Shown one piece after another: positions 1 through 64,000 of a stretch of 64,000 bases of DNA (position 1 is its first letter; the number at the start of each line of letters is the position of its first letter). Made by a program: the position numbers and the translations under genes. Source of the DNA: Phyto melanocephala (lineage: Eukaryota > Arthropoda > Insecta > Diptera > Rhinophoridae); the NCBI GenBank assembly GCA_941918925.1, contig OW799235.1:46875701-46939700 (forward strand). Reading direction: 5' to 3'. The notes under the pieces were generated by a model, which ran no database searches, was not told where the DNA came from, and saw only the letters and a program-made list of their open reading frames with translations.

Positions 1-470
1 GTTCTCCCAAACACACAATTTATGTGATAAGACCAGTTTAATATCTTGTTGAAAATTATACCTAGAGTCCTAGCAGTTTCGACTATTCTAATTATGGAAT
101 CTCCAATCAGAATTGGTGGCAAAGTATTTATTAGGGAATTATCATAGCCTTTGATTTCTTTGAATTTAAAGAGAGCCCATTGTCTGATGCCCATTCTTTA
201 ATACTGTAAAGATTATGGTAAATTTTTGTAATTCAATTATTGATATCAAATGGCTTACAACTTGTAGAAAGTTGCATATCATCTGCATATATACAAGATA
301 TATGTACTTCACAAAACCTAAGTCGGGTGGGTAAATCATTTGATTACAAAATAAACAATAATGGGCCGAGTATGGAGCCCTGTGGCACACCTCTTGCAGT
401 TAGACAACTATCAGACCTATTGTACCCATGGTACAGTGATTTTCCTCTATTCATTAAATATTAATAAATA
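1..470 (-). pseudogene. Non-LTR (Jockey-type) reverse transcriptase fragment
   Basis: On the minus strand this stretch encodes the palm region of a non-LTR retrotransposon reverse transcriptase. The motif LTARGVPQGSILGP is read near 365-410 and the catalytic box YADD near 265-280, followed by KEWASDNGLSLNSKKSKA. An in-frame stop lies between YADD and KEWA (near 230-240), and no long frame survives. The fragment runs off the left edge of the window. The motif order and spacing are those of Jockey/I-group LINEs that copy RNA at a nicked target; clade assignment beyond that is not possible here. It is a dead fragment. Confidence 0.8.
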
Positions 471-1190
471 ATATTGCTCAAGTTATTTAAACCATAAAAT
501 TTAATGATTATATCCGATATATTACACCATTTTTTTATTATAAAAAATTTAACCCTTTTTATTGAAAATTTTGTTGTGGAAATTTTTTACTCTATTTACC
601 CATTTTACCCATCAAATCAAAAATTTTGTTTTTTTTAGCAAATTAGTATTTCTTCCGTTTTTTTGTAATAATACGTGATGGTTTAGGTTTTTTAAAATTA
701 ATTTCTGCTTGCCATCTTATCGTAAAGCAAATTACACTCTTTTGGTAACCATTGAAATTTTTTTTTGTTATTTCTTTAATTCATAATGCCGATGTTTGGC
801 AGATTTTGAGGCTTTTATTGCCCTTATACCCATTGCGATTTTCAGAATTGGTTCATTATTGAGTCATGAAAAGAAAACTAACCGTTTATGGGAAGCTGTT
901 CGGTCAATATATTATTCTTTATTGATTGAAATCGAGAGAATGAAAAGCCAATATATTGTGGAAATAAAGGTTTTCTATACCTCATACACCCCAGGGGTTT
1001 CTATTATAACAGCCCAACTAGACCATTAAAAATTGGCGGCTCAGGCTGAAAAGTATATGGATATTGGAAAATAGTTCACCCCTATCATAAACTTACCCCC
1101 CTGTGATACCCTGATCATTCTGCGATATCTTCTCAGCGCTGTATGTTAATAACCCCCTTTTAACCCCGGTACAGAAATTCTATTATTAAT
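471..1190. other. No recognised gene
   Basis: AT-rich DNA with poly-T runs. A 77-codon open frame at 796-1029 (plus) resembles nothing I recognise and has no supporting signals. It may be decayed transposon sequence belonging to the BEL/Pao fragment that follows. Confidence 0.4.
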
Positions 1191-1574
1191 TGCAGAAAAC
1201 CGCGAAAGATGCCCATACATTCCATTCCGTTGATCAACGATACCTATGCGATTGTATGGAAAAAGTTTGTTGACACATATAAGAACAAAATGGCGCTTCT
1301 AAGCGAACAGCTTCGAACACTTTTAAGTATTAAACCCACTACACAAGAATCAGGCGCGCACACAAGAAATCTGCAAAGAACCATCAACGATTGCATAACG
1401 AATCTTTCATTGTTAGAAGTTAACCTGGAAATATTCTATCACGTTATGTTGGTGTACATTTGTGCAACTAAGTTGCTTGAGAACACTTTGAGCTCTGGGA
1501 ACAAGCAAAGAAACTTTGTTAACAATCTCCCAATATATGAACGCATTTCTGTCGGCTCCTTTTTGAACTCTTGA
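1191..1574 (+). pseudogene. BEL/Pao-type gag fragment (DUF1759-like)
   Basis: The frame from about 1209 reads IHSIPLINDTYAIVWKKF, then SEQLRTLLSIKPT and LPIYERISVGSFLNS. This is the pattern of the helical DUF1759 gag domain of BEL/Pao LTR retrotransposons ('...IPLTNDNY..AW..L...Y...', '...LP.FE.L..FL..R'). In the intact family this domain forms part of the capsid polyprotein. Here only about 120 codons remain, without the zinc knuckles or pol. The gypsy-type sequence that follows belongs to a different LTR superfamily, so the two are separate insertions. The assignment is from pattern memory and is moderate. Confidence 0.55.
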
Positions 1575-2099
1575 ATCGATTTCTGATATCAGACAATTAC
1601 ATTTAATATCCGTCAATTACCCGCATAACACCCATGGGAATAGTGGCTTACAAAAGAATACTTATTTAAATTAGCACAATAAATCTTCTTTTGATCTCTC
1701 AGAATTTCTATTGACTTCCCTATTGACTATCTACCAGAAGAAAACTACCGATTAAAAGACGACGCGCTAACAGAAGATAACTTCCAATATCCAGAACAAT
1801 CACTAGAATACCAAACCAATATGGCGACTATAGATTCTGAGGACGACATAATCACAAATCTTAGTGACATTAATTTTTTATAATGAGAAATTCCTCATTG
1901 CCATACCCAGAATGTCGAATGAGGAACGGACAACTGTAAAAATACTTGTACTTACATACCGGCTTCAATAAAAACTACATAAAATCAGAAATTATAATAT
2001 ATAATAAAGAACGAAAAACCATTCACTGCAAATTCCGTTGCAGAAAATATAAGAATTACACACTATACAAATGCTAACCTTATTCGTCTCAACAACACA

Positions 2100-2760
2100 A
2101 TTACATTTTATATCCTCCCTCACTCTCGCCCTTCGATGCCATTTTGGGAAACGATACACTTGAAGAATTATCATTCACAATTGATAACAAACACACTATT
2201 CTGTGAATCAAAAATCTCAAATTCCGATTAAAACAATTGCAGTTTCAACATCTCAATAAAATTAACATTCAAAAACAACACTTTGATTTTCAAGCTAAAC
2301 AAGAACTTTTAGATATTATGTGCCAATTCCCAGATCTTCTCGTCGAACCAAACGAAAAATTAACATACACCTCGAATGTAACAGGCAAAATCCGCACAAC
2401 CGGCTTACAGTAAATCATATCCCTACCCAATGCAATTTAAGGACGAGATAAATTTACAAAAATTGCTCACTGATGGTATTATAAGACCCTCATGCTCACA
2501 ATACAATTCCCCTGTATAGATCATCCCAAAGAAGTTAGACTAATTCAATGAAAAGAAATTTATTCATTAAGAATAAACCTTCAATCTTTCAAAGAACGTT
2601 GGATGATATTTTAAGATTTCACATTAGAAAAAGATGTTTTGACATAGATGACATCATCTATTCAGCAAAGACAAACAAAGTCATCTAAAGAACATAAAGA
2701 CTATGTTCAAAACCCTTTGCGATGCCAATATGAAAGTTCAAGTCGATAAGTGATATACTT
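2100..2760 (+). pseudogene. gypsy protease-to-reverse transcriptase fragment
   Basis: Plus-strand reading gives an aspartic-protease tail motif (FDAILGNDTLEEL, about 2130-2170). A leader-to-RT stretch with the usual TDGIIRPS and YNSPV...IIPKKLD phrases follows near 2465-2545. A remnant of the RT catalytic region (IDDIIYS) is seen near 2645-2670, followed by the 'LC DANMKVQVDK' thumb phrase. The central RT segment is missing, and stops and shifts occur throughout. Order and wording match 17.6/297-type gypsy pol. The pseudogene is cut by the foldback element at 2792. Confidence 0.75.
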
Positions 2761-2791
2761 CACTGTGCAAGAAATTTAAACTTTTTTCCGT

Positions 2792-3010
2792 GACAAGCTG
2801 GGCACCTGGCGTTTTAACATAATTCGTGTACGCTGAATCCAGTGGTGCCCGCGGTTTTTTAAGATTGGCTCTGGTTTTCGAGATATACCGTTATTTCGAA
2901 AATGGAGGAGGTTGCACAACATATGTTCGCGCAACTCAAAAACGCTTTAGCTTAAAGAAAAAACTTAAAAAACCGAAATTCCGCAATAAAATAAAATTTA
3001 TTTCTAAAAA
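2792..3010 (+). repeat. Left terminal inverted repeat of foldback element
   Basis: This arm starts GACAAGCTGGGCACCTGG and is the reverse complement of 3762-3992, with scattered substitutions and a short indel near the inner end. Confidence 0.85.
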
Positions 3011-3319
3011 AAAAAATTAATTTTTTTTATCAAAATTTCGAAATTTTCGTTTTTTAAAAATGCATAAAAAATTACAAAATGCAGCTAGGCTTCTAATTTT
3101 TTGCTGACATATAAAAAACAAAGCTGCAAACAAAACAAGCCATAAATAACACTGTTCGACAAAAAATCATTTTTTGTCTTCCCGTTAATTAAAACTATGT
3201 GGACTATATGGATTTTGATGCGCTGAACTCAAATCCGTAGTCGGTTTTTTCCATCAGATCGGGCTTTTTTTTATATGGGCGTGGCAAATTTTTTACCCTA
3301 AATTAGTCAGGTACGGAGA

Positions 3320-3712
3320 TCTTAACTCTTAACATACATACATACATACATGCAAAAAACATGCCAAAAAAAAAAAATTACAAAAAAAAATATATTAAAA
3401 ATAAAAAGAAAAAATTAAAAAAAATTAAAAAAAAATTTTTTTGGCTCAGCTGGGATTCGATGCCACGTTTTCTCTAACCAGTATACTCGTTTGTATGTAT
3501 GTATGTTGTTGTTGTAATGTTGTTTTTGTGAAAAAAAAATCGCGGTAGTCGTGGGTTTTTGCTCATATCTCAGTTGTTTATGTACCGATGTTTCTGATTT
3601 TCAATACCGTTCTACTCCCGAATATTTCTGATATTTTAATACCACACCCGGGTCCAAGCGATGTCGGGGGCTTCAAAAAGTTGATTTCAACATACATACA
3701 GTTTAGATAAAA
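3320..3712 (-). repeat. DINE-A (Helentron-associated) internal fragment
   Basis: This matches the middle of the DINE-A copy at 9591-10350, including GGCTCAGCTGGGATTCGATG, the (GTATGTAT) block and CTACTCCCGAATATTTCTG. Both ends of the family consensus are missing. It fills the centre of the foldback element. Confidence 0.75.
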
Positions 3713-3761
3713 AAATTAATTAAAAAAAAAATAATAATGTTTCTAAAACGACTGCGGATAT

Positions 3762-3992
3762 TAGAAATAAATTTTATTTTTCTTAAAGGAAATTTTATTG
3801 CGGAATTTGTGTTTTTTAAGTTTTTTCTATAAGCTAAAGCGTTTTTGAGTTGCGCGAACATATGTTGTGCAACCTCCTCCATTTTCGAAATAACGGTATA
3901 TCTCGAAAACCAGAGCCAATCTTAAAAAACCGCGGGCACCACTGGATTCAGCGTACCCGAATTATGTTAAAACGCCAGGTGCCCGGCTTGTC
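3762..3992 (-). repeat. Right terminal inverted repeat of foldback element
   Basis: This is the reverse-complement partner of 2792-3010. It ends CCAGGTGCCCGGCTTGTC. Confidence 0.85.
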
Positions 3993-4084
3993 TGTTTTTC
4001 CAACTAGCATAGTTTTTAGGATCCTTCCATGGGCTTTCGGGTTACTATACCCTCAGCAAGACTAATTAACAGTATGTTACCAAT

Positions 4085-4395
4085 CAAAAGGAAATGCTGG
4101 CAACCATCTGGGCTCTCAACTCTCTGAGGCATTATCTCTATGGTACAGCCAAAATAAAAATAATCACCGATCATCAGCCCTTGACATACGCACTAAGCAA
4201 TAAAAATAATAACAAGATGAAACGGTGGAAAGCCATCCTCGAGGAGCACAACTATGAACTACTTTACAAACTGGGACGAACAAACGTTGTTGCTGATGCT
4301 CTATCACGACGTCCTCAAATAAGCTCGATGACTGCTACAGCTCTCATCGAAATAGCTAACGAACAGATTAACGTATTTAAAAATCATTGTTTTTA
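4085..4395 (+). pseudogene. gypsy RNase H fragment
   Basis: An open stretch reads KEMLATIWALNSLRHYLYG, then ITDHQPLTYALSNKN and GRTNVVADALSR. These are the RNase H core phrases of gypsy-group pol, including the TDHQPL strand and the ADALSR terminal motif. It is the best-preserved part of the relic but lacks its RT in frame. The 5' limit is the foldback insertion. Confidence 0.85.
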
Positions 4396-4399
4396 AGTA

Positions 4400-5540
4400 G
4401 GACATAAACCCTCATATGAATTTCAGATAATATTCCCTACCTTCCACCGTCACATCATTTATGAAGTTGACTACACAGAAGAAAAGTTAAAAGCCATTCT
4501 TAAAATATACCTGAATCCTTCAGTCATAAATGGATTAAACACCACTAAATCGATCCTCGGAAAGATACAAGAAATATATCCAGGAAATTTCTCTAATTAC
4601 CGTACCAGATTTGCTCGAAAAATTGTCACTGATTTAATAGATGAAGGGGATCAGGAAAAGGAAATACTAAGCGAAGACCAACGCGTGAGTCGCAATGCTA
4701 CGAAAAACAAGAGACAAAGAATTGAAAATTAATGCCAAAATGGAAAAAAATTGTCAAACAATGCAGAACGTGTAAGAAACAAAAATACGAACGACATCCA
4801 GCGAAACCATGACTTAATGAAACGTCAGTTCCAGAATATCCTGAGCAAATAGTTCATCTCGACATTTATCTTACTAACTAAAACGCCGTGTTAACAGCCA
4901 TAGACAAGTAATCCAAATATGTAATGGCAAAAATCATAAAATCAAAATCAACACAGGATATCAAAGATCCACTTCGTGAAATTTCAGTGAGTCTAGAACC
5001 TCCTGAAAGATTTATTATAGACAACGAAAAATCATTAGGGTCTGCACCGATAAAGCATATGCTGGAAAACCAATTTGGGATCAAAATATTTAAAGCTCCA
5101 CCGTACTCTAAACAAACAAATTGAGAGATTCCATTTAACACTCTCCGAAATAATGCGGTGCGTAAGAGCAAAGAAAATACACAATTATTTTAAAGAACTG
5201 CTTGATATATTTCTTAGCAAGTACAACTATTCCGTGCATTCTATTACAGGGAAAAGACCAATGGATGCATTTTTTTGAAGAACAAAACCGGAAAACCTCA
5301 TGGAAGAGAGAAAAAACCACATACAAAGGTTAAAGGTAAAATAAAAAGCAGAACTAGCATTTCATAGCAAAAGTCGCCCCAAAGCAATATTAACCCGGAG
5401 TCACATTCTATGTAAAATTTATTAAAGAATAGGGACTAAATTATTACCAAGATATAAGAAAAAAAGTAGCGGAAAATTTCAATAAAACTATTAAAACTAT
5501 ATCTGGACGAATAGTCCATAAAAGCTTGATAAAAACATAG
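4400..5540 (+). pseudogene. gypsy integrase fragment
   Basis: Successive plus-strand frames show an HHCC-like CRTCKKQKYERHP phrase near 4760-4800, the first core aspartate context (VHLDIYLTN) near 4855-4875, and the second catalytic context PPERFIIDNEKSLGS near 5005-5040. A frameshift in the following PYSKQTN segment precedes RFHLTLSEIMRCVRAKK and the C-terminal ITGKRPMDAFF. This is the DD(35)E integrase of a gypsy element, broken by at least two shifts and several stops. Confidence 0.8.
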
Positions 5541-5549
5541 CCTTTTTTT

Positions 5550-6400
5550 CTACTTATTCGCCGACTTCTTCTTCGTACCATAAGTGCCGAAATACAAATT
5601 CTCGACAACTCCAATTCAGAGATTGTGACGTATAAGTGAGCACATTAACTATAGAGTAAATAAGTCCAATCCACCCATGCAACTTCTTGAACATGCGATC
5701 GCAGAACTGCACGATCTGATAAATCGAATTAGACCCTTCAAAAAGTCTAAAAGATCAATCAATGAAATTGGCACACACACATTGCTGGCTCATCGGATCA
5801 GACAGACTTTGAGATTTTGGCAGACAAAGTTAATGACAACTTACGACAGACAGACAACCAAATTGTTATAAACAGACTCTAACAAACAAGACTAACAAAT
5901 TTGACAAACAAGATAACTAAGAACACATAATAATACGACACTAAAAATACCTCAGTACTTAAATTTAAATTGCAGATACTCAAAGAAGAGGTAACTTATA
6001 TCGAACAAGCACTATTGTGGTCGAAGGGTGATACCATAAATCCTTTCCGGTTCAATCACAACAAAATTGAAATTTTGATTGAATTACATGTCGATCAAAG
6101 TTTCTCTTATAATGATTTAGAACAATGTTTTAACTATCCCAATATTAAACCTGTCTCAAATAATTCAATTTTGTTATGTTATAAATTTTCCTACAGTCAA
6201 CAACCCTCACTGTAAAACTATGTTAGTAAAACCAATAAAGACAGGAAATGGTATTATAAAATTAGAATATGAAACTGTAATATCTTGCCAGAATAAAATA
6301 TTTGAAGTAAAAAAACCTTGTAAAAGCTATGACGAACTAAACTTATGCCAAAAAGAAAGTATCAACAGCAAAAAAACGCTTTGAGAACCACTATATACAT
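5550..6400 (+). pseudogene. Errantivirus envelope-like fragment
   Basis: Downstream of the integrase, where errantiviruses carry env, a frame at 5677-5871 reads an ELHDLINRIRP stretch and a basic KKSKRSIN cleavage-like site, the usual surface/transmembrane junction in 17.6/gypsy-type envelopes. Frames at 5970-6215 and further to about 6390 continue with cysteine-containing ectodomain-like sequence. Stops and shifts are frequent and no signal peptide or membrane anchor is intact. Identification is by position and the basic junction; confidence is moderate. Confidence 0.6.
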
Positions 6401-6640
6401 TTGATGTATCATGAATACCTAAGTACAAAAATGGTTAAATTTTATGGATAATTTTTTTTTTATTTTTAAGTAAAATTCAAGATTTTTGTAGACGCTTCTC
6501 CACATAATCAATGAAAACTCAAAACGGTAAATCTGATATAATTAAAATAAACTTAAAACAATTTGGATTTACATATCCTTAAATCCGTTTATATCTTGCG
6601 TTTTAATCGGCTCAGTAGTTTCGGAGTAAAAATACAAAAA

Positions 6641-7866
6641 TAATTTTTATACCAGCTACCAAAAAACTGGTGGGGGTATATTCATTTTGTCATTCCGTTT
6701 GTAACACATCGAAATATCCATTTAAGACCCCATAATGCATATATATTCTGAATCGGGGTTTCATTTTATGACGATCTTGCTATGTCCGTCCGTCTGCCCA
6801 TCTGTTTAAAGCGATGGAGGTCAGACCGAAAAAGTTATGGGGCTCAAATATTGCCAGAGTATTTCTTATACACATGGTTTGTTTAGTATTGAAAATGGGC
6901 TAAATCGGAATATTAGGAAGAGAGTTATAGCTCGTAATACAAGAGTAGGTCAAAAAACCGTGTCCTTCTAGCATCGAATAAAATAAAATTGTGTCCAAAC
7001 GCATTGACGTAGAGTCATAAAATTCCGAATGTATATTTCCTGAGTAAAAAAAATATTTTTCCTCAAAAATTGCTTAAATCTATTCATTAGGAAAGGAGTA
7101 ATAGATCAAAATGAATGAAAATTTTTACCGCACAGTGTATTTTTCAGTATATTTAAAATTAAAAACCTAATAAAACTGACAAAATTAAACGTACGATTCT
7201 GAAATCTCTCAAACATTGCTTTCTGGTGAAAGGATTTCTTCTAACGGAAAATAAATGTGACACGCCCACTTTAACGCCCACCTCACATATAACGCTTTAT
7301 CTCAAATTCATATAATTTCTCTATGAATAAAGATTTTGGAATTAAAAAAAAGGCTATATTGAAATATCTAAGTTGTATTCATTAGCAGAAACAACTTCGA
7401 CACGCCTAATGCAACGCTCGCTTTTCACGTTATCATCTACCGTTAATGAAATTTAAAAGCTCATAAAACCGACAAATTAGAGGTATGATAATGAAAATTG
7501 CTACATACATGTATCCTTCTAGTCAATGTTATTGTTATGGGTGACATGCCCAATTAACACCTACCTCCCATATAACGGTTAATATAATTTCATCTATGAA
7601 CAAAGTTTAAGAAGAATAAACAACTATATTGAAATATCTCAGTTTTATTTATTATCAGAAACTATATTGACACGCTTACTTTTATTGAAAGACTAAATTT
7701 ACGAAAACATTTTACTAGCATATCGAAGTTATACATATTTTAGTATTAAGAGATTATTCCATAGCGATTACTATTAATAACAAAATAATACATTTTGTGA
7801 TATAAAAGTACACAAAATTGGTTGGGGTATAAAAGCTTCGTCACAGCCGAATAAAGTGCTTTTTTT
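6641..7866 (+). mobile_element. DINE-B copy 1 (DINE-1-like Helentron-associated element)
   Basis: The 5' end reads TTTTTATACCAGCTACC...GGGGGTATA, followed by CATTCCGTTTGTAAC, GACCCCATAA and GACGATCTTGCTATGTCCGT. This block structure is shared with Drosophila DINE-1/INE-1. The body carries repeated 'cacgcccact...cgcccacc' phrases. The 3' end is a decayed hairpin (GCTTCG/GCCGAAT context) followed by AGTGCT and a T-run. This copy has no mariner insertion near its 3' end and therefore serves as the empty-site reference for copies 2 and 3. Confidence 0.85.
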
Positions 7867-8149
7867 TTCTCTAGAAGAAGAACATTAACTACTTAATTTT
7901 ATGTATATCAAACAAACAAACTAAAATTTTGTGAAAATGAGCGAGATCACATAATTGTGAATAGATTTTTATGATCGATATTCTATTTTGTTGCTATTAC
8001 ATGTGGCTTTGCAATAAAGTAATAAATTTGAAAAATTTTTGACGTTTTCAATTTTTTATGATTTTTTGAAAACAAAAAAAAAAATCCTATTGTCACGTCA
8101 AAAATTACTTTTTGCTTTAATTTTTAATTATAACTCCGAAACTACTGTG
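7867..8149. other. No recognised gene
   Basis: AT-rich spacer. Its right part (8133-8147) holds a 15-bp sequence that is the exact inverse of 6613-6627. Confidence 0.4.
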
Positions 8150-8345
8150 ATGATTAATAAGATTTATAAGACTTATCCCATTTTTGTATTGACTTCTGTT
8201 TTACTAAATAATCTACCTATTGTGTTATACGATTTATAGGCCATTCCATATTTATTAGTATCAAAAACTTTAGTTTGATTTAACCGTTCTGATATTCTTG
8301 GTACATAAGTCAATGACTTATAAATTTTGGGTTCAACAATATTCT
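8150..8345 (-). pseudogene. Penelope-like element fragment (RT-to-endonuclease linker)
   Basis: Minus-strand reading gives PKIYKSLTYVPRISERL followed by FDTNKYGMAYKSYNTIGRL. It aligns by eye with the segment RIFKSMTHVPGFSERI of the intact Penelope-like protein at 16553-19045, located between the RT and the GIY-YIG domain. Only about 60 codons remain, and they differ clearly from the nearby PLE, so this is an older lineage. Confidence 0.6.
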
Positions 8346-8494
8346 TTTCATAATTTTCTTTCTTATTGTCAAATTTACTATAAATAAATATAAATTAATC
8401 TAATTGGAAATTCATTTGTTTAATTTTTTAGAATATTTTTAATAATTTCCTTATTTTGTTATGAAAATCCCTGCCACTTATCGTTATAATAATA
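8346..8494. other. AT-rich spacer
   Basis: Nothing recognised. Confidence 0.4.
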
Positions 8495-8993
8495 AAGGGT
8501 CCGCCATCTAACGATTTTTTTGAACTACTGCTTATTTCGTGAATGGTAACACTTAGCTCATGTATGATTTGACAGATAATTAGTTTTATCCTTCCGCTGA
8601 ACGAATATGGTTGTATGACATTACTTAGGCCGATTTTGCCAAAAAAATCATCTTTTCAGATTAAGCTCTTGGCGGGTATGTAAAAAAGCAAAATTGTCGC
8701 ATTCAGGGCACAGAAAACCCGCAGGCATACATTGAAAAGCCGATACACCCAAAAGGAGTCACTGTTTGGTGCGGATTTTGGCCCAGAGGAATTCATCGAA
8801 AATGAGCAGGGAGTGGCCGTAGTCAATGGCGATCGTTATCGGGCCATGTTGAACGAATTATTGTCCACAAAAATTGAAGAGGAGGATATCGGCAACATTT
8901 GGTTTCAACACAACGGCGCTACGTGCCACACAGCCGAAACTACACTTTTTTTTTAGCATTTTTACAAAAAAAAAGGTTATTTGGCGGACTCTT
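8495..8993 (+). mobile_element. Internally deleted mariner-like element with TA duplication
   Basis: TIRs AAGGGTCCGCC/GGCGGACTCTT are flanked by TA on each side (8493-8494 and 8994-8995). The 499-bp interior keeps parts of a plus-strand mariner transposase: the region before the second catalytic aspartate (VAVVNGDRYRAMLNELL) and a degenerate FQHNGATCHTAETT, where the usual catalytic D of QQDGA is N. The first-aspartate block is corrupted and the C-terminus is deleted. It is non-autonomous and dead as a coding unit. Confidence 0.85.
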
Positions 8994-9093
8994 TAATTTT
9001 CTTATTATGTTTAGAAAAATAATAAATTGTTGTCTCTGAAGTTAATTTCTATATATATAATTAATTATATAATTTCTATATATATAATTATTA

Positions 9094-9335
9094 AAGGGTG
9101 GTTAACCACATCTAAACGTGAAGTTTTTTTTCTGCATTTCATTTGGCATTTCTCAATTTCAGACTAACTTGAAAAGATACACAATCGAGCAACGCCTTAA
9201 AGTTATTCAGGATTATTATGTAAATGTGCGTTCAAGTCAAAATGCAATTCGTGCACTTCGCGATTCTTTTGGTCAATTTTGGTCACAATTGGCCGATATT
9301 TTGTTCCATACATACTTGATTAATACCAATATTAT
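9094..9335 (+). pseudogene. Mariner-like element, 5' end and transposase N-terminus
   Basis: Begins AAGGGTGGTTAA, the same terminus as the elements at 13852-14466 and 39115-39734. It encodes a short frame, ERYTIEQRLKVIQ-like, with SSQNAIRALRDSFGQ, the first helix-turn-helix of a mariner/Tc1 transposase. It is cut at about 9335 by DINE-A sequence. Confidence 0.7.
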
Positions 9336-9590
9336 CATAATAAACGGCCGTGCCGAATCTTATATACCGTTCACAACGTGTAGTCATGCAATAACAATTG
9401 TTTGTATCGCCATTCATCTCATATAAAATACGTACATACATGTAAAAAACATACATATATAAAACATATCATTATAAAGTTATAAATTAAGTTTACGTAT
9501 GTATGTATCTAAAAAAATAAAATTACAAAAAAAAATATATATTAAAAACAAAAAAAAAAAACTATAAAAAAAGTTTAAAAAAAAATAAAA
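9336..9590 (-). repeat. DINE-A 3'-terminal fragment
   Basis: Carries GGCCGTGCCGAATCTTATATAC and the CACAACGTGTAGTCATGCAATAAC phrase, the hairpin end of family A in reverse orientation. It lies in direct tandem with the next copy. Confidence 0.7.
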
Positions 9591-10350
9591 CAAGTAAAAG
9601 CGCTATATTCGGCCGTGCCGAATCTTATATACCCTTCACAACGTGTAGTCATGCAATAACAGTAAATTCACGTATGTATGTTAAAAAAAACAAAAAATAA
9701 ATAAAAAATAAAAAAAAAATTTAAAAAAAAAAAATTAAAAAAAAAAAAAATTATTATATACATATATAATATATATAAAACAAAAAAAAAAATAAAAAAA
9801 AAATTAAAAAAAAAAAATAAAAAAAAATAATAATAAAAATATATATAATATATTAAATAAAAAATAAAAAAAAATAAAAAAAAAATTAAAAAAAAAAATT
9901 TTAAAAAATTTAAAAAAAAATTTTTTTGCCTCAGCTGGGATTCGATGCCACGTTTTCTCTAACCAGTATACACGTTTGTATGTATGTATGTTGTTGTTGT
10001 TGTAATGTTGTTTTTATGAAAAGAAAATCGAGGTGGTCGTGGGTTTTTGCTCATATCTCAGTTGTTTATGTACCGATGTTTCTGATTTTCAATACCGATC
10101 TACTCCCGAATATTTCTGATATTTTAATACCTTACCCGGGTCCAACCTATGTCGGGGGGCTTCAAAAAGTTGATTTCAACATACACACGGACAGACGGTC
10201 AGACGGACAGACGGTCAGGGCTTAATCGACTCCTCTATTCATAAGCTTTCAGAAAATATATACTTTATGGGGTCGGAAATGAAAATTGTAGAAATTTCAC
10301 ACGGAATGACAAACCTATATATACCCTTTTTCACTGTGTGAAGGGTATAA
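9591..10350 (-). mobile_element. DINE-A copy, near full length
   Basis: In reverse orientation the 3' end is CGGCCGTGCCGAAT with AACAAGTAAAAGCGC outside it. The 5' end near 10350 is the reverse of TTATACCCTTCACACAGTG. Internal blocks include a large poly-A/T tract, a GTATGTAT run, CGGGTCCAACC and a GACAGACGG run. TATACTTTATGGGGTCGG is the mirror of the DINE-1 block CCGACCCCATAAAGTATA. It is non-coding. Confidence 0.85.
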
Positions 10351-10735
10351 AAAAAAATTTTAAATTAAAAAAAAAAAAATTTATGTATGTTGTTGTAATT
10401 CTGAAAAAAAAACGAGGTGGTCGTGGTTTTTTTCTCATATCTCAGAAAGTTAAATGGCGATTGTGCTGAATTTCAATAGCGATTCATTCCCGGATATTTC
10501 CCAGAGATTGATACCATACACAGACCTGAGGAAAATATAGTTGCTTCTAAAAGTTGATTTCAACCAACACACGGGTAGACGTACAGGGCTTAATTGAATC
10601 CTCTATTCATAAGCTTTTAGAAAATATATACTTTATGGGGTCGGAAATGAAAATTGTAGAAATTACAAACGGAATGACAAAGCTATAAATACCCTTGTGC
10701 ACCACTGGGGAAGGGTATAAAAAAGGCCCTTAAAA
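10351..10735 (-). repeat. DINE-A 5'-half fragment, diverged
   Basis: Repeats the 5' half of family A (from the GAGGTGGTCGTGG block to GTGCACCACTGGGGAAGGG), with a distinct subfamily sequence in place of the CCCGAATATTTCTG block. The same subfamily recurs at 28343-29022. Confidence 0.75.
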
Positions 10736-12424
10736 CTTAACCACATTGGACAGTTTTAAATTTTTCTCTCATTTCTCTTCTTATTATATTGAAAATATCT
10801 ATTTTCTTTAATACAACATTTAAGAATACGTAAAAATAATAGCTTATAAATCACAGTGTATTTCGAAATAATATTCCATTTCTCTTCTATAATTTTTATA
10901 CCCGCCACCAAAAAAATTGTGGGGGTATATTCATTTTGTCATTCCGTTTGTAACGCATCGAAATATATATTTTAGACCCCATAAAGTATATATATTCTGA
11001 ATCGTGGTTTGATTTTATGACGATCTAGCTATGTCCGTCAGTTGAAAGCACGATAGAGGTCGCACCGAAAAAGCTAGGGGGCTCAAATTTTGCCAGCATC
11101 TTTCTTATAGACAAGGTTTGTATTGTATTGGTATTGAAAATGGGCTAAATCGGAATATTAGGAAGTGAATTATAGCTTGAATGCAAGAGTAGGTCGAAAA
11201 AACCGTGTGCTTCGAACATCGAATAAAATGGAATTGTGTCCAAACGCATTAACGCACAGTCATGAAACTTCGAATATATATTTCTCGAGTCAATACAATA
11301 TCTCTCCCCAAAAATTGCTTACATCTATGCATTAGGAACGGAGTTATAGATAAAAATGTACGAAAATTTATACCGCGCAGTGTATTTTTCAGTATATTTA
11401 AAATTTAAAACCTAATAAAACGGACAAAATTAGATGTTTGATTCTGAAATTTTGCCCACTTTGCTTTTTGGTGAGAGGCTTTTCTGTAATAAAGATTTTG
11501 GATTTTTTCTATTATTAAAGATTTTGGAATAATAAATAACTGTATTGAAACACCTAAGTTGTACTCATTAGCAAGAACAACTTTGAGACACCTACTATAA
11601 CGCCCACTTTTCACGTTGTCTACCGTTAATGAAATTTAAAAGCTCATCAAACCGATAAAATTCGAGGTATGATGATGAAATTTGCTACGTATATCCCTCT
11701 AGGCAATGTTATTACTATGCCAGAAAATTAAGGTGCCACGCCCACTTTTACGCCCACCTCCCATATAACGTTTTAACTGAAATTCATATAATTTCTCTAT
11801 CAATAAAGATTTTGGAATAATAAAGGACTATATTGAAATATCTAGGTTGTACTCATTAGCAAAAATTACTTTGACACGCCTACTATAACGCCCACTTTTC
11901 ACGTTATCTACCGTTAATGAAATTTAAAAACTCATAAAACCGCCAAAATTAGAGGTATGATGATCAAAGTTGCGACGTATATCCCTCTAGGCAATGTCAT
12001 TACTGTGCCAGAAAATTAAGGTGCCACGCCCACTTTTACGCCCACCTCCCATATAACGTTTTAACTGAAATTCATATAATGTCTCTATTAATAAAGATTT
12101 TAGAATAATAATGGACTATATTGGAATACCTAAGTTGTACTCATTAGCAAAAACAACTTTGACACGCCTACTATAACGCCCACTTTTTACGTTATCTACC
12201 GTTAATGAAATTTAAAAGCTCATCAAACCGATAAAATTCGAGGAATGATGATGAAATTTGCTGCGTATATCCCTCTAGGCAATGTTATTACTATGCCAGA
12301 AAATTAAGGTGACACGACCACTTTTACGCCCATCTCTCATATAACGTTTTGACTGAAATTCATATAATTTCTATATTAATAAAGATTGTGGAATAATAAA
12401 GGGCTATATTGAAATATCTAAGTA

Positions 12425-13747
12425 CAAGGTGGCGCAAAAATAACCTTCCGATGTTTTTTGGCTGTAATTTAAAAAAAAAATGAAAAACTTTGATTCTTCT
12501 TGTGGAGTATTTTTATTTGGTCTTTTAATTGTTTTTACATAAAGTCGAAAATATGATGTCATGTAAATGGCCGCCGCCACAGTTGATTGTCATTTGAGCC
12601 CTTTTTATGGCATTTTCCATCACTTTGGCCAAAACTTCCGGCGATAGGTCCTCACATTCTTGACGGATATTGTCTTTAAGAGCTGCAAGAGTCTGAGGCT
12701 TGTTGACATAAACCCGCGACTTCAAAAAGCCCCACAAAAAGAAGTCTGGAGCGGTCAAATCAGGCGATCTTGCTGGCCAGTTCAAATCGCCAAAACGGGA
12801 GATTAGGCGCCCGGGAAATGCATCCTTCAGCATATCGGTTGTGGCACGTGCAGTGTGTGCTGTTGCACCGTCCTGTTGGAACCACATGTTTTCTAATCCC
12901 AATTCATCAAGTTGCGGCAAAAAGAACTCGTTGATCATTGCTCTGTAGCGCTCACCATTCACAGTAACCGTTTGGCCCGCGACGTCTTCGAGGAAAAAAG
13001 GTCCGATGACTCCTCCAGCGAAAACAGCACACCATACAGTAACTTTAAGCGGGTGTAATGGCTCTTCGTGGGTTACACGCGGATTTTCAGTGCCCCAGAA
13101 GCGTAAATTTTGCTTATTTACGTACCCGCTAAGATGGAAATGGGCCTTATCACTCATGATTATTTTTGATGAAAAATCATCTTCCTCTTGGTGGTGATTC
13201 AGGATGGCTTGAGCGTATGTTAGACGCGATTGGCGGTCAGCAGCTAACAGCTGATGCACCGTCTGGACTTTGTACGGAAACATCTTCAAATCTTGTACCA
13301 AAATTCGCTGTAAAGACCGTCGACTGATAGCCATTTGCGTGGCACGTCGTCTGGTCGATGTCGACGGCGCTTCTATGACATCCTCGGCTACAGCAGCAAT
13401 ATTCTCTGCAGAACGGCTACTCCGGGGTCTGCCACTCCTGGCAGCATCTCGTGTTGTGCCAGTCTCTTCGAGGCGAGCGGCTAAACGTCGCAGTGTTTCA
13501 CCAGTAGGCGTTGGACGGCTAGGAAATCTGCGACGAAATTCACGTTGTGCCAAAGTCACCGACCGATTATTGGTCAAATAAATAGTCACCAATATTCCGC
13601 GTTCTGGAGCAGTGTAGCGTAACATTGTTTATTAACGTGTATTTCGCATGTGTTTACTACACAAATGTCAAAACAGAACTGACATTAGGGGCCAATTGCA
13701 AAATTTGTAGCATTTTCTGATAGGAGGATTTCTTTTGCGGCACCTTG
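12425..13747 (-). mobile_element. Complete mariner-like element (DD41D)
   Basis: The 1,323-bp element is bounded by TIRs beginning CAAGGTGGCGCAAAA (left) and CAAGGTGCCGCAAAA (right, reversed), about 25 bp with mismatches, and by a TA duplication (12423-12424, 13748-13749). It carries one uninterrupted transposase gene on the minus strand and lies inside DINE-B copy 2. Length, single gene and TA target are those of mariner/IS630-Tc1 elements. Being open, it is younger than its host DINE copy. Confidence 0.92.
12525..13625 (-). CDS. Mariner-family transposase, DD41D, apparently intact
   Basis: A 366-residue protein. An N-terminal paired HTH region (ERGILVTIYLTNNRS to about residue 110) contains the linker GRPRSSRS. 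The catalytic core has the first aspartate in IIMSDKAHFHLSGYVN (about residue 158), the second in MWFQQDGATAHTAR (about 252), and the third in SPDLTAPDFFLWG. Forty-one residues separate the last two aspartates, the spacing of rosa-type DD41D mariners. The common SDEAHF box reads SDKAHF, but the aspartate is kept. It would cut and paste the flanking element at TA sites in the nucleus. No stop or frameshift is seen, so activity is possible but unproven. Confidence 0.92.
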   Translation of the reverse strand: MLRYTAPERGILVTIYLTNNRSVTLAQREFRRRFPSRPTPTGETLRRLAARLEETGTTRDAARSGRPRSSRSAENIAAVAEDVIEAPSTSTRRRATQMAISRRSLQRILVQDLKMFPYKVQTVHQLLAADRQSRLTYAQAILNHHQEEDDFSSKIIMSDKAHFHLSGYVNKQNLRFWGTENPRVTHEEPLHPLKVTVWCAVFAGGVIGPFFLEDVAGQTVTVNGERYRAMINEFFLPQLDELGLENMWFQQDGATAHTARATTDMLKDAFPGRLISRFGDLNWPARSPDLTAPDFFLWGFLKSRVYVNKPQTLAALKDNIRQECEDLSPEVLAKVMENAIKRAQMTINCGGGHLHDIIFSTLCKNN

Positions 13748-13851
13748 TAGTATTTATTAGCAGAAACTTTATTGACACGCCTACTTTAACGCCCACTTTC
13801 ACTAAAAGACTAAATTTACGAAAACATTTTACTATCATAACGAAGTTATTA

Positions 13852-14466
13852 AGGGTGGTTAAATTTTAAGGGCCGATGTTGATTTTAAATAAAATACAAA
13901 TTATTTAAGAAATTATTCTCATTTCTTTTTATAATGATAATATGTGTATGGTTCAATTATGTATATAACAAAATATCGGCCAAATGATCCCCCCATCCTT
14001 GGCGCCACTCCTCTATCTGATGGTCTAAATTTTCAATGACATTGTTGATGCTCAATTGTTGGGCATGATGGTGAGTTGAGGTTGACTGCTTTTTTGCCAC
14101 ACTATCGCAAAAAACAGCAATGGTTCCCTTTCAACGAACTAAGAAGGCATTCACAGATTTTCTAATATTTTATACAGCCCTGTTTTGCAGAAATTTAAAT
14201 ATTTTTTACAATTGTCCCGATTATGGACGAATTTAAACGATTATGTTGATCAAAAGAATTGCGAAGTGCACAAAATGCATTTTGATTTGAAGGCCCATTT
14301 TTATAAAAAACCTGAATAACTTTAAAGCGTTGCTCATTTGCGTATCTTTCCACGGATCAAATTGAGTAAGTTTGAGATTGAGAAATGTCAAATGAAATGC
14401 AGAAAACAAATTTAAAGACTAGGTATAGTTCACCTTCAACATGGGCCTTAAAATTTAACCACTCTC
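13852..14466 (-). mobile_element. Deleted mariner derivative inside DINE-B copy 2
   Basis: TIR-like ends (AGGGTGGTTAAATTTTAAGG and its inverse) are flanked by TA. The minus strand retains an HTH segment (ANEQRFKVIQVF-like, SNQNAF) and a later scrap, with the core deleted. The same element occupies the same position in DINE-B copy 3 (39115-39734). Confidence 0.85.
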
Positions 14467-14634
14467 TACAGAGAAAGTGATACATATTTTATTATAAAGA
14501 GATTATTCCATAGCGATTAACAAAATAATAAATATTGTGCTTTAAATTACACAAAATTTGTGGTGGGTATAAAAGATTCGGCACAGCCGAATATGGTGCT
14601 CTTACTTGTCAATGCTAAATCAATAGATATAACA

Positions 14635-14910
14635 GAAAATAAAGATACTACATCAAATAAAATTAACAACTCATCATCCTGTATTTGAAGATTTTTTCAA
14701 AATGTTCATTATATGTATATTTACACAGTCCATAACTTGGAGAATCTAGAGAACAACAAATTAGTCTTAATGGAAAATCATCTTTATGAATTTTCGGAAG
14801 GTGCATTTGTAATATTTGCCTTAATTTTATTTCTTTCATTGTAAAAAGTCTACCTGTATAAAGTTCTTTAACTACAAAATTATTAATCTTTTGTAATTTA
14901 CTCGTAGGAA
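14635..14910 (-). pseudogene. Penelope-like reverse transcriptase fragment
   Basis: Minus-strand reading yields LPKIHKDDFPLRLICCS and LDSPSYGLCKY, the fingers/palm start found as LPKVHKNDMPLRPICSS in the intact PLE at 16553-19045. About 90 codons are present, with stops on both sides. Confidence 0.75.
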
Positions 14911-15260
14911 CTTATCGGATCCACGAAAAGCCCCCCAATGAAATAACGCCCAAACGAGAAATGAAATATTCTCCAGATTTTTTTCATACATTTTTAGGTG
15001 TTATTTCATATGAAATAACTCCCAACTTTTTTGAGTCGTATTTCATTTTTTTTTTTTTGGAAATTATTTCATTTCTCATTTGGGGTTTTCAAATTATGAA
15101 ATAATCTCCAATGAAATAACACCCAACAAATTTTTAAAATTCGGGGCTTGTTTCATAGCGTGTATAATTTGGGTGTTTCTTCATTTTGTATTCGGGGTTG
15201 TTTCATTTTTAAAGTTGTTGGTTTTTGGGGGTGTATTTGCTTGTAAATAAATTATAAAAA
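14911..15260. repeat. Block of repeated and inverted 'GAAATAACnCCCAA' motifs
   Basis: The motif (A)TGAAATAAC(G/A)CCCAA and its inverse recur at least six times among poly-T, and the outer edges are C-rich (GCCCCCC) and G-rich (GGGGGTG) respectively. This suggests a short foldback or MITE-like sequence. I cannot name it. Confidence 0.4.
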
Positions 15261-15394
15261 AATAGGCCTTTTAGAAGAAAACTTTTAGCCTGTGAATATA
15301 TTACAATATCTTTCGAATGTTTACAGATATTTCCCTTTGTGTTCATATTGACGAATAGAAAATCAACAAAATGCTACGAGCATTTTTTCAAATA

Positions 15395-15575
15395 CAAAAA
15401 TGATAACGTTCTGGATTTGGATGGTGCGACCTTCGTGACAGACTACGAAATTAGTCTACGGACGGCAATAATGATTGTTTTTTCCTAAATTAAAAGTAAT
15501 CGATTGTTGGTTCCACTTCTGCCAAGCAGTCGGGAGGTACATAATAACAAAGTGTAACCAACTGTCAGCATTTAT
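15395..15575 (+). pseudogene. MULE-type transposase fragment
   Basis: Reads DGATFVTDYEISLRTAIMIVF, then after a frameshift IDCWFHFCQAVGRYI. The order 'aspartate in FVTDYE..L..A, then CWFHFCQA' is that of FLYWCH/MULE-family DDE transposases, where the second box contains the C/H motif after the second catalytic aspartate. About 55 codons remain. Confidence 0.5.
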
Positions 15576-16087
15576 ACATGCAACGTATATTTTCTCCATC
15601 TTGAATTCATGAGCAACCATTTTATTTTTTTACCATTCCTTACGTATAATGTATTAAGTTTATTATTTATGTATGTACATGAAAATAATTTTTTGGTAGT
15701 TGGGTTTTAAAAATAAATATATTGGAAATATTAAACAATTCTCTGTCCATATTTTCTCACATCTCCATTACAGAAAATTACTGCCTTCTTTACAACATTG
15801 TAACTCTAATAACGTCTCCCATGAGTTGGATTTTGAAGCCATTCGTAAAGTTTTAGGATAGCTCGTTGGTGGCTGATCTGAAATAGCTTCATCGTATAAG
15901 GAAAAATAACTGCACTTGACTTAGTCCATTTACAAAACCAAAAATGGTCACTATTAAACGAACTTTGTATATTCTTTCACCAAAAAAAATTGATTATGAA
16001 TGCTGGCACATTTTCGAAGTTCCATATATCCGTATTGTGAAGGATATCAATAATTTTGCGATTTTGCTGTTGGTCTATATTGATTTC
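15576..16087. other. No recognised gene
   Basis: AT-rich. A weak trace (LDFEAIRKVLG near 15825-15860) may be a further scrap of the MULE protein. An 85-codon frame at 15944-16201 crosses the start of the outer transposon TIR and is not credible. Confidence 0.35.
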
Positions 16088-16176
16088 ATTAAACCCTTAG
16101 TGAATAGTTTAGATAGCTTTTTATTCAATCTTAAAAAAAAAAAAAAAATTAAACAAAAAAAATTTTTTTTCAATAT

Positions 16177-16560
16177 TTGTTTATATTTTCTTCGACCTTA
16201 AAATGGTAACTAAAATTTTTTATTTTTCTTTAGGCTCAAGGTAAATTTTTCTATTTAAATAAAACTCTTTATTAGTTTTATTAAATATTTTTATTTTTCA
16301 ATATTTCGTGCACCTTCGGTGCACTTCTTCAGGATATAAAACTGAAATACACAATGAAATTTTTTATTAAAAAATACATTAATACACATTAATACAAAAT
16401 TTTTTTTTAAAATTACATTAATACACATTTACAACGTAAAAACTTTCTTTAAAAAAATAAAATATACAAATAAACAATAATACTAGCTTACATATTTGAG
16501 TAAAGCCGTCGTCTTTTCACAAAGAGAATTCACTGCTTACTGATAATAGTTCTCAACTAT
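16177..16560 (-). repeat. Penelope PLTR, downstream copy
   Basis: A direct repeat of 19075-19465 with very few differences. It contains the hammerhead-like motif at about 16273-16342 and ends next to the stop codon of the RT gene. Confidence 0.88.
16273..16342 (-). ncRNA. Hammerhead ribozyme-like motif in PLTR (copy 1)
   Basis: The minus strand carries CTGAAGA (16326-16332; consensus CUGANGA), a 7-bp stem GTGCACC/GGTGCAC with GAA loop, then GAAA, a 5-bp AT stem III and a distal 7-bp stem I. Penelope-like elements are known to carry hammerheads in their PLTRs. The base of stem I is unpaired here, so activity is uncertain. Confidence 0.55.
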
Positions 16561-19045
16561 ACTTATCTACAATATGTCTGTACGTGTGCGCGCAATTTTC
16601 TGTGTCTGTTTTATAGTTCATTCTTATGTTCAAAGGAGTATTAATTATATGGAGCATCTCTATTGTAAATCTCTTTTTGTAATTGTTCTCTTGCTGGAGA
16701 ATTGTTGTACCTTTTATATTGGGGGAATGTCCACTAATTGCACAGTGGGCTGCAAGCGCTGTTTTATGCTCTGATATACCTTTTTTAGTTTTATGATCTG
16801 ATTTATGTGCAACTAATCTCGTCCGCAATTTTGACTTTGTCGTTCCGATATATATTTTATTACACACACTGGACCCGTCTCCGTTACACGGTATTCGATA
16901 TATTACATTAGATTTGTCCAATGTATCAACTTTTGTCTTAGTGTTTGAAAACAGCATCTTTAACGTTTTGTCAGTTTTAAGTGCAATATTAACTTTGTCT
17001 CTGTCAAAAATATCCGAATGTGTTATTCGCTCAGAAAACCCAGGGACGTGGGTCATCGACTTAAAAATTCTTTTTGGTTTTTCCATAGGTGTTTTTTTCA
17101 GGTTTTTAATAGCTTTGTTAACCAAGTTTGTCGCCAAAGTAAAAGAAAAGCTGTTTTTCTGCAATATTTCTTTGATTTTGATAATATTTGCCCTATGGTA
17201 TATTTTATCGCTAATTTTTAATACTCTAGTTGTAAAGTTCTGTGCTGTGTTAATCTTGACGTGTTTCGGATGGTTTGAATAAAAATTTATGATGCGGCCT
17301 GAGGCTGTTGGTTTTTGATACCAGTCTATTGTTATTGTGTTGTGTTTCCTTATTATAAGAGCGTCCAAATATGGTAGTTTTCCTTCGTGTTCCAACTCTT
17401 TGGTAAACTGTATACGTCTGTGGAAGCTGTTGAGAACTTCAAGTGTTTCTTCTACTTTGTCCTTTCTAATTATACAGAATAAGTCATCTACGTATTTACT
17501 CATAAATCTCGGTTTTACAACCAAATTGTCAATTGCAACATCTAACAATTCCTCCATAACTATGTCGGCAATTACTGGCGATGCTGGTGAGCCCATAGGC
17601 ATTCCTTTCAATTGTTGAAATATTTTTTCATTATATTTAAAATATTTGTTATCTTTTATGCAAAAATTTAGAATGTCAAAAAATAAACCTTTTGGTATTC
17701 TAGTAAAAGTTGAGATTAATTCCCACTTTTTATTTATTATATCCACGGCTAGGTTAACTGGGATGCTGGGAAACAAGGATACCACATCAAACGATATTAA
17801 AACTTCATCGTCGGAAAGTTTAGTATTTGTTAATTTTCCCCGAAATTCTACTGCATCTTTTATGTTGTATTTAGAACTATTTGTTATGTTATTTAAAATA
17901 TTAATAATATATTTACATAGTCCATATGATGGCGAGTTAATGGACGAACAAATAGGTCTTAGTGGCATGTCATTTTTATGAACTTTAGGGAGTCCATAGA
18001 TCCTTGGTGCAGTCGCAACATTAGTAATTAGTTTGTGTTTTTCAGGCAAGTCTATTATACCAAGACTATATAATTTTTCCACAAAAATGTTATTACGTGT
18101 CTGTAGTTTAGACGTTGGATCGATTTTTAGTCGTTTATAAGTACACAAATCGTGTACGATAATTTTCATTTTATTGTCATACTCAGTTTTCTCCATTGCT
18201 ACCGTAGTATTTCCCTTATCAGCTCTTAATATTAATATGTTTTTATTCTTCATTAAAAATTTCCTGGTTGTGTCCACTGTGCTAATTAGCTCTCTTTCTC
18301 TTGTCGTTAACGTTTTTTTGTTAAGGTAGTTATCCATTGTCATTACGAATTTAGTTCTAGCTGTCTCCTGTTTCTCTTTTTCCTTATTGGTATGAATAAT
18401 GTCTTCACCGTCTGCAATGCTCTTAAACAAAGGGAATTCTCGTTTTTGTATAGGAAGTGCGAACTTTGGACCCAGCGATAGCAGATTCTTTATTTCAGTT
18501 GGGATTTCCGTGTTTGTTTTATTAATAAACCAATCTTTGTTATATTGTATGTATGATTTGTTGTTTTGTATCTTTTGTAACTCTCGAAATTTGTTTATTT
18601 TGGTTACAGTCTTCATATCCATCAAATTCTTAAAAAGAATGTCCTCACTTGTCAAAAATAACATGTAGTCATCTTCTAAAATGTTTTCTTGTATGTATGT
18701 TATGTTTTTTTCCAATTGTTTCTGATTATGTTTAACCTCTTCATGTTTAAGTTTTATTATTAGATTAAGAATTTTCAATTGAAAAATTTCAACATACTTC
18801 TCAACAAGGTTCTTAATTTGAAATGTTTTTTCGTTCTGTAATGTGGTATTAAAGTTAAAAAGTTGTCCAATGTTTTTCGTAGAAGTTGTAATAAATTTTG
18901 GTAATAAACCAAATTTTCTGCATTTTATTAAAAAAGTCAACGTAGTTTTTAGCTTAGCTTTTGTTTTATTTGCTTTCGTGTATTTCCGAATACTTTTGTT
19001 GATGTTATAGTCATATTTTTGACGTAGTTTCTTATACAGCGTCAT
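16553..19045 (-). CDS. Penelope-type reverse transcriptase with GIY-YIG endonuclease
   Basis: An uninterrupted 830-residue protein, close to the usual length of Penelope ORFs. A basic, lysine-rich N-terminus is followed by RT motifs: ILRADKGNTTVAM, YGLPKVHKNDMPLRPICSS, ISFDVVSLFPSIPV, KGMPMGSPASPVIADI, the catalytic YVDD (FMSKYVDDLFCII) and LPYLDALI. The C-terminal GIY-YIG nuclease shows NVIYRIPC, then KIYIGTTKSKLRTRL about 20 residues later, and AHKSDHK. The product would nick target DNA and prime reverse transcription. The start at 19045 is the first ATG after an in-frame stop near 19075. No stop or shift suggests a young, possibly active copy. Confidence 0.95.
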   Translation of the reverse strand: MTLYKKLRQKYDYNINKSIRKYTKANKTKAKLKTTLTFLIKCRKFGLLPKFITTSTKNIGQLFNFNTTLQNEKTFQIKNLVEKYVEIFQLKILNLIIKLKHEEVKHNQKQLEKNITYIQENILEDDYMLFLTSEDILFKNLMDMKTVTKINKFRELQKIQNNKSYIQYNKDWFINKTNTEIPTEIKNLLSLGPKFALPIQKREFPLFKSIADGEDIIHTNKEKEKQETARTKFVMTMDNYLNKKTLTTRERELISTVDTTRKFLMKNKNILILRADKGNTTVAMEKTEYDNKMKIIVHDLCTYKRLKIDPTSKLQTRNNIFVEKLYSLGIIDLPEKHKLITNVATAPRIYGLPKVHKNDMPLRPICSSINSPSYGLCKYIINILNNITNSSKYNIKDAVEFRGKLTNTKLSDDEVLISFDVVSLFPSIPVNLAVDIINKKWELISTFTRIPKGLFFDILNFCIKDNKYFKYNEKIFQQLKGMPMGSPASPVIADIVMEELLDVAIDNLVVKPRFMSKYVDDLFCIIRKDKVEETLEVLNSFHRRIQFTKELEHEGKLPYLDALIIRKHNTITIDWYQKPTASGRIINFYSNHPKHVKINTAQNFTTRVLKISDKIYHRANIIKIKEILQKNSFSFTLATNLVNKAIKNLKKTPMEKPKRIFKSMTHVPGFSERITHSDIFDRDKVNIALKTDKTLKMLFSNTKTKVDTLDKSNVIYRIPCNGDGSSVCNKIYIGTTKSKLRTRLVAHKSDHKTKKGISEHKTALAAHCAISGHSPNIKGTTILQQENNYKKRFTIEMLHIINTPLNIRMNYKTDTENCAHTYRHIVDKYS

Positions 19046-19074
19046 AACGATGTTTTTCGGCGTGCCCTCCGTAG

Positions 19075-19465
19075 TTTATTTGTTTATATTTTCTTCGACC
19101 TTAAAATGGTAACTAAAATTTTTTATTTTTCTTTAGGCTCAAGGTAAATTTTTCTATTTAAATAAAACTCTTTATTCGTTTTATTAAATATTTTTATTTT
19201 TCAATATTTCGTGCACCTTCGGTGCACTTCTTCAGGATATAAAACTGAAATACACAATGAAATTTTTTATTAAAAAATACATTAATACACATTAATACAA
19301 ATTTTTTTTTTAAAAATTACATTAATACACATTTACAACGTAAAAACTTTCTTTAAAAAAATAAAATATACAAATAAACAATAATACTAGCTTACATATT
19401 TGAGTAAAGCCGTCGTCTTTTCACAAAGAGAATTCACTGCTTACTGATAATAGTTCTCAACTATA
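19075..19465 (-). repeat. Penelope PLTR, upstream copy
   Basis: A direct repeat of 16177-16560. It lies upstream of the RT gene start and would supply its promoter in the usual Penelope arrangement. Its outer edge abuts the inverted partial copy at 19466. Confidence 0.88.
19176..19245 (-). ncRNA. Hammerhead ribozyme-like motif in PLTR (copy 2)
   Basis: Same core as copy 1: CTGAAGA at 19229-19235 (minus strand), GTGCACC/GGTGCAC stem and GAAA. The placement upstream of the gene would let it trim the 5' end of transcripts. Confidence 0.55.
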
Positions 19466-19714
19466 CTATTGCGGACGAGATTAGTTGCACATAAATCAGA
19501 TCATAAAACTAAAAAAGGTATATCAGAGCATAAAACAGCGCTTGCAGCCCACTGTGCAGTTAGTGGACATTCCACCAATATAAAAGGTACAACAATTCTC
19601 CAGCAAGAGAACAATTACAAAAAGAGATTTACAATAGAGATGCTCCATATAATTAATACTCCTTTGAACATAACAATGAACTATAAAACAGACACAGAAA
19701 ATTGCGCGCACACG

Positions 19715-20809
19715 CATAGCTGCCAGATTTGACGATTTATCGTCATTTTGACGATTTTACGTGCTAAAATTAAGTGTTGACGATTTGACGATTTATGCTA
19801 TGTTTTTGACGATTTTCAAGAATTCAAGCTTGCAACATTTTTCATTACTTTTATATCAACCTTAAACTAAATAAAAATAATTTGTAACGGTTTTTTATGT
19901 TATTAATAATAGAACAGAGTGAAAGAGATACATCGATCATTATTTAATGTGTTTGTGTGGGTAATTTTTCCACTTTGTACATTTTTAACATAGTATATGC
20001 CACATATTATCCACTGATACCTACAACACGAACAAATATAAATATGGAAATGCGTTTAAAACAATTTTAGTTTTTTAAGTAAATTTATTTAAATTATTTA
20101 AGTGACAAATTAATATACTTAAATACTTAAAAAAATGGTAAGTTATTTTTAATTATACATTAAAACCTTAAAAATCAAACTTTATATTTTCAATAGAAAA
20201 CCAAGATGATGAAAATTCTAGCAGCTCTTCCTTTGTAAGTAGAAATTTCATCCATTTTTTATACAAAACTTTGTAGTAGCTAAAATGAAATTTTAATGGT
20301 GTTTTTCACAGGTAACGAACAAGAAGAGGAAAATTAAAGAAGACTGGTTTGCAGATTCAGAAATAAGTTTATGGGCTAAAAAGCGAAACGATGTAGTTTA
20401 TTTTGGCGTTGTGCTCGTCTTACGCTTGCCTAAAGCTAACTTAATCGGTAGAAACTTTAGAAAGAAATGATTATAATTATTTGCAAATAGTCTGAATTAG
20501 ATGCAGCCAATTCATTATTTAGTATTTTTTGTATTTATATACATATTAATAGTTATTTTTCGAAATTAATTCTAAATTGTATTATATTTATTGTCATGTT
20601 CTTAACTTAAAAGGGTCTAATAGAGCCATTGATCTCTCTGGATTTAAAAAGTTTGTTATGTTATGCATTAAATAAAAAATGTTTTGTTTTGAAAAATTCG
20701 TTTTTTTATTTTGACGTTTTTATGACGATTTGAGTAAACTATTTGACGATTTTGACGATTTTTTCCCCCAAATTAGACGATTTTGCCCCTATTTTATCTG
20801 GCAGCTATG
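19715..20809 (+). mobile_element. Non-autonomous hAT element with 8-bp duplication
   Basis: The 1,095-bp unit has CATAGCTGCCAGAT termini and is flanked by CGCACACG on both sides (19707-19714, 20810-20817). An 8-bp duplication is the hAT hallmark. Subterminal TTGACGATTT repeats crowd both ends, as hAT transposase-binding repeats do. Removing it restores the Penelope sequence. It keeps the first exons of a transposase but no catalytic domain. Confidence 0.9.
20134..20460 (+). pseudogene. hAT transposase 5' exons with BED-finger remnant
   Basis: Three small exon-like pieces lie in order. ATG|GTAAGT is at 20134. A short serine-rich piece (NQDDENSSSSSF) follows an AG near 20196 and ends at TTTGTAAGT. 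A third piece after TTTTTCACAG (about 20311) reads KKRKIKEDWFADSEISLWAKK. A conserved tail of the BED type (W...S...W...YC..C) is recoverable only with a shift. This matches the N-terminal DNA-binding finger of hAT transposases. The core and dimerisation domains are absent. Confidence 0.55.
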
Positions 20810-21052
20810 CGCACACGTACAGACATATTGTAGATAAGTATAGTTGAGAACTATTATCAGTAAGCAGTGAATTTTTTTTGTGAAAAGACGGCTTTACTCA
20901 AATATGTAAGCTAGTATTATTGTTTATTTGTATATTTTATTTTTTTAAAGAAAGTTTTTACGTTGTAAATGTGTATTAATGTAATTTTTAAAAAAAATTT
21001 TTGTATTAATGTGTAATAATGTATTTTTTAATAAAAAATCTCATTGTGTATT

Positions 21053-21122
21053 TCAGTTTTATATCCTGAAGAAGTGCACCGAAGGTGCACGAAATATTGA
21101 AAAATAAAAATATTTAATAAAA
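21053..21122 (+). ncRNA. Hammerhead ribozyme-like motif in PLTR (copy 3)
   Basis: Core CTGAAGA at 21066-21072, stem II 21074-21080/21084-21090, GAAA at 21091-21094, and stem III ATATT/AATAT. It is the same sequence as copies 1 and 2 on the opposite strand. Confidence 0.55.
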
Positions 21123-21201
21123 CGAATAAAGAGTTTTATTTAAATAGAAAAATTGACCTTGAGCCTAAAGAAAAATAAAAAATTTTAATTTTTTTCAATA
21201 T

Positions 21202-21590
21202 ATTTTTTAAAAAAATTTTTTTAATATATTTTTTTAAGAAATAAATTTTTTTTATTTTTTTTTATAGGCCCTTTTTTAAAAAAAATATTTTGTCACTCAG
21301 TACAAAGATTTTTATATGCACTATTTTTAATTATTTCCTATTTGTGTGCAAGCGTTTCTAAAACCTTTAAAATGAAACATATACTAAAAGACTAGATAAA
21401 TTTGCCTTTCTAACGGTATCTATCATACCTAATTAAGCTTTCATACCTTCGATACTCTATTACTAACAATATGTTAGCCGCATGAATAAAATAATTTTTT
21501 GGCTATAGAAATTTTGAAAATTTAATATTTTTATTTACTTGTTATAATAATTAAATAATATAAAATAAAAATATAAATAACTTAATCGAT
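21202..21590 (+). repeat. Left TIR of outer transposon, inner part
   Basis: Continues 16088-16163 after the Penelope unit. The segment 21418-21585 is the close inverse of 26585-26762 (CATACCTTCGATACTCT, ACAATATGTTA, TTTTTTGGCTATAGAA). Confidence 0.8.
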
Positions 21591-21654
21591 TTTAATCTTA
21601 ATCACATTAGATCCATTTATATCATTACTATATTTACATCTACCCAGTCTTTCA

Positions 21655-22155
21655 TTATTTATTTAACGCTTTATGTTGCTGCTTTTTTCTCAATCCTCTC
21701 TTGGCGTTACTGGGTTCAGCTCTCGATTTTGCTGGTGGTTTAATTTTTGGATTTGGAAAGAAATCGCATAGAGTAGAGGTTGAAAACTTTTTCAACTTAA
21801 GTCTTCCATCGACAAGTGGTATAAAAGCAAGGTATTTAGCGGTGCCATCGATTGCTACTGCTGAGTCGAATCTGCTCTTCAGTGTTTTCAATGCTTCCTT
21901 ATGATCCTCTTTGCTACTAAAAACTATTGTGCATCTTTACAATAATTCTTTGTCTAATGGAATAAAGCATTTGGATCTAAGATGCGATCTTGATGAAAAC
22001 ACTGAAGGCTATATTTCGCCGTTTTTCTTTTTAGGTTTGTTCCAATACCATCGCATGCTAATTTACCATGAGCAGTAGGATAAAAATGCCACTCAGCTGG
22101 AATTCCAAAATCTTTTTCATGATCTATTGTAACGATTGGTTTGAACACAAACCAA
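21655..22155 (-). pseudogene. Outer transposon transposase, C-terminal part
   Basis: Minus-strand frames read EKDFGIPAEWHFYPTAHGKL, ACDGIGTNLKR and, after a shift, a basic tail (RGLRKKQQHK). The 'FGIPAEWHF..T.HGK..CDG' block follows directly the 'DGA..(Q)(H)FKNK' block at 25345-25420 in a recurrent insect transposon protein I recognise by motif but cannot name. The two pieces are separated by the 3.2-kb LTR-like insertion. The third catalytic acidic residue probably lies here. Confidence 0.65.
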
Positions 22156-25100
22156 TGTAACACCCTGTTGTTACGATCAAGTACAATATGATACCGTTAT
22201 AAATTCCTCTTTACTAGTAAATGAAAAAAAAAGAACAATATTACAACAACAATCTCTAGATGATAAATTAACAATGACAAAAATTCCATGCACATAAATT
22301 CTTAGGAATGTTACAACAAACAATCTTTATGAATTTTAAGGAATTTTGTAACAACAAATGTTAAGGAATTTACATACAAGGTTAAAGTGCAGAACAACAA
22401 CAATGCAATGAAAACTTTAGTATAAATAGGTGTCAATGAAGAAAACTAGGTTAGTCTGTTTTGAGCTAGGAAACGATCGACATGGAATAAAACCTCTTTG
22501 AATATTAAACAAAAGGGTAAGTACCAAGTTATAACAAGTAGACATTTGATTAGTGATTTTCTAGTCACGACATCAATATTATAACACGTAGACCTTTGAT
22601 TAGTGATTTTCTAGTCACGACATCAAATTATAACACGTAGACATTTGATTAGTGATTTTCTAGTCACGACATCAAATTATAACACGTAGACATTTGGTTA
22701 GTGATTTTCTAGTCACGAAATCAAATTATAACACGTAGACATTTGATTAGTGATTTTCTAGTCACGACATCAAATTATAACACGTAGACATTTGGTTAGT
22801 GATTTTCTAGTCACGAAATCAAACTATAACACGTAGACATTTAGTTAGTGATTTTCTAGTCACGACATCAAAGTATAACAAGTAGACATTTGATTAGTGA
22901 TTTTCTAGTCACGACATCAAATTATAACACGTAGACATTTGATTAGTGATTTTCTAGTCACGACATCAATTTATAACACGTTGACATTTGGTTAGTGATT
23001 TTCTAGTCACGACATCAAATTAAACACGTAGATTTTGATTAGTGATTTTCTAGTCACGACATCAAATTATAACACGTAGACCTTGATTAGTGATTTTCTA
23101 GTCACGACATCAAATCATAACACGTAGACATTTGGTTAGTGATTTTCTAGTCACGACATCAAATTATAACACGTAGACCTTTGATTAGTGATTTTCTAGT
23201 CACGACATCAAATTATAACACGTAGACATTTGATTAGTGATTTTCTAGTCACGACATCAAATTATAACACGTAGACATTTGGTTAGTGATTTTCTAGTCA
23301 CGAAATCAAATTATAACACGTAGACATTTGATTAGTGATTTTCTAGTCACGACATCAAATTATAACACGTAGACATTTGGTTAGTGATTTTCTAGTCACG
23401 AAATCAAACTATAACACGTATACATTTAGTTAGTGATTTTCTAGTCACGACATCAAATTATAACACGTAGACATTTGGTTAGTGATTTTCTAGTCACGAA
23501 ATCAAACTATAACACGTAGACATTTAGTTAGTGATTTTCTAGTCACGACATCAAATTATAACACGTAGACATTTGGTTAGTGATTTTCTAGTCACGACAT
23601 CAATATTATAACACGTAGACCTTTGATTAGTGATTTTCTAGTCACGACATCAAATTATAACACGTAGACATTTGATTAGTGATTTTCTAGTCACGACATC
23701 AAATTATAACACGTAGACATTTGGTTAGTGATTTTCTAGTCACGAAATCAAATTATAACACGTAGACATTTGATTAGTGATTTTCTAGTCACGACATCAA
23801 ATTATAACACGTAGACATTTGGTTAGTGATTTTCTAGTCACGAAATCAAACTATAACACGTAGACATTTAGTTAGTGATTTTCTAGTTACGACATCAAAG
23901 TATAACAAGTAGACATTTGATTAGTGATTTTCTAGTCACGACATCAAATTATAACACGTAGACATTTGATTAGTGATTTTCTAGTCACGACATCAAATCA
24001 TAACACGTAGACATTTGGTTAGTGATTTTCTAGTCACGACATCAAATTATAACACGTAGACATTTGATTAGTGATTTTCTAGTCACGACATCAAATCATA
24101 ACACGTAGACATTTGGTTAGTGATTTTCTAGTCACGACATCAAATTATAACTCGTAGACATTTGGTTAGTGATTTTCTAGTCACGACATCAAATTATAAC
24201 ACGTAGACATTTGATTAGTGATTTTCTAGTCACGACATCAAATCATAACACGTAGACATTTGGTTAGTGATTTTCTAGTCACGACATCAGATTATAACTC
24301 GTAGACATTTGGTTAGTGATTTTCTAGTCACGACATCAAATTATAACACGTAGACATTTGATTAGTGATTTTCTAGTCACGACATCAAATCATAACACGT
24401 AGACATTTGGTTAGTGATTTTCTAGTCACGACATCAAATTATAACTCATAGACATTTGGTTAGTGATTTTCTAGTCACGACATCAAATTATAACACGTAG
24501 ACATTTCATTAGTGATTTTCTAGTCACGATATCAAATTATAACACGTAGACATTTGGTTAGTGATTTTCTAGTCACTACATCAAATTATAACTCGTAGAC
24601 ATTTGGTTAGTGATTTTCTAGTCACGACATCAAATTATAACACGTAGACATTTCATTAGTGATTTTCTAGTCACGATATCAAATTATAACACGTAGACAT
24701 TTGGTTAGTGATTTTCTAGTCACGACATCAAATTATAACACGTAGACCTTTGATTAGTGATTTTCTAGTCACGACATCAATTTATAACACGTAGACCTTT
24801 GATTAGTGATTTTCTAGTCACGACATCAATTTATAACCCGTTGACATTTGGTTAGTGATTTTCTAGTCACGACATCAAATTAAACACGTAGATTTTGATT
24901 AGTGATTTTCTAGTCACGACATCAAATTATAACACGTAGACCTTGATTAGTGATTTTCTAGTCACGAAATCAAATAACAATAATAAAAGTAAACATCTGA
25001 TTAGTCACATTTGTTAAATAAAATAAACAAGGGTAGTAACTGTCCAGACTTGACAAGTATACACCAGAGACATTGAAGTACGAAGGAAGTGGTGAATACA

Positions 25101-25349
25101 AATCCAGGGAAGCCAGACAATTGTCAGTATAGGCCGAAATAAAACAGAAGCGGAACATATCATCAAAACATCGTATATGGATTAACGGAACAAAATTAGA
25201 ATTAAGTTGGAAATTAACGGAAATTTTACTATAAGTAGAAGAAAAATTAAATAAAGAAATTCCATATTTATACCGAAAAATAGTGTTAAAACATTCTTGT
25301 AGCGACCTGGAATAAAGGCTGAGTAGATCCCGGCGAAAGTATCGTTACA
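22156..25349 (+). mobile_element. LTR-like insertion carrying a giant minisatellite
   Basis: The unit starts TGTAACACCCTG and ends ATCGTTACA (TGT...ACA ends). Its left part has a TATA box (TATAAATAGG, 22421-22430) and, about 60 bp downstream, AATAAA (22486-22491), as in a retroviral-type LTR. The right part has no second copy of this, so it looks like a single LTR expanded internally by tandem repeats. It splits the outer transposase gene. No clear target duplication is visible (CCAAT versus ACTAT). Confidence 0.5.
22527..24975 (+). repeat. 49-bp tandem satellite, about 50 copies
   Basis: The unit can be written TTATAACACGTAGACATTTG then (A/G)TTAGTGATTTTCTAGTCA then CGACATCAAA, with 49-bp spacing and occasional 45-50-bp variants. 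Each unit contains GTGATTTTCTAGTCAC, a small dyad. Variants (GATTAG/GGTTAG; CGACATC/CGAAATC; short TTAAACACGTAGATTTTG) recur in the same order, showing higher-order blocks. One long block near the right end (about 24830-24970) repeats one at about 22965-23105. Confidence 0.97.
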
Positions 25350-26465
25350 CTATAAAATTTGCAAAGCTATTTTTATTTTTAAAATGTTGACGAGCTCCGT
25401 CCGAAACGTAGTATACCTTCTCTACTGTAAATTTAGATTTAAAATAATTTAGTATTTTTTTCTGGAACTCATGCACTGCAACGGTAACATGTTTCAAATC
25501 GTCGGATATGATTGCCATACTTTTGTGTTCCAGATTTTCGTCCTTTTTGTAGTAAACAACTACTGTAAATATATAGGTATGTAGTTGCTTGGTCGTTGTT
25601 GAAGTGAAATGCTTGTATGGCATCCTGAACATCATATTTATAGTTTTCTGCAAAATCAAAAGAAATAACGAATTCACCAGACTTTAAATGCATCTTTAAA
25701 CCCTTGAAGAATGACCATTGCTCTTTAACTAAAAAGTCATGGGTTGTTAAATTTAGCCATCCTCTACACATTTCTTCTACAAAATCATCCATATTTAAAA
25801 TTATTTACATTTAAAAAGATTCAAATTTAATCTCCTCAATGCATTCTCGATCAAAGGAGTTAATTAAATTTTCTTTGATGAATGTGGTTCTCGGGCACTT
25901 TATACATTCACCTAAGTGGCAAGAGCTTGCTGTATTAGGACACATAGTCAACTTAAGGCAATAACGGTAATCGTGCAAATCATATGGCGAATTATCAGTT
26001 AAGTACTTTAAGTTGATATCCTTCAGCATCAGTTTAACATTTTCATGGTAAATGCAAACGCATACTGTGTGTGTGCCGCTGCTTCCTGCCAAAACACAAT
26101 GTTTTGGTCTCAGTTGAGTAAATTTTAACATCCTCGTGTTCTGATTGAAATATTGCAAATAACTCATTCAGGTTGCAGAGAACCATCCTCTTCTGCATTT
26201 GAACTTTCTTGCCATCGATTCGTACTAATACCCAGTCTTTCACCCCTGGCATTAGGGGACTCATATCATCTCGCTGATAAAACTGAGTTACTAGAGTTAC
26301 AGTTTCGCTGTCTAAAGTGTTTCCCTTCATTTTTCTTGGGAGTGTGAGACTCCCATAAAAAGGTTTTCCTTCAGTGACCAAATATTTAATTTTAAAAATT
26401 CCTGGAAAGCGAGTTTGCAAAAAAAAATATTCAATTAATGTATTATAATTATTATAGAGGGACAT
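25345..26465 (-). pseudogene. Outer transposon transposase, N-terminal and core part
   Basis: Four overlapping minus-strand frames chain into one protein. They carry a domain with GVKDWVLVRIDGKKVQ, a cysteine-rich stretch (CPNTASSCHLGECIKCP), a helical block (FVEEMCRGWLNL), then EFVISFDFAENYKYDVQDAI and, after another shift, HKSMAIISDDLKHVTVAV and YYVSDGARQHFKNK. The two acidic boxes DFAENY and SDGA behave like the first two carboxylates of a DDE transposase. At least three frameshifts make it inactive. The coding strand and order point to the C-terminal piece at 21655-22155. Confidence 0.65.
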
Positions 26466-26584
26466 CAGCCAAGGGCATTTCTTAACTGTTTTCTTTAAAA
26501 ATAAGGATAGTTTAAAATATCATATCCCGTACTGAAAAATATAATAGGATGAAACTGAAATGTTTACCAGGTAGACAAAAGAAA

Positions 26585-26917
26585 AATAACTGGCTATTTA
26601 TTTATATTTTTATTGTATGTTATTTAATTATCATAACAAATAAATAAAAATATTAAATTTTCAAATTCTATAGCCAAAAAATGATTTTATTCATGAGGTT
26701 AACATATTGTTGGTAAAAGAGTATCGAAGGTATGGAAGCTTAAAAAATATTTTTTTTATAGATATCCCACTCGCATCCCACTACACGACCTTAAAGCTCT
26801 TAAAGGAAAAGCCCTAAGCTTTCTTTTAAGCAAAAAAATCAAGAAAAGTTATTTTATAAAAAAATATATTAAAAATTTTTTTTTGTGAAAGATTGAATAA
26901 ACAGCTATCTAAACTAT
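26585..26917 (-). repeat. Right TIR of outer transposon
   Basis: Inverse of 16088-16163 plus 21202-21590. It is strongest at 26585-26762 and at the outermost 30 bp (AAGATTGAATAAACAGCTAT). Confidence 0.75.
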
Positions 26918-28342
26918 TTGGGACAAATTTTGCTGAGAGCTTCAGGTAATAAGTTACAGGGATGAGAAGAAACACCTACTTGGCCAAAATGTCAAATTTT
27001 AACCCCCCTATATCTCAGAGAGTTCTTGACCGATCTTATTAAAAATTTGTATCTGAGCTACTATTCAATAGGACTAGCTTTGGTTGATCCCGATCGAAAG
27101 ACATCGATTTCAAAAGTTGGTACACTTGAGGCGAAATGACCCATATATATATATGCTTAACTTCGAACCAAATATTGCGTTTCAAGTTTAGCTATTAAGT
27201 ACTATGTTAATGGTATAAGTGTCTTTACTTGAACGTGTGCAATATACTTATGTGTAATCACTTAATAGTGAATAAAATCAACATTCGTCAACCGAATTTT
27301 ATCACTTATAGCTTATTTTATTCGCAATGTTTCTACCTTTCTGAAAAGTTATCACCATTTTTGCCCTAATAGTTTCGAAAACAAAAAATAGTGCCCATTT
27401 TGCATGAAAAAAAATATTATCGCCACTTATTTCTGAATAACTCCTAAGCACATTAAAATGTAAACGTTATTTAGCTGACTTAACCATTTACTGATATTTT
27501 CATAAAAACCGCTATAAATAAATGTATTAGCATTACAGCTTTATTTCGGGTGAAATATTAGACATGCTTTAACGGGAAAAGTGACCCCAATAGAAAAAAA
27601 CTGATAACGGTATTGAATTGAGCATCTCTATAATCCACGAATTTTTATTTTTAAAATACAAAATAAAATTTTGGTTTTGCCAAATTGCATATGGTGAAAA
27701 TAAAGCATGGGGTATGTCATGGCATATTTATACAGGTAAACTCGTCGCAACAGCTGATCGGAGAGCATAATGTAATATGTTAATGTTTTCTTAAATTAAA
27801 CAGACCATAACGACTTTTCCATTCCTGATGTATACATTCACCTTGAGAGAAAACAACCTCTGAAAAGTTGGTCTGTTGCATCAATTCACCGTTGCATATA
27901 CAAACCTGTATGTAGAGAAATTTTTTTCAGATTATTTCTTTTAGTTAGGAGGGCAGACATAGAAATGCTGCAGCAAAAATATGTGAAAGAAATTTTTTAA
28001 GGATTTTATTTTTTTTTTAAATATATAAAAATATAAATATAATTTTTATTGTCTATACTGTCTGCACATCAAATATTTAAAAAAAAATGTTGGTGGGATT
28101 ATAGATAGTCATCGATCTAAAATATAAAACAACACTTTTTAGCATTTGAGTCTGCACGCCTTGCTCAATAGGATCAAAAACTACTGAACAAATTTTGATA
28201 AAATTAAATGTGGAGGTACCTTTATATCTTCCTTAAAATATTGTGTAATTTTTATTCAGAAATAAAACATTTTTTAACAGAAAACGGAAAAGTAACAAAT
28301 TATGAAAAATAAATAGTAGTACTAGAATATTGGTAAAAAAAC
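26918..28342. other. No recognised gene
   Basis: AT-rich, probably intronic sequence of Vps13D, as it lies downstream of a donor site on the minus strand. One exon-like block on the minus strand (about 27846-27910; AG before, GTGAAT after) does not read as the expected Vps13D continuation. Confidence 0.4.
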
Positions 28343-29022
28343 AAGTAACAGTGCTATATTCAGCAGTGCCGAATCTTATATACCCTTCACAACGTGTAGT
28401 CATGCAATACCAATTGTTTGTATCAAAATTGTTTGTAAAAAAATTGCTTGTAAAAAAAAATTACAAAAAAAATATATTAAAAATAAAAAAAAAATAATAA
28501 AAAAACTACAAAAAAAAATTAAAAAAAAAATTTTAAAAAATTTGTTTATAAAAATTGAAAAACAATAAACAACATAATAAAATATAAATAATATATTAAA
28601 TAAAATTAAATAAAATTTTTTTGGCTCAGCTGGAACTCGATGCCACGTTTACTTTAACCAGTATGTATGTAGGTTGTTGTTGTAATTGTGAAAAAAACGA
28701 GGTGGTCGTGGTTTTTTGCTCATATCTCAGAAATTTATGGGGCGATTGTGCTGAATTTCAATAGCGATTCATTCCTGGATATTTCCATATATATATGGAT
28801 GATACCATATATAGATCTGAGGAACATATAGTTGTTTCTAAAAGTTGATTTCAACCAACACAAGGACAGACGGACAGACGGTCAGGGCTTAATCGACTCC
28901 TCTATTCATAAGCTTTCAGAAAATATATACTTTATAGGGTCGGAACTGAAAACTGTAGAAATTACAAACGGAATGACAAAGCTATATATACCCTTGTGCA
29001 CCACAGGTGAAGGGTATAACAA
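28343..29022 (-). mobile_element. DINE-A copy
   Basis: The reverse-oriented hairpin end (AACAAGTAACAGTGC...AGTGCCGAATCTTATATAC) is at 28343. The 5' end, TTATACCCTTCACCTGTGG in reverse, is at about 29020. It belongs to the same subfamily as 10351-10735 and lies in the presumed Vps13D intron. Confidence 0.85.
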
Positions 29023-29261
29023 TGCATATACGGAAACGACAGAACGAGTAATATAAAATAAACTGTACTAACAACGATATCAGACAGGGTTTAAATAAAA
29101 TAAAATTTAAACACTCCTTGCACTCTGCTTATGATTTTTGTATTCATCAACATATTTCAGTTAAAAAGGCAACAGATAACTATAACAAATTTTATGATTT
29201 TAACTTTTTTTACTATTGTCTTAAATAACATATATATATTAAAAGATATTGATTTACTTAC

Positions 29262-32200
29262 TTGGTTGTTATTTCCAAAACTTTTTCCGAGACGAAATTC
29301 TAGTAATGGAGATCCTTCTTGATCAGAAAATGAAAACATTAGAGGAGATACTTCTCTGGCATGTTCATGTTCATCAAATTGACCTGATGCTATTACATTC
29401 GTACCCTCTTGCCTAAATATGAGAGGTAGTCCAGTTTTGTTTATAAGCCAAATTGGTGCTGCAATAAATACTTTAATTCCTTTTCCTTGAAATGACTGTA
29501 TTGAAATGCGCAAAAACAGCTCTCTATTTAAAACATCAATCAATTTTAGTTTCGGCTCTACAATGCCTGTGTGTCCCATAGGAATTTTAAGCTGGCCGGA
29601 TAATTTATAGTTGTCCAATGTAATGCTGAGACAAAAGGATTCATGTATATCAAGAGAATAAATTTCCACTTCTTCAGAAGCATTTAGTCTACCCTGTGCA
29701 TGATCCTTAATTTTAAAAAGTAAGTCACAACACAGCAGATTTTTTACCATAAGTGGAGGCATAATTGTAATTATGTGACCTGGCATTGCAACTATGTTCC
29801 TAGGGGGATAGTTATCTTTTTTTATTTCTGTCAATACATGAAATGGTGTTTTATTTGGAGAGAAACACGAATGAATATTCTGAATACAATCATTTGATAT
29901 ACAGTTTGTCCATTGGATGGCTCGTGTACAGAATCCCGTGTCAACTATATGAGATTCATTGGTCATTGATTCAGTACTGGTTTCTGCAAAAACAGCATCA
30001 TCATTGAGTTTCATTACAACATACGGTTTCAAATAAATAGAAGAATCAACAAATCGCAATGGAATTGTTAATATTGCAGACGGATTTAATATCATCGATT
30101 CTTTTTCATTTTTTGTCTTCATACGTAGCATAAAAGTTTTTCGGGTATTGTTTAAAGCAATTAAAGCTGAACGAACTGTTACTAATTTTTGTGCTGAACC
30201 CATCAATGAAATTTCAAAAACAATTCGAGTTTTTTGTTTGTATTGCATATCTTGATTTGCATAGTGGAAAAATGTACCGACTTTATCAATGGAAATGGGA
30301 CCGATTAGCGTCCAGCCATGGATTTGAACAAGAATCTGATGCATGTTTAATTTATGGGAATCTAAGTGCCTTAATTTGCTTTGCGGACCAAAATCAAATG
30401 GAACAATTTCGTTGTGTTGAACAGATATCCAATTGGACAAAAGATCTTGTTGTGTCACTTCAGTGCGTGTTATACCACCAGCTTGGGAAAAAAATATTTT
30501 AAATATAAGTGGTTCTCCGGTTAAGTTTTTTAAAGCAAATGGAATAAATGGAAGTCTCCTTCGCACGTTTTGACATGCGATGTCGCTATTTTTGTTTACA
30601 TATTGCTTAAAATAATCTTCTGTCCAATTCTTATGGACTAAATCACATAGTTCTAGAAGTGTGGATGTTATATTCACTTTTAAAATCTGCTTGCTGTTTC
30701 CTTGAATAAATAAACTTTTTATTTTAGATGATGTACAGTTTGAGTATAACCACCGACCAGCATATTGCCATGGTTCAATTACTGGCTCCCAACCGCTTAG
30801 TCGACGATTGTAATACTCGCTAGTAATTGTAGCATCTATTTCCCCATCATAAATTTTTGCAGTTTTTTCCTCTTTTATCTGAATTTTTTGAGTGATTATA
30901 AGATTTGAAAGAGAAATTTCCAGCAGAGGTACATCAGCATCTAAACAGTCATCAATTATACATACTGAAATAGAGTTAGCATTTAACATAACGCTATTTA
31001 TATCAAGAAAATAATTTGCGATTTTATGTTTTCTTTGTGATAACCAAACAGCTGCATCGTTAATGTTAAAGTTATTCGCCTCCATCGCAGACCAGCATTC
31101 GATGTGTTTAAAACCCATTGCTACTAATGGCGCAATTTTTTCAAAATCATTTTCTTGATGAACACGCTTTAGAATATTTTTGTTTGTTTGTTTTGGTATA
31201 GATTTCATTATTCGTGAAAATAGCATTGCATCATTGTATGAAATTCGTAAGAAAATTTTATTTTGAGTCTGGACCTGAAAACAGTTGTTGCGCAATTCCA
31301 TATTTAACGTAAAAGGATCAATAATTGACTGAGAACTTTCACGTTCTGATCCCAAGACACAAGAAAATATTTCAAGATGATTAATATCTAACGAGATTGG
31401 ATTTATTCTATTATTCGGTTTGTATGAATAAACCGTAGTGCTTTTTAATATTATAGCGTTCGTATCTGCTTGATCATTGTTTTCGACAAACACTATCTCC
31501 GAATTAGTAATGTTTAATATAAATTCATACTTAGAGTTATCCTCCATACATGTAGATGTCCCAGCTGAATCTTGGGAAGTTGAAATATTTGATATTTTTT
31601 GGCGATGGAGAGTTTGACTTATTTCTGAATATATGTATAGATTTTCCTTTAAAAAGTTATTTAACTTTTCCAAATAATCCAAGATAGCCATTATTCTCAT
31701 ATTATTTAAAAGTATCGTGTATTTTGACGTTTCATTTCGTTTGCGACTGTGTATTTCAGCTTGCACTAAACTTTTAGAGAGACCCTCAACTGACGGCTTC
31801 AAGATGTACTTGAATACATTTTTTGAACTAGAACTCTGAAAATGGTCCCTTGCATCCATAACAAGAATTTCGCTGGAAATTAAATCAATATCCTGGGAGC
31901 CATCACTGAATGTGTCTATTTCTAATGTTGATTTTATAAATTTAATGCAAGCAAATGTAGAATTTAAATTTTGATTGCTGAGATCGACAGATTCAGCCAG
32001 AGATATGATAACATTCTCTAAAAGAAAGTCCATAGACAAAGTACTCCAAACGGATTGGTTATTATAGCAAAGATTAACTTTAGTCATAGAGCTAAGTTTG
32101 TCCATAGATTCACTGAGAGTGGAGTCAAAGTTATAGTATATATCATTTACATTCTCCCCTAAATTGTAATTGAGAAAACCTCGAATAAGTTTGTATTGTT

Positions 32201-32696
32201 GCAAATTAATAAATCCATGAAGTTCCGACAATGTCCCTTTAACATATATATCAGGAATATTATGGCTCAGATCTGATTCAGTATTCCTTATAATTTGCAA
32301 CTTTAAATGACACTTTTCTTTAAATATATTAGTACCCAGCTTCACCATACTCAAATTGCCAATGTGAAGAATGTTTGACAATGTTTCAAGTGTAGCAATA
32401 CTTGGATTATTTTCACGTTCGCCTGTTAACACATTTATATTAACAAGGTCAATGATCATTAAATCAACAATTTCATTGTTATTAGTTATCTCAATTCGCC
32501 TTTTATTTAAAGATATCAAGTCTGTTGCATAATGAAAACTATTTATAAGCGTAAATTTGCCAAGATCAACAATTAATAAATGATTGCTATTAAAAGATAC
32601 CGGCAATATTATAATTGGAGATTCTGCGTGTATTTCCAGTCCAATTTTAACTGCTTGATTTTTTTTTGTATCACTTTTTAATCGATGAATAACAGG
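29262..32696 (-). CDS. Vps13D: Vps13D, one large internal exon (partial gene)
   Basis: A 3,435-bp exon, 1,145 codons, phase 0 at both ends. The acceptor is TTTTTCAATTACAG|CCT at 32697/32696 and the donor CAA|GTAAGT at 29262/29261. It encodes the central-to-C-terminal region of a VPS13 bridge-like lipid-transfer protein. A UBA domain (PLVAMGFKHIECWSAMEANN, with NINDAAVWLSQ) near 31030-31150 singles out Vps13D. Several VAB/SHR-BD repeat starts follow: IPFALKNLTGEPLIF, PPLMVKNLLCCDLLFKI and APIWLINKTGLPLIFRQ. In animals Vps13D moves lipids at mitochondria, ER and peroxisome contacts and is needed for mitochondrial clearance. No stop interrupts it. Flanking exons were not found, so introns are long and transposon-filled or the exons lie outside. 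Confidence 0.93.
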
Positions 32697-32809
32697 CTGT
32701 AATTGAAAAATAATTACGTTAATTGAAAAAAATAGTACTAGTAAATTTTTTTGCAATGTATTCCTTAATAATTTACATTTAAAACCAGATAAATAAATAA
32801 ATTTGAATA

Positions 32810-33005
32810 TTTTTCATGAATAATTTTAATTCGAATAAACTTTATTTTCCACATTGTAACGAATATTTCTTTTAGTTTCTAAATTTATACTGAGAATTCG
32901 TGAGATAAATTGAAAAAAAATTTCTCTCCACAATTTTAAAAAATAAATTTCTCAAAAGAATCCTTAATTCAAATAAGATTATAGAAAAATTAAAAAGAAT
33001 CGATT
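32810..33005 (+). repeat. Interspersed repeat, member 1
   Basis: Shares with 38770-38970 the phrases TTTCCACATTGTAACGAAT, AATTTCTCTCCACAATTT and an AAGAATC...TTCA block over about 190 bp, moderately diverged and in the same orientation. Non-coding and unnamed. Confidence 0.6.
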
Positions 33006-33059
33006 TGAAAATAGATTTTTTATATAAAAAAAGAGAACATAAAAAATGGTACGGATATA

Positions 33060-34000
33060 CAGGGTGGGCCAAAAGAAACCAAGGGGTGTAAAAGTTTAAT
33101 AACTTTTTCGTTTATTAATTTTTTTTTTATTTTTTATTTCAGATTATATAGACAACACTTGGAGAATTTATAATGGAGAGGTTCACAACTGAACAGAGAA
33201 CCAGAACAATAGGATTATATTATTTAAACCAGAGATTAACTATTTTAACGTAAAGAGCATATCGTCGACATTTAACCGTCAGAATTTCGCCTTCTGAAGC
33301 AATGATTTGTTGCTTAGTTGATCGTCATCACCAACATGGCAGCGTAACAGATTTGCCTCGAACCGGTAGATTACGTTTAAGTCGCACTGCGGAAAATATT
33401 GAACGAGTACAGCAAACTGTTAACGGAGCACCAGAAACATCTGCCATAAGGCGTTCTGCTCAGCTAGGAATGTCTCGTACGTCACTACGGCGCATTTTAA
33501 AAAAAGATTTACAGTTATACCCATAAAAGGTGCAATTGGTTCAAGAATTAAAACCCGCAGATCATCGGCAACGTCTAAATTTTGCAGTTAAATGTCAAGA
33601 GTTGGCCAGAAATGAAATTAACTTTTTTTAAAATTTGATTATGAGTGATGAAGCTCATTTTTATTTGAATGGCTTTGTTAATAAGCATAACTGTAGGTTC
33701 TGGGGTTCTCAAAATCCAAGAGCCATTCATCAACGACAATTGCACCCCATCAGGTGTACGTATGGTGTGGAATCACATCTGAAAATGTCATTGGGCCTTA
33801 CTTCTTCGAGAATGAAGATGGAAGTACTGTAATCGTAAATGGAGAGCGGTATCGGTTTATGATAGCAAATATTTTACGCCTGCTCTTGAAAACAGACCTG
33901 GTATGTGGTTTCAGCAGGACGGAGCCACTGCCCGAGACATAATGGCACTTTTAAGTCAAATTTTTGGAGGGCGAATAATTTCCAGAAATTCGGAACAATT
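33060..34000 (+). pseudogene. Mariner-like transposase, truncated
   Basis: A terminal-repeat-like CAGGGTGGGCCAAAAGAAAC precedes an ATG at 33173 (MERFTTEQRTRTIGLYY). The protein continues with HGSVTDLPRTGRLRLSR (HTH linker), IIMSDEAHFYLNGFVNK-like box (33635-33690, first aspartate), VIGPYFFENEDGS, VNGERYRFMI and an FQQDGATA box (second aspartate) that survives only in another frame. It breaks off after GGRIISRN, before the third aspartate. Stops at about 33250 and 33522 and several frameshifts kill it. It is a different subfamily from 12525-13625. Confidence 0.85.
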
Positions 34001-34029
34001 ACAGCAAAAGCTAGGGAAATGAAAATTTT

Positions 34030-34620
34030 CCACAATATTTCGAATACATCAGAAATGTATGGGCTCACTTTGTCTATATAGATATAGCTTGTAATGCAAG
34101 AGTATTTCATAAAAATGTCTATCTAACATTGAACAAAATGCGACTACTTGAGTAAAAACAAATATGTTTTCTTAAAAATTTTTTAAATCTGTATATAACG
34201 AAAGAAGTTATAGATCAAAATTTACAAATTGTTAGGCCCGCACAGTGTCACTTTTTAAAATCTATTTAAAATTTTAAAAGCCATATAACATACATAATTA
34301 GATGTACGATTCCGAAATTTAGCAAACATTTCTTATATATTGCTTTTCCTTACATTCATCCATTTATTCTATGGACATTGATTTTGGCGCGAATAATGGT
34401 CGCTGTGTATTAATATCTAAGTACGAATCGTTACCGGATATAACTTTGACAAGTCTTTTCATCGTTCACTTCATACATATGGCATAATATATACATATGT
34501 ATACTATTGATAAAATTAAGTCTCATAAAACCGTAAAAAATTAAAATAAGGAGCAAAAAATTTCATCAGTGTAAGTTTCTGATTATTCACAAAGCGATTT
34601 ATACTGAATGTTAAGCTGCT
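34030..34620 (+). repeat. Diverged DINE-B internal fragment
   Basis: Phrases such as TATAGCTTGTAATGCAAGAG, GCACAGTGTCACTTTTTAAA and GATGTACGATTCCGAAATTT match 6900-7210 of DINE-B copy 1. The ends are lost. It abuts the truncated mariner. Confidence 0.65.
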
Positions 34621-34724
34621 ATGTATGAATCGCAATTCGGGTTCAGAAAATGATTGGGTAAATAAGAAACGTTATGCGGTGTTCAAATATTAATTTAAAA
34701 ATGTTGAGGTACCCTGAAAGATGT

Positions 34725-34870
34725 TTTCATGTGTTTTGTTGAGCTTTCGATAGGGTCAAACATTCTAACTGCTATTGGAATACATGATAAAGAACTACGC
34801 AGCATTGAAAACCTATATTGCAATCAGACGGTACGAAGGAAGAAGCTGACGAAATTGCCACTTTAAAAGG
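34725..34870 (+). pseudogene. Non-LTR reverse transcriptase scrap
   Basis: Shifted plus frames give an FDRVKHSN phrase and, about 20 codons on, RSIENLYCNQTV followed by KGELG. This is the pattern '(A)FDRV.H ... I.NLY..QTA.V' of L1/RTE-type reverse transcriptases. Only about 45 codons remain. Confidence 0.55.
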
Positions 34871-35659
34871 GGAGCTTGGATTTAACGCATTAAAATATTT
34901 CCATATAGTAGTCAGACACAGATCTGTGTTATTATTTAATATACGTAAAGGTTGTGCCATTTAAATGTTTAGATTTGAAAACGCAATAAAACAAAAACGC
35001 TTTGAAATTTCACCAGATTTTTTTTTGTTGTGAAGTACAATTGTCCCGGTTAGATATAAGATACTATTTCATAAAAAACATTTTTAACATAATCGATATA
35101 AACAAAAGAAACTGATTTATTATATCTAAAAGAAGATAGAAAAAAAAATAAGTCATAAATAAGATTCTTATAAAGGAAACACGCATATAAGAAAGATACT
35201 TTCTTATATCTGTAACACGCATATAAGAAAGATATTTTTTATATACATCAGTAACAGAATTTAAAAAATTTCCTATAGAAATAGTATATAATTAAAAAAA
35301 AACTGTTTAATACTAATACACACTATACATTATTTTGTACTAAATTTCGTTTATTTGTCGTTCAAATATAAATATGTATATAAGTACACAACTAAAGGTA
35401 CATAGAAACATAACAAAAACAAAACAGGTGATTGTACTTCACTTAAAATCACATTTGATACAAAAAAAGTAATTTGGTAAAAAATATTAATTTATAGTTT
35501 TAAACTTAGATTTGATAAAAAATCAGTAAGAAGAATGAATACATAGTTTCAAAACATGTGTTTACTTAAAAAATAATATAAAGTAACATTGAAAAAATCT
35601 TGAATTTTCTTTTGGACATGCTCCTTTTCATGGGTTCTATAGAGAATATCTTCTAATTT
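34871..35659. other. No recognised gene
   Basis: AT-rich. It holds a short direct repeat, AACACGCATATAAGAAAGAT, at about 35180-35240. It may include the left end of the Tigger-like element, but I cannot define a TIR. Confidence 0.4.
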
Positions 35660-37059
35660 TCAAATAGAATCGTTGCCTTCGTAAACGTCTAGATATTTTT
35701 TGAGAATAAAGAAGGCTTTTATAACATCATCTCTTTTTGGCTTTTCGAGTGCTTCTTGTTCATTTTGCAAGTCATCAGCATCCTCACAAAGGATTTCATT
35801 AAGTAGTTCTTCCTCATTTATTTCTCCGAAGCAATCGTTCTCTTCGTCTTCAAAATCTTTACGAAAGTAATATTCGTCACATTCGTCCGATTCTTCTTGA
35901 CATAATTCTTCGCATTCCATTTCCTTCGCGATTCCCGAGTTTCGAAAGTTATTTTTTTATGGTTTGTGGAGTTACTAGCCACCAAGACCGTTTTATAATA
36001 TACAAAGCATCTAAAATGCTAAACTTTTTTAGAAAAGTGTCCATGTGATCACTTTCAATAGCTAGAACTTGCTTGCGAGTTAAACATTTCTTATACTGTG
36101 CTTTAAATGACAACAATTAAAATTTTCTTGTACATAGACTTAGATAATTGAAACTTAAAACATCTTACCCTGGTCTAACGGCTGAATGAGGCTTGTGGTT
36201 TTAGGTGGTAAAAACCGCACTTCAATGTTTTCTGGCGTAAAGTTTAATTTATGACAAGATGCGTTATCAATCAGCAACAAAATTTGTTTATTCTTCTTTG
36301 CAAACATTTCATCCAGCTCTATCATAACTTCGCACCATAAAATGCTGGTCATCTAGGCTTTAGTATTAAATTTGTAAGGCTCAGGAATATGCTTTCCACG
36401 GAAACATCGCGGATTTTTCGATTTTCCAATTGAAAACAGAAGCTTGTCAGAACCAGTAGCATTACAGATAAAAAGCAATGTTAAACGATTTTTTGAACTT
36501 TTTGTCCGCGAACGTTTTTATTGGCTGGTGCCTATGTTTTATTAGAAATAGCCTTGTACATTAAGCCGGTGTCATCTGCATTGTAGATTTCGTCAAGCTC
36601 ATATTCAGTTAACTTATCTAGGAGGACATTTTCTTTAAAAAGATCGGCAGCTTCCACGTCGCCGGAACTAGCCTCTCCATGAATATTTCTGAACCTAATA
36701 TTTTCCGCTTTTTCCAGCGATGTAACCATCCCGAATTCGGGTTAAAATCAATGCTCAACTGAATTGCAAAATGTTCGGCTTTTTTGAGAATTATTGGTCC
36801 GTGATTATTGTGTTATTTTCAGCTATTTGCGCGAACCATTTGGACATAGTTTTATTCAGGACATCATATTGAGATTTTCTGTTCTTTTTAATATATAAAT
36901 TTTTTCCCAAAAAATTCTTTCCGCTATTTTAAACTCCTTACAAATTTCTTTTCGGGTTTTCCCATTTTTAAATTGATCCAATATTTTAATTTTTGTTTGA
37001 ATAGACACTACATTTCTCTTGTTCGACGACATTTTATACAAAACAAATAAAAGTAGCAA
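35660..37059 (-). pseudogene. Tigger/pogo (CENP-B-like) transposase, broken
   Basis: The minus strand reads in order. An N-terminal CENP-B HTH, KRNVVSIQTKIKILDQFKNG with KTRKEICKEFKIAE, lies at 36856-37059. An EYELDEIYNADDTGLMYK box (first catalytic D; usually ADETG) is at 36532-36729, then a GKSKNPRCF strand. ILLLIDNASCHKLN and FLPPKTTSLIQPLDQG carry the second and third D regions at 36155-36352. A very acidic C-terminal tail is at 35660-35920. These are the DDE_1 domains of Tigger/Jerky proteins. Stops and frameshifts separate the blocks. Confidence 0.85.
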
Positions 37060-37935
37060 AGCCGGCTAATTTCATAAAAATATACGCCGCCATTTGGCAT
37101 CACGATCAGTGTTCCCAGATGTAAGTTGTAAATTACACATAAAAAAAATCTATTTTAACCAAGGTTAAACAAAAATCTTATACACGTACCAATTTCTATG
37201 GAATAAGCATAATTTTGCATCAGAATTTGTTTCTTATAGAAGAGTTTTTCTTATAAGCAAGTTTCTTGAGGATTTATGAGGATTATTTAGCACGCAGATA
37301 TATACAAATGTGCATGGTGTCTGAAGATGTCTTTCTTATAACCGAGTTTTTCTTATAAGCGAGTTTCTACACTAGGATACAATCATTATAAAAGGTTTTC
37401 TAAAGTTAGTGACAGCCGACGTATTTGTAGCTTTGCCAAGATTAAAGAGTTTTTTATTTATTTACTTTCATATTAAAATATAATTTTGTGAATACAATTA
37501 AAAACACCTTCTTTTATTACCTAGGTAAACATCGATAGACCTTTTTGCCAATACGATAGGCTATTTTATTTTTGGACTCTTAAAACCACATTATTTACCC
37601 TTTTGATCCATCTGTGAGTTTATAGTTTGGGAGGCAATTCCTGTTTTGGGTTCTAGAGAAGTACTAGCTGACCTTGGTTAAAACTTTTGGAATTTGCTGC
37701 ACGAATATATCTGGCCTTCATTTTATTACTAGTAATTTTTTTACTGCCACGTACGTATTAAAATCCCTTTGTCTGCTATCAGAACTTTCATCGTCTTCCT
37801 ATGTTGTAGAGTATTAAAAAATTTAAAATACCAGACAAATTAAACTCGGTTCCAAAGATAACTTATGCAGCTATTCGCAAAGAAGTCATGAATAGCTTAT
37901 CTGTTTGCTAATAAAAATTTTGGTATGTTGTCATC
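37060..37935. other. No recognised gene
   Basis: The first 330 bp hold repeated CTTATAAG(C/A)(A/G)AGTTT phrases, probably the terminal region of the Tigger-like element. The rest may be the non-coding 3' side of the gypsy fragment that follows on the minus strand. Confidence 0.4.
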
Positions 37936-38290
37936 CTAGTATCTTTGATGTCCGTTAACCATTTTTCTTAAAACTTTCTTCAAATTGTGGTTAAACCTTT
38001 TGCTTGCTGTTAGATCAGCAATGAGCGGAGTAGGCTCTGTTTTTATACCATATAACTCACACATTTTTTGGAATATGGTAGATTTCCTGGTCAGAATGTA
38101 TTTTTGAAAGATAATCAGATGACAGATGATCACAAACGTATTTACAACTGTTTTAGTCTCCTTCAAGCTTCACTGACAGGAAAAGGACCGCTCTATCCAT
38201 TGCTATTTGCTCAAATGGGACACCTGAAATATACTGCTGCAACGAACCAAGAATTTTGTACTGCACCTTTTTTGCGATACATTGTGCGCA
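37936..38290 (-). pseudogene. gypsy-type integrase fragment
   Basis: Minus-strand frames give CAQCIAKKVQYKI (zinc-binding CxxC), LQQYISGVPFEQIAMD (entry to the catalytic core), then after a shift FQKMCELYGIKTE and FNHNLKKVLRKMVNGHQ. These phrases follow the order of the integrase of gypsy-group elements. The second acidic region is mostly deleted. Confidence 0.65.
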
Positions 38291-38375
38291 GTTGCTATTC
38301 AATCGTTTCGTTGGCTGTGCAGCAAATGGCACCATCCTGTTGGAACCACATATCGCTATAGCAAATTCCATACAA
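38291..38375 (-). pseudogene. Mariner scrap (QQDGA box)
   Basis: In one minus-strand frame the sequence reads MWFQQDGAICCTANETIE, the second catalytic box of a mariner transposase. Only about 25 codons are present, fused directly to the gypsy fragment. Confidence 0.6.
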
Positions 38376-38769
38376 GGCACCTGCTTGGCCGACCGACTAT
38401 CGCAACACACGCTTATGACTAGTTTAAATGCTATAAACACACAGACGACAGCAGGCTACCGACTGCAATATGTCAAAAATAATATACATAAGTGTAAATG
38501 AATATTATTATTTTCGAGACAACAAAGGGCAACACGATCACCTAAGTTGGCGTGGCGTGGCCAGTATTTTGAAACATAATCTGCAACCAACAACTAAACC
38601 ATAACAAAAGTCAAGGCAAAATTATGCATTTTCAAAGTTTGCTCGTTTTCAATGAACTAAAAAAATAAATAAAAAATAAACAACGATTTACACTTAGTAT
38701 TTTAATGCAATCAGAAAACATACAGATACTGAAACTATAAACCATAGTACGCAAATCATTCGAATAGAG
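38376..38769. other. No recognised gene
   Basis: Nothing identified. Confidence 0.35.
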
Positions 38770-38970
38770 ATTTTTTGTGAATGATATTCATTCGAATGAA
38801 TTAAATTTTCCACATTGTGACGAATAATTCATTTTATTTTCCGAATTTTAAAAATAAAATTTGCGAGACAAATGAAATTTAAAAAAAATTGAAAATAAAT
38901 TTCTCTCCACAATTTAAAAATAAAATTTCTTACAAGAATCATTCATTCAAAGAATATAATCGAAAAACTA
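38770..38970 (+). repeat. Interspersed repeat, member 2
   Basis: Partner of 32810-33005, with the same orientation and phrases. It ends at the hairpin end of DINE-B copy 3. Confidence 0.6.
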
Positions 38971-39114
38971 ACAAGTAAGAGCACTATATTCGGCTGTGCC
39001 GAATCTTTTATACCCACCACCAATTTTGTGTACATTTAAAGCACAATATTTATTATTTTGTTAATCATTATGGAATAATCTCTTTATAATAAAATATGTA
39101 TCACTTTCTTTGTA

Positions 39115-39734
39115 GAGGGTTGTTAAATTTGAAGGGCCCATGTTGAAGGTGAACTACACCTAGTCTTTAAATTTGTTTTCTGCATTTCATTTGACATTTC
39201 TCACTCTCAAACTTATTCAATTTGATCCGTGGAAAGATACGCAAATGAGCAACGCTTTAAAGTTACTCAAGTTTTTTATAAAAATGGGCGTTCAAATCAA
39301 AATGCATTTTGTGCAATTTGTAATTCTTTTGATCAACATAATCGTTCAAATTCGTCCACAATCGGGAGAATTAAAAAAAAATATTTAAATTTCTGCAAAA
39401 CAGGTCTGTATAAAATGTTAGAAAATCTGTAAATGCCTTCTAAGTTCGTTGAATGGGAACTATTGCTGTTTTTTGCGATAGTGTGGCAAAAGAGCAGTCA
39501 ACCTCGACTCATCATCATGCCCAACAATTGAGCATCAATATTGTCATTGAAAATTTTGGACCATCAGATAGAGGAGTGGCGCCAAGGATGGGGGGGGCCA
39601 TTTGGCCAATATTTTGTTAAATACATAATTGAACCATACAAATATTATAATTACAAAAAGAAATAATAATAATATCCTAAATAATTTGTGTTTTATTTAA
39701 ATTCAACATCGGTCCTTAAAATTTAACCACCCTT
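39115..39734 (+). mobile_element. Deleted mariner derivative inside DINE-B copy 3
   Basis: About 620 bp flanked by TA, with the same ends, sequence and insertion point as 13852-14466 (reverse orientation, like the host copy). It keeps ERYANEQRFKVTQVFYKNG and SNQNAF, the HTH of a mariner transposase. The catalytic region is deleted. Confidence 0.88.
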
Positions 39735-39739
39735 TATAA

Positions 39740-41400
39740 CTTCGATATGCTACTAAAATGCTTTTGTAAATGTAGTCTTTCAATGAAAGTGTGTTAAAGT
39801 AGCTGTGTCAATAAAGTTTCTGCTAATAAATACAACTTAAATATTTCAATATAGCCCTTTATTTTCCCAAAAACTTTGTCAATAGAGAAATTACATGAAT
39901 TTAAGATAAACCGTTATATGGGAGGTAGTCGTTAAAGTGGGTGTGTCACCTAAACTTTTTGGCACAACAATAACATTGATTAGAAGGATATACGTAGCAA
40001 ATTTGATCATCATACCTCTTATTTTGGCGGTTTTATGAGCTTTTAAATTACATTAACGGTCTATAACGTGAAAAGTGGGCGTTATAGTAGGCGTGTCAAA
40101 GTTATTTTTGCGAATGAGTACAACTTAGGTGTTTCAATATAGCCCTTTATTATTCCAAAATCTATATAAATTAAGAAGTTATATGAATTTTGGGTAAAAC
40201 GTTATATGGGAGGTGGGCGTAAAAGTGGGCGTGGCACTTCAATTTTTTGGAACAAAAATGAAATTGCCTAGGGGAATATACGTAGCAAATTTCATCATCA
40301 TACCTCTTATTTTGGCGGTTTTATGAGCTTTTAAATTACATTAACGGTATATAACGTGAAAAGTGGGCGTTATAGTAGGCGTGTAAAAGTTATTTTTGCG
40401 AATGAGTACAACTTAGGTGTTTCAAAATAGCCCTTTATAATTCCAAAATCTTTATAAATAGAGAAATTATATGAATTTTAAGTAAAACGTTATATGGGAG
40501 GTGGGCGTTAAAGTGGGCGTGGCGCCTTAATTTTCTGGCACAGTAATGACATTGCCTAGGAGGATATACGTAGCGAATTTGATCATCATACCTCTAATTT
40601 TGGCGGTTTTATAAGCTTTTAAATTTCATTAACGGTCTATAACGTGAAAGGTGGGCGTTATAGTAGGCGTGTCAAAGTTATTTTTGCGAATGAGTACAAC
40701 TTAGGTGTTTTAATATAGCCCTTTAGAATGCCAAAATCTTTATTAATAGAGAAATTATATGAATTTTAAGTAAAACGTTATATGGGAGGTGGGCGTTAAA
40801 GTGGGCGTGGCGCCTTAATTTTCTGGCGCAGTAATGACATTGCTTAGGAGGATATACGTAGCGAATTTGATCATCATACCTCTAATTTTGGCGGTTTTAT
40901 AAGCTTTTAAATTTCATTAACGGTATATAACGTGAAAAGTGGGCGTTATAGTAGGCGTGTCAAAGTTATTTTTGCGAATGAGTACAACTTAGGTGTTTCA
41001 AAATAGCCCTTTATAATTCCAAAATCTTTATAAATAGAGAAATTATATGAATTTTAAGTAAAACGTTATATGGGAGGTGGGCGTTAAAGTGGGCGTGGCG
41101 CCTTAATTTTCTCACGCAGTAATGACATTGCTTAGGAGGATATACGTAGCGAATTTGATCATCATACCTCTAATTTTGGCGGTTTTATGAGCTTTTAAAT
41201 TTCATTAACGGTATATAACGTGAAAAGTGGGCGTTATAGTGGGCGTGTCAAAGTTATATTTTCGAATGAGTACAATTGAGATGTTTCAATATAGCCCTTT
41301 ATTATTCCAAAATCTATATAAATTGAGAAATTATATGAATTTTGGGTAAAACGTTATATGGGAGGTGGGCGTAAAAGTGGGCGTGGCACATTGATTTTCC
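39740..41400. repeat. About 287-bp tandem array internal to DINE-B copy 3
   Basis: The landmark CGTTATATGGGAGGTGGGCG recurs near 39918, 40201, 40490, 40777, 41065 and 41350. Each unit also has GAAAAGTGGGCGTTATAGT and TTTTGGCGGTTTTATGAGC. Unit number differs between copies (about 1-2 in copy 1, 3-4 in copy 2, 6 here). Confidence 0.92.
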
Positions 41401-42012
41401 GTTACAAAAAAGCGTCTTACCAATAAGCAAAGTGTGCAAAATTTCAGAGTCGTACATCCAATTTTGTTGCTTTTATGACGTTTTTGTTTTTAAATATACC
41501 GAAAAATACACTGTGCGGTATAAATTTTCGTACATTTTGATCGATAACTCCTCTCCTAATGCATAGATTTAGATAATTTTCGGGAAAAAATATTGTTTTT
41601 ACTCAGGAAATATATATTCGAAGTTTCATGAGTCTACGTTAATGCGTTTAGACACAATTCCATTTTATTCGATGTTTGAAGGACATGGTTTTTTCGACCT
41701 ACTCTTGCTTTTCGAGCTATAACCCTCTTCCTAATATTCCGATTTAGCCCATTTTCAATACCAAACAAACCTTGTCTATAAGAAAGATTCTGGCAAAATT
41801 TGAGCCACCTTGTTTTTTCGGTGCGACCTCTATCGTGCTTTCAACAGACGGACAGACGGACAGACGGACGGACATAGCTAGATCGTCATCAAATCAAACC
41901 CTGATTCAGAATATATATACTTTATGGGGTCTAAAATGGATATTTCGATGTGTTACAAACGGAATGACAAAATGAATATACCCCCACCATTTTTTTGGTG
42001 GCGGGTATAAAA

Positions 42013-42639
42013 AAAAAAATTGATTCACAAATTGAATTTTTATTTTCCTTGAAGAAAAGTTAGCAGCGTTGCCATTGCAGTTTATTATTTTTGTTGTGTT
42101 AATGGGGACAATTTCACCATTTTAGGAATTAAAGAAAATATGTTAAAAACTTTAATTTAATTTAGTTTTTCCAACTTTTTGTTTCTCCCCAAATTTTTGT
42201 TACACATATTAAATACATACATTAAAGACAATTTCATTTAGTATTGAACACCAGGCAATATGAAATTTTCAAGAATTATTGTATGTATGTCTGATTAGTG
42301 ATAAAAAAACATAAGTATAAACGGGTTTCAAACAAGCAATTCGGATTAAATATAAATATATCTGTGCTTTTCATGGGCATGGTATGTCTTAAAATCAAAT
42401 TTTTCAGGAGAGCCATAAAACCGTTTTATATAAAACAAAGGGTTAGGTATTGAACTTTTTAAACTTTTATTTTACCATTCATACCAATAAAGATCTTTAA
42501 AAAATCTTTTTACTTAATTTATATTTAAAATTCAAATTTTTTTTATTAATTTTTATAGTTTTGAAGTGTATCTTCTACATTATAAACTATTTTATGCTTT
42601 TTAATAGAAAGTTTTTTATTAATTATTAATTAATACAAT
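42013..42639. other. No recognised gene
   Basis: AT-rich DNA; nothing identified. Confidence 0.35.
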
Positions 42640-42770
42640 TCTCCCGATTGTGGACGAATTTGAACGATTATGTTGACCAAAAGAGTCACGAAGTGCACAA
42701 GGTGCACGAAATGCATTTTAATTTAAACGCTCATTTTATAATAAGCCTGAATAGCTTTAATGCATAAACA
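42640..42770 (-). pseudogene. Mariner HTH scrap
   Basis: The minus-strand nucleotides match the HTH segment of the 39115-39734 element (the phrase GTCAACATAATCGTTCAAAT and neighbours). The frame is broken. Confidence 0.65.
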
Positions 42771-42925
42771 ATTTTATGATTTTATAAAAAGTTTTTTTAT
42801 TAATTAAAAACAAATTTACTTTTTGTTTTGCTGCGGGATCCTGGGAAATTAAAAAATAAATCTCGCATTCACGGAAAACAAAAATTTTCGGGAAAAAAAC
42901 CCTAGCTATAAAAGAACGGAAAATA

Positions 42926-42980
42926 GGTGGTGGGTATAAAAGATTCGGCACAGCCGAATATAATGCTCTTACTTGTTGTT
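42926..42980 (+). repeat. DINE-B 3'-terminal hairpin fragment
   Basis: Only the last 55 bp remain: GGTGGTGGGTATAAAAG, the hairpin ATTCGGCACAGCCGAAT and AATGCTCTTACTTGT. Confidence 0.8.
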
Positions 42981-43328
42981 GATGCTATTTGTTTTTTAGG
43001 TATTGTTGTTGTTAAAAGAGGCATTGGGTACAGTGTGACACACAACTTTTTACCTAGAGCATATGTCAAGCTTATATATAAAGTAGCTTTTATACCGAGT
43101 TTCAATTTAAGACAAACACAGATTTTTACTTTACTGATTAAAAAAAATTAGAAATATATGTAATCAATTTTCTGTTTACATTTTCAGGTATATAAGTATG
43201 TTTATACATGTATTTTGATAATACGCATATCCTTTTAAGACTTTACCTTTATATATAAATGCCTAATTATTTTATTAGACCTATAAAGTTGTTTTTCTTG
43301 CCCGCATCTTTAAATCAATTATTTATTT
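42981..43328. other. No recognised gene
   Basis: Nothing identified. A 74-codon frame across the hairpin is not credible. Confidence 0.35.
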
Positions 43329-43973
43329 TTATACCCTTCACACAGTGAAAAAGGGTATATATAGGTTTGTCATTCCGTGTGAAATTTCTACAATTTTCAT
43401 TTCCGACCCCATAAAGTATATATTTTCTGAAAGCTTATGAATAGGGGAGTCGATTAAGCTCTGTCAGTCTGTCCGTCTGACCGTCTGTCCGTGTGTATGT
43501 TGAAATCAACTTTTTGAAGCCCCCCGACATAGGTTGGACCCGGGTATTAAAATATCAGAAATATTCGGGAGTAGATCGGTATTGAAAATCAGAAACATCG
43601 GTACATAAACAACTGAGATATGAGTAAAAACCCACGACCACCTCGATTTTTATTTCACAAAAACAACATTACAACAACAACATACATACATACAAACCCA
43701 TGTTCTGTAACTTTAGTGAGAACTTCTCGTATCGAAAAGTCATGAAACAAAATATCCCACCGTTTCTCGATGTGTGAGAAAAAAGTGTATCTGTAACTCA
43801 TGGCGAAAAATACCATTTATGATTACGTTGTTACGTTAGAGCTATCAAAAATTATACTTAATTATAAGAAGAAGAAGAAGAAAAAAAAATAAACTTTAGA
43901 AGTGCGGAAATAATAATACATATAAAATTTAGAAAATAAAAGTGTTTAAAAAAATAAGTGCAGAAGAAATAAA

Positions 43974-44219
43974 ATGTACAATGCAGCTTTAGTTAGAGCG
44001 GTTGGGGATGATGAAAGGAATATGTTGCGGATTCATCGCAAAAGGTTGTGCGATTCAACAGACTCTTTTGAAATGCCGGAGAATTGATTTAAGGAACTAT
44101 ATCGCTTAAGCAGATCATCAGCAATGGTTCTGCTTGAAGGCACCTTTTATGAGAAAAGGTGTAAGGAATACAAATTTGCCTTCACTTTCCAAGACATTGG
44201 TAACATTGTTTCCTTTTGA
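43974..44219 (+). pseudogene. PIF/Harbinger transposase N-terminal scrap
   Basis: The frame from ATG reads ALVRAVGDDERNMLRIHRK, then LCDSTDSFEMPEN, a stop (TGA), FKELYRLSRSSAMVLLEG and FAFTFQDIGN. The 'R(D)...PF.(L)PE..F.ELYRLS...A..L' pattern is that of HARBI1-type transposases, before their DDE core. The core is absent. Confidence 0.55.
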
Positions 44220-44524
44220 TGATAAACATAATGATGATGGTGGTGTATTTAGGATTTTTGTTTAGGACACACGACATACAAATTAAACAATTTGGTTAAA
44301 CAATAAACACTTTTTGTAAATATTTAAGGTCTAAATAAAAAAGGAATAAAAAAATTATAAAAATTATTTCGAAATTGAAATAAAAAAAAATAAATGAAAA
44401 GAATTTAGCAATTTTATTTAGTTAGTTAGTTTTTTTTAAACTTTAAATGACTTTGATGATTGTATAAATATAATCAATATAAAATAAAATATATCTTTTT
44501 TAGAAATATAAAAACTTTTGTAAA

Positions 44525-45935
44525 TTAAACAAAGATTCCTAAACTGTTTGAGAAAATATTAACGGACATCCTAACTGCCCAAATATCAACAATTCTTTCT
44601 CCAGCACAACATGGTTTTTGTAAAGGCAGATCTACATCCACAAACCTAATGGAACTGACGTCCTTCATCAATACAGGATTTTGTAATGGTAACCAAACTG
44701 ATGTAGTTTATACTGATTTCAGTAAAGCCTTCGATAAGGTTAACCATGATTTATTGTTAGTGAAGCTAAAAAAATTAGGGTTTCCGGTTAGCCTTTTAAA
44801 ATGGATTAGTTCATATTTAAAGGATCGGAGACAATGTGTTTTTTATAATGATTGTATATCAAAACATATTGATGTAACTTCCGGAGTTCCTCAGGGAAGT
44901 CACCTTGGCCCCATCTTATTTTTATTGCTTATAAATGATCTTCCAAAGGCTATTCAATACAGCAATATTTTAATGTTTGCTGATGATGTTAAACTTTATT
45001 CATGGATTAGAACTGTTGACGACAGTTTTTATCTCCAAGCTGATTTAAATAATTTTTTTAATTGGTGTACGGTAAATCTTATGGAATTGAATTTAACAAA
45101 ATGCAAATCTATGACTTTCTGCAGATATTCACCGATTTCGAATGTTTACTCTCTAAATGGCTCTAATTTAAATGTTGTTGACTCGTTTTTGGATCTTGGA
45201 ATTCTCTTTGATGTAAAAATTAATTTCAACTCACATGTAATAATGACAGTAAATAAAGCTTATGGGGTATTAAGTTTCATAAAGCGTTGGGCTAAGGAAT
45301 TTAATGATCCTTATGTAACAAAAAATTTATTCACGTCATTGGTAAGACCTTTACTGGAATATGGATCAGTAATTTGGGATCCCCAATATGATGTTTATAT
45401 TCAAAAACTTGAATCAGTCCAAAAACAATTTTTGCTGTTCTGCCTTCGTAACCTTCGTTGGAATCCTAATACAAACTTACCGTCATACCGTAGTCGTTTA
45501 CTACTCATTGCGCTCCCAACGTTACAAAGCCGAAGAATGGTTTCCAATATTGCATTTGTCATAAATCTAATTCAAGGCAAAATTGATTCTACATATCTTC
45601 GACATAAAATATGCATCAATGTTCCTAATAGGCAGCTTAGATTTTATGAACCGTTATATGTACCATTTCATAGATCAAATTACATTAACTTTGATCCAAT
45701 TAGAAGAATTTGTGCTGAGGTAAATAAGTTCTATGTTCACATTGACTTTTCTGATAATGTTGCTGTAACAAGTGGAAAGCTGATAAGATTTCTAAACTCA
45801 AATGCATACGTTTAATGTTGTTTTTATTTTTTCTTTATTTTTGTAATTAAATTAAAAGTGTTGCTCAACTGTAAATATTATTATGTTGATTGAATTAAAT
45901 AAATAAAAAATAAATAAATAAATAAATAAAGATAG
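44525..45935 (+). mobile_element. 5'-truncated Jockey/CR1-like LINE
   Basis: Sequence starts within the RT (KIPKLFEKILTDIL) and ends with a (AAAT)n-type tail at 45895-45935. 5' truncation and an A-rich tail show target-primed insertion. It sits inside the Harbinger-like element. Confidence 0.85.
44649..45815 (+). CDS. LINE reverse transcriptase, C-terminal 388 codons (partial)
   Basis: The frame opens upstream of this ATG, at about 44535, and the true start is lost. It shows the RT motifs YTDFSKAFDKVNHDLL (aspartate of motif A), SGVPQGSHLGPILFLLL, the catalytic FADDVKLY, then LNLTKCKSMTF, LVRPLLEYGSVIWDP and a conserved C-terminal tail ending FLNSNAYV. There is no APE endonuclease because of truncation. 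Without it, the copy could not move itself. It is related to but distinct from the LINE split by the palindrome (62675-63588 and 47710-47954). Confidence 0.88.
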   Translation: MELTSFINTGFCNGNQTDVVYTDFSKAFDKVNHDLLLVKLKKLGFPVSLLKWISSYLKDRRQCVFYNDCISKHIDVTSGVPQGSHLGPILFLLLINDLPKAIQYSNILMFADDVKLYSWIRTVDDSFYLQADLNNFFNWCTVNLMELNLTKCKSMTFCRYSPISNVYSLNGSNLNVVDSFLDLGILFDVKINFNSHVIMTVNKAYGVLSFIKRWAKEFNDPYVTKNLFTSLVRPLLEYGSVIWDPQYDVYIQKLESVQKQFLLFCLRNLRWNPNTNLPSYRSRLLLIALPTLQSRRMVSNIAFVINLIQGKIDSTYLRHKICINVPNRQLRFYEPLYVPFHRSNYINFDPIRRICAEVNKFYVHIDFSDNVAVTSGKLIRFLNSNAYV

Positions 45936-46710
45936 TTACCATAAATTATTTCCCGTAGTAAGAAAATTTATAACCTCAAATTTAAAGTAAATAATTTTTC
46001 ATTTTTAATTTCTTTCTTTTACATACATAAAAGTTTAAAGCACAAAAAAAAAAACATTATTTCAATTACAAAATATGTTATAGAAGGTTCGATAGTTTAA
46101 ACTCGATATCTAATTTTCCTTTTTGTTGCTTTGAAACCCGCATATTTTTCTTAACGATAACAAATTTATAATATTAATACATACATATGTATGCATTAAT
46201 AATAAAAAAAACATTTAAACTTTACATTTTCCATGTTTTTGTCACTGATTTTTGACTTTTTATATTTTTTGGCTCAAAGTTTTTGCAATCTCGCGGTCTT
46301 TTTGTTTGTGACTTATTTTGACAGTTCAAAGTGAGAAGTTCTCGCCTGAAAATTTTTACAGAAACACTTTTTTTATGGCTTACGAGTATTTTTCTTACGT
46401 GACAGGTATTTCTCGCATGAATAGTTACAGAAACAGTACAGTGAGAAAAAACAGCTGTTTGTTTCGATTTGTTGTATTTCTGTACCAATTTACATGTTTC
46501 AAGTGAAAAGTTTCTCGTAGCGAGAGTTACAGAACATGGGCACTGGTTAGAGAAAACGTGGCATCGAATCCCAGCTGAGCCAAAAAAAATTTTTTTTTAA
46601 TTTTTTTTTAAATTTTTTATTTTTTATTTTTTTTTTATTTTTTATTTAATATATTATTTATATTTTTATTATTATTTTTGTTTTAATTTTTTGTTTGTTT
46701 TATATATATT

Positions 46711-47470
46711 ACTAGCCAATCCCGGCGCGCGATGCTACGCCCCTTCATGAATTTTAATCGCATTCTAAATTTTAATCAAATATTAAGTGCAAGGCTAAAA
46801 ACTATAACTTTTTCTTTATGAGCGTGGCAATGCCCACTTTTCTAATTACGAAACTGTATAGTCATGACAGCTCAATAAGTGTGCAAAGTTTCAGAAAAAT
46901 CGGTCCAGTGTAAGTACCTCAAAATGATACCTTTTTTTTATGGGCGTGGCACTGCCCACTTTTCTAAATACGAAACTGTATAGTCATGAAAACTCAATAT
47001 GTGTGCAAAGTTTAAAAAAAATCGGTCCAGTAAAAGTACCTTAAAAATGATACCTTTTTTTAATGGGCGTGGCACTGCCCACTTTTCTAATGACGAAAGT
47101 GTAAAGTCATGACAGCTCAGTATGTTTGCAAAGTTTCAGAAAATTCGGTCCAGTGCAAGTACCTCAAAATTAAAACTTTTTTAGGGGCGTGGCCCCGCCC
47201 ACTTTTCTTATCAAGAAATTATTTAGTCATGACAGCTCGATATGTGTGCAAAGTTTCAGAAAAATCGGTCAAGTGCAAGTAGCTAAAACTGATAACTTAT
47301 TTTTTATGGGCGTGGCTCCGCCCACTTTTTTCACCCATAAACACTCCCTCGTATGTGTACAACAACTTACCAAAGTTTGAGCCCGATCGGTTTTACAGTT
47401 TCGGAACCTATAGCTAACACACCCACACCCACACACACACACACACAGAGTTTCACTTTTATATATATAG
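46711..47470. repeat. Interspersed repeat with about 117-bp tandem monomers
   Basis: Starts ACTAGCCAATCCCGGCGCGC and ends with an (AC)n run and TTTCACTTTTATATATATAG. Five monomers carry ATGGGCGTGGCACTGCCCAC and GTGCAAAGTTTCAGAAAAAT. The TATATATA flanks may be a duplication. Unnamed and non-coding. Confidence 0.7.
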
Positions 47471-47709
47471 ATATATAATAATTTTTTTTTTAAATTTTTT
47501 TTTTATAAAAATTTTTTTTTATTATTTTTTATTTTTTATTTTTTTAACATACATACGAGAATTTATAATTTTACAATGGGATGTTTTTATATATGTATGT
47601 ACGTATTTCATTTGGGATGAATGGTGACACAAACTACTGTTATTGCATGACTACACGTTGTGAAGGGTATATAAGATTCGGCACGGCCGAATATAGCACT
47701 TTTACTTGT

Positions 47710-47954
47710 TATTTATTTATTTAAGTCTATGGATTCTAGATCCTTACAGACTAAAAAGCAGTACATACAAAATGTTTAATATTAGTTATTCAAAAACAAA
47801 ATAATTTTACATTTTACAATATTAACAATTAAGGAAAAATCAATATGTTGATAAAGTTTATTGAACTCGGTACAAATCCTCAAAAACGGATCGAAGTTGG
47901 CATAATTCGTTCTGAAAACTTTGACTGATAGCGGACAAAAACGACGTGTAGAAC
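47710..47954 (-). pseudogene. Palindrome-split LINE, C-terminal part and tail
   Basis: From 47954 down, the minus strand reads STRRFCPLSVKVFRTNYANF and ICTEFNKLYQHIDFS, equivalent to YEPLYVPFHRSNYINF and ICAEVNKFYVHIDFS of the LINE at 44649-45815. It ends in an (AAAT)-like tail at about 47710, exactly at the DINE-A terminus. Its N-terminal part is at 62675-63588, on the far side of the 14.7-kb palindrome. Confidence 0.88.
47949..47954 (+). repeat. 6-bp target-site duplication, left
   Basis: TAGAAC immediately before AGTAGTG, the palindrome start. Identical to 62675-62680. Confidence 0.93.
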
Positions 47955-48439
47955 AGTAGTGTAATTGTGGTGATTCTAACTCACTTTTTTCATACAAAAC
48001 GATGTGCATGCCAGTAGGGGTGTTCACAAAAATTGTGGAAAAATAATGTTGTAGTATTAAAATGAGAAGTATTTATATTTATCTGCACGCCCCTAATGTT
48101 AGATCGTCTATATTTATACAAACGTGCACATCATACATGGGCGTAGTCGTGGTTTACTTTTTGGGGGGGTTGGAAGCTTATACGTTTTAAGTAGTAAATG
48201 GCTGCAAAAGAGTTACTTACCAAAACAAACACATATAACATAAATCGTTTTTTGTGGGGTAGAAATATCTCTTTTCCCTCCTCATGTATACGCGCTTGCA
48301 TACATATTATAAGGGAGTTCGCGAAAAGTGTAATAGAATAATGACTCTAGTATTAAAATGAGGTATGTTTGTATTAATCGTATACTCCCTAATATTAATA
48401 TATATGTATGTATATATGTAGGTTTTAAAATTGAGTAAA

Positions 48440-49340
48440 GAAGTATGTGTTTATAATATATAACGTAAACAAACCGACGGACTGACAGACAGACTAACAG
48501 AAAGACAGAAGGGTAGAGAGATGGATAAATTGATTTTTACGATTCCTTGTTGTTAGGGTATATTTTGTTCATTTGTTTGTTTGTTTTACTGATCGTCTTA
48601 CACGAGCATGTATTTATTTTTAAGTCTTACAAGTGCGTGTGTTTATAATATATATCGTGGGTAAACAGACGGACTAACAGAAAGAGAGACGGACTGACAG
48701 AAAGACAGACGGACTGACAGATAGACAGAAGGGTAGAGAAATGGATAAATTGATCACTACGATTTTTTGTTATTATAGTATATTTTGTTTATTTGTTTGA
48801 TTATTTGAATGACCGTCTTACACTAGTACGTATTTATTGTTTAAGTCTTACAAGTTCGTGTGTTTATATATATGTCGTAGGCAAACAGACGGACTGACAG
48901 AAAGACAGACGGACTGACAGAAAGACAGACGGTCTGACAGATAGACAGAAGGGTAAAGAGATGGATAAATTGTTCACTATGATTCTTGTTGTTATAGTAC
49001 ATTTTTGTTTTTTTAATTGCTTAGTAAAATGATCGACTAATTCTACCATGGTAAAATATATACATGCATGTATATATTTTTTATGTCGTTCAAGTGGTGT
49101 GTGTTTATATTATCTATACATCGCAGCCAAACAGAAGGACAGACAGATTGACATACAAGACTGTCTATCCGTCGGATAGATTTTAGTCAGTTTGATTCTT
49201 TATTATTGTCATAGTTTAATTTTAATTATATTTTTTGTGTAGTAACATAATCGTCTTATATTAGCAAGTGTTTTTAAAGTCTTACAAGTGAATTTGTTTA
49301 TAATATATGTATGTCACAGACAAACAGGAGCTTTTATTCT
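48440..49340 (+). repeat. About 210-bp tandem array, left arm outer
   Basis: Four to five units carry GTGTTTATAATATAT, (CAGACGGACTGA)n, GGTAGAGAGATGGATAAATT and GTCTTACAAGT. Related units recur near the inner end of the arm (54640-55190), so the PolB gene is flanked by direct copies. Mirror: 61289-62189. Confidence 0.85.
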
Positions 49341-49757
49341 TAATTTCATCATAATAGAAGCATTTTAAACTGATATCATATTGATTGGTAAACTTATATT
49401 AAAATAGACATAAAAAAATGTGGCTTGAAAGATAATTAAATAAGTAAAATATGAAGAGAGAGGGAGAGAAATATAAATAGAAGGAAGGAGATAGAAAATA
49501 AACCTGTTTGAAAGATTTATGTATGTATGTATGTATGTTAATATAAGAAATTCAATTTTATTGTCTTCTTCTTAAAAAAAAAGTAAAAATAATAAATTTT
49601 TTAGTATTTAGCTTTTGATATCTCTAAATTGTTGATTGTGGTTTGAGATAATTTTTATAATTCTCATTTAGTTTATAATAATTTTCAATAAATATAGAGA
49701 ATAGTAAAGGTTATATTTCATTATCGTATATAATTTCTAATCGTTTACATCATCAAA

Positions 49758-52700
49758 ATGAAAAGTTTTAATTGTAAATTTTGTGAAAGCACATTCAGTC
49801 GAAACTTTTGTTTGAAACGTCATATAAGACTGCATCATCAAGAGCATTCGACAGAATGTAAGACGTGCAATATGAAATTCTCAAATCGTAAGGAATTTCT
49901 AAAGCATCAGCATTTAATAGATCATTCACAAAATATGAAAGATGGTAGTAGATATTGTGATGTTTGTAATTCACACATCGTATTAAATCTATGGCCGTAT
50001 CACTTACGCACAAACAAACATAAGCATAACTGCGTTGAACAAATAAATAACGTAAAATGTGTTACTTCAGTTTTTAAAAATCGCATTGCAACGTTTATAA
50101 TTGAAAATGATGATATGAATAATTTGATTCCTGAAATCTTTTTTTCTAACATTAAGGATAAAGTAATTAATATTTTAAAAGATATGTTGCACAAACATAT
50201 CAACATAAAATTTAATTGCGAATTATTTTGCGAGTATATGTTAGCAAAAGAAGAAGAAATATGTACAATAGACTTGAAGTCACACCAATCAAAAATGGTT
50301 ATAGTTAATGCGTCAGCAACAAGGGATGACATTCTTCCAATATACTTAAATCAATATAATATTTTAATAAAAAAGATGACTGAATTCCAAGAACGTGATA
50401 GTGGATGGACACTAGTAAAAATCTCACATCTAGAAGTTAATATCAATGAGTATAAGTGTATAAAAGGTTCTCAATTCATTCGTTTACCGCCAACAATTTT
50501 TAGAAAAAGAGCATGCATAAATGTTCATAATAACGATGAATATTGTTTTAAGTGGGCCATAGCATCAGCTTTGTATCCAATAGCTGCAAATTCAAGTAGA
50601 TGTTCCGAATATAAGATTCAAGATATTAAGGCTGATATTATAGTACTAGAAAATAATATAGTTTTAAATTTTAAAAATTTAAATTTTCCTTTGGCTGTTA
50701 ACAAAATTCAAGACTTCGAATTAAACAATCCGGAGATAAGTGTTAATGTTTTCGGTTTGGAGGATGATACAATTGTTGGTCCGTATTATTTCACTCAAAA
50801 GGAAAAATTAAATCACATTAATTTGCTGTTGTTAGAGAACGAAGAAAGATTTCACTACGTATGGATTAAAAATATATCAAGGTATGTTATTTAATATATT
50901 TACTTAAAAAAGAAAATTGTTTGTATAAGACTTAAAAGTATTTATTCTTTTATTTATTTGCAGACTGATTAGAAGTCAGATAACAAGTCATAATAATTTA
51001 ATATATGTATGCAATACTTGCTTAATCCACTTTCACAATGAGACAGCCTTAAAAAAACATAAGGAGGAATGCAACAGAATAGTAACTAAAATGCCTAGTG
51101 TAGATAATAATATACTTAGTTTTAAAAGTTTAAAAAAGCAAATGGATGTGCCATTTGTAGTTTATGCTGATTTCGAATGTATTCTGGAATCAGTTAATAT
51201 TCAGAATTCAAATAACGTTAAATCTGTACAAAAACATATTCCATTTGCTTACAGTTATTTTATTAAGTGTTCTTTCAACACAGACTTAGATATTTTTAGA
51301 ATATATAGCGGTGAAGATTCCTCACAACATTTTTTCCGAAACTTAGTTAACGATGTTAAATATATTTTTAATAATTATTTAAGTATAGTAAAACCAATGA
51401 ATTCCTTATCACCACTTCAACAGATAAAACAAACAGAAGATAAAATTTGTCATATCTGTAATAAATTTTTATCTCTTGAAGATAGAGTAGCTGACCATTG
51501 TCATTTAACTGGTGAATATAGAGGTCCTGCACATAATAAATGTAATTTAGAATATCAAACCGCAAACTTCATTCCTATATTTTTCCATAATCTTTCCGCA
51601 TATGATTCTCATTTGTTTATAAGAGAACTTTCATCTGTTGAAGGTGTTATAAATATCATTCCATTAAATAAAGAATTGTATGTATCGATATCAAAAAAAA
51701 TTTTGGTCAATGATAAAACTGTAATTGAACTACGTTTTCTAGATTCATTTCGGTTTATGTCATCAAGATTAGAAAAACTGGCAGGTTATTTATCTAATAG
51801 TGATTTAAAAACTGTAAAATCAGCATATCAAAATGATAATGAATTCAAACTAATGAAACGCAAGGGCGTCTTTCCGTATGATTATTTAGATTCTACAAAT
51901 CGTCTTCAAGAAGTTCAGTTACCATCACGTTCATTCTTTTTTAATAAATTAACTAATGTAATGTGTAGTGTTGATGATTACCAACATGCAGAAAAAGTGT
52001 GGAATACTTTTCAATGTAAAACTTTATTGGACTATTTACTTTTATATTTAAAAGTAGATGTTTTATTATTATGTGACATTTTTGAAAACTTTAGAAAACT
52101 TTGTAGAAATATTTACAATTTAGATCCCTGTCAATATTACACAGCACCTGGATTATCTTGGGATGCGATGTTGAAAACAACAGAAATAGAATTGGAATTG
52201 TTAACAGACATTAATATGTATAATTTTGTTGTACGAGGTATTAGGGGTGGTATTGTTCAGTGCAGTAAACGACACTCAACAGCTAATAATAAATATGTTA
52301 ACGATTATGATAATACGAAAGAATCAAATTATATAATTTATTTAGATGTAAATAACTTATATGGTTATGCTATGTCGCAATATCTTCCTTATAAAAATTT
52401 TGAATGGGTTGAAAACATTGAAGATTTTAATATTAATGATGTTCGAGATGATTCACAAACAGGATATATATTAGAAGTAGATTTAGAATATCCATATGCA
52501 TTACATGATTATCACAATGACTTACCATTTTGTGCCGAAAAAAAAAGTATTGAAATTATGAAACAATCTAAATTAATAACTGACTTAAATAATAAAACAA
52601 ATTATATAATACATTATATTAATCTTCAACAATGTATTAGGCATGGACTAATTTTAAAGAAAATACATAGAATTCTTAAATTTAGTCAGTCGAATTGGTT

Positions 52701-53575
52701 GAAAAAGTATATTGATTTAAATAATCATCATAGAACTTTAGCTAAAAATTCATTTGAACAAAACTTTTTTAAATTGTTAAATAATGCGGTCTATGGCAAG
52801 ACTATGGAAAATGTAGATAAAAGAAAAGACATAAAAATTGTGTGTGAATGGGAAAGTAGAGGTAAGAGGTTAGGAGCTAGAGCTCTTATAGCTAAACCTA
52901 ACTTTCATAGTTCTCTCAAAATTCATGATGAAATGATAGCGATTCAAATGAGTAGAACACGAATTGAATACAATAAACCTATTTACATTGGCTTCACAGT
53001 TTTAGAGTTATCAAAATCGAAAATGTATAGTTTCCATTATGATTATATGAAACCTAAATATCGAGACAATATCAATCTAAACTATATGGATACTGATTCT
53101 TTTATTTATGACATTAAAACAAATGATCTGTATGAGGACATTCGAAAAGATATTAACACACATTTCGATACGTCTGCATATCCAATACAAAATAAGTTTA
53201 ATTTTCCGCTAACAAACAAAAAAGTTTTAGGAATGATGAAAGACGAATGTAATGGTAAAATAATTAAGGAATTCATTGGCTTAAGAGCGAAAATGTATTC
53301 AGTTAACATTAATGGTGAAAACCAGGATATTAAGAAAATTAAAGGTGTTAAACAATGTGTAACTGATAAACTATCAATTAACGATTTTAGAAAATGTTTG
53401 TTAGAAAAAAAAACTATACTATGACTCCATGTATATATTTAGATCTAAAGTTCATCAAATTTATACTCAGCATATTAAGAAATTAGCATTAAGTTATTTA
53501 GATGATAAACGATTTATTAGAGAAAATGATGTAAATACATACGCATGGGGACATTATAAAATAAATAATAATTAA
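49758..53575 (+). CDS. Protein-primed family B DNA polymerase with zinc-finger/EndoVII modules (left arm)
   Basis: Exon 1 is 49758-50881. An 82-bp GT-AG intron (50882-50963) is followed by exon 2 from 50964. The N-terminus has C2H2 fingers (FNCKFCESTFSRNFCLKRHI, CDVCNSHIVLNLWPYHL), then FKWAIASALYPIAAN and YVWIKNISR phrases and a further finger (CNTCLIHFHNETALKKH). The polymerase follows: exo I YADFEC (D and E), an endonuclease-VII-like insert (CHICNKF...ADHCHLTGEYRG), exo II FFHNLSAYDSHLF, a KVDVLLLCD exo III, Pol A LDVNNLYGYAM, Pol B LLNNAVYGKTMEN and Pol C YMDTDSF. About 1,245 codons in all. A one-base offset in an A9 run (53405-53413) puts a stop at 53422, and the last 50 codons lie in another frame. 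Confidence 0.9.
50882..50963 (+). other. Spliceosomal intron of PolB gene (left arm)
   Basis: TCAAG|GTATGTT at the donor and TTATTTATTTGCAG|ACTG at the acceptor. Joining keeps the frame (codon AG|A). Mirror: 59666-59747. Confidence 0.85.
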
Positions 53576-54312
53576 TAATATTAAATAAATTTGTAACTAA
53601 ATGTTAAGATATTTTATAAGAAAAGAAAAATGTATAATAAAAAATAAAGAAAAAAAGTAACAACTCATATCATTATTAAATATAATTTTAAAACATATGT
53701 GACATATTTTATTAACAAGATGATAAAAAAGAATTATGTTTCACAAGGAGTGAAAAAGAGAAAAAAAAAAATTGTTTATGAGTCAATTTTAATGTTCTTT
53801 TCTTAATTATTTGCTGTTCTGGCAATATAATGTGTATTGTCCTTTATAGAATTCCAATACATTTTTTTTTGTTTGTTATAGTTTAGTTTGTTTATTTCGT
53901 CTATGAAATTTCAAGTATAAAATTTCAAGAGAATAATAAAAAAATTATGTTTAATTTTTTTTATTGTATTTTTTTAATATTGTTCTGATAATACAGTGTA
54001 AAATGTTTATAACCAAACAATCGGATAGATTGATCACTTTAATTCTTTGTTGTTGTTATAGTTTAGTTCCTTTATTTTGTTAATATTAAAAAAAAAAAAA
54101 CAATTAAAATGTTTTTACTAGTCCTTTTCCGTGCAGGGTATGTTTTCCACTGAACTTGTTAATTGCATATACAGTTATTTAGAAAAACTTCAGTTTTCTT
54201 CTTCTTTTATTAAAAACAGATAATGTTAAATGCATATAAATTAAGTTCCGATGACATAATAATTTTATAATTCGAAAAGTAGACAGTGCCACACCCATAA
54301 AAATTAAATTTT

Positions 54313-54631
54313 TAAACAGATTCGTGAAACAGCTAAACAGCTTCGTGAAACAGCTAAACAGCTCCTTAAAACAGCTAAACAGCTTCGTGAAACAGCTAAA
54401 CAGCTTCGTGAAACAGCTAAACAGCTTCGTGAAACAGCTAAACAGCTCCTTAAAACAGCTAAACAGCTTCGTGAAACAGCTAAACAGCTTCGTGTAACAG
54501 CTAAACAGCTTCATGAAACAGCTAAACAGCTTCGTGAAACAGCTAAACAGCTTCGTTAAACAGCTAAACAGCTCCTTAAAACAGCTAAACAGCTCCCTAG
54601 AACAGCTAAACAGCTTCGTGAAACAGCTAAA
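54313..54631 (+). repeat. 21-bp minisatellite, left arm
   Basis: About 15 copies of AGCTTCGTGAAACAGCTAAAC with variants (CTCCTTAAAACAGCTAAA). The open frame across it on the minus strand (repeating LFSCFTK) is a by-product of the 21-bp period. Mirror: 55998-56316. Confidence 0.95.
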
Positions 54632-54639
54632 CAACAAAT

Positions 54640-55190
54640 GCATAGGTTTATAATATATGTCGTGGGCAAACAGATGGACTAACAGGAAGAGAGACGGACT
54701 GATAGAAAGACAGACGGACTGATAGAAAGACAGACGGACTGACAGATATACAAAAGAGTAGAGAGATGGATAAATTGATCACTACGATTATTTGTTGTTA
54801 TAGTATATTTTGTTTATTTGTTTGATTATATTAGTACCCGTCTTACACTAGTATGTATTTATTTTTTAAATCATACAAGTGAATTTGTTTATTATATATG
54901 TATGTCACAGACGGACCTACAGATAGATTGAAATACAGGCAGATATGATTACAAATAAAATTATATTAACATTTTTTTTTTGTGTGTTTAATACAGGCAT
55001 GCAGACGGGCTGACAAAAAGACAGACTGACAGACGGACAGAAGGGTAGAGAGATGGATAAATTGATTATTATGATTCCTTATTGTTAGGGTATATTTTAT
55101 TCATTTGTATGTTTGTTTTAGTGATCGTCTTACACGAGCATGTATTTATTTTTTAAGTCTTACAAGTGCGTGTGTTTATTATATGTATAT
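54640..55190 (+). repeat. About 210-bp repeat array, left arm inner
   Basis: About three units related to 48440-49340, including GACAGACGGACTGA runs and GGTAGAGAGATGGATAAATT. Mirror: 55439-55989. Confidence 0.85.
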
Positions 55191-55340
55191 GCCACAGACG
55201 GACAGGACTTAATCGAATCCCCTATTCATAAGCTTTCAGAAAATATATACTTTATGGGGTCGGAAATGAAAATTGTAGAAATTACAAACGGAATGACAAA
55301 GCTATATGCTTGTGCACCACAGGTGAAGGGTATAAAAACG
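55191..55340 (-). repeat. DINE-A 5'-end fragment at palindrome centre
   Basis: CAGACGGACAGGACTTAATC through TATACTTTATGGGGTCGG to GTGAAGGGTATAAAAA is the 5' end of DINE-A in reverse orientation. The first 93 bp are mirrored at 55346-55438. The last 57 bp lie in the spacer and are single-copy. Confidence 0.88.
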
Positions 55341-55345
55341 TTTTG
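55284..55345. other. Central 62-bp spacer of palindrome
   Basis: The only asymmetric stretch, starting ACAAACGGAATGACAAAGC and ending AAAAACGTTTTG. It contains the terminus of the DINE-A fragment. In a folded strand it would be the loop of a 7.3-kb hairpin. Confidence 0.92.
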
Positions 55346-55438
55346 AATTTCTACAATTTTCATTTCCGACCCCATAAAGTATATATTTTCTGAAAGCTTA
55401 TGAATAGGGGAGTCGATTAAGTCCTGTCCGTCTGTGGC

Positions 55439-55989
55439 ATATACATATAATAAACACACGCACTTGTAAGACTTAAAAAATAAATACATGCTCGTGTAAG
55501 ACGATCACTAAAACAAACATACAAATGAATAAAATATACCCTAACAATAAGGAATCATAATAATCAATTTATCCATCTCTCTACCCTTCTGTCCGTCTGT
55601 CAGTCTGTCTTTTTGTCAGCCCGTCTGCATGCCTGTATTAAACACACAAAAAAAAAATGTTAATATAATTTTATTTGTAATCATATCTGCCTGTATTTCA
55701 ATCTATCTGTAGGTCCGTCTGTGACATACATATATAATAAACAAATTCACTTGTATGATTTAAAAAATAAATACATACTAGTGTAAGACGGGTACTAATA
55801 TAATCAAACAAATAAACAAAATATACTATAACAACAAATAATCGTAGTGATCAATTTATCCATCTCTCTACTCTTTTGTATATCTGTCAGTCCGTCTGTC
55901 TTTCTATCAGTCCGTCTGTCTTTCTATCAGTCCGTCTCTCTTCCTGTTAGTCCATCTGTTTGCCCACGACATATATTATAAACCTATGC
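55439..55989 (-). repeat. About 210-bp repeat array, right arm inner
   Basis: Mirror of 54640-55190. Confidence 0.85.
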
Positions 55990-55997
55990 ATTTGTTG

Positions 55998-56316
55998 TTT
56001 AGCTGTTTCACGAAGCTGTTTAGCTGTTCTAGGGAGCTGTTTAGCTGTTTTAAGGAGCTGTTTAGCTGTTTAACGAAGCTGTTTAGCTGTTTCACGAAGC
56101 TGTTTAGCTGTTTCATGAAGCTGTTTAGCTGTTACACGAAGCTGTTTAGCTGTTTCACGAAGCTGTTTAGCTGTTTTAAGGAGCTGTTTAGCTGTTTCAC
56201 GAAGCTGTTTAGCTGTTTCACGAAGCTGTTTAGCTGTTTCACGAAGCTGTTTAGCTGTTTTAAGGAGCTGTTTAGCTGTTTCACGAAGCTGTTTAGCTGT
56301 TTCACGAATCTGTTTA
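55998..56316 (-). repeat. 21-bp minisatellite, right arm
   Basis: Mirror of 54313-54631 with the same variant order. Confidence 0.95.
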
Positions 56317-57053
56317 AAAATTTAATTTTTATGGGTGTGGCACTGTCTACTTTTCGAATTATAAAATTATTATGTCATCGGAACTTAATTTATATGCATT
56401 TAACATTATCTGTTTTTAATAAAAGAAGAAGAAAACTGAAGTTTTTCTAAATAACTGTATATGCAATTAACAAGTTCAGTGGAAAACATACCCTGCACGG
56501 AAAAGGACTAGTAAAAACATTTTAATTGTTTTTTTTTTTTTAATATTAACAAAATAAAGGAACTAAACTATAACAACAACAAAGAATTAAAGTGATCAAT
56601 CTATCCGATTGTTTGGTTATAAACATTTTACACTGTATTATCAGAACAATATTAAAAAAATACAATAAAAAAAATTAAACATAATTTTTTTATTATTCTC
56701 TTGAAATTTTATACTTGAAATTTCATAGACGAAATAAACAAACTAAACTATAACAAACAAAAAAAAATGTATTGGAATTCTATAAAGGACAATACACATT
56801 ATATTGCCAGAACAGCAAATAATTAAGAAAAGAACATTAAAATTGACTCATAAACAATTTTTTTTTTTCTCTTTTTCACTCCTTGTGAAACATAATTCTT
56901 TTTTATCATCTTGTTAATAAAATATGTCACATATGTTTTAAAATTATATTTAATAATGATATGAGTTGTTACTTTTTTTCTTTATTTTTTATTATACATT
57001 TTTCTTTTCTTATAAAATATCTTAACATTTAGTTACAAATTTATTTAATATTA

Positions 57054-60000
57054 TTAATTATTATTTATTTTATAATGTCCCCATGCGTATGTATTTACAT
57101 CATTTTCTCTAATAAATCGTTTATCATCTAAATAACTTAATGCTAATTTCTTAATATGCTGAGTATAAATTTGATGAACTTTAGATCTAAATATATACAT
57201 GGAGTCATAGTATAGTTTTTTTTTCTAACAAACATTTTCTAAAATCGTTAATTGATAGTTTATCAGTTACACATTGTTTAACACCTTTAATTTTCTTAAT
57301 ATCCTGGTTTTCACCATTAATGTTAACTGAATACATTTTCGCTCTTAAGCCAATGAATTCCTTAATTATTTTACCATTACATTCGTCTTTCATCATTCCT
57401 AAAACTTTTTTGTTTGTTAGCGGAAAATTAAACTTATTTTGTATTGGATATGCAGACGTATCGAAATGTGTGTTAATATCTTTTCGAATGTCCTCATACA
57501 GATCATTTGTTTTAATGTCATAAATAAAAGAATCAGTATCCATATAGTTTAGATTGATATTGTCTCGATATTTAGGTTTCATATAATCATAATGGAAACT
57601 ATACATTTTCGATTTTGATAACTCTAAAACTGTGAAGCCAATGTAAATAGGTTTATTGTATTCAATTCGTGTTCTACTCATTTGAATCGCTATCATTTCA
57701 TCATGAATTTTGAGAGAACTATGAAAGTTAGGTTTAGCTATAAGAGCTCTAGCTCCTAACCTCTTACCTCTACTTTCCCATTCACACACAATTTTTATGT
57801 CTTTTCTTTTATCTACATTTTCCATAGTCTTGCCATAGACCGCATTATTTAACAATTTAAAAAAGTTTTGTTCAAATGAATTTTTAGCTAAAGTTCTATG
57901 ATGATTATTTAAATCAATATACTTTTTCAACCAATTCGACTGACTAAATTTAAGAATTCTATGTATTTTCTTTAAAATTAGTCCATGCCTAATACATTGT
58001 TGAAGATTAATATAATGTATTATATAATTTGTTTTATTATTTAAGTCAGTTATTAATTTAGATTGTTTCATAATTTCAATACTTTTTTTTTCGGCACAAA
58101 ATGGTAAGTCATTGTGATAATCATGTAATGCATATGGATATTCTAAATCTACTTCTAATATATATCCTGTTTGTGAATCATCTCGAACATCATTAATATT
58201 AAAATCTTCAATGTTTTCAACCCATTCAAAATTTTTATAAGGAAGATATTGCGACATAGCATAACCATATAAGTTATTTACATCTAAATAAATTATATAA
58301 TTTGATTCTTTCGTATTATCATAATCGTTAACATATTTATTATTAGCTGTTGAGTGTCGTTTACTGCACTGAACAATACCACCCCTAATACCTCGTACAA
58401 CAAAATTATACATATTAATGTCTGTTAACAATTCCAATTCTATTTCTGTTGTTTTCAACATCGCATCCCAAGATAATCCAGGTGCTGTGTAATATTGACA
58501 GGGATCTAAATTGTAAATATTTCTACAAAGTTTTCTAAAGTTTTCAAAAATGTCACATAATAATAAAACATCTACTTTTAAATATAAAAGTAAATAGTCC
58601 AATAAAGTTTTACATTGAAAAGTATTCCACACTTTTTCTGCATGTTGGTAATCATCAACACTACACATTACATTAGTTAATTTATTAAAAAAGAATGAAC
58701 GTGATGGTAACTGAACTTCTTGAAGACGATTTGTAGAATCTAAATAATCATACGGAAAGACGCCCTTGCGTTTCATTAGTTTGAATTCATTATCATTTTG
58801 ATATGCTGATTTTACAGTTTTTAAATCACTATTAGATAAATAACCTGCCAGTTTTTCTAATCTTGATGACATAAACCGAAATGAATCTAGAAAACGTAGT
58901 TCAATTACAGTTTTATCATTGACCAAAATTTTTTTTGATATCGATACATACAATTCTTTATTTAATGGAATGATATTTATAACACCTTCAACAGATGAAA
59001 GTTCTCTTATAAACAAATGAGAATCATATGCGGAAAGATTATGGAAAAATATAGGAATGAAGTTTGCGGTTTGATATTCTAAATTACATTTATTATGTGC
59101 AGGACCTCTATATTCACCAGTTAAATGACAATGGTCAGCTACTCTATCTTCAAGAGATAAAAATTTATTACAGATATGACAAATTTTATCTTCTGTTTGT
59201 TTTATCTGTTGAAGTGGTGATAAGGAATTCATTGGTTTTACTATACTTAAATAATTATTAAAAATATATTTAACATCGTTAACTAAGTTTCGGAAAAAAT
59301 GTTGTGAGGAATCTTCACCGCTATATATTCTAAAAATATCTAAGTCTGTGTTGAAAGAACACTTAATAAAATAACTGTAAGCAAATGGAATATGTTTTTG
59401 TACAGATTTAACGTTATTTGAATTCTGAATATTAACTGATTCCAGAATACATTCGAAATCAGCATAAACTACAAATGGCACATCCATTTGCTTTTTTAAA
59501 CTTTTAAAACTAAGTATATTATTATCTACACTAGGCATTTTAGTTACTATTCTGTTGCATTCCTCCTTATGTTTTTTTAAGGCTGTCTCATTGTGAAAGT
59601 GGATTAAGCAAGTATTGCATACATATATTAAATTATTATGACTTGTTATCTGACTTCTAATCAGTCTGCAAATAAATAAAAGAATAAATACTTTTAAGTC
59701 TTATACAAACAATTTTCTTTTTTAAGTAAATATATTAAATAACATACCTTGATATATTTTTAATCCATACGTAGTGAAATCTTTCTTCGTTCTCTAACAA
59801 CAGCAAATTAATGTGATTTAATTTTTCCTTTTGAGTGAAATAATACGGACCAACAATTGTATCATCCTCCAAACCGAAAACATTAACACTTATCTCCGGA
59901 TTGTTTAATTCGAAGTCTTGAATTTTGTTAACAGCCAAAGGAAAATTTAAATTTTTAAAATTTAAAACTATATTATTTTCTAGTACTATAATATCAGCCT

Positions 60001-60871
60001 TAATATCTTGAATCTTATATTCGGAACATCTACTTGAATTTGCAGCTATTGGATACAAAGCTGATGCTATGGCCCACTTAAAACAATATTCATCGTTATT
60101 ATGAACATTTATGCATGCTCTTTTTCTAAAAATTGTTGGCGGTAAACGAATGAATTGAGAACCTTTTATACACTTATACTCATTGATATTAACTTCTAGA
60201 TGTGAGATTTTTACTAGTGTCCATCCACTATCACGTTCTTGGAATTCAGTCATCTTTTTTATTAAAATATTATATTGATTTAAGTATATTGGAAGAATGT
60301 CATCCCTTGTTGCTGACGCATTAACTATAACCATTTTTGATTGGTGTGACTTCAAGTCTATTGTACATATTTCTTCTTCTTTTGCTAACATATACTCGCA
60401 AAATAATTCGCAATTAAATTTTATGTTGATATGTTTGTGCAACATATCTTTTAAAATATTAATTACTTTATCCTTAATGTTAGAAAAAAAGATTTCAGGA
60501 ATCAAATTATTCATATCATCATTTTCAATTATAAACGTTGCAATGCGATTTTTAAAAACTGAAGTAACACATTTTACGTTATTTATTTGTTCAACGCAGT
60601 TATGCTTATGTTTGTTTGTGCGTAAGTGATACGGCCATAGATTTAATACGATGTGTGAATTACAAACATCACAATATCTACTACCATCTTTCATATTTTG
60701 TGAATGATCTATTAAATGCTGATGCTTTAGAAATTCCTTACGATTTGAGAATTTCATATTGCACGTCTTACATTCTGTCGAATGCTCTTGATGATGCAGT
60801 CTTATATGACGTTTCAAACAAAAGTTTCGACTGAATGTGCTTTCACAAAATTTACAATTAAAACTTTTCAT
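57054..60871 (-). CDS. Protein-primed family B DNA polymerase with zinc-finger/EndoVII modules (right arm)
   Basis: Mirror copy of the gene at 49758-53575 with identical translated segments. Exon 1 is 60871-59748, the intron 59747-59666, and exon 2 runs from 59665 downwards. The same A9-run frameshift (57216-57224) stops the main frame at 57205. Identity of a probable inactivating shift in both arms means the duplication happened after the shift, or the arms have been homogenised. All polymerase and exonuclease motifs are present. Protein-primed polymerases copy linear DNA from a terminal-protein primer, which fits an element with inverted ends. Confidence 0.9.
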
Positions 60872-61288
60872 TTTGATGATGTAAACGATTAGAAATTATA
60901 TACGATAATGAAATATAACCTTTACTATTCTCTATATTTATTGAAAATTATTATAAACTAAATGAGAATTATAAAAATTATCTCAAACCACAATCAACAA
61001 TTTAGAGATATCAAAAGCTAAATACTAAAAAATTTATTATTTTTACTTTTTTTTTAAGAAGAAGACAATAAAATTGAATTTCTTATATTAACATACATAC
61101 ATACATACATAAATCTTTCAAACAGGTTTATTTTCTATCTCCTTCCTTCTATTTATATTTCTCTCCCTCTCTCTTCATATTTTACTTATTTAATTATCTT
61201 TCAAGCCACATTTTTTTATGTCTATTTTAATATAAGTTTACCAATCAATATGATATCAGTTTAAAATGCTTCTATTATGATGAAATTA

Positions 61289-62189
61289 AGAATAAAAGCT
61301 CCTGTTTGTCTGTGACATACATATATTATAAACAAATTCACTTGTAAGACTTTAAAAACACTTGCTAATATAAGACGATTATGTTACTACACAAAAAATA
61401 TAATTAAAATTAAACTATGACAATAATAAAGAATCAAACTGACTAAAATCTATCCGACGGATAGACAGTCTTGTATGTCAATCTGTCTGTCCTTCTGTTT
61501 GGCTGCGATGTATAGATAATATAAACACACACCACTTGAACGACATAAAAAATATATACATGCATGTATATATTTTACCATGGTAGAATTAGTCGATCAT
61601 TTTACTAAGCAATTAAAAAAACAAAAATGTACTATAACAACAAGAATCATAGTGAACAATTTATCCATCTCTTTACCCTTCTGTCTATCTGTCAGACCGT
61701 CTGTCTTTCTGTCAGTCCGTCTGTCTTTCTGTCAGTCCGTCTGTTTGCCTACGACATATATATAAACACACGAACTTGTAAGACTTAAACAATAAATACG
61801 TATTAGTGTAAGACGGTCATTCAAATAATCAAACAAATAAACAAAATATACTATAATAACAAAAAATCGTAGTGATCAATTTATCCATTTCTCTACCCTT
61901 CTGTCTATCTGTCAGTCCGTCTGTCTTTCTGTCAGTCCGTCTCTCTTTCTGTTAGTCCGTCTGTTTACCCACGATATATATTATAAACACACGCACTTGT
62001 AAGACTTAAAAATAAATACATGCTCGTGTAAGACGATCAGTAAAACAAACAAACAAATGAACAAAATATACCCTAACAACAAGGAATCGTAAAAATCAAT
62101 TTATCCATCTCTCTACCCTTCTGTCTTTCTGTTAGTCTGTCTGTCAGTCCGTCGGTTTGTTTACGTTATATATTATAAACACATACTTC
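61289..62189 (-). repeat. About 210-bp tandem array, right arm outer
   Basis: Mirror of 48440-49340. Confidence 0.85.
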
Positions 62190-62674
62190 TTTACTCAATT
62201 TTAAAACCTACATATATACATACATATATATTAATATTAGGGAGTATACGATTAATACAAACATACCTCATTTTAATACTAGAGTCATTATTCTATTACA
62301 CTTTTCGCGAACTCCCTTATAATATGTATGCAAGCGCGTATACATGAGGAGGGAAAAGAGATATTTCTACCCCACAAAAAACGATTTATGTTATATGTGT
62401 TTGTTTTGGTAAGTAACTCTTTTGCAGCCATTTACTACTTAAAACGTATAAGCTTCCAACCCCCCCAAAAAGTAAACCACGACTACGCCCATGTATGATG
62501 TGCACGTTTGTATAAATATAGACGATCTAACATTAGGGGCGTGCAGATAAATATAAATACTTCTCATTTTAATACTACAACATTATTTTTCCACAATTTT
62601 TGTGAACACCCCTACTGGCATGCACATCGTTTTGTATGAAAAAAGTGAGTTAGAATCACCACAATTACACTACT

Positions 62675-62680
62675 TAGAAC
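62675..62680 (+). repeat. 6-bp target-site duplication, right
   Basis: TAGAAC immediately after CACTACT. Identical to 47949-47954. Confidence 0.93.
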
Positions 62681-63588
62681 GACATGATACATTAAAAAAG
62701 ATATTCGCTAATAGGAAATCAGAGCATATACATCCTTTAATTAAATTTAGAACCAACGTAACGTTTAACATTGTTCTACGACTTTTTAAAGTTGGCAGCT
62801 TCACTAGTGCAAGTCTACTAGTATAAGGCGGCAGGCTTAACGAATTCCACTGTAAGCCACGAAGACAAAATAGCGAAACTGTTTTTGCACAGATTCAATG
62901 CTATTAATATAAACATTGTAAGTTGGATCCCAAATTATTGAACCATACTCAAGAATAGGCCTGACAAGAGAAATATACAATTGTATTGTTATATATGGAT
63001 CTGTAAACTCTTTCGCCCAACGTTTTATGAATTCAAGGACAGCACGTGCTTTATTAACAGTTAAAGAAATATGCTGAATAAAATTTAGTTTAGCATCTAA
63101 TAGGATTCGAAGATCGGAGACGGATTCCAGTCTTTTTAACGTAAAACCATTTAAAACATAATTAACTTTAATATAACATCTACGAAAGAAACACATATAT
63201 TTGCATTTTTCAGGGTTCAGCTCCATTAAATTAAATCTACACCATACATTAAAAGCATCTATATCCATTTGTAAGAGGGTATGATCGGCGTAATTATTAT
63301 AACTTAGGAATATTTTTACGTCGTCAGCATACATAATAACGTTTGAGAATTTAATAGCATTTGGTAAATCATTAATAAACAAGGAAAACAGCAATGGACC
63401 AAGATGACTTCCCTGAGGAACACGAGAAACAACGGCTATTGGTTTAGAGATAATGTTTTTAAAACGAACATTTTGTTTTCTATTTGTCAAATACGAATAA
63501 ATCCACTTAAGGGAGTTCTGTGTAAATCCCATTACATCAAGTTTTTTTATTAGAAGTTTATGGTTAACTTTATCAAAGGCTTTGAAAT
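62675..63588 (-). pseudogene. Palindrome-split LINE, reverse transcriptase part
   Basis: The minus strand reads AFDKVNHKLLIKKLDVMGF, RVPQGSHLGPLLFSLFINDL, the catalytic YADDVKIF, LNPEKCKYMCF and LVRPILEYGSIIWDP. A frameshift near 62840 moves the frame to LQWNSLSLPPYTSRLALVK and SRRTMLN. It ends in NVSCRS at the duplication, continuing as TRRFCPL at 47948. The 5' end is truncated at about 63588. It is a Jockey/CR1-like LINE related to 44525-45935. Confidence 0.88.
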
Positions 63589-63851
63589 TTTAAATTTGTG
63601 AGCATAAAGATATTATATACCTACCCTGCAGTCAGCCTGGAGCCAAGTGTCCCTTTGTCAACACTCTTTTCTCTAGCGACAACTGCACTAGTGAAAAAGT
63701 CGACAACCTTTCTTCTGCACACGAGTAGAAACTAGCTATAGACAACAGATCTAGTATATTTTTTCAGATCTAGTTTGTTTTTAAAAAGTGTTCAATAATT
63801 AAAAAAAAGGTGATTAAAATGATATTGTGTATAAATAAAAAAAATAAAAAA
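63589..63851 (+). promoter_or_regulatory. Possible 5' untranslated/promoter region
   Basis: Unlike its surroundings this stretch is not a recognised repeat. It precedes a candidate first exon with a clear splice donor. No TATA box is certain. It could instead be a retrotransposon LTR edge. Confidence 0.25.
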
Positions 63852-63909
63852 ATGTCGGGCGAACATGCCAATCCCTCAAAAGGAAAAATAAAATATTTTC
63901 CACCCCAAG
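63852..63909 (+). CDS. Candidate first coding exon of an unidentified gene
   Basis: ATG at 63852 opens MSGEHANPSKGKIKYF and continues PPQ to a strong donor CCCCAAG|GTAAGTT at 63909/63910. A second, longer start exists at 63820 in the same frame. The remainder would lie beyond the window. The short peptide is unknown to me. A transposon origin is possible. Confidence 0.35.
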
Positions 63910-64000
63910 GTAAGTTTTAGAATTGTTTTAACATTAAAACCTGAATTTTTTTAGTATTATAAATTTTACTTTTTGTTTTTTATGTTAAGCAAATCCAAAT

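Follow-up and report, generated by a model that had tools for sequence, protein, structure and literature searches.

Foldback transposons, of which Galileo and FB are examples, consist for the most part of inverted arms that carry tandem repeats, and they are likely to depend on enzymes supplied from elsewhere. Protein-primed linear DNA is also tied to inverted repeats, as in the snap-back or inverted-duplication genomes of adenovirus incomplete particles. Mavericks (Polintons; adintovirus-like elements) insert with 6-bp duplications, bear AGTAGT tips and encode a polymerase of the protein-primed lineage; to our knowledge, their replication intermediates have so far been inferred and not seen. 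Vertebrate Mavericks have a conserved end motif, (AGT)2//(ACT)2, and intact copies have terminal repeats of 46-1,447 bp (PMC8097293, excerpt). Target duplications of 8-10 bp are described for Tetris of Drosophila virilis, also a foldback transposon (PMC4079207, excerpt), and the inverted repeats of pAL2-1-type plasmids may stem from racquet or panhandle replication intermediates (PMC1864894, excerpt).

The element described here lies in the window (the whole 64,000-nucleotide stretch of Phyto melanocephala DNA that was analysed) and resembles each of these systems in part. With Mavericks it has in common the duplication length, the tips, the polymerase lineage and a similar total length; in place of a unique core flanked by repeats of hundreds of bp, however, it has 7.3-kb arms that make up all but 48 bp, with two polymerase genes in mirror order, while integrase, ATPase and capsid genes were not found in the frames examined. 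It shares with foldback transposons the predominance of the arms, their tandem repeats and, probably, the reliance on foreign enzymes, but differs in its Maverick-type ends, its 6-bp duplications and the polymerase gene inside each arm. Unlike snap-back genomes, it represents a heritable, transposing nuclear lineage in which the inverted repeat is the element itself. Among the matches listed in a literature search (titles and abstract openings of open-licence papers), none dealt with palindromic Mavericks. A mobile, near-complete inverted dimer whose arms are corrected within each copy preserves, in its sequence, traces of the way in which such DNA may be copied.

Architecture and coding content of the palindrome

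Arm-to-arm comparison shows that positions 47955-62674 form a near-perfect palindrome, with arms of 7,336 bp, no indels and four mismatches, at the pairs 48826/61803, 55217/55412, 55284/55345 and 55285/55344 (Table 1). An inverted repeat of such size is far beyond chance, and the window sequence contains no N. The sequence-only reading had described the same structure as 7,329-bp arms around a 62-bp spacer, thus stopping short of the mismatches at 55284-55285; its indel-free alignment holds, but two mismatches, and not one, lie within its 7,329 bp, and the arm identity that it had left to be computed is that given above. The AGTAGTG...CACTACT ends and the TAGAAC present as the six bases on either side, both of which it had reported, were re-read in the window.

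Table 1. Positions of the palindrome, its repeats and its genes in the window
Feature	Position	Strand	Basis
Left target-site duplication TAGAAC	47949..47954	.	flank comparison
Left palindrome arm, 7336 bp, tip AGTAGTGTAATTGTGG	47955..55290	+	arm alignment
Subterminal tandem repeats of ~220 bp, themselves containing 20-bp units, left arm	48484..49014	+	repeat search
Polymerase first exon, left arm: C2H2-type zinc fingers, under the Pfam cut-off; limits by eye	49758..50881	+	
82-nt GT..AG intron, inferred by eye	50882..50963	+	sequence, and homologues uninterrupted there
Polymerase second exon, left arm: phi29-like family B polymerase and endonuclease VII-like domain	50964..53424	+	
21-bp tandem array of the left arm, within which the C2:34.12 Mb copy is centred	54313..54633	+	
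Host dispersed repeat copy (inner end of left arm and spacer)	55194..55338	+	
Spacer, 48 bp, non-palindromic; same in copies L051 and L052	55291..55338	.	copy comparison
Right palindrome arm, inverted relative to the left, 4 mismatches	55339..62674	-	arm alignment
21-bp tandem array, right arm	55996..56316	-	
Polymerase second exon, right arm	57205..59665	-	mirror coordinates
Polymerase first exon, right arm	59748..60871	-	mirror coordinates
Right-arm counterpart of the ~220-bp subterminal tandem repeats	61615..62145	-	repeat search
Right target-site duplication TAGAAC	62675..62680	.	flank comparison

The sole gene found in the arms, present once in each, encodes a phi29-like DNA polymerase. 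The open frame of its second exon, which starts at 50929, has 831 codons in both arms, as compared with 881 in close copies. The nine best PDB fold matches of the predicted structure (model mean pLDDT 63.8) are all phi29 polymerase, and PF03175 is detected in three of 13 aligned polymerase proteins, the window's own protein giving no match; the predicted fold and these family matches place the enzyme, as modelled, in the protein-primed family B lineage. A PDB sequence search with the single protein returned nothing and one with the polymerase profile returned zinc-finger chains; in PHROGs the matches were to endonuclease VII and zinc fingers, with weak others; six polymerase peptide patterns had zero matches in viral contigs. 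Between palindromic subfamilies the gene changes as under purifying selection, with dN/dS at 0.22-0.30 in six comparisons.

Above 199 aa, the frame list of the arms holds the two polymerase exons alone, and neither an integrase nor packaging ATPase, protease or capsid genes were found in it or by Pfam searches of both exons and the 199-aa repeat frame. The element thus has the appearance of a derivative reduced to the polymerase and relying on the integrase of another element. Potential donors occur in the same genome: one full Maverick, followed out to both of its tips, carries terminal repeats of ~650 bp, the tip AGTAGTATATTTGTGG, the duplication AGTAAT and an integrase, and the palindromic element matches it in tip motif and duplication length. 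A second full Maverick group encodes a polymerase of 78-80% identity, an A32-like ATPase, an integrase and a double-jelly-roll capsid protein, and the full Mavericks of this genome share the polymerase lineage of the element. The earlier designation "Polinton-like" is therefore apt as regards polymerase lineage, tips and duplications, but not as regards the usual gene set, of which only the polymerase gene was found.

A family of palindromes with homogenised arms

The family was surveyed by scoring polymerase matches in the 740 Mb assembly of the source genome, whose best named protein matches are flies. Thirty of the 54 scored matches have at least 86% identity; these thirty fall at 15 loci, and at 11 of the 15 tips at both ends are accompanied by an identical 6-bp duplication, the insertion site being different each time; the AGTAGT tips of the window recur in other copies, and insertions are spread over five of nine contigs. 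The window element is one member of a family, not an isolated oddity, and the whole palindrome is the integrating form, as the sequence-only reading had proposed in suggesting transposition as a palindrome; the further palindromic copies at distinct sites that it called for do exist. The flanks are unequal at C5:82.0 Mb, a single arm is present at C2:7.85 Mb, and at C2:34.27 and C4:110.3 Mb the left tip is absent at the expected place; the C3:44.2 Mb locus was read apart from its middle. Short tip pairs with no room for a polymerase gene also have equal 6-bp flanks (3/3 examined) and have thus inserted likewise. The copy at C1:144 Mb at first gave the impression of a one-arm deletion, which was dropped as the copy contains a 200-N gap; such gaps also occur inside the C2:92.5 Mb copy and next to the C6 pair, which was set aside since its repeat stops at the gap, with a tandem satellite in the middle.

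Within copies, the arms are homogenised. The lowest mismatch rate of an arm is with its own partner in 11 of 12 pairs, and between elements, over the 3.3-4.3 kb compared, substitutions are mirrored in both arms, with no site split in both elements in 16 of 17 comparisons and one such site in the remaining one. This mirroring led us to discard the idea of a master palindrome whose arms evolve independently. Four arm pairs are 100% identical across ~5.5 kb and other pairs have several differences; the C2:34.12 Mb copy has 28 arm differences in an inner tract resembling another subfamily, and the arms at C5:89.8 Mb are alike only up to position 3,366 of the piece examined. The mirrored substitutions private to subfamily A (10 non-synonymous, one of the changes being a stop, 4 synonymous and 2 non-coding) look neutral, as expected if they arose after insertion and were then converted, or in the last rounds of copying. 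The shortened polymerase frame of the window is mirrored as well.

Copying and origin of the palindrome

Tips and duplications, the closeness of partner arms and the mirrored substitutions together point to a palindrome that integrates as such and whose arms are homogenised in each copy. We propose, with a probability of roughly 0.58 for the explanation as a whole, that the element is a foldback form within the Maverick/Polinton lineage in which only the protein-primed polymerase gene is retained, once per arm. Its tips would serve as replication origins and integrase sites, the integrase coming from full Mavericks. The element would be copied extrachromosomally by protein-primed strand displacement, during which a displaced or nascent strand could fold back via the spacer, one arm thereby acting as template or corrector for the other, and insertion of the almost perfect palindrome would follow. 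Against this explanation count the neutral look of the private mirrored changes, the arm differences at C2:34.12 and C5:89.8 Mb, and the four loci that lack a complete pair of tips with equal flanks.

The same element could instead owe its matching arms to gene conversion within the chromosome after insertion, transposition merely moving a ready palindrome. This process is documented for Y-chromosome palindromes, whose arms in humans are >99.9% alike, with a mean conversion tract of 2068 bp (PMC3723533, excerpt), and it agrees with the neutral look of the private mirrored changes, the stop included. It would, however, need to act rapidly at every insertion, and these are spread over five of nine contigs; it also sits uneasily with the coexistence of four pairs devoid of differences over ~5.5 kb and others with several, as well as with the ratio of mirrored to split sites, which differs among eight copies (permutation P 0.003), though not clearly among the seven that remain without one doubtful copy (0.06). 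We consider conversion in the chromosome a serious but rather doubtful explanation. That a Maverick polymerase gene was captured by an ordinary foldback transposon from a different superfamily (e.g. Mutator-like) is improbable: the element's long arms with ~220-bp tandem repeats do recall Tetris (PMC4079207, excerpt), but the duplications are 6 bp and not 8-10 bp, and the AGTAGT tips equal both the (AGT)2 motif described for Mavericks of vertebrates (PMC8097293, excerpt) and that of the full Maverick of this genome. An inverted duplication that arose as an artefact, through fold-back reads or in assembly, is very improbable indeed; the 200-N gaps in and beside copies indicate that these structures strain assembly, yet at 11 of 15 loci, the window included, the right flank is unlike the left while carrying the same 6-bp duplication, spacers recur between loci, and the arms of some copies differ.

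A further-reaching version of the foldback Maverick explanation, somewhat short of even odds, would see in the family a heritable, defective-genome-like Maverick satellite, a palindrome that passes through a self-templating hairpin at each transposition, with one arm rewriting its partner in every element generation, under selection for the polymerase and with integrase, and perhaps capsid, stolen from full Mavericks. The family suggests that a Maverick polymerase may persist with no adjoining integrase or capsid genes, living as one parasite on another. Host rearrangements are likely to concentrate at the family's long inverted arms, and its usually near-identical halves make the copying mode of such DNA testable.

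As regards origin, the 48-bp spacer has zero differences among three subfamily A copies, and three copies of subfamily B have in common a spacer of 772-775 bp. Asymmetries at the spacer edges, at two sites in the three A copies and at three sites in two of the three B copies, are inherited. Because spacers recur in this way, the idea that single arms give rise to each palindrome anew was given up as a general rule. The centre of the window copy coincides with a host dispersed repeat, of which the window holds four more copies of 147-149 bp (10207-10353, 10577-10723, 28874-29022 and 43326-43472). Its position suits a snap-back origin and lends plausibility to the inverted dimer already suggested from the sequence; the palindrome of the window's subfamily may have begun by a snap-back (template switch) at this repeat, which would have adjoined, or been captured by, a single-arm element. 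The single arm at C2:7.85 Mb was weighed as an ancestor predating the palindrome. The host portion within it belongs to another subtype and no right tip was found in the 10 kb read, so it is more likely a half-palindrome resulting from ectopic recombination.

Integration of the element as a palindrome

The palindrome described by the sequence-only reading is present in the assembly: its arms differ from each other by 4 mismatches and no indels, their tips read AGTAGTG, 48 bp of spacer separate them, and TAGAAC flanks the element on both sides. In that reading the arm length fell 7 bp short, because the arm had been ended before two adjacent mismatches beside the spacer. A search with the polymerase across the 740-Mb genome (9 contigs, numbered C1, C2 and so on; 468 initial candidates) gave 54 scored matches, including 30 at 86% identity or more, in 15 loci, 3 at 78-80% and 21 at 59-62%, and neighbours among the 30 lie in convergent orientation. 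The check proposed by the sequence-only reading, for other palindromic copies with different flanks and 6-bp duplications, found them: both tips and equal 6-bp flanks occur at 11 of the 15 loci, the flank sequence being different at each. At the AAAATT and AACATT loci, two matching flank bases misled the automatic flank test; at C3:44.2 Mb the polymerase copies lie ~22 kb apart. The four other loci consist of C5:82.0 Mb, with unequal flanks, C2:34.27 Mb, where the right tip alone was found, C4:110.3 Mb, where the right tip is altered and the left was not found, and C2:7.85 Mb, a single arm. The target-site duplications show that the element integrates as a palindrome, and bear out the earlier proposal that it transposed in this form.

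Features of the window and of related copies (C, contig of the same genome; other positions are those of the window)
Feature	Position	Length or motif	Remark
Left arm	47955-55290	7,336 bp	
Right arm, inverted	55339-62674	7,336 bp	
Host repeat copy	55194-55338		four further copies, 147-149 bp, elsewhere in window
Reverse transcriptase fragment	62840-63589, minus strand		directly right of element; RVT_1 E 7.9e-21
Tandem array	22525-24975	49-bp unit	~50 copies, 94% matches
Two tandem arrays	11504-12423; 39817-41399	288-bp units	
Duplication	window	TAGAAC	
Duplications	five loci, one each	GATTTT, AATTAA, GGTAGG, TAGACT, TATTTC	
Duplications	two loci	AAAATT, AACATT	taken directly from flanks
Duplication	C3:44.2 Mb	TGCTTG	ends read
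Duplication	C1:144 Mb	GAGGGT	200-N gap inside
Duplication	C2:92.5 Mb	CGCTCT	200-N gap inside
Compound copy (L073-L075)	C2:92471730-92496602		four polymerase matches within single CGCTCT duplication; assembly gap mid-copy
More distant group (L078, L079)	C6:4.23-4.25 Mb	satellite unit ~255 bp (from alignment offsets)	two convergent polymerase copies, tandem satellite between; repeat stops at assembly gap
Full Maverick, 59% group	C1:166506727-166520689	duplication AGTAAT	

Shorter derivatives were detected with the arm's first 400 bp as query (40 of 84 candidates scored). At least four inverted pairs of tips are separated by 1.6-2.1 kb, a distance too small for the polymerase gene, and the three that were fetched, known from their ends alone, all carry equal 6-bp flanks (GGTGGA, GAAATA, AACACA), which suggests that the tips are enough in cis; the integrase would be supplied in trans. 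Twelve of the 40 scored tips had no partner among the matches listed, a lower bound that does not imply solitary status, and one of them, at C5:82.0 Mb, has a known partner.

Homogenisation of the arms and nature of the centres

When each arm was compared, over a fetched length of at most 5.5 kb, with all arms that aligned to it for at least 3 kb, its partner showed the lowest mismatch rate in 11 of 12 pairs, with C2:34.12 Mb as the exception, and four arm pairs had zero differences. Seventeen between-element comparisons, spanning 3.3-4.3 kb, revealed 3 to 18 sites at which the two arms of one element share a base that differs from the one shared by the two arms of the other, and sites split in both elements numbered 0 in 16 comparisons and 1 in the remaining one; a single inherited palindrome with independently evolving arms would give the reverse pattern, and was rejected. 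The mirroring extends close to the centre of the window copy, where 54968/55661 is mirrored against L051 and L052, two other copies of its own subfamily (A), and 55068/55561 against L051; position 55217 is changed in one arm alone, in this copy only. Shared split sites at the spacer's very edge (two in three A copies, three in two of the three copies of another palindromic subfamily, B) are consistent with correction missing the margin of a loop. Not every difference in homopolymer length is mirrored, and in the piece fetched from C5:89.8 Mb the arms are alike up to position 3,366, no further.

Such homogenisation could proceed by extrachromosomal copying through a hairpin or U-turn, or by gene conversion between arms inside the chromosome. 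Private mirrored changes in subfamily A (10 non-synonymous, one of the changes being a stop, 4 synonymous and 2 non-coding) look unselected, which fits late copying errors as well as conversion in place. The mirrored:split ratio varies among copies (P 0.003 for eight copies and 0.06 for seven; inner tract of C2:34.12 Mb excluded), speaking mildly against a single steady conversion rate. Extrachromosomal copying is given somewhat better odds, and chromosomal conversion somewhat lower ones. The C2:34.12 Mb copy (L010) is a chimeric palindrome, in which the inner part of one arm, ~3576-4080 of L010, resembles another subfamily (99% to copy L021) and the remainder of the arms matches subfamily A.

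The centres differ among copies. A 48-bp spacer is common to three A copies (window, C1:133.7 and C4:58.0) and one of 772-775 bp to three B copies (C3:107.1, C2:18.2 and C5:82.0); the C2:34.12 Mb centre falls in a 21-bp array, and the C1:74.0 Mb arms, around a 135-bp spacer, match those of the window to ~53741 and then carry different sequence. In the window, the host repeat occupies the left arm's inner end and the spacer, ending at the start of the inverted arm, and the right arm holds no more than a part of the repeat, inverted. This layout fits the remnant expected of a snap-back at the end of the host repeat; alternatively, the boundary may mark where the repeat itself naturally ends, as two host copies diverge at about this position, and the repeat may then have been inserted or captured at the centre. 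For the other centres, deletion or exchange once the palindrome had formed is an alternative.

The polymerase gene and its relation to full Mavericks

A Pfam search covering three frames of the window element, together with the open-frame list, recognised one gene per arm. Its first exon encodes C2H2-type fingers (score under the Pfam cut-off) and, across an 82-nt intron read by eye, the second carries an endonuclease VII-like domain. The open frame spans 831 codons in both arms and 881 in several near-identical copies, and no remaining arm frame of at least 80 aa exceeds 199 aa. Among 7,980 scored candidates, 4,662 were homologous at E<=0.001, the best-scoring named ones including proteins of the flies Lucilia sericata (78%), Stomoxys calcitrans (71%), Hermetia illucens (59%) and Calliphora vicina (58%). 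PF03175 (organellar/viral polymerase B) matches 3 of 13 aligned proteins, and was not found in the window's own protein. The predicted structure of exon 2 (mean pLDDT 63.8) would resemble phi29 DNA polymerase, which provided the model's nine top PDB matches (E 6.5e-15 to 3.7e-12). Exon 2 dN/dS amounts to 0.22-0.30 among palindromic subfamilies and 0.11-0.15 between these and full Mavericks, where synonymous sites are saturated or almost so.

One full Maverick of the 59% group has terminal repeats of ~650 bp (99.4% alike), the tip AGTAGTATATTTGTGG, a match to an A32-like ATPase, and an integrase whose chromodomain match falls below threshold. Intact vertebrate Mavericks, according to PMC8097293, have (AG)3 or (AGT)2 end motifs, repeats 46-1,447 bp long and duplications of 6 bp. 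Two of the three copies of the 78-80% group, each read over ~12-15 kb, showed no inverted copy of the polymerase. The genes of one of these two include those for an integrase (its chromodomain match again below threshold), an A32-like ATPase, a double-jelly-roll capsid protein and, upstream, a RING protein; its nucleotide likeness to the arm is limited to the polymerase region and one 35-bp match. Foldback elements and Mavericks are each already known, and a palindromic Maverick was not found among the matches listed from open-licence literature. Foldback forms are described, in passages of PMC4079207, as arising in different lineages, with the transposase lost and the repeats lengthened. A further polymerase group is present at 15 places in C1-C3, and its equal match scores and identical 1290-aa open frame (two places, L062 and L063, read in part) suggest a recent burst.
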